Counted from the first letter of the stretch, positions 1 to 36,251 are shown. The stretch is DNA of 36,251 bases from Actinomycetota bacterium (GCA_005798555.1 SYJA01000081.1:1-36251); one strand, 5' to 3'. Numbers and translations are program-made. The notes: generated by a model not told the origin, from the letters alone.

Positions 1-122
1 AATTCGCCGGAAACCATCGGATGCGGCAGCAGCTATTTGGCTTGAACCGGTTGGCTGATCTACCAGAACTACGGGTGCGGGCCCAAGAGGTACTGAGCGG
101 GCTGGATCGGGGCGAGATCTAA
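1..122 (+). CDS. 3' end of a gene, possibly a cryptochrome/photolyase-like protein (partial)
   Basis: An open frame enters from the left edge (codons in phase with position 3) and stops at TAA 120-122, leaving 39 residues. The tail has an N-x-R-M-x-Q stretch followed by L-x-x-L-x-D-L and a final amphipathic helix. From memory this resembles the C-terminal end of bacterial cryptochrome/photolyase proteins (a Gly-Asn-x-Arg-Met motif). The convergent neighbour is a DUF2256 protein, a family often found beside photolyase/cryptochrome genes, which supports the reading. The fragment is too short to be sure; another enzyme family remains possible. Confidence 0.4.
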   Translation, partial: FAGNHRMRQQLFGLNRLADLPELRVRAQEVLSGLDRGEI

Positions 123-126
123 CCGG

Positions 127-264
127 CTACTTCCCGGCCTTGCACTTTTCTGAGCAGTAGCTGACCTTCGCCCAATCCCGCGCCCATTTCTTACGCCACT
201 CAAACGCACGACCACACCGTGCACACACTTTGGGCGGGAACCCATTCTTTATTCGAGCCACCAT
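127..264 (-). CDS. DUF2256 zinc-ribbon-like small protein
   Basis: A 45-residue basic protein with two Cys pairs (CARC near residue 14 and CSEKC near residue 37) and the family core [11 protein letters not shown] between them. This is the DUF2256 pattern, probably a small zinc-binding fold of unknown function, often encoded beside cryptochrome/photolyase genes. I chose the internal ATG at 262-264 because a GGAG ribosome-binding site lies just upstream and the conserved part begins soon after; a longer reading from 330 would add 22 unconserved residues. It converges with the partial gene at the left edge, with only 4 bases between the stops. The family assignment is good; the role is unknown. 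Confidence 0.8.
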
Positions 265-310
265 TTTTACTCCACTACGTACGGCCAGTTCGACACTGCC
301 CAACTTCGAA

Positions 311-339
311 TTGCCGAACGGCACGACCAAAAGTATGTT
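311..339 (+). promoter_or_regulatory. Sigma70-like promoter for the leader ORF and lipoprotein
   Basis: A -35 box TTGCCG (311-316) and a -10 box TATGTT (334-339) are 17 bases apart. Six bases after the -10 box is an ATG (346), so transcription should start at or next to that codon and the mRNA would be leaderless. Confidence 0.6.
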
Positions 340-345
340 ATCGGA

Positions 346-408
346 ATGCTCGTGACCTCATCCCGCCTCTGGCCGCTCGTCGAATTGCCCATTTGGTCCG
401 GCAAATGA
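346..408 (+). CDS. 20-codon leader ORF coupled to the lipoprotein gene
   Basis: This short frame starts at an ATG exactly where a -35/-10 promoter predicts the transcript to begin. It encodes 20 residues and ends at TGA 406-408, which overlaps the lipoprotein ATG (405-407) as ATGA. No Shine-Dalgarno sequence is evident before the lipoprotein start, so a leaderless upstream ORF with a stop-start overlap gives a simple means of translating it. The peptide is hydrophobic with two Trp residues and resembles nothing I recognise. It may act only in translational coupling or attenuation. Chance occurrence is possible. Confidence 0.45.
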
Positions 409-845
409 AATTCGTTATCGCTCCGGTGCTCGCGCTGGCCCTACTTACCGCCTGCGCCCAATCGTCGGCATTCGAGCCCCTTGCTGATGGTCCGTGCACC
501 GTTAACCAAGAAGCAGCAATAACCAAACATTTGTCAGCGCAGATAGATGCATTTGCGGCACGTGATTGGGAATTGGCCTATTCATACGCCTCGGCGAATT
601 TTCGACAGGTCATCACCCTTGCAGAGTTCACCGAGATCATCCAGGCGCAATACGGCATGCTGATCGAGAACAAGGGTTACAGCTTTGGGTCTTGCGAGAT
701 CTCCGCCGCCAATATTTTGCGCCAGGTAAGTGTCGCAAGTGACCAAGGAGATTTCAGCCTCGACTATAAGTTGTCATTCGACAACTCAAAGATCGGCGTC
801 GAATCCGCAGTGATCACTCAACTCTCCGAAGGGCTGTCGCTATAA
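405..845 (+). CDS. Putative lipoprotein with a DUF4864-like domain
   Basis: A 146-residue exported protein. Residues 1-17 form a lipoprotein signal with lipobox L-L-T-A-C, so the mature protein should be lipid-anchored on the outer face of the membrane. The rest holds an I-x-A-F-A-x-R-D-W-x-x-A-Y-x-Y-A-S segment followed by F-T-E-I-I-x-x-x-Y, typical of DUF4864-like or NTF2-like small domains whose function is unknown. Two further Cys residues in the mature part could form a disulfide. I chose ATG 405 because it places the signal peptide at the N-terminus; a TTG 4 codons upstream is the alternative. It has its own promoter and leader ORF and converges with the next gene, the stops touching at 845/846. 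Confidence 0.65.
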   Translation: MKFVIAPVLALALLTACAQSSAFEPLADGPCTVNQEAAITKHLSAQIDAFAARDWELAYSYASANFRQVITLAEFTEIIQAQYGMLIENKGYSFGSCEISAANILRQVSVASDQGDFSLDYKLSFDNSKIGVESAVITQLSEGLSL

Positions 846-1319
846 CTAGTCGCTGATATCCGGGTACCCCGCATTGCTGTCCGCACACGGCCGTGCCCGA
901 AGCTGACTTATGTACTCAGCTGGGGCGCCACCGATTTCGGCCGCGGTGGCTATCAATTCAAGGTGATCAAAGGTAGGTAGCCCACCCTCATAGGCGTCAA
1001 GTGCGTAAAGCCACGCCAATTGCTCACCGCCTTGGGCCTGCACCCGCACCCGCAATTTGCGCCACCAGCCCAGATCTATCCCCTCCCAAGCGTCCAAGGC
1101 GTCCTCGTCTTGGCTTGGCACGTCATAGAGCATCACGAATACCTTGTCCATCGGATCTTCGACAACCGTGGCCACTGCCCCCTCCCACCCCACCTCGGCG
1201 CCGGCGAAGGTCAGCCGCCAGCCAAGCAGCCAGCCGGTACTGAATACCGGTGAAGCGGGGGCCCGCAGGGCCATCTGGCGGGGGTTCAGGTTCGACCCAT
1301 ACGCCGCATAAATCGTCAC
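846..1319 (-). CDS. Gamma-glutamylcyclotransferase-like (GGCT/AIG2 fold) protein
   Basis: About 157 residues. The N-terminus Y-A-A-Y-G-S-N-L is the substrate-binding loop of the GGCT fold, followed by a strand rich in G-W-R-L-T-F-A-G and a D-A-W-E-G-I segment in which an acidic residue may serve as the catalytic Glu. Family members release 5-oxoproline from gamma-glutamyl compounds, but many bacterial ones have no known substrate. The GTG at 1317-1319 is chosen because the conserved Y-x-x-Y-G-S-N begins four codons later and a TACGCT box lies exactly 6 nt upstream. Reading from 1469 would run across the start of the divergent lpdA. A GGCT-like gene near lpdA also occurs in mycobacteria, as I recall. 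Confidence 0.75.
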   Translation of the reverse strand: MTIYAAYGSNLNPRQMALRAPASPVFSTGWLLGWRLTFAGAEVGWEGAVATVVEDPMDKVFVMLYDVPSQDEDALDAWEGIDLGWWRKLRVRVQAQGGEQLAWLYALDAYEGGLPTFDHLELIATAAEIGGAPAEYISQLRARPCADSNAGYPDISD

Positions 1320-1325
1320 CACCCA

Positions 1326-1331
1326 AGCGTA
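1326..1331 (-). promoter_or_regulatory. -10 box for the leaderless GGCT-like gene
   Basis: On the minus strand TACGCT is followed by 6 bases and then the GTG start at 1319. This is the TANNNT-6-RTG arrangement seen at several operon heads in this window. No convincing -35 box is visible. Confidence 0.4.
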
Positions 1332-1376
1332 GGGACGGATGCAACCGCACGGAAGTCGATAGGGAACACTGCCACT

Positions 1377-2771
1377 ATGACTTCTGTTGTGATCCTCGGC
1401 GGCGGTCCAGGCGGCTACGAGGCCGCGCTGGTTGCCCGACAACTCGGTGCCGAAGTCACCTTGATCCACACCACCGGCCTTGGCGGGTCAGCCGTGCTCA
1501 CCGACTGTGTCCCCAGCAAAGCCTTAATCGCCACCGCAGGTGTTGTTGGCGCGGCCGGCTCGAGCGCCTCACTTGGCGTCCGGTTGAACGGCCAGCCACC
1601 AACCGCGGGCGACTTCGGAGTCGACATCGGCGCCATGAACGCCCGCATTAATGCACTTGCTGCGGCCCAGAGCCAAGACATCACCGCGAGCCTTGTTGCC
1701 CAGGGCGTAAAACTTATTAGCGGGCGCGCCGAGCTCCGCGGACCGCGAATAGTCTCGATCTCAACCAGTGACGGCGAAGTCATCGAAATAACTGCCGAAA
1801 TCATTTTGATAGCTACGGGTGCTCGCCCGCGGCAATTACCCGAAGCCCTACCTGACGGTGAGCGCATTCTTGACTGGGAGCAACTTTATGGCTTAACCGA
1901 ACTACCCGAGCGGCTCATCGTGGTCGGTTCTGGGGTAACCGGAGCTGAATTCGCCGGGGCCTATCACGGTCTTGGATGCGATGTGGTGCTCGTGTCATCG
2001 CGCGATCGGGTCTTGCCCGGAGAAGACCCAGATGCCGCACAAGTAATTGAGGACGTTTTTAAAGGAAATGGCGCGACCGTTAAAGAGCAATCGCGAGCAA
2101 TCGCTGCGCGCCGCACGACAAGTGGAGTTGAAGTAACCCTTGATACCGGGGAAATAGTCACCGGTTCACATGCACTTATGGCGGTTGGATCCTTACCAAA
2201 CACCGACGCTATTGGGCTTGAATCTGCCGGCGTAGAGCTTGACGAACGCGGCTTCATTGTGACCGATCGGGTTTCAAGGACCTCGGTCAACGGCGTCTAC
2301 GCCGCAGGCGACTGCACGGGCGTAATGATGTTGGCATCGGTCGCTGCGATGCAAGGTCGTATCGCGATGTGGCATGCGCTCGGCGACGCCGTCGCACCGC
2401 TAGAACTACATCATGTGTCGAGTACGGTTTTTACCAACCCAGAAATTGCTACGGTCGGCGTTTCACAGCGCGATCTGGACAACGGCAGCTTCGTCGGTGA
2501 CGTAGTTTTGGTGCATCTCGCGGCTAATGCGCGAGCTAAGATCGAGGAAACCCATGACGGCTTCGTCAAACTCTTCTGTCGCACCGAGACTCGCATCATC
2601 GCCGGGGCCGTCGTCGTAGGGCCTAATGCCAGTGAACTAATTCACTCACTTACGATTGCGGTAGAGCAACGGCTAACTGTCGATCAAATCGCCTCCACCT
2701 TCACGGTCTACCCGAGCCTTTCCGGATCCGTGGCCGAAGCTGCCCGGAGATTGCGCTTCGCGGTCGGCTAA
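1377..2771 (+). CDS. lpdA: NAD(P)H-quinone dehydrogenase of the LpdA type
   Basis: A 464-residue flavoprotein of the pyridine nucleotide-disulfide reductase family: N-terminal FAD loop G-G-G-P-G-G-Y-E (residues 8-15), NAD(P) domain near residues 175-200 (V-G-S-G-V-T-G-A-E-F), second FAD motif Y-A-A-G-D-C (about 310) and a C-terminal dimerisation domain. It is not a true lipoamide dehydrogenase: the active-site segment reads G-G-S-A-V-L-T-D-C, so only Cys44 of the usual pair remains (Ala39 replaces the other), and the C-terminal His-Glu dyad region reads Y-P-S-L-S-G. Mycobacterial LpdA shares this and reduces quinones with NAD(P)H. It heads the nucleoside cluster without an obvious metabolic link. 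A near-consensus AACACT lies 6 nt before the ATG. Confidence 0.85.
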   Translation: MTSVVILGGGPGGYEAALVARQLGAEVTLIHTTGLGGSAVLTDCVPSKALIATAGVVGAAGSSASLGVRLNGQPPTAGDFGVDIGAMNARINALAAAQSQDITASLVAQGVKLISGRAELRGPRIVSISTSDGEVIEITAEIILIATGARPRQLPEALPDGERILDWEQLYGLTELPERLIVVGSGVTGAEFAGAYHGLGCDVVLVSSRDRVLPGEDPDAAQVIEDVFKGNGATVKEQSRAIAARRTTSGVEVTLDTGEIVTGSHALMAVGSLPNTDAIGLESAGVELDERGFIVTDRVSRTSVNGVYAAGDCTGVMMLASVAAMQGRIAMWHALGDAVAPLELHHVSSTVFTNPEIATVGVSQRDLDNGSFVGDVVLVHLAANARAKIEETHDGFVKLFCRTETRIIAGAVVVGPNASELIHSLTIAVEQRLTVDQIASTFTVYPSLSGSVAEAARRLRFAVG

Positions 2772-2786
2772 CGAGGTTGTCCGCGG

Positions 2787-2792
2787 TAGGTT
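2787..2792 (+). promoter_or_regulatory. -10 box for leaderless deoD
   Basis: TAGGTT is followed by 6 bases and the GTG start of deoD at 2799. There is no Shine-Dalgarno sequence, which supports a leaderless transcript. No clear -35 box is seen. Confidence 0.45.
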
Positions 2793-2798
2793 CATCCC

Positions 2799-3614
2799 GT
2801 GACTATCAATGGGGCCACTCAACTCGCCAATGACCGTGCCACCGAGGCTGCGGCCGCCCTTGCGATACTCACCGGGGTAGCAAGCCATCAGATCGCGGTG
2901 GTACTCGGCTCGGGCTGGGTGCCGGCCGCGGATTTAATCGGCCGGGCGGTGGCAGAATTTGCGGTAACTGACCTACCCCATTTCGCACCACCAGCGGTTG
3001 CCGGGCATGCCGGCATGGTCCGAAGCATTGACGCTGACGGCACCGCGGTGCTTGTCTTCCTTGGCCGCACCCACCTTTATGAAGAACTTGGAGTCGACGC
3101 TGTTACCCACGCGGTTCGCACCTCGGCGATGGCCGGTTGCCAGACGATGGTGCTCACCAACGGCTGTGGTGGCCTTGATGCCAGCTGGACCCCCGGAACC
3201 CCGGTGCTGATTCGCGATCATCTCAACCTCACGGGTGCATCCCCCTTGCATGGAGCCCATTTCGTTGATCTGACCGATCTTTATTCACCACGCCTGCGCG
3301 AGCTATGCCGCACCATCGAACCGGGTTTACCCGAGGGTGTTTATGCACAATTTCGTGGACCGATGTATGAAACCCCGGCCGAAATCCAGATGGTGCGCGC
3401 AATGGGCGGCACCCTCGTGGGCATGAGCACGGCACTGGAAGCCATCGTCGCTCGTTCACTAAATATGGAGATCTTGGGCCTCTCACTGGTAACTAATTTG
3501 GCCGCCGGGATGTCTGGTCAGGCACTTAATCACCTTGAGGTCCTAGAAGCTGGTCGAGCCGCCGCCGCTCGAATGGGCGATTTACTCGCCCGAGTGATTC
3601 GACTGCTCGCGTGA
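2799..3614 (+). CDS. deoD: Purine-nucleoside phosphorylase (trimeric type)
   Basis: A 271-residue enzyme that splits (deoxy)inosine and (deoxy)guanosine with phosphate into base and (deoxy)ribose-1-phosphate in the cytosol. The order of motifs fits the low-molecular-mass trimeric PNP family: V-L-G-S-G-W near residue 35 (phosphate loop), A-G-H-A-G near 67, T-N-G-C-G-G near 121, then F-R-G-P-M-Y-E-T-P-A-E (purine-binding Glu) and V-G-M-S-T-A-L-E. The S-L-V-T-N-L-A-A-G segment supplies the Asn that reads 6-oxopurines. The GTG start overlaps nothing upstream and is preceded by a -10 box. Its stop overlaps the next gene by 4 bases, so the sugar-1-phosphate product and its mutase are made together. 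Mycobacterial deoD sits in the same setting. Confidence 0.92.
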   Translation: MTINGATQLANDRATEAAAALAILTGVASHQIAVVLGSGWVPAADLIGRAVAEFAVTDLPHFAPPAVAGHAGMVRSIDADGTAVLVFLGRTHLYEELGVDAVTHAVRTSAMAGCQTMVLTNGCGGLDASWTPGTPVLIRDHLNLTGASPLHGAHFVDLTDLYSPRLRELCRTIEPGLPEGVYAQFRGPMYETPAEIQMVRAMGGTLVGMSTALEAIVARSLNMEILGLSLVTNLAAGMSGQALNHLEVLEAGRAAAARMGDLLARVIRLLA

Positions 3615-5272
3615 GCGACCTCGCGGCCGCAAATAAGTGGCTAGAGATTGACCCCGACCCACAAACCCGGCGTGAGCTTGAGGCACTCATTGCCCACGCG
3701 AAAGTCGGCGACGAAGCTGCGCAGCAGGAGTTGGCCGATGCATTCACCGGCACCTTGCAATTCGGTACGGCCGGACTCCGCGGACCACTTGGCCCCGGGC
3801 CAAACCGAATGAACCGCGTCGTGGTGACCCGGGCGGCGGCCGGGCTCGCGCGGTACCTCAACAAATTGCACCCGGGAGGCAGCGCAGTCGTCATCGGCTA
3901 TGACGCCAGACATAACTCCGATGTCTTCGCCCGCGACACCGCGAGCGTGCTGACCGGCGCCGGCATCCGTGCGATGGTGCTCCCCCAGCCACTACCAACC
4001 CCGGTGCTGGCCTTTGCGATTCGCCATTTGGGCTGCGCCGCCGGAGTCATGGTGACAGCTAGTCATAACCCGCCGCGGGATAACGGCTACAAGGTTTATC
4101 TTGACGCCGGCAGCCAGATCGTGCCACCAGCAGATTCTGATATCAGCGAGTGCATTGCGGCTATCACGGCAAGCGGTGAGATCGCACAACTTCCGCAAGG
4201 TGATGACTGGATAACTCTCGGTGACGAAGTACTGGATGCCTACATCTCCCGCACCGCGGGGTTAATCGCGCCAACGGCACCCCGCGACATCAAAGTCGTC
4301 TACACCGCAATGCATGGTGTTGGCGGTGTAGTCGTAGACCGGGTCATGCAGGCTGCCGGGTTTAGCCAACCGGTACCAGTGACCGAGCAATTCACTCCCG
4401 ACCCCGATTTCCCCACGGTCGCATTTCCAAACCCAGAAGAACCCGGGGCAATGGATCTAGCCTTGGCCACCGCGCAGGCCAGCGCCGCCGACATCGTCAT
4501 CGCCAATGACCCGGACGCCGATCGCTGCGCGGTAGCCGTTCCCGCACCAACCGAGAGAAACGGCGGCTGGCGAAAGCTCCAAGGTGACGAAGTCGGCGCC
4601 CTGCTCGCCTGGTGGATGATTCATCGCGGTACTGCGCCGGGGGTATTCGCCCAGTCAATCGTCTCCTGCTCCTTGCTCAAGGGGATTGCCGAGTCCGCCG
4701 GGCATGACTATCAACAAACCCTCACCGGATTCAAGTGGATTGCCCGTATTCCAAACCTGCGTTTTGGCTATGAGGAGGCGCTCGGCTACTGCGTCGACCC
4801 AGACGCGGTTAAGGATAAGGATGGCGTCTCAGCCGCGCTGCTGATTGCCGAGATGGCGGCCCAACTCAAATCCGAGGGTCGCACCGTCCAAGATGTGCTC
4901 GACGAACTCGCGCTCGCCCATGGCCTCTATGTCACCGAGCAGGTATCCATCAGGGTCGACGACCTCTTGATCATCAGCAAGATAATGCAACGGTTGCGAT
5001 CTCAGACTCCGACTTCGGTTGGCGGGTTCCCGGTAACCTCCTTCGCCGATTTCGAGCAGGGGGTCGATGGCCTGCCGCCAACTGACGGCCTGCGCTTTGA
5101 GCTCGATTCCGGGTCCCGAATCATCGTGCGGCCAAGTGGCACCGAGCCCAAGATCAAGTGCTATCTGCAGGTCGTAATCCCGGTCACCGGTGGGGCACTG
5201 GACCAAGCCCGTGCCTTGGCTCGAGAACGGCTCGATGCCATCGGAGCCGACGTTCGCACTTGGCTAGGGTAG
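3611..5272 (+). CDS. pmmB: Phosphohexomutase-family enzyme, likely phosphopentomutase
   Basis: A 553-residue alpha-D-phosphohexomutase with all four domains. The motifs are G-T-A-G-L-R-G near residue 52, the phosphoserine loop T-A-S-H-N-P-P-R-D-N-G-Y near 147, metal site D-P-D-A-D-R near 300, sugar loop G-Y-E-E-A-L-G-Y near 380 and phosphate-binding R-P-S-G-T-E-P-K near the C-terminus. Orthologues are called phosphomannomutase PmmB. Domain order and the K-D-K-D-G-V-S-A-A segment resemble human PGM2, a known phosphopentomutase. It overlaps deoD by GTGA and is followed by deoC, and no deoB is seen here, so I infer that it converts (deoxy)ribose-1-P to the 5-phosphate. Sugar specificity cannot be read directly. 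Confidence 0.85.
   Translation: MSDLAAANKWLEIDPDPQTRRELEALIAHAKVGDEAAQQELADAFTGTLQFGTAGLRGPLGPGPNRMNRVVVTRAAAGLARYLNKLHPGGSAVVIGYDARHNSDVFARDTASVLTGAGIRAMVLPQPLPTPVLAFAIRHLGCAAGVMVTASHNPPRDNGYKVYLDAGSQIVPPADSDISECIAAITASGEIAQLPQGDDWITLGDEVLDAYISRTAGLIAPTAPRDIKVVYTAMHGVGGVVVDRVMQAAGFSQPVPVTEQFTPDPDFPTVAFPNPEEPGAMDLALATAQASAADIVIANDPDADRCAVAVPAPTERNGGWRKLQGDEVGALLAWWMIHRGTAPGVFAQSIVSCSLLKGIAESAGHDYQQTLTGFKWIARIPNLRFGYEEALGYCVDPDAVKDKDGVSAALLIAEMAAQLKSEGRTVQDVLDELALAHGLYVTEQVSIRVDDLLIISKIMQRLRSQTPTSVGGFPVTSFADFEQGVDGLPPTDGLRFELDSGSRIIVRPSGTEPKIKCYLQVVIPVTGGALDQARALARERLDAIGADVRTWLG
5265..5270 (+). promoter_or_regulatory. -10 box for leaderless deoC
   Basis: TAGGGT, lying across the last codons and stop of pmmB, is followed by 6 bases and the GTG of deoC at 5277. 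This would give deoC and the ALDH pair their own promoter inside the larger cluster. Confidence 0.4.
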
Positions 5273-5276
5273 TCCC

Positions 5277-6209
5277 GTGCGAACCATCGCCGAACCGCTC
5301 ACCACCACCAGCGCGCTGCGTGAATTTCTACATGGATTACCCGGGGTGGACGAAGTAGGTATCAAGGCCCGGGCCACAGCGCTGGGGACGCGGTCAATTA
5401 AGAACGATTCGAAGTCCTGGGCAATCGACATGGCAATTCGGATGGTCGACCTAACCACCCTCGAGGGCATGGACACCCCCGGCAAAGTGCGGGCGATGTG
5501 CGCTAAGGCGCTACGGCCCGACCCAACTGATCCAACCGCGCCAAGTGTGGCCGCCGTTTGTGTCTACGGCGACATGGCGCCGGTCGCCCGGGCCGTCGTC
5601 GGCGACAACCTGCATGTCGCCGCAGTCGCCACCGCATTCCCGAGCGGACGTGCGAGCATTGAAGTCAAACTGCGGGATGTCCGCGATGCGGTCGCCGGGG
5701 GAGCCGATGAAATCGACATGGTAATTGACCGAGGCGCCTTCCTCGCCGGCAATTACGGACTCGTGCATGAACAGATAGTCGCGGTCAAAGCGGCCTGCGG
5801 CCTAGCCCATCTCAAGGTCATCCTGGAAACCGGCGAACTGCGAACCCTGGACAATGTGCGGCGCGCCTCGTGGCTGGCCATGCTGGCCGGCGCGGATTTC
5901 ATTAAGACTTCGACCGGTAAAGTTCCGGTGGCGGCGACACCTGCCGTCACGATCGTCATGTTGCAGGCGGTGCGCGATTACTGCGCACTCACCGGCAGCC
6001 AGATTGGCGTTAAGCCGGCGGGTGGTATCCGCACCAGCAAGGACGCCATTAAATACTTGGTCCTGGTCAAAGAGACTGCGGGCGAAGCCTGGCTTACCCC
6101 GGACCTTTTTCGCTTCGGTGCATCCACACTCCTGAATGATCTGCTCATGCAACGCCAACGCATGGCGGTAGGCCACTACTCCGGCCCCGACTACGTCACG
6201 ATCGACTGA
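5277..6209 (+). CDS. deoC: Deoxyribose-phosphate aldolase
   Basis: A 310-residue class I aldolase that cleaves 2-deoxyribose-5-phosphate to glyceraldehyde-3-phosphate and acetaldehyde. The Schiff-base lysine is Lys210 in D-F-I-K-T-S-T-G-K, and the proton-relay lysine is Lys246 in G-V-K-P-A-G-G-I-R. It is longer than the enterobacterial enzyme (about 260 residues) because of an N-terminal extension that I believe is usual in actinobacteria. The GTG at 5277 has a TAGGGT box 6 nt upstream. It lies 4 bases after pmmB and is followed 11 bases later by an aldehyde dehydrogenase, which would remove the toxic acetaldehyde. Confidence 0.93.
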   Translation: MRTIAEPLTTTSALREFLHGLPGVDEVGIKARATALGTRSIKNDSKSWAIDMAIRMVDLTTLEGMDTPGKVRAMCAKALRPDPTDPTAPSVAAVCVYGDMAPVARAVVGDNLHVAAVATAFPSGRASIEVKLRDVRDAVAGGADEIDMVIDRGAFLAGNYGLVHEQIVAVKAACGLAHLKVILETGELRTLDNVRRASWLAMLAGADFIKTSTGKVPVAATPAVTIVMLQAVRDYCALTGSQIGVKPAGGIRTSKDAIKYLVLVKETAGEAWLTPDLFRFGASTLLNDLLMQRQRMAVGHYSGPDYVTID

Positions 6210-6220
6210 CAGGAGCGCCG

Positions 6221-7690
6221 GTGACCTTCGAATACGCACCCGCCCCCGAGTCTCGGGCGATCGTTTCCATCGCTTCGTCGTACGGACTTTTTATCAATGG
6301 CGAATTCGTCGACCCAACCGGCGGCACCACATTTAAGACCGTCAATCCCGCGACCGAGGAGGTCCTGGCTGAGATAAGCGAGGCGAACCAAAGTGATGTC
6401 AACGCCGCGGTCAACTCTGCCCGACAAGCCTATGACCGCATCTGGTCGGTGATGAGCGGTCGCGACCGTGCTAAGTACCTGTTTAGGATCGCACGATTAC
6501 TGCAAGAGCGCGCCCGTGAGTTCGCGGTGCTTGAAACACTTGATAACGGCAAGCCCATTCGCGAGTCCCGAGACATTGACGTACCCCTTGCCGCAGCCCA
6601 CTTCTTCTACCATGCCGGGTGGGCCGACAAGCTCGAATATGCAGGGCTCGGTGCGAACCCACAACCTCTCGGGGTCGCAGGTCAGATTATTCCTTGGAAC
6701 TTTCCGCTGCTGATGCTCGCTTGGAAGATCGCGCCAGCACTGGCCTGTGGCAACACCGTCGTACTCAAGCCAGCCGAGAGCACCTCACTGACCGCCCTGC
6801 TGTTCGCCGAGATCTGCCAGCAGGCTGACCTGCCACCTGGGGTTGTCAACATCATCACCGGTGCTGGTGAAACCGGACGCATGATTGTCGAACACGAGGG
6901 CATCGACAAGATCGCCTTCACCGGATCAACGGAAGTCGGCAAATCCATCGCCCGCGCGCTCGCCGGCACCAACCGGAAACTGACCCTTGAGCTGGGCGGC
7001 AAGGCGGCTAACATCGTCTTCGACGATGCCCCGATTGACCAAGCGGTTGAGGGTATCGTCGATGGCATTTTCTTCAATCAGGGTCATGTCTGCTGCGCCG
7101 GGTCGCGGTTGCTGCTGCAAGAGTCGATAGCCGAGGAGACCATCGACGCCCTCAAGCGTCGACTCCAGACCCTGCGACTTGGCGACCCACTCGATAAGAA
7201 CACGGATATCGGTGCAATCAACTCACGCGAGCAACTGAACAAGATTGATGAGTTGATCAAATCCGGTGACGACGCAGGGGCGCAGCGCTGGACAGCGCCA
7301 TGCGAGCTCCCCGATAAAGGCTGGTGGTGTGCACCGACGATTTTCACCAATGTCACGCAGGCTCATCGCATTGCCCGTGAAGAGATATTCGGTCCGGTGC
7401 TGTCAGTCCTCACCTTCCGGACCCCAGATGAGGCCATCGAAAAGGCGAATAACACCCCATTTGGCTTATCCGCCGGGATCTGGACCGAGAAAGGCAGCCG
7501 GATCCTGTGGATGGCGAACCAGCTTCGGGCCGGGGTCATCTGGGCCAACACCTTCAACCGATTTGATCCCACCAGCCCATTCGGCGGATTCAAGGAGTCT
7601 GGCTTCGGCCGCGAAGGCGGCATCCAAGGCCTTAGTGCTTATCTGCAATCCGCCAATGACGGTGCCGATCGGGCGAGGGGTGCGTCATGA
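6221..7690 (+). CDS. Aldehyde dehydrogenase (probable acetaldehyde dehydrogenase of deoxyribose breakdown)
   Basis: A full-length 489-residue NAD(P)-dependent aldehyde dehydrogenase. Visible landmarks are P-W-N-F-P near residue 160, the cofactor loop F-T-G-S-T-E-V-G near 235, general base Glu257 in L-E-L-G-G-K, catalytic Cys291 in Q-G-H-V-C-C-A, and E-E-I-F-G-P-V near 390. The GTG start follows an AGGAG ribosome-binding site. Position right after deoC, with the next gene overlapping by ATGA, argues that its substrate is the acetaldehyde formed by DeoC, giving acetate. No CoA-acylating feature is visible. The downstream partner is a truncated member of the same family. Confidence 0.9.
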   Translation: MTFEYAPAPESRAIVSIASSYGLFINGEFVDPTGGTTFKTVNPATEEVLAEISEANQSDVNAAVNSARQAYDRIWSVMSGRDRAKYLFRIARLLQERAREFAVLETLDNGKPIRESRDIDVPLAAAHFFYHAGWADKLEYAGLGANPQPLGVAGQIIPWNFPLLMLAWKIAPALACGNTVVLKPAESTSLTALLFAEICQQADLPPGVVNIITGAGETGRMIVEHEGIDKIAFTGSTEVGKSIARALAGTNRKLTLELGGKAANIVFDDAPIDQAVEGIVDGIFFNQGHVCCAGSRLLLQESIAEETIDALKRRLQTLRLGDPLDKNTDIGAINSREQLNKIDELIKSGDDAGAQRWTAPCELPDKGWWCAPTIFTNVTQAHRIAREEIFGPVLSVLTFRTPDEAIEKANNTPFGLSAGIWTEKGSRILWMANQLRAGVIWANTFNRFDPTSPFGGFKESGFGREGGIQGLSAYLQSANDGADRARGAS

Positions 7691-8550
7691 ACGATCGCGT
7701 AGCGGTACGCAAGACCTACAAACTTTTCATTGGCGGTGCCTTCCCGCGCAGTGAGTCCGGTCGCACCTATGGGGTGCACGACGCTAAGGAAAAGTTCCTG
7801 GCCAATGCCGCCAAGGGCTCTCGCAAGGACGCCCGCGACGCCGCACTCGCCGCCCGCGCAGGCTTTGCCGGATGGAGTGCCGCCACCGCCTACAACCGAG
7901 GCCAGGTTTTGTATCGCGTCGCTGAAGTCATGGAAGGCCGTCGCGAGCAGTTCATCGCCGATGTGCAGGCCGCCGAGGGCTTAGGCGACAAGAAATCCGC
8001 CCGGGTAGTCGACACCTCCATTGATCGGCTGGTCTGGTACGCCGGCTGGGCCGATAAATACGCCCAGGTACTCGGCAACACCAACCCGGTGGCCGGCCCC
8101 TACTTCAATTTCGCTATCCCCGAGCCCACCGGAGTTGTCGCGGCCATCGCTCCGCAGGACTCAAGCCTGCTCGGGCTGGTCAGCGTTATCGCACCAATAG
8201 TCGTTACCGGCAACACGGTCGTAGTGGTAGCCAGCACCCGGCGCCCGATCCCGGCCATCACCTTGACCGAGGTACTGGCCACCGCCGATCTGCCGCCCGG
8301 TGTCGTCAATGTGCTAACCGGCGATCCGGCCGAGATCGCACCATGGCTGGCCAGCCATGGCGATGTCAATGCCATCGATCTAACCGGGGTAACGAACCAA
8401 GATTTGGCGAAGCAATTGGAGATTGAAGCCGCCGGTACTGTCAAACGGGTAAGGCGGCCGGCTCAACCGAATTGGCTAGCTACCCCAGATTTAGGACGCC
8501 TGACTTTCTTTATCGAGACTAAGACCGTTTGGCATCCGATCGGCGCTTAA
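7687..8550 (+). CDS. Truncated aldehyde dehydrogenase-like protein without catalytic residues
   Basis: 287 residues that align with the N-terminal, cofactor-binding part of aldehyde dehydrogenases (L-F-I-G-G-A-F-P near residue 14, A-I-A-P-Q-D-S near 153, L-P-P-G-V-V-N-V-L-T-G near 212). The sequence ends after about 290 residues. It lacks the L-E-L-G-G general-base motif, the catalytic Cys and the C-terminal oligomerisation arm. The reading frame is clean and ATGA-overlapped with the complete ALDH, so this looks like a maintained small paralogue and not a decayed copy. I recall similar ALDH pairs after deoC in streptomycetes. A role as a non-catalytic subunit is an inference. The 3' end overlaps the convergent small membrane protein gene by 32 bases. 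Confidence 0.75.
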   Translation: MNDRVAVRKTYKLFIGGAFPRSESGRTYGVHDAKEKFLANAAKGSRKDARDAALAARAGFAGWSAATAYNRGQVLYRVAEVMEGRREQFIADVQAAEGLGDKKSARVVDTSIDRLVWYAGWADKYAQVLGNTNPVAGPYFNFAIPEPTGVVAAIAPQDSSLLGLVSVIAPIVVTGNTVVVVASTRRPIPAITLTEVLATADLPPGVVNVLTGDPAEIAPWLASHGDVNAIDLTGVTNQDLAKQLEIEAAGTVKRVRRPAQPNWLATPDLGRLTFFIETKTVWHPIGA

Positions 8551-8776
8551 TAACGATCGCCACGGTAATCCCGACCGCTAGTAACCCAACAACACCTAAT
8601 GCCACAGGTGCCCAGCGCCGCGACTGAACAATCGCGCCTTCTGCCCGCAATAAAGTCTCATCGGCGATCGCTAACACCGCATCGGTTCGATCAAGTGCAT
8701 CGCGTACTTTGTCGAGTTCATGCCGAAATTCGACCACATGCTCCTGGCTCGTCTCGACGACTTCAAGCAGCGCCAT
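8519..8776 (-). CDS. Small C-tail-anchored membrane protein
   Basis: 85 residues: an acidic helical N-terminal part (residues 1-50) rich in Glu, Asp and Leu with coiled-coil character, then a single membrane segment ([22 protein letters not shown], about 55-76), then a basic tail K-R-R. This predicts a tail-anchored protein with its helical domain in the cytoplasm. The ATG overlaps the end of add by 14 bases, so it should be translated with adenosine deaminase. I do not recognise a named family. Confidence 0.6.
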
Positions 8777-9914
8777 TGCCCACTCCCCCTGTCATTCGTT
8801 CGGCTAATACGGCTCTAAGTGCGGTGTATTGTGGCTTGATCTGCTCATTGATGATTGGCAGCCGTTCATCGAACGGAATAAATGCGCTCTTCATCGCATT
8901 AACGGTAAACCACTGCATATCGTTCAATCCGTACCCAAATGCCTCACTCAGTAGTGACATTTCGTTGCTCATCGAAGTGCCCGACATCAACCGGTTGTCG
9001 GTGTTCACGGTTACCCGAAAGCCGAGGCGACGAAGTAGGCCGATCGGATGGGTCTGGATTGAGGCCGCTGCGCCGGTCTGGACATTGGAAGTGGGGCACA
9101 TTTCGAGCGGGATCCGACGATCGCGCACATAAGCAGCAAGTCGGCCCAAGGTCACCGAGCCATCCGGCTCAACCTTGATGTCATCGACGATGCGCACGCC
9201 ATGGCCTAGGCGGTCGGCCCCGCACCACTGGATCGCCTCCCAGATACTTGGTAAACCGAAAGCCTCACCGGCATGGATCGTGAAATGCGCGTTCTCGCGA
9301 CTTAGGTACTCGAAGGCGTCAAGATGACGGGTGGGCGGAAACCCGGCCTCAGCACCTGCAATATCAAAGCCAACAACACCCCTATCGCGAAAATCAACAG
9401 TCAGCTCGGCAATCCTGCGCCCATGGGATGCCGTCCGCATCGCGGTTAGCAGGACTCCGACTCTGATGTGGTTGCCCTGCGCGGCTGCCGCCCGTTGCCC
9501 ATCGGCGAAGCCGGCGAGCACCGCTTCGACCACCTGGGCCTCGGGCAAACCTTTTTCAATGTGCAATTCCGGAGCGAAGCGGACTTCGGCATAGACCACA
9601 CCATCGCCGGCGAGGTCGACCGCGCACTCGAAAGCGACCCGGCGCAGTGCCTCTTCGGTCTGCAACACCCCGACGGTATGCGCAAAGGTCTTTAGATAGC
9701 GCTCCAGGGAGCCGGAGTAAGCAGACTCGGTGAACCAGCTCGATAAAGCCTGCGGATCGGTGGCGGGCAGATCGGTATAGCCTTGCGCTGCCGCCAACTC
9801 CAAGATCGTTTGGGGGCGCAGGCCGCCATCAAGGTGGTCATGCAGCAGAACTTTCGGGGCCCGAAGAATCAAATCTTCGGGGACCGGAGAATACGTACCG
9901 GCATCCAGCACCAT
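8763..9914 (-). CDS. add: Adenosine deaminase
   Basis: A 383-residue zinc hydrolase converting (deoxy)adenosine to (deoxy)inosine, the substrate form of DeoD. The metal-binding H-D-H-L-D-G-G is near residue 26, the I-H-A-G-E motif with catalytic Glu near 215, the H-G-V-R-I segment near 240, and V-N-T-D-N-R supplies the metal-binding Asp near 313. Length and motif order are typical of actinobacterial Add. The ATG at 9912-9914 has a TAGGTT box 6 nt upstream, so the mRNA is probably leaderless. It is divergent from the EamA transporter and overlaps the small membrane protein gene downstream. Confidence 0.93.
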
Positions 9915-9920
9915 GGCTTG

Positions 9921-9926
9921 AACCTA
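9921..9926 (-). promoter_or_regulatory. -10 box for leaderless add
   Basis: On the minus strand TAGGTT is followed by 6 bases and the add ATG at 9914, identical in box and spacing to the deoD start. Confidence 0.45.
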
Positions 9927-9951
9927 GTACAGGCACCCTTGATAGACCCGG

Positions 9952-10839
9952 GTGGTAACACCTTCGCTGGCGCCCGGCTATCTGCTTCAATCAGGGGTGG
10001 TCAGCATCGTCTTCGGTCTCGCGACCGCCATCTTCTTCGCCGCCAGCTCCCTAACCGCATCCCGGGCCGCCCGACTCATCGGTGCCTCTTCAACGGTGGC
10101 CTGGGCAATGCTCATCGGTCTGGTGGTCACCACTCCGCTGGTATTGGTCGCCGGGATTCCTACCGGGCTCACCGGTACCAACTCGATTTGGTGGGCGGTG
10201 TCGGGCCTCGGCAACGTCGCGGGCCTGGTACTAGCCGCAAGTGCGTTTCGATTCGGCAAAGTCGGCGTGGTGGCACCGATCCTCGCCACCGAAGGCGCCC
10301 TGGCCGCCACCATCGCGGCCATCTTGGGCGAGTCGATCGCCCCCCTTGCGGCCTTCGTGCTGCTGGTGATCGTGGGCGGGGTCATCCTCGCCGCGATCGG
10401 CAAGGACCCAGCCCCGATCCCCAACGAGCGGCCGGTGCGGGCGGCGGTGCTAGCCACCATCGGTGCGTTCGCATTTGGAATTTCGCTTTACGCCACCGGA
10501 AACCTCAGCGATGAACTACCCATCGCCTGGCTGCTGCTACCGGCGCGCAGCGTCGGTGTCATCGCACTCTTCATCCCACTGCTTCTCCTCAGAAAATTGA
10601 GGCTCACCAAAGCGGCGGCGCCCTATGTGGTGCTAGTAGGATTAGTCGAGGTGCTCGGATTCACCTGCTACTCGATCGGTGCCCAGTACGGTGTTGTCGT
10701 CACCGCCGTGCTCTCATCGCAATTCGCGGCGATCGCGGCGATCATGGCGTACCTATTGTTCAAGGAGAAGTTGGGCCGCGTGCAAATCGCCGGGGTCGCC
10801 GTCATCGTTGCCGGGGTCGTCGCTCTCATTCTGCTTTAA
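9952..10839 (+). CDS. EamA/DMT-superfamily membrane transporter
   Basis: About 295 residues with roughly ten hydrophobic segments in two halves, each ending in a G-x-x-L-I/A-x-A-G-V-type helix, as in the drug/metabolite transporter (EamA) superfamily of inner-membrane permeases. The second half ends with A-Y-L-L-F-K-E-K-L-G-R-V-Q-I-A-G, the typical last loop and helix. Substrate cannot be inferred; the setting next to add and deoA makes a nucleobase or nucleoside exporter conceivable but no more. The start is uncertain: GTG 9952 is used, while GTG 9997, just before the first membrane helix and behind an AGGGG stretch, is an alternative. Confidence 0.75.
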   Translation: MVTPSLAPGYLLQSGVVSIVFGLATAIFFAASSLTASRAARLIGASSTVAWAMLIGLVVTTPLVLVAGIPTGLTGTNSIWWAVSGLGNVAGLVLAASAFRFGKVGVVAPILATEGALAATIAAILGESIAPLAAFVLLVIVGGVILAAIGKDPAPIPNERPVRAAVLATIGAFAFGISLYATGNLSDELPIAWLLLPARSVGVIALFIPLLLLRKLRLTKAAAPYVVLVGLVEVLGFTCYSIGAQYGVVVTAVLSSQFAAIAAIMAYLLFKEKLGRVQIAGVAVIVAGVVALILL

Positions 10840-10851
10840 TTTTTAAAGGGC

Positions 10852-10880
10852 TTGCCAGTGCAGTTCACCGCAATTACACT
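10852..10880 (+). promoter_or_regulatory. Sigma70-like promoter of the secreted repeat protein
   Basis: TTGCCA (10852-10857) and TACACT (10875-10880) are separated by 17 bases. The ATG at 10887 lies 6 bases after the -10 box, so the transcript should start at the initiator codon. Confidence 0.65.
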
Positions 10881-10886
10881 CGGTTG

Positions 10887-11915
10887 ATGGAGCTACGGAA
10901 CCTGGCCAGTATTGCGGTGGCATCGGTACTGGTCCTCGTGCCAAACACGGCCTTGGCCGGTGAATTCCCCGGGGACCAATGCGCAACCGAGGGTCAGGTC
11001 GTTGCGCTAGGCGGCGGCGCAATCAAGTGCATTGGTGGCACTTGGCAACCCAGCCAGGAGACTCCAAGCAGTGGTAGCACCGGAGTTTCCACGGTAAAGC
11101 AGGCAAAAAACTTTAAGTTGGTTGGTACCGCACTATCGGCAGCCACCTTCAATTCCCCCGACCAGCAAGTCGCTGACGTAACAGCAATCCGGCTGCCAAA
11201 TGGCAATGTCAAGCTTTTCGTCTATGTTGCGAATCAATTCATCCGCAGCGCCACATCGACCAACAAGAGTGGGACGTCATTCGTTGCTGACTCGACGTCG
11301 ATTCTAAGTGGTACCGCAGCCGGCCAACCCAGAGTGATTTCGCTCGGTGGCAACTCAATGCGGCTGTTCTACCTTGAGGGCGGAAATATCAATGCTGCGA
11401 TCAGTAATGACGGTGGAGTTACTTTCACGAAGGAGGGACCTGTTATCACGACAGCGCAGGCCGGGTTTGAGCCCGGGGGGCTGACCGTCATCAAGCAAGG
11501 AGGCGGCTATCGCGGCTATTTCTCAAATCTTGAGAAGCCGGGCGAGCGTGCGTTCCGGGTAATGCGAACGGCAACAAGCAAGGACATGATCAATTGGAGT
11601 ATGGGTCCAGAGATTACCGGTGCCTCCGGCACCATCAAAGATGGCGGCTCGCATCCATTCGCGGTGATAGACAAGAAAGGCAAGATTGCCCTGTACTACG
11701 CCGGTGACCGCGGCAGCTTCTACGGCATCTTGGTCTCCACCAGCAAGAATGGCGTCACCTTCAGTAACGAGAAGTCTGTTATCACAGGTGGTGGTGACCC
11801 CGATATTCTGCCAACCGGGAAGACCTCTGGGCTCATGTATTACGGGGCCGACCTAGGTTCCGGGCTCGGCTTTGGCATCAATGTCGCGAAATCCACCGGA
11901 AATATCGTGCCTTGA
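10887..11915 (+). CDS. Secreted protein with Asp-box-like repeats
   Basis: 342 residues with a Sec signal peptide (basic start, hydrophobic V-A-S-V-L-V-L-V, cleavage after A-L-A near residue 24). A small region with two Cys (D-Q-C and I-K-C) follows, then a Ser/Gly/Thr linker, then a beta-rich domain. The latter repeats a pattern like S-x-D-G-G-V-T-F four times (near S-T-N-K-S-G-T-S-F, I-S-N-D-G-G-V-T-F, S-K-D-M-I-N-W and S-K-N-G-V-T-F), resembling Asp-box (BNR) repeats of sialidase-like or glycosidase-like beta-propellers. No catalytic set can be assigned. ATG 10887 is preferred to TTG 10884 because of the promoter. It converges with deoA. Confidence 0.65.
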   Translation: MELRNLASIAVASVLVLVPNTALAGEFPGDQCATEGQVVALGGGAIKCIGGTWQPSQETPSSGSTGVSTVKQAKNFKLVGTALSAATFNSPDQQVADVTAIRLPNGNVKLFVYVANQFIRSATSTNKSGTSFVADSTSILSGTAAGQPRVISLGGNSMRLFYLEGGNINAAISNDGGVTFTKEGPVITTAQAGFEPGGLTVIKQGGGYRGYFSNLEKPGERAFRVMRTATSKDMINWSMGPEITGASGTIKDGGSHPFAVIDKKGKIALYYAGDRGSFYGILVSTSKNGVTFSNEKSVITGGGDPDILPTGKTSGLMYYGADLGSGLGFGINVAKSTGNIVP

Positions 11916-11922
11916 CCCGCAC

Positions 11923-11992
11923 CAACTAATCTGCTTCTTTAACGCAACGAGCAGGTGCCGCTCGGGCTAGCACTCGTTGTGGTAGTTAGTTG
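11923..11992 (+). terminator. Nested inverted repeat between convergent genes
   Basis: Two perfect 7-base inverted repeats are nested: CAACTAA (11923-11929) with TTAGTTG (11986-11992), and inside it CAACGAG (11945-11951) with CTCGTTG (11973-11979), plus an inner GTGC/GCAC pair. It lies between the stop of the secreted protein and the stop of deoA. There is no clean run of T, so termination is likely but not certain. Confidence 0.4.
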
Positions 11993-13275
11993 ATCTTCTC
12001 GATCACCAGTGGCAATCGAGTCACCCGTGAGCCAACTGGACCGATTGCGGTGGCCCCCGCGAGCGCCGCCAACGCACCCTCGAAGCGGCTCTCATCATCG
12101 GTGTGCAGGGTGAGGAGCCGTACCCCAGCGGCTACCTCGTCGCCGGGCTTGGCGTGGATCTGGATCCCGGCCCCCGCCGACACCGGGTCCTCCTTGCGGG
12201 CCCGGCCGGCACCGAGCCGCCATGCCGCAACTCCGACCTGCAATGCATCAAGTCGGGTAAGTACGCCGGCCGCACTCGAAAGCACCTGATGGGAGTACTT
12301 CGCGACCGGCAGCGGGGCTTTTGGGTCACCGCCCTGGGCGCTGATCATCCGATTCCAGACGTCCATGGCGGTGCCATCGCACAAGGTGTCGGCCGGGTCA
12401 ATATCGGTGATGCCCGCTAGGTCGAGCATCTCGCGGGCGAGGGTGATGGTCAACTCGATGATGTCCACCGGGCCGCCGCCGGCCAAAACGTCAACGGATT
12501 CTTGAACCTCTAGGGCATTGCCCACCATCAGGCCAAGGGGCACGTCCATCGCCGTGATCAGGGCCCGGGTGCGAACCCCGGAGTCGGTGCCGATCCGGAC
12601 CATGGTTTCGGCCAACTTGCGGGCCTGCAGCGGGTCGGGCATGAAGGCCCCCGACCCCGTCTTCACATCAAGTACGAGGCCGCCCGCACCCTCGGCGATC
12701 TTCTTACTCATAATGCTCGAGGCAATCAACGGTATTGATTCAACCGTCGCGGTGACATCGCGCAACGCGTAGAGCTTCTTGTCCGCCGGCGCCAGCCCCG
12801 GGCCCGCGGCGCAAATTACCCCGCCCACGGTCTGGAGCACCTGGCACATCTCCTGCGTCGTGAGCCCAGCCCGCCAACCCGGGATCGATTCGAGTTTGTC
12901 GAGGGTGCCACCGGTATGGCCGAGGCCGCGGCCACTTAATTGCGGTACGGCCGCCCCGCAGGCCGCCACCACCGGTACCAGCGGCAGGGTGATCTTGTCA
13001 CCGACGCCACCGGTTGAATGCTTGTCGACGGTCGGGCGATCAAGGGCCGAGAAATCCATCCGCTCACCACTGCGGATCATCGCATCGGTCCAGCGAACGA
13101 TCTCGGCATCGTTCATACCATTGAGGAAAATCGCCATGGCAAGGGCCGACATCTGCTCCTCGGCGACAACCCCGCGCACATAAGCGTCAATGACCCAATC
13201 AATCTGCTCATTCGAGAGCACATAGTTGTCGCGTTTGGCCCGAATTACCTCGACAACCGCGAATGGCTCACTCAT
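11986..13275 (-). CDS. deoA: Thymidine/pyrimidine-nucleoside phosphorylase
   Basis: A 429-residue enzyme that splits thymidine (and possibly uridine) with phosphate into base and (deoxy)ribose-1-phosphate. The phosphate-site motif S-T-G-G-V-G-D-K is near residue 87, followed by G-R-G-L-G-H-T-G-G-T-L-D-K-L-E-S-I-P-G near 115 and S-K-K-I-A-E-G-A-G-G-L-V-L-D-V-K-T-G near 190. The C-terminal domain (R-K-E-D-P-V-S-A-G-A-G-I) is complete. Thymidine and broad pyrimidine specificity cannot be told apart safely. An AGAGGA lies 11 bases before the ATG. Its product enters the mutase/DeoC route. In mycobacteria cdd lies directly beside deoA; here the mtn block begins divergently and cdd is 5 kb away inside it. 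Confidence 0.92.
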   Translation of the reverse strand: MSEPFAVVEVIRAKRDNYVLSNEQIDWVIDAYVRGVVAEEQMSALAMAIFLNGMNDAEIVRWTDAMIRSGERMDFSALDRPTVDKHSTGGVGDKITLPLVPVVAACGAAVPQLSGRGLGHTGGTLDKLESIPGWRAGLTTQEMCQVLQTVGGVICAAGPGLAPADKKLYALRDVTATVESIPLIASSIMSKKIAEGAGGLVLDVKTGSGAFMPDPLQARKLAETMVRIGTDSGVRTRALITAMDVPLGLMVGNALEVQESVDVLAGGGPVDIIELTITLAREMLDLAGITDIDPADTLCDGTAMDVWNRMISAQGGDPKAPLPVAKYSHQVLSSAAGVLTRLDALQVGVAAWRLGAGRARKEDPVSAGAGIQIHAKPGDEVAAGVRLLTLHTDDESRFEGALAALAGATAIGPVGSRVTRLPLVIEKIN

Positions 13276-13503
13276 TAGGCGCTATTTCCTCTGCTCGCTC
13301 GATTAGGTCTTCGGGTCCGAATGCCTGGGGTAAGAGGAAATTCATCGACAATACCCCAAGGGGCGTGCTGCGTAAGGTCGTCGGAACCACATTCTCCCAC
13401 AATCATTGCCGGCAGCGGGCCTCCTTGGCCGAGTCGGGGCTGGCTACCCAGCTCAGCCGACCACAGGTCATATTCTTGGACCGTGGGAGGATAACCTCGT
13501 CTT
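13276..13503. promoter_or_regulatory. Divergent deoA/mtnA regulatory region
   Basis: This 228-base spacer is the largest non-coding stretch in the window. It contains an inverted repeat TGGGGTA (13326-13332) / TACCCCA (13352-13358), extendable with one bulge, which would lie in the deoA 5' region, and a CCCCAAGGGG palindrome just beside it. The mtnA end carries a -10 box. I see no tRNA, riboswitch motif or SAM-box that I can support. Confidence 0.4.
13492..13497 (+). promoter_or_regulatory. -10 box for leaderless mtnA
   Basis: TAACCT is followed by 6 bases and the mtnA ATG at 13504. A GGGAGG stretch overlaps upstream but is too far from the ATG for normal ribosome binding. Confidence 0.45.
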
Positions 13504-14538
13504 ATGCGTGCCGTTGAGTGGAACAAATCTGCGGAATCCCTGCTACTGATCGACCAGACCCTGCTGCCCGATAAGTATTTCGTGGTGTCCTGCTCCACGG
13601 TTGATCAGGTGGTCGATGCCATCCAACGCCTCGTGGTTCGGGGGGCCCCGGCGCTGGGCGCGGTCGGCGCATACGGCGTAGCGGTTGCCATGATTCAGGC
13701 CCAGCGTGCCGGTTGGTCTGCGGACCAGTTGGCGGAGCAGGTGAGACGTGTGCGTGATGCTCGTCCCACCGCGGTAAATCTCGCGTGGGGGGCCGATCGC
13801 GTGACCCCATTGATGGCCCAGGGAGTCGACGCGGTGCTCGCAGAAGCGGCAGCCGTCATGTTGGAAGACGAGGACGCAAACCGAGAACTTTCACGGTTGG
13901 GTGCCGACTGGATTCTCGCGCGAACCGGGTGCTCAAAGGTCCGAGTGCTGACCCACTGCAACACTGGATTTCTGGCCACCACGGCCTGGGGTACCGCCCT
14001 CGGCATCGTCCGCGAACTCCATCTACGCGATGCGCTGGAACTCGTCTACGTAAACGAGACCCGCCCGCTCCTTCAAGGTTCTCGACTGACGGCGTGGGAA
14101 CTTCGGGAGGAGGGTATCGACTATCTCGTCCAGGTAGATGGCGCCGCCGCCAGCACCATCCTGCGCGGACTGGTCGATGTGGCAATCATTGGCGCCGACC
14201 GAATAGCTCGCAATGGCGACACAGCGAACAAGATCGGCTCGGTGGGTGTCGCATTGGCTTGTGCGGACGCGGGGATTCCGTTCGTGGTGGCCGCTCCATC
14301 AACGACGGTCGACCTCGCAACTTCCACAGGAGAAGAGATTAACATTGAACTGCGCGATGGCGCGGAAGTTACCGCATTAGGTGGCGTCCGCATTGCTCCC
14401 GATGGCGCTACCGGATTCAATCCGGCATTCGACGTAACGCCAGCACGTCTCATCTCAGCAATCGTGACGGAGCAAGGCGTTGTCGAGCCTTCGAAAATGC
14501 CATCGGTGGACAATCTCGTCAAGGAGGAGACGGTATGA
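13504..14538 (+). CDS. mtnA: S-methyl-5-thioribose-1-phosphate isomerase
   Basis: A 344-residue member of the MtnA/eIF2B-alpha-like family that isomerises the aldose 5-methylthioribose-1-P (and in some organisms 5-deoxyribose-1-P) to the ketose. The N-terminal V-V-R-G-A-P-A-L-G loop is near residue 45, the catalytic Cys152 is in T-H-C-N-T-G, the catalytic Asp232 in G-A-D-R-I-A-R-N-G-D, and N-K-I-G follows. Length and residues are those of an active enzyme. It begins at a leaderless promoter and its stop overlaps the aldolase-SDR start as ATGA, with a strong AAGGAGG at 14521-14527 inside its last codons. This tight coupling suggests that its ketose product is the substrate of the next enzyme. 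Confidence 0.93.
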   Translation: MRAVEWNKSAESLLLIDQTLLPDKYFVVSCSTVDQVVDAIQRLVVRGAPALGAVGAYGVAVAMIQAQRAGWSADQLAEQVRRVRDARPTAVNLAWGADRVTPLMAQGVDAVLAEAAAVMLEDEDANRELSRLGADWILARTGCSKVRVLTHCNTGFLATTAWGTALGIVRELHLRDALELVYVNETRPLLQGSRLTAWELREEGIDYLVQVDGAAASTILRGLVDVAIIGADRIARNGDTANKIGSVGVALACADAGIPFVVAAPSTTVDLATSTGEEINIELRDGAEVTALGGVRIAPDGATGFNPAFDVTPARLISAIVTEQGVVEPSKMPSVDNLVKEETV

Positions 14539-16508
14539 GCGATCCGCTACGCCAACTCGTCGAGCGCTCCAATCGCATCGGCGAGGATCCGTCCTTGGTC
14601 GTGTACGGAGGCGGTAACACTTCCGCCAAAGGCACTTTTGTTGACCACCTCGGTCGAGAGCAGGAGGTTATGTGGGTCAAGGGGTCTGGGGCCGACATGC
14701 GCGGTTCGGTCGAATTCGACTACCCGGGACTGCGGCTGGCTGAGCTGACTGCACTAAGCGACCGCGGTGCGCTGACCGACGAGGAGATGACCGACCTCGT
14801 CGCGCGCGCATTACTCGATCCTTCATCGCGGCGGCCATCAATTGAGACGCTATTGCACGCATTCCTCCCCTTCACCCACATTGACCATGTGCACGCCGAT
14901 GCGATCTGTTCGCTGACCAATCATGCTGAGGGACACAAAGTCACCACCGAAGCTCTCGGCGACGGATTCGCGTACGTGGAGTGGATGCGCCCAGGTTTCG
15001 AGTTGAGCAAGATCGTCGGAGACCTCTCGCATTACGACGGTGTGGTTCTTGCGCACCATGGGCTTATCACCTGGGCCGACTCCTCCGACGCTTGTTACCA
15101 ACGAACCATAGCTGTCGTAGCTCAGGCGCGGGATTTTATCGCCCAGCACGCGATCGCCACCGATCCGTTGCCCCGACACGATGACATTCCGGATGACGAA
15201 CTGCAGCGGTTGTTGTTGAGCTTGCGTGGTGCAATTGGTGCAACGGGGCATCGCATCTTGCGCATAGACGCCCGACTCCGCGCGGTCGCAGACCATCCAC
15301 AGGTGGAACAGATTGTCGCGGGCGGAGTCGCCAGCGCAGATCACATGCTGCGTATCAAGCCACGATCACTTGTGGTGAAGTCGATCGATCAAGTTGGATC
15401 AGCAGTTGGGCAGTACCGAGACGAGTACACCGCCTACGTGCAGCGCCACCGCGAGTTACTTCCGGCGGGCTGCGAACCTCACGACGGTATGCCAAGGGTG
15501 ATCCTGGTCCCTGGGCTGGGTGCGATTACCACCGGAGCCCGCGAACAGGAGGCCGCCATCGCGGCCGACATCGCGGTGCACACCCACGAGGTAGCGCGAA
15601 CGGTGCTAGACGCCTTCGGGGCACCTGAGCCGCTGAGTGATCTCGAGACTTTCCTCTTCGACTACTGGCCGATGGAGTTGTTCAAGCTCACTTTGAAACC
15701 GCAGCCCGCGCAATTTGCCGGACGGATCGTGATCGTAACCGGCGCCGCCTCGGGTATTGGTCGAGGTATCGCGTTAGCACTTGGCGCCAGCGGTTGCTCG
15801 CTGGTCCTAGCAGATCGTGACCCGGCTGGCCTGGCGGAGGTAGCGAATTCGTTGAGTGCAGCTGGCGCAGCTGACCCGGTGCTTGTTACCGGAGATCAAT
15901 CGGATTCTTCGGTCACATCGTCCACTGTTCGCCGTGCAGTTCGCCACTTCGGTGGCTTAGATGGAGTGGTCTTCAGCGCCGGGATAGGGGTGAGCGGAAC
16001 TCTGACCGAGTTGACGGACGATCAGTGGGACACTGCATTGCGGGTAAACCTAACCAGCGCTTTCGCACTCACGCGCGAGGCGATGCGGGCAATTCAGGAC
16101 CAAGGCCTCGGCGGGTCGCTGGTGTACGTCGCGAGCAAGAACGCATTTGGACCCGGTGCGGGTTTTGGCGCGTACTCGGTATCTAAGGCGGGTCTGATCC
16201 AACTGATGCGTGTTGCCGCTCTCGAGGGTGGTAGGCACCAAATCAGAGCCAACGCCATCAACCCCGATGCGGTTTTCGATAACTCCAAACTCTGGGAGGG
16301 TGGCCTGCGCGAGAAGCGGGCGGCAGCCCACGGCATCGCACCGGAGAAACTTGAGGACTTCTATGCCTCGCGGAATCTGCTCGGCCGCCGAGTAACCACG
16401 GTAGATGTCGCGCAGGCCGCGGTTTTTCTCCTGTCAGACCACTCGTCACGGACAACCGGTTCGGTACTGACGGTAGATGGCGGGGTTGCTGGGGCTTTTC
16501 CGCGCTAG
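14535..16508 (+). CDS. Class II aldolase - short-chain dehydrogenase fusion (RhaEW/YuxG type)
   Basis: 657 residues in two enzymes. Residues about 1-380 are a class II aldolase/adducin domain with G-G-G-N-T-S near 25, Glu104, His118 and His120 in H-I-D-H-V-H, and His174/175 in A-H-H-G, which fit a zinc site. Residues about 395-657 are a Rossmann SDR domain with T-G-A-A-S-G-I-G near 401, S-A-G-I-G, and the Tyr547-x3-Lys551 catalytic pair. The closest characterised design I recall is RhaEW, which splits rhamnulose-1-P into dihydroxyacetone-P and lactaldehyde and oxidises the latter. Here the coupling to mtnA and absence of rhamnose genes suggest that it cleaves 5-deoxyribulose-1-P and/or methylthioribulose-1-P and then oxidises or reduces the aldehyde. 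Architecture is certain; substrate is inferred. Confidence 0.85.
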   Translation: MSDPLRQLVERSNRIGEDPSLVVYGGGNTSAKGTFVDHLGREQEVMWVKGSGADMRGSVEFDYPGLRLAELTALSDRGALTDEEMTDLVARALLDPSSRRPSIETLLHAFLPFTHIDHVHADAICSLTNHAEGHKVTTEALGDGFAYVEWMRPGFELSKIVGDLSHYDGVVLAHHGLITWADSSDACYQRTIAVVAQARDFIAQHAIATDPLPRHDDIPDDELQRLLLSLRGAIGATGHRILRIDARLRAVADHPQVEQIVAGGVASADHMLRIKPRSLVVKSIDQVGSAVGQYRDEYTAYVQRHRELLPAGCEPHDGMPRVILVPGLGAITTGAREQEAAIAADIAVHTHEVARTVLDAFGAPEPLSDLETFLFDYWPMELFKLTLKPQPAQFAGRIVIVTGAASGIGRGIALALGASGCSLVLADRDPAGLAEVANSLSAAGAADPVLVTGDQSDSSVTSSTVRRAVRHFGGLDGVVFSAGIGVSGTLTELTDDQWDTALRVNLTSAFALTREAMRAIQDQGLGGSLVYVASKNAFGPGAGFGAYSVSKAGLIQLMRVAALEGGRHQIRANAINPDAVFDNSKLWEGGLREKRAAAHGIAPEKLEDFYASRNLLGRRVTTVDVAQAAVFLLSDHSSRTTGSVLTVDGGVAGAFPR

Positions 16509-16574
16509 ATCTGTCGACTACTTCAAGTCCTTGGCCGCATACCCATACCGGTAGTGAGCCCGTGGAACAGGCCG

Positions 16575-17279
16575 TCAAACCAGGTGGATCACTAGGTCCC
16601 CAAATGTACTCACGTTGGGTTCCTGTGAAGCGGTCGCCTGGCTCTCCCCCAATCGAAGCAGGCCGACTGTTTGCCAGCCTGCTTCGCTGGCCGCATCGAG
16701 TTCGGCCTGCACATCGGACAGGAAAAGCAGGTCCCGGGCCGGGATCTCCAAAAGCTCTGCAATTTGCTCATAGGAGTGGGCTTCAAACTTGGGGCCGGCT
16801 GTCGTGAGGTCGAAGTTGGCGTCGATCAGCAAGTTGAGATCTCCCTGGTCGGCATTGGCGAATAGCGCCTGTTGTGCGGTAACCGAGCCAGATGAGTAGA
16901 TGACGAGAAGGAGGCCGGCTGCGCGCCACGCGATAAGAGCTGGGGGCACATCATCGAATATGTGCGAGGTGAGCTCGCCACGCGCATAGCCCTGTTCCCA
17001 GATGAGTCCCTGCAGTGTCTTCAGGGGCGCGGCTTTGACATCTGCATCTATCCACCCCGCCAACCCGTTCGCCACCGCGTCAAGATCTACCCGGTCAACG
17101 CCTAGCAGGCTGGCCGCCGCGTCGATGGCGGCGGCTGTTGCCGGCTGCGCCTGGTGATCAAGAAGCCAGTCGCGCATCTGCGACCGGGCGTAAGGGAAGA
17201 GCACGTCAGACACGTGACGGGCAGCGCTGGTGGTGCCCTCAATATCCATGACGACCGCGCGGCAGGTGATTTCGACCAT
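16575..17279 (-). CDS. mtnC: Acireductone synthase (enolase-phosphatase E1)
   Basis: About 234 residues of the HAD superfamily. It enolises and dephosphorylates 2,3-diketo-5-methylthiopentyl-1-phosphate to acireductone. Asp12 and Glu14 in V-M-D-I-E-G-T-T (the E1-type D-x-E signature), the Y-S-S-G-S motif near 125 and G-P-K-F-E-A-H-S-Y near 155 followed by L-F-L-S-D-V identify it. I use the ATG at 17277-17279 because the D-x-E motif then lies at the usual distance from the N-terminus; a longer frame up to 17327 would add 16 residues across the mtnB promoter. It is the only mtn gene on the minus strand, divergent from mtnB with 68 bases between them. Confidence 0.9.
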   Translation of the reverse strand: MVEITCRAVVMDIEGTTSAARHVSDVLFPYARSQMRDWLLDHQAQPATAAAIDAAASLLGVDRVDLDAVANGLAGWIDADVKAAPLKTLQGLIWEQGYARGELTSHIFDDVPPALIAWRAAGLLLVIYSSGSVTAQQALFANADQGDLNLLIDANFDLTTAGPKFEAHSYEQIAELLEIPARDLLFLSDVQAELDAASEAGWQTVGLLRLGESQATASQEPNVSTFGDLVIHLV

Positions 17280-17334
17280 TGGCCTATCCAAGCGCACTCC
17301 CGTGGGGACCGATCGCTGCCCGGTCACCGAAGGC

Positions 17335-17340
17335 TAAGGT
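17335..17340 (+). promoter_or_regulatory. -10 box for leaderless mtnB
   Basis: TAAGGT is followed by 7 bases and the mtnB ATG at 17348. No Shine-Dalgarno sequence fits this start. The box lies in the short spacer shared with divergent mtnC. Confidence 0.4.
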
Positions 17341-17347
17341 CGGGGAC

Positions 17348-17959
17348 ATGAGTGGGGAGCATGGTCGGGCGGAGCGGCTCGCCGCCACCGCGCGTCAGCT
17401 TTACGACAGCGGGTGGATGCGTGGGACCTCTGGGAATATTTCGGTAATCGCCCAGGAGGAGCCTCGGCGGCTGCTGGTGAGCGCAAGCGGAATCGCCAAG
17501 CACGCGATCTCGCCCGAGCATGCGGTGCTAACTGATGCTCAAGGAGTTGCGCTGGCGGGCCAGGCTCATAACCCCAGTGCAGAGGCCAAGGTTCACGCCA
17601 AGATCATCGATATCGCGCCGGCGCATGCCGTGGTGCACGTACATACGCTGTCCTCGGTGTTGGCCGCCGCCCGCTGGCCCGAGGGGGTAACCCTGCAAGG
17701 CAACGAATTACTGAAGGGACTTGGGTGCGCTGCTGAGGGCGAGCGGTACCAAGTGCCGGTGGTGGCGAACAGCCAGGACATGGATGATTTGAGCAGCAGC
17801 GTCGCTCAGGCGCTGAACCCCGTAGTGCCGATCGTCTTGGTGGCCGATCATGGAATGTACGTCTGGGGAGCGTCCCTTGAGGATGCGGCGAACCGCACGG
17901 AATGTGCTGACTGGCTGCTTCAGCACGCACTCCTGCGGGAAATGGTGATCGACCGATAG
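17348..17959 (+). CDS. mtnB: Methylthioribulose-1-phosphate dehydratase
   Basis: 203 residues of the class II aldolase/adducin family. It dehydrates 5-methylthioribulose-1-P to the 2,3-diketo-5-methylthiopentyl phosphate used by MtnC. G-T-S-G-N-I-S near residue 26, S-A-E-A-K-V-H near 78, the zinc-binding H-V-H-T near 97 and A-D-H-G-M-Y-V-W-G near 175 are seen. The L-Q-G-N-E-L-L-K-G block and P-V-V-A-N-S-Q-D segment distinguish MtnB from fuculose-type aldolases (MtnB usually has E-L-L-K-A and N-x-Q-D). A deoxyribulose-P aldolase of the same fold is the alternative but less likely, since MtnC and MtnD flank it. It starts the downstream mtn operon and is 27 bases from mtnD. Confidence 0.87.
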   Translation: MSGEHGRAERLAATARQLYDSGWMRGTSGNISVIAQEEPRRLLVSASGIAKHAISPEHAVLTDAQGVALAGQAHNPSAEAKVHAKIIDIAPAHAVVHVHTLSSVLAAARWPEGVTLQGNELLKGLGCAAEGERYQVPVVANSQDMDDLSSSVAQALNPVVPIVLVADHGMYVWGASLEDAANRTECADWLLQHALLREMVIDR

Positions 17960-17986
17960 TTTTTATCAACGAGAAAGGATTTTCGG

Positions 17987-18577
17987 ATGAGCCTACTGAC
18001 CGTATGGTCTGACACCGACCCGGTGACACCCCAGATTCAGACTGCCGATGCCGAGGTAATCGCCCGTGAACTAGGTGGCGTGGGTGTTTCCTATGCGCGC
18101 TTTGACACACGAGATGACGTGCCCCTCGATGGCAGTCAAGAGGGTGTGCTCACCGCCTACCGCGAACTTGTCGAGCAACTCGTGTCAGAGCACGGCTACC
18201 GGTTAATCGATGTGGCCCAACTGCACCTGTCTGCGGACAGCCCTGAATCCCTAAGGGAGACCGCGGCTGGCGCCCGGTTGAAGTTCCTGAGCGAGCATAC
18301 GCATGATGAAGAGGAGATCCGGTTCTTCTCGCAGGGCAGCGGAGTTTTCTACCTGCACATTGGGGACCGAGTACTGGCGATGCTATGCACTGCCGGTGAT
18401 CTCCTCAGCGTCCCAGCTCTGACCACCCACTGGTTCGACATGGGAACCATGCCGGATTTCACGGCGATTCGCTTCTTCCACGACGATGACGGCTGGGTTG
18501 GCACCTTCACCGGTAGTGACATTGCGACGACATTTCCAACGCACGATGAGTTGGCAGCGGCGGCGGCGCGTGCCTGA
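17987..18577 (+). CDS. mtnD: Acireductone dioxygenase
   Basis: 196 residues of the cupin-fold ARD family. With iron it converts acireductone and oxygen to 4-methylthio-2-oxobutanoate and formate. The metal ligands are His104, His106 and Glu110 in H-T-H-D-E-E-E and His148 in T-T-H-W-F-D-M-G. A good AGAAAGGA ribosome-binding site precedes the ATG. Its product needs only a transaminase (MtnE) to give methionine; that gene is not in the window and a general aminotransferase may serve. The 3' end overlaps cdd by 8 bases. Confidence 0.92.
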   Translation: MSLLTVWSDTDPVTPQIQTADAEVIARELGGVGVSYARFDTRDDVPLDGSQEGVLTAYRELVEQLVSEHGYRLIDVAQLHLSADSPESLRETAAGARLKFLSEHTHDEEEIRFFSQGSGVFYLHIGDRVLAMLCTAGDLLSVPALTTHWFDMGTMPDFTAIRFFHDDDGWVGTFTGSDIATTFPTHDELAAAAARA

Positions 18578-18980
18578 CATTGACGAGCCCAGGTGGGAGC
18601 AACTGAGGCAGGCCGCAGGTGCCGCTCGTGAGTTGGCCTATGCCCCTTACTCTCGGCACCCGGTGGGTGCGGCCGCTTTGGTCGATGACGGCCGAATCGT
18701 CAGTGGCAGCAATGTGGAAAACGCCTCCCTCGGCGTGACCCTGTGCGCAGAGTGCTCCCTAATCGGGGATCTCGTTCGCACCGGTGGGCCGGGCAACCGC
18801 GGCCGCCTGGTCGCCTTGGCATGTGTGGGTCCGATGCTCGGTGCGCTCCTGCCCTGCGGCCGGTGCCGCCAACTGCTCTTCGAACACGGTGGTGCGGATC
18901 TGCTCATTGATCGGGACGGGGGGCCGGTACCCCTATCCTTCCTGCTGCCCGACGGCTTCGGCACCGATCAACTGCCATGA
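18570..18980 (+). CDS. cdd: Cytidine deaminase
   Basis: 136 residues, typical for homotetrameric Cdd. It converts (deoxy)cytidine to (deoxy)uridine. Zinc ligands and the catalytic Glu are in N-V-E-N-A-S-L-G-V-T-L-C-A-E-C and P-C-G-R-C-R-Q. The N-terminal A-Y-A-P-Y-S-x-x-P-V-G-A-A segment is also present. GTG 18570 gives the family's usual length; ATG 18546 would add eight Arg-rich residues inside mtnD. It sits between mtnD and the MTI phosphorylase with overlaps on both sides (8 and 4 bases), an unusual place for a pyrimidine enzyme that normally lies next to deoA. Confidence 0.92.
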   Translation: MPDIDEPRWEQLRQAAGAARELAYAPYSRHPVGAAALVDDGRIVSGSNVENASLGVTLCAECSLIGDLVRTGGPGNRGRLVALACVGPMLGALLPCGRCRQLLFEHGGADLLIDRDGGPVPLSFLLPDGFGTDQLP

Positions 18981-19717
18981 GTGCCCTTGGAATAATCGCG
19001 GGAACTGGCTTCTACTCACTCGACGCCCTGGACTCCCCTCGCCAGTCTGATATCCCAACACCGTTTGGATCGGCCCACGTCAACATCGGCATACTTCACG
19101 GACGTGAGACAGTATTTTTAACCCGGCACGGGTCAGACCACTCGGTACCACCGCACCTGATCAACTACCGGGCCAATATTGCGGCGCTCCTGCAGTTGGG
19201 TGTTACCGAGGTGCTCGCGGTCAACGTCGTAGGTGGAATCGGGCTGGATTCAGGCGCCCTTGCGGTGGTCGACGACTTTCTTGACTTTACCAAGACTCGG
19301 CCGGTTACCTTCTTCGATGGCACCACCCCCGAGGGAGTCGGGCACACCGACATGACGCAGCCTTACGACGAGCGACTACGTTCCACCCTCCGCGCCGCCG
19401 CGCAGACCCTTGGCATTGCGGTGGCGCCGACAGGTGTCTACGCGGCTTTCGAGGGTCCGCGCTTCGAGACCCGTGCCGAGATTCGCATGGCTCAGCTGCT
19501 GGGCGCAACCGTGGTGGGCATGACGGGCGTGCCGGAGGTGGTACTTGCCAAGGAGCAGGCCCTGCCGTATGCATCGCTGTGCCTGGTAGCGAACCCGGCC
19601 GCCGGGCTGGGCCCAGAGATTGCGATCGAAAATGTCATGGCGGTCGTATCGCAGGGGGCTCAGCTGGTTGGCCGTATCATCGTGGAGTCCGCGCGGAGGC
19701 TTGCTAATGCGGGCTGA
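18977..19717 (+). CDS. Methylthioadenosine-phosphorylase family enzyme, 6-oxopurine type (probable 5'-methylthioinosine phosphorylase)
   Basis: 246 residues of the PNP/MTAP trimeric family. The phosphate-site G-T-G-F is near residue 9, R-H-G near 50 and N-Y-R-A-N near 63. The A-V-N-V-V-G-G-I segment (81-88), G-P-R-F-E-T-R-A-E with Glu168, and G-M-T-G-V-P-E (181-187) resemble Pseudomonas methylthioinosine phosphorylase. Canonical MtnP instead has G-P-R-F-S-x-R-A-E and a Thr-Asp-Tyr-Asp purine loop. The loop here reads V-A-N-P-A-A-G, with Asn206 in place of the adenine-reading Asp, as in 6-oxopurine PNPs. I infer that it cleaves methylthioinosine (perhaps 5'-deoxyinosine) to hypoxanthine and the 5-substituted ribose-1-P that feeds MtnA. 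The overlapping downstream deaminase would make its substrate. A relaxed MTA phosphorylase is the alternative. Confidence 0.82.
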   Translation: MSALGIIAGTGFYSLDALDSPRQSDIPTPFGSAHVNIGILHGRETVFLTRHGSDHSVPPHLINYRANIAALLQLGVTEVLAVNVVGGIGLDSGALAVVDDFLDFTKTRPVTFFDGTTPEGVGHTDMTQPYDERLRSTLRAAAQTLGIAVAPTGVYAAFEGPRFETRAEIRMAQLLGATVVGMTGVPEVVLAKEQALPYASLCLVANPAAGLGPEIAIENVMAVVSQGAQLVGRIIVESARRLANAG

Positions 19718-21014
19718 CCTCCTCTTCGACGCCGCTAGATATGTCGTCGTGTGCGACGATGCCTCGACGGTGCTGGCCGATGCATCCGTGGCAGTATCGG
19801 ATGGGCGCATCGTTGCGGTGGGGCCGGCGGCACAGCTCAGGCTGGAAGTTGCTGCCGACGAGGTCATCGACGCTCGTGGCCACCTGATAATCCCCGGACT
19901 TATCAACCTGCACACCCACCTGCCGATGACCTTGCTGCGCGGAGTGGCCGAGAACGTCGATCTCCAAGGATTCCTGGAAATCGTTTGGGCCGAAGAAGCC
20001 CGCGTCATGGATCCAACGGGCGTTGAACTCGGCGCCCGCCTCGGGGCCGTTGAAGCCTTACTGGGTGGAACCACCACGGCACTTGACATGTACTTCCACC
20101 CATCGGCGGCGCATCGTGGCGCTGTTGCTGCCGGGCTTCGGCATGTGATCGGCCCGGTATTCTTCTCCTCCCCCGGCCCCGATGGCCTTTCGTGGGAGCA
20201 GCGGATGGACTTAGCGCGCTGCTGGCCGCAGGAGGTAGCCGAGATCGGTGGCCCTTATGTGCCCATTGCCTACCTGCCGCACGCTCCTTTCACCGTGGAG
20301 ATTGAGCACCTAGCGCAGATAGCGGGGCTGGCCCGGGAGACTAACGGAATCATCACAACCCACACCTCCGAGAATGACTCGGAGAACCAGGCCACGATTG
20401 CGTCCCGCGGAATGCGTCCAGTGCGCTGCTTGGCGACCAGTGGCGTGCTCGAACTCTCGCCAATATTGGCACACGGTGTTCGTTTGGATGTGGACGATCG
20501 ACGTAATGTGGCCGATGCGGGAGCAAGCGTTGCACACTGCCCGGGCTCAAACCTGAAGTTGGCCAGCGGCGCAGCTGACATAGTTAGTTATCGATCGGAC
20601 GGTATCCGGGTGGGGTTGGGTACGGACGGCTGCTCATCCAGCAACGACCTTGACATGTTCGCCGTGATGCGGTTGGCCGCAAACCTCGCCCGGCTAGTTC
20701 ACCAAGATCCGGCAGCGATCTGTGCCGCCGACATCGTTCGGATGGCGACCCTTGAAGGTGCTCGCTCCCTCGGAATGGCTGATCGCCTCGGATCCATTGA
20801 GGTTGGCAAAGAGGCCGACCTCGCGGTGCTCGACACTCGTGCTCCGCACCTGACCCCACTCCATGACCCACATACCGCCCTCGTCTTCGCGGCGGGACGG
20901 ACAGATGTGCGACACGTCGTGGTGGCCGGTGCACTTGTTGTGCGAGATCGTCAGTCCGTCCTGATCGATGTGCCGGAGCTTTTGGCACAGGTAGATACCC
21001 GAGTGGGGTCCTGA
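19707..21014 (+). CDS. mtaD: MTA/5'-deoxyadenosine/SAH deaminase (MtaD/DadD type amidohydrolase)
   Basis: 435 residues of the amidohydrolase superfamily, cytosolic. Metal ligands follow the usual order: His69 and His71 in L-H-T-H, His219 with Glu222 in T-T-H-T-S-E, His256 in L-A-H-G and Asp307 in G-T-D-G. The S-N-L-K-L-A-S-G and S-S-N-D-L-D-M-F stretches are the hallmark of the MtaD/TrzA/AtzB-like purine-riboside deaminases acting on MTA, SAH or 5'-deoxyadenosine. The start ATG lies 11 bases inside the phosphorylase gene, so the two are translated together. I infer that it deaminates MTA to methylthioinosine, and probably 5'-deoxyadenosine as well. Which 5' group it prefers cannot be read from sequence. 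Confidence 0.85.
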   Translation: MRADLLFDAARYVVVCDDASTVLADASVAVSDGRIVAVGPAAQLRLEVAADEVIDARGHLIIPGLINLHTHLPMTLLRGVAENVDLQGFLEIVWAEEARVMDPTGVELGARLGAVEALLGGTTTALDMYFHPSAAHRGAVAAGLRHVIGPVFFSSPGPDGLSWEQRMDLARCWPQEVAEIGGPYVPIAYLPHAPFTVEIEHLAQIAGLARETNGIITTHTSENDSENQATIASRGMRPVRCLATSGVLELSPILAHGVRLDVDDRRNVADAGASVAHCPGSNLKLASGAADIVSYRSDGIRVGLGTDGCSSSNDLDMFAVMRLAANLARLVHQDPAAICAADIVRMATLEGARSLGMADRLGSIEVGKEADLAVLDTRAPHLTPLHDPHTALVFAAGRTDVRHVVVAGALVVRDRQSVLIDVPELLAQVDTRVGS

Positions 21015-21466
21015 TGGCCAGCCTGGCGGACCTGACGGCGGCGCAGGTCATTGATCGGCTAGGTCTTGAGTACCTCGACGGCGAGGGCGTCTGGATAAAG
21101 TTAATCTGGAGCAGCAATGCTGGGAACGCCATTTACGCAATGCTGACCCGAGACGACTACTCCGCCCTGCACCGGCTAATGGAAGACGAACTATGGACCC
21201 ATGTAGCCGGTTCGTCGATCGACATGTTGCTCCTGCACCCCGGTGGCCGGAGCGAGACCACCCGCATCGGACCCGGGCTGGACGACTCGGCCTGCGCCTT
21301 GGTGCCGGCCGGCTCTTGGCAGGGGTCGAGTACCTTCGGGGACTGGGCCCTGGTGACGTGCGCGCTGGCGCCGCCCTTTTCGGGGCTTGAGCTGGCGGAC
21401 GGGTCCACCGATCTGACTGCTTGGCAACACTCAGCAGCACGGATTAACGAGTTGATCCGTGGCTGA
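21014..21466 (+). CDS. DUF985-family cupin protein
   Basis: 150 residues of the RmlC-like cupin fold. D-R-L-G-L-E-Y near residue 14, I-Y-A-M-L-T near 39, S-A-L-H-R-L-x-x-D-E-L-W-T-H near 50-60 and V-P-A-G-S-W-Q near 97 followed by G-D-W-A-L-V-T-C are the DUF985 pattern. The His and Glu of the H-R-L-x-x-D-E-L-W segment could bind a metal or sugar. Family function is unknown; the fold is shared by sugar epimerases and dioxygenases. The start overlaps the deaminase stop as TGATG and the end overlaps the SDR gene by 8 bases, so it belongs to the mtn transcript and may handle a sugar or aldehyde by-product. Confidence 0.78.
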   Translation: MASLADLTAAQVIDRLGLEYLDGEGVWIKLIWSSNAGNAIYAMLTRDDYSALHRLMEDELWTHVAGSSIDMLLLHPGGRSETTRIGPGLDDSACALVPAGSWQGSSTFGDWALVTCALAPPFSGLELADGSTDLTAWQHSAARINELIRG

Positions 21467-22241
21467 GACGGGACTGTTAGCGGGTCGGCGGGTGCTGGTG
21501 ACCGGTGCCACCGCAGGTCTGGGTCGAGTCATTGCCGAGGCAATGGCAGATGCCGGAGCCGAAGTGGCAGTTCACGGCCGTAATCGGTCGAGGGCGGAAG
21601 AAGTGGTGCTGGGCATCGGCGAACGTGGGGGTGCTGCCCATGTGGTGGTGGGCGATCTGGCAACCGGACCCGAAGGCGTAGCGTCAATTCACCTAGCGGC
21701 GCGATCGGCTCTTGGGTCCGTGGACATTCTGGTGAATAACGCAGCCGACCAGCGCCCATCTTTATTGGGTGCTGCTGGTTGGGACACTTGGCGTGAAATC
21801 CTTGGGGTGAACCTCCTGGCCGCGGTCGAGCTGACGCGACTGGTATGTGCGGGGGCCGAAGACCTCGAAGGGGTAAGGGTGGTCAACGTGACATCGGTGG
21901 AAGCCCGGGCGCCGTTTCCGGGTCATGCGGCCTACGCGGCGTCTAAAGCGGCCCTGAATTCATTCACGGTGTCGGCGGCGAAGGAGTGGGCTCCGGCGCG
22001 AGTCAACGCGGTGGCTGCGGGACTGACAGATCGGCCCGGGCTGCCGCAGGACTGGCCCCAGGGCTGGTCGTTCTGGGCGGCCACAGCGCCGCTGCAGCGC
22101 CCGGTCAAACCAGAGGAAGTGGCGGCTGCGGTGGTGTTCCTGGCCAGCCCACTTGCATCAGGAATCACAGGAGTCACATTACCCGTGGATGCCGGTTGGA
22201 GTTCCGCAGCTCGCACCCCGTGGCACCGGCGCCCGGAGTGA
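21459..22241 (+). CDS. Short-chain dehydrogenase/reductase (SDR)
   Basis: 260 residues of the classical SDR family. The cofactor motif T-G-A-T-A-G-L-G is near residue 15, N-N-A-A-D near 90 (variant of N-N-A-G), the catalytic Ser in N-V-T-S near 145 and the Tyr-x3-Lys pair in Y-A-A-S-K near 158. The C-terminal V-T-L-P-V-D-A-G-W matches the usual V-x-G/V-D-G-G end. The GTG start lies inside the cupin gene, so it is the last gene of the mtn operon. Substrate is unknown; an aldehyde or polyol from the 5-deoxy/methylthio sugar branch is possible by context. Confidence 0.82.
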   Translation: MAETGLLAGRRVLVTGATAGLGRVIAEAMADAGAEVAVHGRNRSRAEEVVLGIGERGGAAHVVVGDLATGPEGVASIHLAARSALGSVDILVNNAADQRPSLLGAAGWDTWREILGVNLLAAVELTRLVCAGAEDLEGVRVVNVTSVEARAPFPGHAAYAASKAALNSFTVSAAKEWAPARVNAVAAGLTDRPGLPQDWPQGWSFWAATAPLQRPVKPEEVAAAVVFLASPLASGITGVTLPVDAGWSSAARTPWHRRPE

Positions 22242-22405
22242 ATTGCGGACCGGGCGCCGCAGGTGCTGGGTGTACCGCGCACCTCAGGTAACAATCTGAT
22301 GTTTTCCACTAAGTGTCCGGCACTTCCACTTTCTTTCCACTACGGTAACGTGATCTAAGTAACCTCGCAACGCGCCCTCCTACCATTTTTTTCGAAAGGG
22401 ATGTC
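22242..22405 (+). promoter_or_regulatory. Upstream region of the nucleoside importer with phased repeats
   Basis: The heptamer TTCCACT occurs three times (22304-22310, 22324-22330, 22335-22341), starting 20 and 11 bases apart, close to two and one helical turns. Between the first two is an inverted repeat AAGTG-tccgg-CACTT (22311-22325). These look like a regulator site. A TTTCCA and a downstream TAAGTA about 16-17 bases later could be the promoter, overlapping the third repeat. The lipoprotein ATG at 22406 has a clear AAAGGGA ribosome-binding site. Confidence 0.4.
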
Positions 22406-23557
22406 ATGCATCGCAAGATTCTGGCTGTTGGAATCGCCGCAGCCGCGCTTTTCCTAACGAGCTGCTCCAGCAGCACCGGCGAGGCCGCACCCGAGCCCGC
22501 CCCGGCTGCCTCTGAGGCCGCACCTGAGCCCGCCCCGGCTGCCTCTGAGCCCGCCCCGGCTGCCTCTGAGGAGCCGGTATCAGCCGCAACAATGGATGAC
22601 AGCGACTGCGCTGCTCCTGCGAACATCTGCGTCGGGCTCGTTACCGACACCGGCAAGGTGGACGACAAATCCTTCAATCAGGCTGCTTGGGAAGGCACGA
22701 AACTCGCTGCCGAAGAGCTGGGTGCGTTCAGCAAGTACATCGAAACCACCGATCCGAAGGACTACGCGAACAACATCGCGCAATTCGCCGGCAAGAGCTA
22801 CGACGTAATCGTGACCGTAGGGTTCCTGATGGGCGAGGCCACTATCGCTGCGGCCGCAGAGTATCCCAGCGTTAAATTCATCGGTGTGGACCAGTTCCAA
22901 GGTGAGCCGATCGAAAATCTCGCCGGGTTGGTATTCGATGAGAGCAAGGCCGGCTACGCGGTTGGCTATCTAGCAGGTCTGATGACCAAGACCAACAAGA
23001 TCGGTAGTGCGCTCGGTACCGACACCGTGCCGCCGGTCAAGCTCTTCGGTGAGGGCTACAAGGCGGGGGCCCTAGCAGCCAACCCGGACGTGAAAGTCAC
23101 GCTGGTCTACCACGAGCCCAACAACGCCTTCGGTGACCCAGAATGGGGCGCTAATGAGGCCCGCAAGCAGCTTGATCAAGGCGCCGACATTATCTTCGCC
23201 GCGGGTGGTGCCACCGGCAACGGAGGGCTGATTGAGGTCGCCAAAGATCCAGGCGCGGGCACGACCGTGTTCTGCATCGGTGTCGACATCGACCAGTTCT
23301 ACACGGTCCCGCAAGCAGCGAAGTGCCTGTTGACCTCGGCTGAGAAGAAGTTGGTCTCGGGTACCCAGACACTGGTTGTGGCTGCCGCCGGGGGAAGCAT
23401 GACGCCCGGTAACAACTTCGGCCCGACCGGCATCGCGCCCTACCACGACACCGAAGGTGCCGTGCCGGAGGACGTCAAGACAAAGGTCCAAGAAGTTCTC
23501 GCGGGTCTTGAGGATGGCACCATCGACACTGGTTGCCCAGCTTGCTTGGACAACTAG
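22406..23557 (+). CDS. BMP-family nucleoside-binding lipoprotein of an ABC importer
   Basis: 383 residues. A lipoprotein signal ends at F-L-T-S-C (Cys20). A repetitive Ala/Pro/Glu linker (about residues 27-60) leads to a BMP/PnrA-like periplasmic-binding domain beginning I-C-V-G-L-V-T-D-T-G-K-V-D-D-K-S-F-N-Q-A-A-W-E-G, a clear family signature. The domain continues with G-V-D-Q-F and a late C-I-G-V-D-I-D-Q-F-Y segment. BMP proteins bind nucleosides outside the cell and pass them to the permeases encoded downstream. Four Cys residues in the mature domain may pair. A strong terminator follows the gene, which would let the binding protein be made in excess of the membrane parts. Confidence 0.9.
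   Translation: MHRKILAVGIAAAALFLTSCSSSTGEAAPEPAPAASEAAPEPAPAASEPAPAASEEPVSAATMDDSDCAAPANICVGLVTDTGKVDDKSFNQAAWEGTKLAAEELGAFSKYIETTDPKDYANNIAQFAGKSYDVIVTVGFLMGEATIAAAAEYPSVKFIGVDQFQGEPIENLAGLVFDESKAGYAVGYLAGLMTKTNKIGSALGTDTVPPVKLFGEGYKAGALAANPDVKVTLVYHEPNNAFGDPEWGANEARKQLDQGADIIFAAGGATGNGGLIEVAKDPGAGTTVFCIGVDIDQFYTVPQAAKCLLTSAEKKLVSGTQTLVVAAAGGSMTPGNNFGPTGIAPYHDTEGAVPEDVKTKVQEVLAGLEDGTIDTGCPACLDN
22484..22570 (+). repeat. In-frame tandem repeat encoding the A/P/E/S linker
   Basis: Two near-identical 33-base units (22484-22516 and 22517-22549, one C/T difference) are followed by a 21-base partial unit (22550-22570). They encode the repeated Ala-Ala-Pro-Glu-Pro-Ala-Pro-Ala-Ala-Ser-Glu linker between lipid anchor and binding domain. 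Copy number may vary between strains. Confidence 0.9.
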
Positions 23558-23579
23558 CGATCTAGCGTTGCACAGCGCA

Positions 23580-23620
23580 CAGGGGTGGGAGCGGTCCTTG
23601 GCCGCTCCCACCCCTGTTTT
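23580..23620 (+). terminator. Rho-independent terminator after the binding-protein gene
   Basis: A perfect 15-bp stem (23580-23594 with 23602-23616), GC-rich, has a 7-base loop and is followed by TTTT. It lies between the binding-protein stop (23557) and the first permease (23670). It should attenuate read-through into the permease and ATPase genes. Confidence 0.85.
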
Positions 23621-23669
23621 ATAAATTTTATGGCCACCCGGCCATGGCTATCTGGAAGGAAGCCAAGTC

Positions 23670-24788
23670 ATGTCTGTGACCGACCCTTCGCAAACGGATT
23701 TGGGCCACACCGACCCGGACCCGATGCGGGCTGGTCGCTGGCCCCGGGTGCAGGCTGTTGCTATTCCAGTGGTGTCGGTCCTCCTGGCATTCGCCCTTGG
23801 CGGGATCCTTATTTGGTTGCAGGGAGTCAATCCGTTTTATGCCTACTGGGTGCTTTTCGAGAACGCCCTGGGGTCGAGCGAGGGCCTACTTCGAGTAATG
23901 CAGAAGTCCACGCCGTTGATTCTCACTGGGTTGGCGGTGACGATAGGACTTAGAACCGGACTGTTTAATATCGGTGCACAGGGGCAGCTCCTCGTTGGTG
24001 CGATCGGCGCGGCATGGGCTGGCTACAACTTCCAATTACCCGCCCTTATTCACATTCCTTTCGCCATTGCCTTCGGGATGCTGTGCGGTGCGGCCTGGGC
24101 CTCTATCGCCGGCGTCCTTAGGGCATATCGCAGCGTATCCGAAGTAATCACGACGATCATGCTGAATGCTGTGGCTATCGCTCTAGTGGACTACCTGGCG
24201 AGCCGGCCCCTCAAGGAGCCGGACCAACCCATCACCCGGACCCCACCGGTTGCGGATAGCGCGGCCTTGCCGGACTTCGGCACCGTGCCCGCGGGCTTCT
24301 TGATTGCCCTAGCCGTAGCCATCTTCTTCAGTTGGTTCCTGACTCGCACGAATCAGGGGTTCCGCTTCAACACGGTAGGCATGAATCCAAACGCGGCGAA
24401 CTATGCGGGTATCGGAGTCAAGAGGACTATCTTCCTCGCCATGGCTGTCAGCGGTGCCCTAGCAGGTTTGGGAGGTGCAGTCGAAACACTGGGAATCACC
24501 GGGAGATTTGAGCCAACATTCAACGCCGGACTAGGTTTTGACGGAATCACGATTGCCCTGCTCGCGCGTGCTAATCCCCTTGCGACCATTCCTGCGGCGC
24601 TTTTGGTCGGCATTCTGCGATCAGGTGCGGCGACGCTGCAGTTCGAGACCGGCATCGAACCCGAGGTGGTCGATGTCATCTTGGCGTTGACCTTGCTATT
24701 TGTCGCTGCACCAATAGTGAGCCGACTGCTGCTCCGCAAAAAGACGCAGAAGCGGACTAGCGTCGATTCAGGCGGGGGTGGCGTATGA
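23670..24788 (+). CDS. Nucleoside ABC transporter permease (YufP type)
   Basis: 372 residues of the branched-chain/BMP-type permease family, inner membrane. A short cytoplasmic N-terminus is followed by about nine or ten helices. Family landmarks include G-L-R-T-G-L-F-N-I-G-A-Q-G-Q-L near residue 92, S-E-V-I-T-T-I-M-L-N near 160 and G-A-L-A-G-L-G-G near 265. An AAGGA ribosome-binding site precedes the ATG. The stop overlaps the second permease as ATGA. With the BMP lipoprotein and double ATPase this makes one complete importer; by family its cargo is nucleosides, which fits the neighbouring catabolic genes. Confidence 0.9.
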   Translation: MSVTDPSQTDLGHTDPDPMRAGRWPRVQAVAIPVVSVLLAFALGGILIWLQGVNPFYAYWVLFENALGSSEGLLRVMQKSTPLILTGLAVTIGLRTGLFNIGAQGQLLVGAIGAAWAGYNFQLPALIHIPFAIAFGMLCGAAWASIAGVLRAYRSVSEVITTIMLNAVAIALVDYLASRPLKEPDQPITRTPPVADSAALPDFGTVPAGFLIALAVAIFFSWFLTRTNQGFRFNTVGMNPNAANYAGIGVKRTIFLAMAVSGALAGLGGAVETLGITGRFEPTFNAGLGFDGITIALLARANPLATIPAALLVGILRSGAATLQFETGIEPEVVDVILALTLLFVAAPIVSRLLLRKKTQKRTSVDSGGGGV

Positions 24789-25759
24789 GAGCCCGCTACG
24801 CCTACATGCTGACGATCGTAATCCTGTCTTTCATCCTTCTAGCCTACGTGCTGGACGCGACGCGCACGGTCTCAGTGCTGTCCTTCTCATTGCGCTACGC
24901 CGTCCCGCTGATCTTGGCCGCGATGGTGGGCGTTATCTGCGAGCGCAGCGGTGTGATCAACATCGGCATCGAAGGCCAGATGCTGATGAGTGCCTTTGCA
25001 GGATTTTTCGGGGCAGCTTTGACCGGAAACCTGATCGTCGGAACAATGATTGGTGTCGGCACAGGTATGATCATGGGGGCCTTCTTGGCGACGGGAGCGG
25101 TCACCTGGAAAATGGATCAGATAATCGCTGGCACCATTATAAATATCCTTGCGACCGGTCTGACGTCATTTTTCTATGCGCAGGGTTACGTCTTGCCCGC
25201 CATCACTCCACAATTGCGAATCCCAGGGTTGGCGGATATCCCCCTCATCGGACCAGTGTTGTTCGATAACGGACTGTTCACCTACGCGGCGATTGCGTCG
25301 GCATTCGTGCTGTGGATCCTGCTGTTCAAGACGATCTGGGGATTGCGCACGCGGGCTGTGGGTGAGATGCCCGGATCGGCCGATACCTCCGGCGTGAACG
25401 TGCAGCGCATGCGGTTTCTCAATGTCACCTTTGCCGGCGCCCTCGCTGGTTTGGCAGGTGCCTATCTTTCTATCGAGGCCGCCAGTAATTTCGACCGCGG
25501 GATGACGGCTGGTAGAGGGTTCACTGCCCTCGCGATCATGATCTTCGGTGCCTGGAATCCGATCGGAGCTATGGCGGCTGCCTTGTTTTTCGGGCTGGCG
25601 AATGGCCTTGCCAGTCAGCTCCAGACAGATGAAGTCATCGACATCCCGCCCCAGTTCATCAACATGCTGCCGTACGTATTGACAATTGTTCTGCTGGCGA
25701 TTGTCTCCGGCCGCATCAAGCCCCCGGCGGCGGTCGGCAAACCCTACGAGAAGGAATAG
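24785..25759 (+). CDS. Nucleoside ABC transporter permease (YufQ type)
   Basis: 324 residues, the second permease of the importer. After a first helix (L-T-I-V-I-L-S-F-I-L-L-A-Y) come the family motifs C-E-R-S-G-V-I-N-I-G-I-E-G-Q-M near residue 50 and W-K-M-D-Q-I-I-A-G-T-I-I-N near 115. A G-A-L-A-G-L-A-G-A-Y loop lies near 223. It forms the heterodimeric membrane channel with the preceding permease, whose gene it overlaps by 4 bases, and the ATPase gene follows 9 bases after its stop. Confidence 0.9.
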   Translation: MRARYAYMLTIVILSFILLAYVLDATRTVSVLSFSLRYAVPLILAAMVGVICERSGVINIGIEGQMLMSAFAGFFGAALTGNLIVGTMIGVGTGMIMGAFLATGAVTWKMDQIIAGTIINILATGLTSFFYAQGYVLPAITPQLRIPGLADIPLIGPVLFDNGLFTYAAIASAFVLWILLFKTIWGLRTRAVGEMPGSADTSGVNVQRMRFLNVTFAGALAGLAGAYLSIEAASNFDRGMTAGRGFTALAIMIFGAWNPIGAMAAALFFGLANGLASQLQTDEVIDIPPQFINMLPYVLTIVLLAIVSGRIKPPAAVGKPYEKE

Positions 25760-25768
25760 AGGTGAACT

Positions 25769-27301
25769 ATGTCGTCCGCGGGTTCTGAGGTGCCAATTCT
25801 TCAGGTGCGCGGTCTCACCAAGCGCTTTCCCGGCGTGGTCGCCAATCAGGATGTGTCCTTGTCCATCGCCCCGGGCCAAATTGTTGGACTACTTGGCGAA
25901 AACGGTGCAGGGAAGTCCACGCTGGTCAAAATGATCTACGGGCTCTACGAGCCAGATGAGGGCGAAATCATCATCAAGGGCTCGCCGGTGAGACTTTCAG
26001 GGCCTCGGGATGCGATTCGACGGGGAATCGGAATGGTGCATCAGCACTTCCAACTCGTTCCGGTCTTCACCGTAGCTGAGAATGTCATTCTTGGTGATGA
26101 GCCACATAAGTCGGTGTTCATCAATATGAAAAGAGCCACTCAGGAAGTAGCGCGATTGTCCGAGCAATTCGGCCTTGCGGTCGATGTGAATGCAAAAGTC
26201 GAGGGCCTTCCGGTCGGTGCCAAGCAGCGTGTAGAGATCCTCAAAGCGCTGTATCGTCGCGCTGACATCTTGATTATGGATGAACCTACCGCCGTCCTCA
26301 CGCCGCGGGAAACGGATGAACTGCTGAAGGTCATTCGAGGGTTCGCGGACAACGGAGTAGCGGTTATTTTCATCACTCACAAGCTTCGTGAGGTCCTTGC
26401 CATTGCCGACACCATTGAGGTGCTGCGGGACGGAAAAGTGGTGGGTACAACAACACCTGGTGAAACTGACCAGGCGGGACTGGCTCAGATGATGGTGGGC
26501 CGTAGCGTTTTGCTGACCGTCAACAAGACCCCTGCTGAGCCAGGTGCGATCGTCCTTGACGTTCAAGGACTCGCTGTCGCCACTGATCTAGGTCTCCCGG
26601 CAGTCCGCGGTGTTGACCTTCAGGTGCGTGCAGGGGAGATCTTGGGCATCGCGGGCGTTGAGGGTAATGGCCAGCGTGAGCTGGTTGAGGCCCTGACCGG
26701 GCTGCGACATTGCACGGCCGACCACATGTCGGTCTCGGGCATGAGCACCCTGGGACAAAGTCCGCACGCAATTCATGCGATGGGTGTGGGCCACGTGCCG
26801 GAGGATCGGGAGAAGGATGGCTTGGTCGGCCCTTACTCCATCGCTGACAACCTGGTGCTCAATAGATTCGATGAACCGGAATTCTCGAGCAGGGGGGTGC
26901 GCAATCGCTCAGCGGTAAACGCCTTGGCTACCGAACTTGTCAGTGAGTACGACGTGCGCACCCCAACTATCACCACCTCCGCCGAGTCGCTGTCTGGCGG
27001 CAATAAGCAGAAAGTGATTATTGCCAGAGAATTAGCGTCGAATCCCGAGTTGCTGATTGCATCTCAGCCGACTCGAGGTGTCGACGTCGGTTCCATCGAG
27101 TTCATTCATTCGAGGATTGTGGCAGCGCGGGACAGGGGCGCAGCGATACTCCTCGTATCCGCGGAGCTCGACGAAGTCCTCGGTCTGGCCGATCGAGTCT
27201 TGGTAATGTACAACGGTCGTTTCGTTGCGGAAATAGCCTCCGCGGATATCGACCGAACGAGTATCGGGAGACTGATGGCTGGCGGAGACGTCCAGCAATA
27301 G
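25769..27301 (+). CDS. Nucleoside ABC transporter ATP-binding protein (two ABC domains)
   Basis: 510 residues with two fused nucleotide-binding domains. In domain 1 the Walker A G-E-N-G-A-G-K-S-T is near residue 45, a Q-loop H-Q-H-F-Q-L near 92, and the Walker B I-M-D-E-P-T near 170. Domain 2 begins near 255 with a degenerate Walker A (G-V-E-G-N-G-Q-R-E-L), a good L-S-G-G-N-K-Q-K signature near 410 and the Walker B changed to L-I-A-S-Q-P-T-R-G-V-D. This asymmetric pattern is usual for sugar/nucleoside ABC ATPases. It powers import by the two upstream permeases. It converges with the mutase gene on the other strand. Confidence 0.9.
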   Translation: MSSAGSEVPILQVRGLTKRFPGVVANQDVSLSIAPGQIVGLLGENGAGKSTLVKMIYGLYEPDEGEIIIKGSPVRLSGPRDAIRRGIGMVHQHFQLVPVFTVAENVILGDEPHKSVFINMKRATQEVARLSEQFGLAVDVNAKVEGLPVGAKQRVEILKALYRRADILIMDEPTAVLTPRETDELLKVIRGFADNGVAVIFITHKLREVLAIADTIEVLRDGKVVGTTTPGETDQAGLAQMMVGRSVLLTVNKTPAEPGAIVLDVQGLAVATDLGLPAVRGVDLQVRAGEILGIAGVEGNGQRELVEALTGLRHCTADHMSVSGMSTLGQSPHAIHAMGVGHVPEDREKDGLVGPYSIADNLVLNRFDEPEFSSRGVRNRSAVNALATELVSEYDVRTPTITTSAESLSGGNKQKVIIARELASNPELLIASQPTRGVDVGSIEFIHSRIVAARDRGAAILLVSAELDEVLGLADRVLVMYNGRFVAEIASADIDRTSIGRLMAGGDVQQ

Positions 27302-27350
27302 GCCTCCCGGGTTGCTGGGCGCAGCGGCAATAGGCGCTTTTAGCCCGATA

Positions 27351-28931
27351 TTAGAACCGGTCGGTCGGCTCGAACAGGCCCCAAACATCGCGCAGCGCAT
27401 TTGAAACCTCACCCACGGTCGCACTCGCCCTTAACGCATCTCGCATCGGATAAAGCAGGTTGGCGTCGCTTCTTGCGGTTTCGCGGATCCCCTCGAGCAG
27501 TCTGTCGACTTCAGAGTTGTCGCGGCGGGCCCGCAAAGTTACGAGCCGAGCCGACTGCTCCGCCTCAATCGCCGGGTTAACTCGCAGCGGTGGGTAGTGC
27601 TCTTTGTCGTCAGTTGTAAATTTATTGAGGCCGACAACCACCCGGGTGCCATCGTCAATTTCGCGGGCGATGTCATAGGCCGAGCGCTCGATCTCTGCCT
27701 TCTGGAAGCCCTGTTCGATCGCCGCCACCGCCCCGCCCATCTCGTCAATGCGGGTGATCAACGCGGTGGCCGACGCCTCAATTTCGTCGGTCAAGGACTC
27801 GACAACATAAGAGCCGGCAAAGGGGTCGACGGTTGCGCAGACATCGGTTTCATATGCGAGCACCTGCTGGGTGCGCAGTGCTAGCCGTGCGGCCTTTTCG
27901 CTCGGGAGGGCAATTGCCTCATCAAATGAGTTGGTGTGAAGCGACTGGGTGCCGCCCAGCACCGCGGCCAAACCCTGTACCGCCACCCGGACCATGTTGA
28001 CCTCGGGCTGTTGCGCGGTCAATTGCACACCGGCCGTTTGGGTGTGAAACCTCAGCATCCACGACTTGGGATCCTTGGCTCCGAATCGCTCCCGCATGAT
28101 TTTGGCCCACATCCGCCGGGCTGCCCTAAATTTTGCGACTTCTTCCAGAACCGTCGTGCGTGAAACGAAGAAAAAAGCCAGGCGCGGGGCGAATTCATCG
28201 ACATCTTGGCCGGAAGCCACAGCGGCTTTCACGTACTCGATGCCGTCGGCAAGGGTGAAAGCGATTTCCTGCACCGGGGTGGCTCCGGCCTCAGCCATGT
28301 GGTAACCGGAGATCGAGATGGTGTTCCATTTGGGAATCTCATTACGGCAGTAGGTGAAGATATCGGTGATCAAGCGCAGCGACTGCACGGGCGGATAGAT
28401 ATAGGTGCCGCGCGCAATGTACTCCTTGAGCACGTCATTTTGAATGGTGCCATTGAGTTTATCGGCAGCTACGCCCTTCTCCTCCGCAACCAGCTGGTAG
28501 AGCAGAAGCAAAATTGCCGCCGTGGAGTTTATGGTCATCGAAGTGGAGACCTCATCCAGTGCAATTCCGTCGAAGAGGATCCGCATGTCTTCAATCGAAT
28601 CAATTGCCACGCCGACCTTGCCAACCTCACCATGCGCTAGCGGATGATCGGAGTCGTAACCCATTTGCGTTGGCAGATCGAAGGCCACCGATAAGCCAGT
28701 GGTGCCGGCCGCCAGTAATTGGCGGTATCGCTCATTGGACTCGACGGCTGTACCAAACCCCGCGTACTGGCGCATCGTCCAGGGCCGCCCGGTATACATC
28801 GACGGGTACACACCCCGGGTGAACGGGTACTCCCCCGGCTTACCGAGTTGCCGCGGCTCGTCCCAATCAACAAGGCAATCAGGACCGTAGACCGGGTGCA
28901 GGGGCAGGCCAGACTCGGTTGAACCGTTCAC
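27351..28931 (-). CDS. Methylmalonyl-CoA mutase large (alpha) subunit, two-subunit type
   Basis: 526 residues forming only the acyl-CoA-binding TIM barrel: R-Q-Y-A-G-F-G-T near residue 54, [17 protein letters not shown] near 82 and the late S-L-H-T-N-S-F-D-E motif near 340. The C-terminal B12-binding domain (D-x-H-x-x-G) is missing, so a separate small subunit must exist elsewhere. The Tyr in R-Q-Y-A-G-F and Arg in A-R-G-T-Y-I-Y-P-P agree with methylmalonyl-CoA rather than isobutyryl-CoA specificity. It interconverts methylmalonyl-CoA and succinyl-CoA. The GTG start has a TAAGGT box 7 nt upstream. Neighbouring sdh genes handle the next product, succinate. Confidence 0.87.
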
Positions 28932-28938
28932 TTAACCA

Positions 28939-28944
28939 ACCTTA
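28939..28944 (-). promoter_or_regulatory. -10 box for the leaderless mutase gene
   Basis: On the minus strand TAAGGT lies 7 bases before the GTG start at 28931. Its first three bases are the stop codon of sdhB, so promoter and stop share bases. Confidence 0.4.
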
Positions 28945-29694
28945 GTCGCGTCGCACACCGATCTTGCGGCCCAGCCACGTGACCGGGTCGTACTTGACGT
29001 CGACCACCCGCTCCTTCAGCGGAATCAGGGCGTTATCGGTGATCTTGATGTGCTCTGGGCAAACCTCGGTGCAGCACTTGGTGATATTGCAGTAGCCCAG
29101 ACCGAGGACCTCTTGGGCCTCATGCTTGCGATCGGCTACATCCAGTGGATGCATTTCAAGTTCAGCCACCCGCATTAGGACGCGCGGTCCGGCGAAGCTA
29201 GTCATGTTGTCTTCATGATCACGGATGGCGTGACAGGTATTTTGGCAGAGGAAACATTCGATGCATTTGCGGAACTCTTGGCTTCGGGCAACATCTTTTT
29301 GCTGCATTCGATAGTCACCCGGCTTCAATCCCTTTGGCGGAGTGAAGGCAGTGACCTCACGCGACTTCTGGTAATTGAAAGACACGTCGGTTACCAGGTC
29401 ACGTATTGTCGGAAAAGCTCGTAATGGCGTGACCGTCACGACTTCGTCATCCTCATAGGTATTCATCCGAGTCATGCACATTAACTTCGGGCGCCCATTC
29501 ACCTCTGCGCTACAGGAGCCACATTTACCGGCCTTGCAGTTCCACCGGACAGCCAGATCTGATGCTTGCGTTGACTGAATTCGCTGGATCACATCAAGGA
29601 CCACCTCGCCGTCATTGACGTCAACCGTGTAATCCTGCAGGGCGCCTTCGCCGCCATCACCACGCCACACCCGAAACTTAGCTGCATGGGACAT
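28942..29694 (-). CDS. sdhB: Succinate dehydrogenase iron-sulfur subunit
   Basis: 250 residues carrying three clusters. The plant-type 2Fe-2S ligands are in W-N-C-K-A-G-K-C-G-S-C and a later L-M-C near residues 52-73; the ferredoxin domain has C-I-E-C-F-L-C-Q-N-T-C near 150 and C-N-I-T-K-C-C-T-E-V-C-P near 205. It passes electrons from SdhA to the membrane subunit. The gene begins 2 bases after sdhA and ends the sdhCAB operon. The form fits the Sdh1-type complex of mycobacteria. Confidence 0.92.
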   Translation of the reverse strand: MSHAAKFRVWRGDGGEGALQDYTVDVNDGEVVLDVIQRIQSTQASDLAVRWNCKAGKCGSCSAEVNGRPKLMCMTRMNTYEDDEVVTVTPLRAFPTIRDLVTDVSFNYQKSREVTAFTPPKGLKPGDYRMQQKDVARSQEFRKCIECFLCQNTCHAIRDHEDNMTSFAGPRVLMRVAELEMHPLDVADRKHEAQEVLGLGYCNITKCCTEVCPEHIKITDNALIPLKERVVDVKYDPVTWLGRKIGVRRD

Positions 29695-29696
29695 TG

Positions 29697-31610
29697 CTAC
29701 GCCACCTTTCGCGGTATCAACTGAATTTCGGCCTCAGTCATGTACTTATTGAGTTCTTCAATGTCAAATAGGGACACCAACTCGTCCCCCATCCACGGCA
29801 GGCTCTGGTTGTGAACCTCCACGCCGTTCCCGGACAGGCGGCACACGACATTTATGTTGCGCCAATTGGGGTCCATTTTCGGAAAGTCATTTCGAGTATG
29901 TCCGCCCCGTGACTCCTCCCGGGCAAGCCCTGACCTGGCGATGCACTCCGAGACGACGAGCATATTCTGCAGGTCGAGGGCTAAATGCCATCCTGGGTTG
30001 TACGCCCGCGCTCCTGGAACACTCAAAGTCGACGCCCGCGTCCTTAATTCCGCGAGCCGAGCAAGCGCCAACTTCATCTCGTCAGCGGTGCGAATGATAC
30101 CGACTAGGTCGTTCATCAACTGCTGAAGATCCTGCTGGATTGTGTACGGATTTTCCCCGCCCACCTGACTAAATGGTGCCAGGGCCGCGGCCACCGCCGC
30201 GTCAACGTCGACCTGACTCACCGCCGGGCGCCCGCCCGCCGCATCCAGATCTGCCAGATAGGCCACCGCCCCCATGCCAGCGCGCCTGCCAAATACGAGG
30301 AGATCCGAGAGCGAGTTGCCACCTAACCGGTTTGACCCGTGCAGGCCACCGGCGGCTTCGCCCGCCGAGAACAGGCCCCGGACACCGACCGCCGCGGCAG
30401 AATCGGGGTCAACCTCAACCCCGCCCATCACGTAGTGACATGTCGGCCCGACCTCCATTGACTCCTTCGTGATATCCACGTCGGCCAGTTCCTTGAACTG
30501 GTGCCACATCGAGGGTAGCTTTGCTTTGATGGTTTCTGCCGGCAGCCGCCTGGAAACATCCAAAAACACTCCACCATGCGGCGAACCACGTCCGGCCTTC
30601 ACCTCCGCATTTATGGCACGGGACACTTCGTCACGCGGCAACAATTCGGGCGGACGCTTATTGCTGTCCGGATCGGTATACCAGCGATCCGCTTCCTCTT
30701 CGGTCTTCGCGTACTGCTCGGTAAACACCGGCGGGATATAGTCGAACATAAAGCGCCGACCTTCAGAGTTGGTCAAAACCCCGCCGTCACCGCGAACAGA
30801 TTCGGTGACCAGGATGCCCTTGACGCTCAGTGGCCACACCATGCCCGTTGGGTGAAACTGAACAAACTCCATGTTTATTAGCGACCCACCCGCACGCATT
30901 GCGAGCGCGTGACCATCCCCAGTGTACTCCCAAGAATTACTCGAGACCTTGAAGGACTTTCCTATGCCCCCGGTCGCGATAACAACCGCAGCGGACTCGA
31001 ACAGCACGAATTGGCCGGACTCACGCCAGTAACCAAAGGCTCCAGCAACCCGACGGTCATCCCCCTCCCCGCTAATGAGAATGTCGGTAATGGTGCATTC
31101 AGCGAAGACCTTGATCCGTGACTCATAGTCACCGCTGAGTTTCATGTCCTGTTGCTGCAGTTGGACAACTTTCTGCTGGAGCGTACGAATCAGTTCCAAG
31201 CCGGTGCGGTCGCCAACGTGTGCTAACCGCGGGTACTCGTGCCCACCGAAATTTCGCTGACTGATCTTGCCATCTGCGGTGCGATCGAAAAGTGCACCCC
31301 ATTCTTCAAGCTCCCAAACCCGATCCGGAGCCTCTTTCGCATGCACTTCAGCCATTCGGAAATGGTTTAGGAATTTTCCGCCGCGCATGGTGTCGCGATA
31401 ATGAACCTGCCAATTATCCTTACCATTAACGTTGCCCATTGACGCGGCGATTCCACCTTCGGCCATGACGGTATGCGCTTTCCCGAAAAGGGACTTACTT
31501 AAAATCGCCGTACTTTTCCCAAGCTCGCGCGACTCGATTGCCGCTCGCAAGCCAGCCCCACCCGCACCGATTACCACTACGTCGTACTTGTAGTGCTCTA
31601 CATCCGCCAT
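29697..31610 (-). CDS. sdhA: Succinate dehydrogenase flavoprotein subunit
   Basis: 637 residues. The FAD-binding G-A-G-G-A-G-L-R-A motif is near residue 16, the FAD-linking His segment H-T-V-M-A-E-G-G-I-A-A near 46, the substrate-site region Q-F-H-P-T-G near 255 and S-N-R-L-G-G-N-S-L near 425. It oxidises succinate to fumarate in the TCA cycle. The ATG has an AGAGGAG ribosome-binding site and lies 22 bases after sdhC. Length and R-G-S-P-H-G-G-V-F-L-D match the Sdh1-type rather than the enterobacterial SdhA. Confidence 0.94.
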   Translation of the reverse strand: MADVEHYKYDVVVIGAGGAGLRAAIESRELGKSTAILSKSLFGKAHTVMAEGGIAASMGNVNGKDNWQVHYRDTMRGGKFLNHFRMAEVHAKEAPDRVWELEEWGALFDRTADGKISQRNFGGHEYPRLAHVGDRTGLELIRTLQQKVVQLQQQDMKLSGDYESRIKVFAECTITDILISGEGDDRRVAGAFGYWRESGQFVLFESAAVVIATGGIGKSFKVSSNSWEYTGDGHALAMRAGGSLINMEFVQFHPTGMVWPLSVKGILVTESVRGDGGVLTNSEGRRFMFDYIPPVFTEQYAKTEEEADRWYTDPDSNKRPPELLPRDEVSRAINAEVKAGRGSPHGGVFLDVSRRLPAETIKAKLPSMWHQFKELADVDITKESMEVGPTCHYVMGGVEVDPDSAAAVGVRGLFSAGEAAGGLHGSNRLGGNSLSDLLVFGRRAGMGAVAYLADLDAAGGRPAVSQVDVDAAVAAALAPFSQVGGENPYTIQQDLQQLMNDLVGIIRTADEMKLALARLAELRTRASTLSVPGARAYNPGWHLALDLQNMLVVSECIARSGLAREESRGGHTRNDFPKMDPNWRNINVVCRLSGNGVEVHNQSLPWMGDELVSLFDIEELNKYMTEAEIQLIPRKVA

Positions 31611-31632
31611 GACTTGTAATCTCCTCTAAGAA

Positions 31633-32445
31633 TTAAAAGAAATAGAAATTCGTTATTGAGCCCGTTGCCACTTGACGCACATATAAGTCGGTGAGCGCGA
31701 CACCGAAAAGCGAAACCCAGGCAAACTTCGGATGATGCAGATTCAGTTTCGAAACATAGGTCCAGAGTTTATAACGAACCGGGTGTGCCGAAAAGTTTCG
31801 CAGCCGCCCCCCCATTATGTGCCGGCAGGTGTGACAGGACAGCGAGTAGAGCCACAGGAAAGTCGCATTGGCGGCAAGTACCAACGTGCCCACGCTTAGA
31901 TGACCCCACTCCCCCTCGCCGTTGCGCAGCGCCAGAGCCACATCTATTGTCAAAATAATGTTGAAGACCAGGCCAGCAACAAAAAAATAGCGATGGCTGT
32001 TTTGCAAAATCAGCGGTGCCCGGGTTTCACCGGTGTACTTTTTGCGCGGCTCGCTGACCGCGCAGGCGGGCGGCGAGAGCCAAAAGGACCGGTAGTACGA
32101 CTTACGGTAGTAGTAACAGGTCATTCGAAAACCCAGCGGGAAAATGAGAATTATCAGGGCCGGCGAAAGTATCCACCACGAGCCAAAAGGAGTCCAGATC
32201 GCCGTTCCGGAAATGCAAGAGCTGGCTAAACAAGGCGAGTAAAAGGGAGAAATTAGAGGTTCGGCGAAGTAATAGGCATTCTCAAACGCCCGCCATGTCG
32301 AATACACGATAAAGGCGAGGAGCGCGCCGACAATTAATGCCGGCTGAATCCACCAGCGGTCGGTACGAAGGGTCCGGGCCTTGATATCCGCGCGTTTCTC
32401 CCCCGGGACGCCACCGGTTGGCGGTGCAGTCGTAACCCCGCTCAT
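31633..32445 (-). CDS. sdhC: Succinate dehydrogenase membrane anchor (Sdh1-type single subunit)
   Basis: 270 residues with about five membrane segments (near 36-55, 90-110, 155-175, 185-205 and 240-255). His residues in S-C-H-T-C-R-H and L-N-L-H-H are candidate heme ligands. One protein replaces the separate SdhC and SdhD anchors, as in the mycobacterial Rv0249c-type complex. It heads the operon sdhC-sdhA-sdhB; a GAAGGGGG ribosome-binding site precedes its ATG. The N-terminal 30 residues are cytoplasmic and variable. Confidence 0.87.
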   Translation of the reverse strand: MSGVTTAPPTGGVPGEKRADIKARTLRTDRWWIQPALIVGALLAFIVYSTWRAFENAYYFAEPLISPFYSPCLASSCISGTAIWTPFGSWWILSPALIILIFPLGFRMTCYYYRKSYYRSFWLSPPACAVSEPRKKYTGETRAPLILQNSHRYFFVAGLVFNIILTIDVALALRNGEGEWGHLSVGTLVLAANATFLWLYSLSCHTCRHIMGGRLRNFSAHPVRYKLWTYVSKLNLHHPKFAWVSLFGVALTDLYVRQVATGSITNFYFF

Positions 32446-32567
32446 AGCAGACCCCCTTCACCGGTTTCTGTAGGGAAATCTAGCGGTTCGACCACGGTGG
32501 CGCAGTCTTCGCCTATAGGAGGTTGGTCACAGGCTTTTTGCCACCGGCGCCGTATTCTAAATGCACT

Positions 32568-33545
32568 ATGCCCCTTATCGACCGGTCGGCCGGCGTACCC
32601 GACCGCTTACCAGCAGAGTATTTGGCGGCCGCCCTCGTCCTTTGTTTCAGTGTCTTGGCGGTTTTCGGCGCCCGGCCAGCGGCCGCGGACCCGCCGGTTG
32701 GGTATACGAGCATCGGCGGCGAGCAACTCATGGCACCGGGACGCCAGGTTAACCTCGGGCCGGGCGCCAAGGCGCTACCTGATATCTGGGCCACCTCCTG
32801 GGTACTTGCCGATGCCAACACCGGTGAGATTTTGGCCGCCAAGTCGGCCCACCTGCAGCGTGCGCCAGCAAGTACCCTGAAGACCTTGACGGCCTTGACC
32901 GTCCTACCGCAGGTGAGCCTGGACCAGTTGTATGTGGCCACCACCGGCGATGCCAACACCTACGGCTCCCGGGTTGGGTTAATAGCCGGGAAGACTTACA
33001 CCATCGGCGACCTGCTCCATGGCTTAATGCTGCCAAGCGGCAATGACGCCGCCTTGGCCTTGGCCAGGGCGAATGGGTCGGTACCAAGGACAGTCGCCCA
33101 AATGAACGAATTGGCCACCCGACTGCGGGCACTAGACACCGTGGCCATGAACCCCAGCGGGCTTGATGCCCCGGGGCAATTGTCCAGCGCGTATGACCTC
33201 GCCCTGTTCGGGCGGGCAACCTTGGCGATGCCGGAGATTGGCGACATTGCTAGTACCGAGCGCTATGAATTCCCGTGGCGAGGGCAGCGCACCCGAACCA
33301 TCTACAACGAAAACCGGCTGCTATTAAGTGACTACCCCGGGGTCATCGGCCTCAAGACCGGTTACACCACCAATGCCGGCCGTACCTTCATCGGCATGGC
33401 GCGGCGTGGGGATCGCACCCTCGTGGTCGCGCTCATGGGGATCCACGAGGCAAGTGCCGACGCAGCGCGCAAGGCGCTGACCTGGGGCTTTAAAAACCAG
33501 GAGTTTGTCACTCCCGTCGGCGTTTTGGTCGATCCGCTCGCTTAG
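32568..33545 (+). CDS. D-alanyl-D-alanine carboxypeptidase (penicillin-binding protein)
   Basis: 325 residues, exported. An N-terminal hydrophobic segment (about 20-40, ending A-R-P-A-A-A) is the signal or anchor. The serine-peptidase S11 motifs are present: Ser102-x-x-Lys105 in A-S-T-L-K, S-G-N-D near 165, and K-T-G-Y-T-T-N-A-G near 262. It trims the terminal D-Ala from peptidoglycan stem peptides. I take ATG 32568 as start; a TTG 15 codons upstream is less likely, since a TATTCT box lies 9 bases before this ATG. It is divergent from sdhC and converges with trpS. Confidence 0.88.
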   Translation: MPLIDRSAGVPDRLPAEYLAAALVLCFSVLAVFGARPAAADPPVGYTSIGGEQLMAPGRQVNLGPGAKALPDIWATSWVLADANTGEILAAKSAHLQRAPASTLKTLTALTVLPQVSLDQLYVATTGDANTYGSRVGLIAGKTYTIGDLLHGLMLPSGNDAALALARANGSVPRTVAQMNELATRLRALDTVAMNPSGLDAPGQLSSAYDLALFGRATLAMPEIGDIASTERYEFPWRGQRTRTIYNENRLLLSDYPGVIGLKTGYTTNAGRTFIGMARRGDRTLVVALMGIHEASADAARKALTWGFKNQEFVTPVGVLVDPLA

Positions 33546-33554
33546 ATCACCGAG

Positions 33555-35902
<2,348 letters not shown>

Positions 35903-35908
35903 GGCATG

Positions 35909-35914
35909 AGACTA
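35909..35914 (-). promoter_or_regulatory. -10 box for the leaderless CNNM-trpS unit
   Basis: On the minus strand TAGTCT lies 6 bases before the ATG at 35902. It sits in the 27-base gap after the icd stop, giving the next two genes their own promoter. Confidence 0.45.
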
Positions 35915-35929
35915 CGGAAGAACCCGCGA

Positions 35930-36251
35930 TCAGGCACGAACCGCCCGCTGCAAGTTCATGTCAACCTCGGCCAAGAAGTCCTGGGTGGTCTGCCATGGCT
36001 GCTCCGGGCCCACCAGCAGCGCCAGATCCTTGGTCATTTTGCCGGACTCCACGGTCTGGACGCAGACCCGTTCCAGGGTCTGCGCAAAGTCCGTGACCGC
36101 CGGGGTGCCGTCCAAATTACCGCGGTGCGCCAGGCCCTGGGTCCAGGCGAAAATCGAGGCAATCGGGTTAGTCGAGGTTGGCCTGCCTTTTTGATGCTCG
36201 CGATAGTGCCGGGTCACTGTCCCGTGGGCTGCCTCTGCCTCGACGGTCTTG
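35930..36251 (-). CDS. icd: NADP-dependent isocitrate dehydrogenase, 3' end (partial)
   Basis: The frame runs off the right edge and gives about 107 C-terminal residues. [21 protein letters not shown], and the tail [13 protein letters not shown] followed by F-L-A-E-V-D are the signature of the dimeric, eukaryote-like NADP-isocitrate dehydrogenase. It converts isocitrate to 2-oxoglutarate in the TCA cycle. The true start lies outside the window. Confidence 0.9.

Follow-up and report, generated by a model that had tools for sequence, protein, structure and literature searches.

The stretch of DNA analysed here (the window, 36,251 nucleotides) comes from an actinobacterial genome (G000) of 2.09 Mb, which is 86% complete and has nine radical-SAM matches. 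From its kin, the related contigs being named either Candidatus Nanopelagicales or Actinomycetota, we infer that it belongs to the order Candidatus Nanopelagicales. The window contains all of the universal methionine salvage genes for MtnA, MtnB, MtnC and MtnD, together with a gene for an aldolase-dehydrogenase fusion protein and a set of genes related to nucleoside metabolism, as listed in Table 1.

Table 1 Features of the mtnA-fusion locus, with positions counted from the first letter of the window.
Feature	Position	Strand	Basis of assignment
Thymidine/pyrimidine-nucleoside phosphorylase, neighbour	11986..13275	-	NF004490 611 bits, over cut-off
mtnA, 5-methylthioribose/5-deoxyribose-1-phosphate isomerase	13504..14538	+	TIGR00512 395 bits (cut-off 279)
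Shine-Dalgarno AAGGAGG and ATGA overlap	14521..14538	+	Sequence; relatives with the same arrangement
Aldolase-SDR fusion, mtnA-linked clade, 657 aa	14535..16508	+	PF00596 and PF13561/PF00106
mtnC, acireductone synthase (enolase-phosphatase)	16575..17279	-	TIGR01691 219.5 bits (cut-off 128)
mtnB, methylthioribulose-1-P dehydratase	17348..17959	+	TIGR03328 157.5 bits (cut-off 137)
mtnD, acireductone dioxygenase	17987..18577	+	PF03079 86 bits
Cytidine deaminase (cdd), start codon uncertain	18570..18980	+	NF004064 149 bits, over cut-off
S-methyl-5'-thioinosine phosphorylase (MTIP)-type nucleoside phosphorylase	18977..19717	+	NF006599 247.7 bits (cut-off 223)
MTA/SAH/5'-dAdo-type deaminase (amidohydrolase), putative start	19620..21014	+	PRK09045 374 bits, PRK07228 296 bits, both below cut-off
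DUF985 cupin (Cupin_5)	21014..21466	+	PF06172 74 bits; conserved in related loci
Separate SDR	21459..22241	+	SDR family matches; conserved in related loci
BMP-type (nucleoside-type) ABC importer: binding protein, two permeases, ATPase	22406..27301	+	Family matches

The closest PDB relatives of the MtnA protein are themselves MtnA structures (1t9k, 6a34 and 2yrf). Its gene runs straight into that of the fusion: the ATGA at 14535-14538 is the stop of mtnA and the start of the fusion in one, and the AAGGAGG at 14521-14527 lies within mtnA, seven bases 5' of the fusion ATG. This overlap, and the strong ribosome-binding site inside mtnA, were already pointed out in a preliminary description of the locus and are confirmed here; overlap or close spacing of the two genes is repeated among the relatives.

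Among the other proteins of the module, the MTIP-type phosphorylase has 3ozb as its closest PDB relative, and the deaminase is most similar to 4f0r, an MTA/SAH deaminase. The deaminase scores below the cut-off for 5'-dAdo deaminases, which counts against the interpretation given below. The DUF985 cupin and the separate SDR possibly have a role in further aldehyde or deoxy-sugar handling. In the importer, the second permease was assigned by ORF position and by homology to related loci, and a relative's copy of the binding protein matches PF02608 (Bmp). The window also encodes a purine nucleoside phosphorylase (PNP) and a phospho-sugar mutase, which provide an outlet for ribose-1-P. Further upstream, positions 7687-8550 encode a 287-residue protein that matches aldehyde dehydrogenases over only about their N-terminal half, and its gene comes immediately 3' of that for a full-length aldehyde dehydrogenase (6221-7690); this pair recurs in L140, L058 and L143.

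The fusion protein consists of an Aldolase_II domain (residues 12-198) and a short-chain dehydrogenase domain (approximately residues 394-651), as assigned by Pfam. The aldolase metal ligands H118, H120 and H175 are intact, as is E104, and the same is true of the TGxxxGIG motif, D427, S534, Y547 and K551 in the SDR. D427 terminates the second Rossmann strand, where an aspartate is the usual mark of a preference for NAD. The AlphaFold2 model of the fusion is confident (mean pLDDT 90.8), and a Foldseek search with it confirmed both domains, the class II aldolase (3m4r) and the SDR. Residue 104 (E or D) was considered as a marker of specificity and then dropped, because the contig scan had selected on the sequence IETLLHAF and its frequency is thus biased. 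In one relative (L036:7405-9392, G029:C3) the fusion is found in three frames near the C-terminus, with breaks near residues 562 and 615, which are either frameshifts arising from assembly error or real decay.

The preliminary description proposed a survey of other genomes, and the pair proves to be conserved. Across a survey of 166 genomes from this one order, mostly MAGs, mtnA is present in 51 and the mtnA-type fusion in 39 (37 at E <= 1e-90, together with a partial copy in G020 and the copy in G127). In 36 of the 39, mtnA is immediately 5' of the fusion on the same strand, and in G065 and G078 the upstream neighbour of the fusion is hidden by a contig end. The pairing is not a matter of chance: the co-occurrence of the two genes has a Fisher p of 3e-24, in genomes that are related and not independent. 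A real exception, which counts against our interpretation, is G120, where the fusion is present but mtnA is not detectable anywhere in the genome and an artefact of a contig break was ruled out. The fusion of that genome (L166:814-3579, G120:C92) is 61% identical to that of the window, and is accompanied by a GntR regulator related to those of the mtnA-fusion loci. Beyond the order set, the pair is found in at least two lake actinobacteria (L056 and L058). A Nanopelagicales-type mtnA-fusion locus is also present in a record named Rubrivirga sp. (Rhodothermota; L053, PBTV01000014.1), where the junction is that of G074:C35 from the present order; the name of this record is probably wrong.

In nine of the genomes with mtnA (G011, G023, G114, G119, G024, G071, G083, G117 and G118), all of which lack the mtnA-type fusion, mtnA is adjoined by a single-domain FucA-type aldolase of around 210 residues. 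In G011, G023, G114 and G119 this aldolase occupies the exact slot of the fusion, with mtnA and mtnC on either side and mtnB and mtnD following, and in the first three of these the remainder of the operon is also ordered as in the window. The other arrangements are mtnA-aldolase-MTIP (G024 and G118), MTIP-deaminase-aldolase-mtnA (G083 and G117) and mtnA-aldolase-cdd-deaminase (G071). In known DHAP shunts the class II aldolases Ald2 and DrdA catalyse this step (PMC10986504, PMC6079011, PMC12632272). Given this role and the exchange in one slot, the simplest reading is that the fusion and the stand-alone aldolase serve the same step, and since each of them co-occurs with MtnB in one operon, that step is not the one catalysed by MtnB. 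The exchange is stronger evidence than that put forward in the preliminary description. It may be added that G118 encodes, alongside mtnA and the stand-alone aldolase, a second, divergent MtnA-like protein (L154:2996-3994, G118:C223), which is 32% identical to the MtnA of the window and scores 239 bits, below the cut-off.

The neighbourhood of the pair is not identical in all the genomes. G136, G139, G140 and L057, which represent a second family within the order, have a GntR gene beside an operon of mtnA, the fusion, a sugar ABC importer and mtnK, with MtnK over the cut-off; MtnK is found in L057, L161 and others, and G149 has the order mtnA-fusion-mtnK. In the regions around L056 and L058 (L139 and L140), a run of importer, MTIP, deaminase, cupin and SDR genes diverges from one of mtnA, fusion, cdd and phosphorylase. 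In 19 fusion genomes that were checked, MTIP is present in 14 and not found in 5, the latter counting against our interpretation, and MtnB is above the cut-off in only 9, so that the fusion does not form a dependent component of the universal methionine salvage pathway. A sister fusion in a member of the Euzebyaceae (L059) has no mtnA beside it; its neighbours are a gene resembling uridine phosphorylase and, once more, the DUF985 cupin, which leaves room for activity on ribulose-1-P. A different setting is seen in G145:C122 (L157:1091-7298), where an mtnA with no aldolase nearby is located among recA-recX, corA, miaA and a radical-SAM gene of the MiaB type. The MiaB enzyme itself makes 5'-deoxyadenosine.

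From the gene content and its conservation, we consider it likely that a variant DHAP shunt is encoded here, with one protein joining an aldolase for 5-deoxy- (and probably 5-methylthio-) ribulose-1-P to an aldehyde dehydrogenase. The deaminase would act on 5'-deoxyadenosine or MTA, and phosphorolysis by the MTIP-type enzyme would then yield 5-deoxy- or 5-methylthioribose-1-P, for which MtnK would be the source in other species of the order. MtnA would isomerise this sugar phosphate to its ribulose-1-P counterpart. Cleavage by the aldolase half would then give dihydroxyacetone phosphate and either acetaldehyde or methylthioacetaldehyde, an aldehyde that the SDR half would convert in place, most likely by NAD+ oxidation as in the RhaW domain. 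Oxidation is the better guess because of the behaviour of RhaEW from C. aurantiacus, for which NAD+ oxidation was shown, the dehydrogenase was required for net cleavage, and reductase activity was not seen (PMC3870299). The activity of the fusion, its C4 stereochemistry, its substrate preference and its redox direction are what we infer from sequence. In the window, where MtnB, MtnC and MtnD are present, the fusion would most likely act mostly on 5-deoxyribulose-1-P, and in relatives without MtnB it would probably act on both compounds. A separate outlet for 5-deoxy sugars makes sense because PNP and the mutase cannot serve a sugar that has no 5-hydroxyl. Such a second outlet was the central proposal of the preliminary description, and it gains support from the conservation of the pair and the exchange in the operon slot, and from the rhamnose gene searches described next. 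The MtnK and MTIP genes that occur with the fusion, the lack of MtnB over its cut-off in around half of the fusion genomes checked, and the nine radical-SAM matches of G000 also speak for the shunt.

The two-domain architecture is identical to that of RhaEW, and TIGR02632 is among the best models for the fusion, which raises the question of whether it is simply a rhamnulose-1-P aldolase/lactaldehyde dehydrogenase that lies beside mtnA by chance. This is highly improbable. The score on TIGR02632 is 535.2 bits, below the cut-off of 567.75, with 518 for L057 and 524 for L059, as against around 1,000 for rha-linked copies (1023 for L043); the score on NF006190 (571 bits) is also under the cut-off. 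The order contains 17 rhamnose-type fusions (34-38% identical), none of which is adjacent to mtnA, and RhaI adjoins four of the seven distant copies (approximately 35% identical) that came to light first in the relatives. The mtnA-linked fusions form one clade (SH-aLRT 99, in a tree made by a quick method without bootstrap), and the rhaI-linked copies fall in another, also well supported. In three genomes (G012, G020 and G021) the two types occur together, each on its own contig, with the second copy beside rhaI. PF06134 alone is a weak test for rhamnose metabolism in this group, and RhaI was added (TIGR02629, with TIGR02635 for a confirmed example): RhaA was not found in G000 or its genus, nor RhaI in G000. 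The fusion of the window has mtnA and mtnC as its neighbours rather than a rhamnose isomerase or kinase (the genome-wide searches covered RhaA and RhaI). The tie to rhamnose genes for which the preliminary description suggested looking was thus not detected. The pair in L034 has an FGGY kinase nearby, which was considered as a rhamnulokinase and rejected, being a xylulokinase. According to a 2013 study, orthologues of RhaEW are without exception encoded in rha loci (PMC3870299), and the mtnA-linked clade falls outside this rule. The best reading of its origin is that the fusion was recruited from a RhaEW-like ancestor. The known substrate of RhaEW has, as for RhaD-type aldolases, the opposite configuration at C4 to 5-deoxyribulose-1-P, and therefore a changed stereopreference would be needed in the fusion, a point against our interpretation. 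For DrdA, a FucA-like 3R,4R configuration has been inferred.

The choice of sugar is less clear-cut. MtnA, MtnK and Ald2 are known to accept both 5-deoxy and 5-methylthio substrates, and for this reason the sequence cannot decide between them. It is possible, though we favour it less, that the main substrate is 5-methylthioribulose-1-P, so that the fusion disposes of MTA or releases its sulfur as an O2-independent alternative to MtnBCD, with 5-deoxyribulose-1-P as a side substrate. The absence of MtnB from around half of the fusion genomes points this way, implying that there the fusion takes 5-methylthioribulose-1-P or that the methylthio branch is absent, as do the methylthioinosine type of the phosphorylase, the assignment of MtnK to the methylthioribose kinase family, and the acceptance of 5-methylthioribulose-1-P by Ald2 of R. 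rubrum. However, in the window and several relatives MtnB, MtnC and MtnD already use this compound in the same operon, and an extra aldolase beside them would waste methionine carbon and sulfur. Cleavage of D-ribulose-1-P, made by MtnA from nucleoside ribose-1-P, to DHAP and glycolaldehyde and then glycolate appears unlikely. A nucleoside route of this kind is real in haloarchaea, and the stand-alone aldolases score well, though below the cut-off, on the haloarchaeal ribulose-1-P aldolase model (RU1PAldHalo), a score that does not itself show the substrate. The cdd and pyrimidine-nucleoside phosphorylase neighbours, which in L056 and L058 are in one run with the pair, and the uridine-phosphorylase-like gene beside the L059 fusion would also fit. 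Against this, PNP and phospho-sugar mutase already serve ribose-1-P in the window, the MtnK, MtnBCD and MTIP encoded alongside the pair indicate 5-modified sugars, and the cdd/deoA/sdh neighbourhood of the module may be ancestral.

Two further proposals of the preliminary description are to be modified. That MtnB keeps the methylthio branch does not hold as a general rule, MtnB being missing from so many fusion genomes. Disposal of 5'-deoxyadenosine from radical-SAM enzymes remains one likely source of substrate, but catabolism of 5'-deoxynucleosides taken up from outside is equally indicated, because the deaminase, the phosphorylase and the BMP-type importer share the locus. A wider role is also conceivable, although we think it rather doubtful: MtnA and the fusion may form a general outlet for nucleoside-derived pentose-1-phosphates beyond ordinary pentose metabolism, or even for ribose-1-P. 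If so, imported nucleosides would be converted to DHAP and a small acid (acetate, methylthioacetate or glycolate) with the aldehyde handed on, and small aquatic actinobacteria would have a bacterial route for nucleoside sugars apart from the pentose phosphate pathway.

5'-Deoxyadenosine and MTA are universal by-products of SAM, but how cells dispose of 5-deoxyribose became clear only in 2018-2020, for pathways in which the aldolase is a separate enzyme. If our reading is right, the fused aldolase-dehydrogenase is a second, convergent enzyme solution, which also handles the toxic aldehyde. It would account for a set of genes that are likely to receive the annotation rhamnulose-1-P aldolase/dehydrogenase where rhamnose genes are lacking, and would point to excreted 5'-deoxynucleosides as a food source for small aquatic actinobacteria. 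Since two types of aldolase exchange in one operon slot, the claim is directly testable.

Among the papers searched, no description of an mtnA-linked, fused variant of the DHAP shunt was found. The locus resembles the shunt of R. rubrum and of ExPEC strains of E. coli (MtnN/MtnK or MtnP, MtnA, Ald2) and the DrdK-DrdI-DrdA pathway of B. thuringiensis in having a phosphorylase or kinase, then MtnA and then a class II aldolase beside mtnA, with DHAP and an aldehyde as the expected products. Ald2 and DrdA are single-domain FucA-type enzymes, whereas the fusion, as set apart by family assignment, combines an aldolase of RhaE type with an SDR; unlike the known shunts, its loci often include MtnBCD, an MTA/dAdo-type deaminase and an ABC importer. 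With RhaEW (YuxG of B. subtilis, and the C. aurantiacus enzyme) it shares its architecture and approximately 35-40% identity, and cleavage and oxidation by one enzyme are expected, but it belongs to a separate clade, is linked to mtnA rather than rha genes, and is under the cut-off of the RhaEW model. Haloarchaeal nucleoside degradation likewise converts a nucleoside-derived pentulose-1-P to DHAP and a small aldehyde. It does so with R15P isomerase and a kinase, a stand-alone FucA-type aldolase, no MtnA and no fusion, and a separate enzyme converts the aldehyde, the step that in the mtnA-linked protein would fall to the fused SDR.
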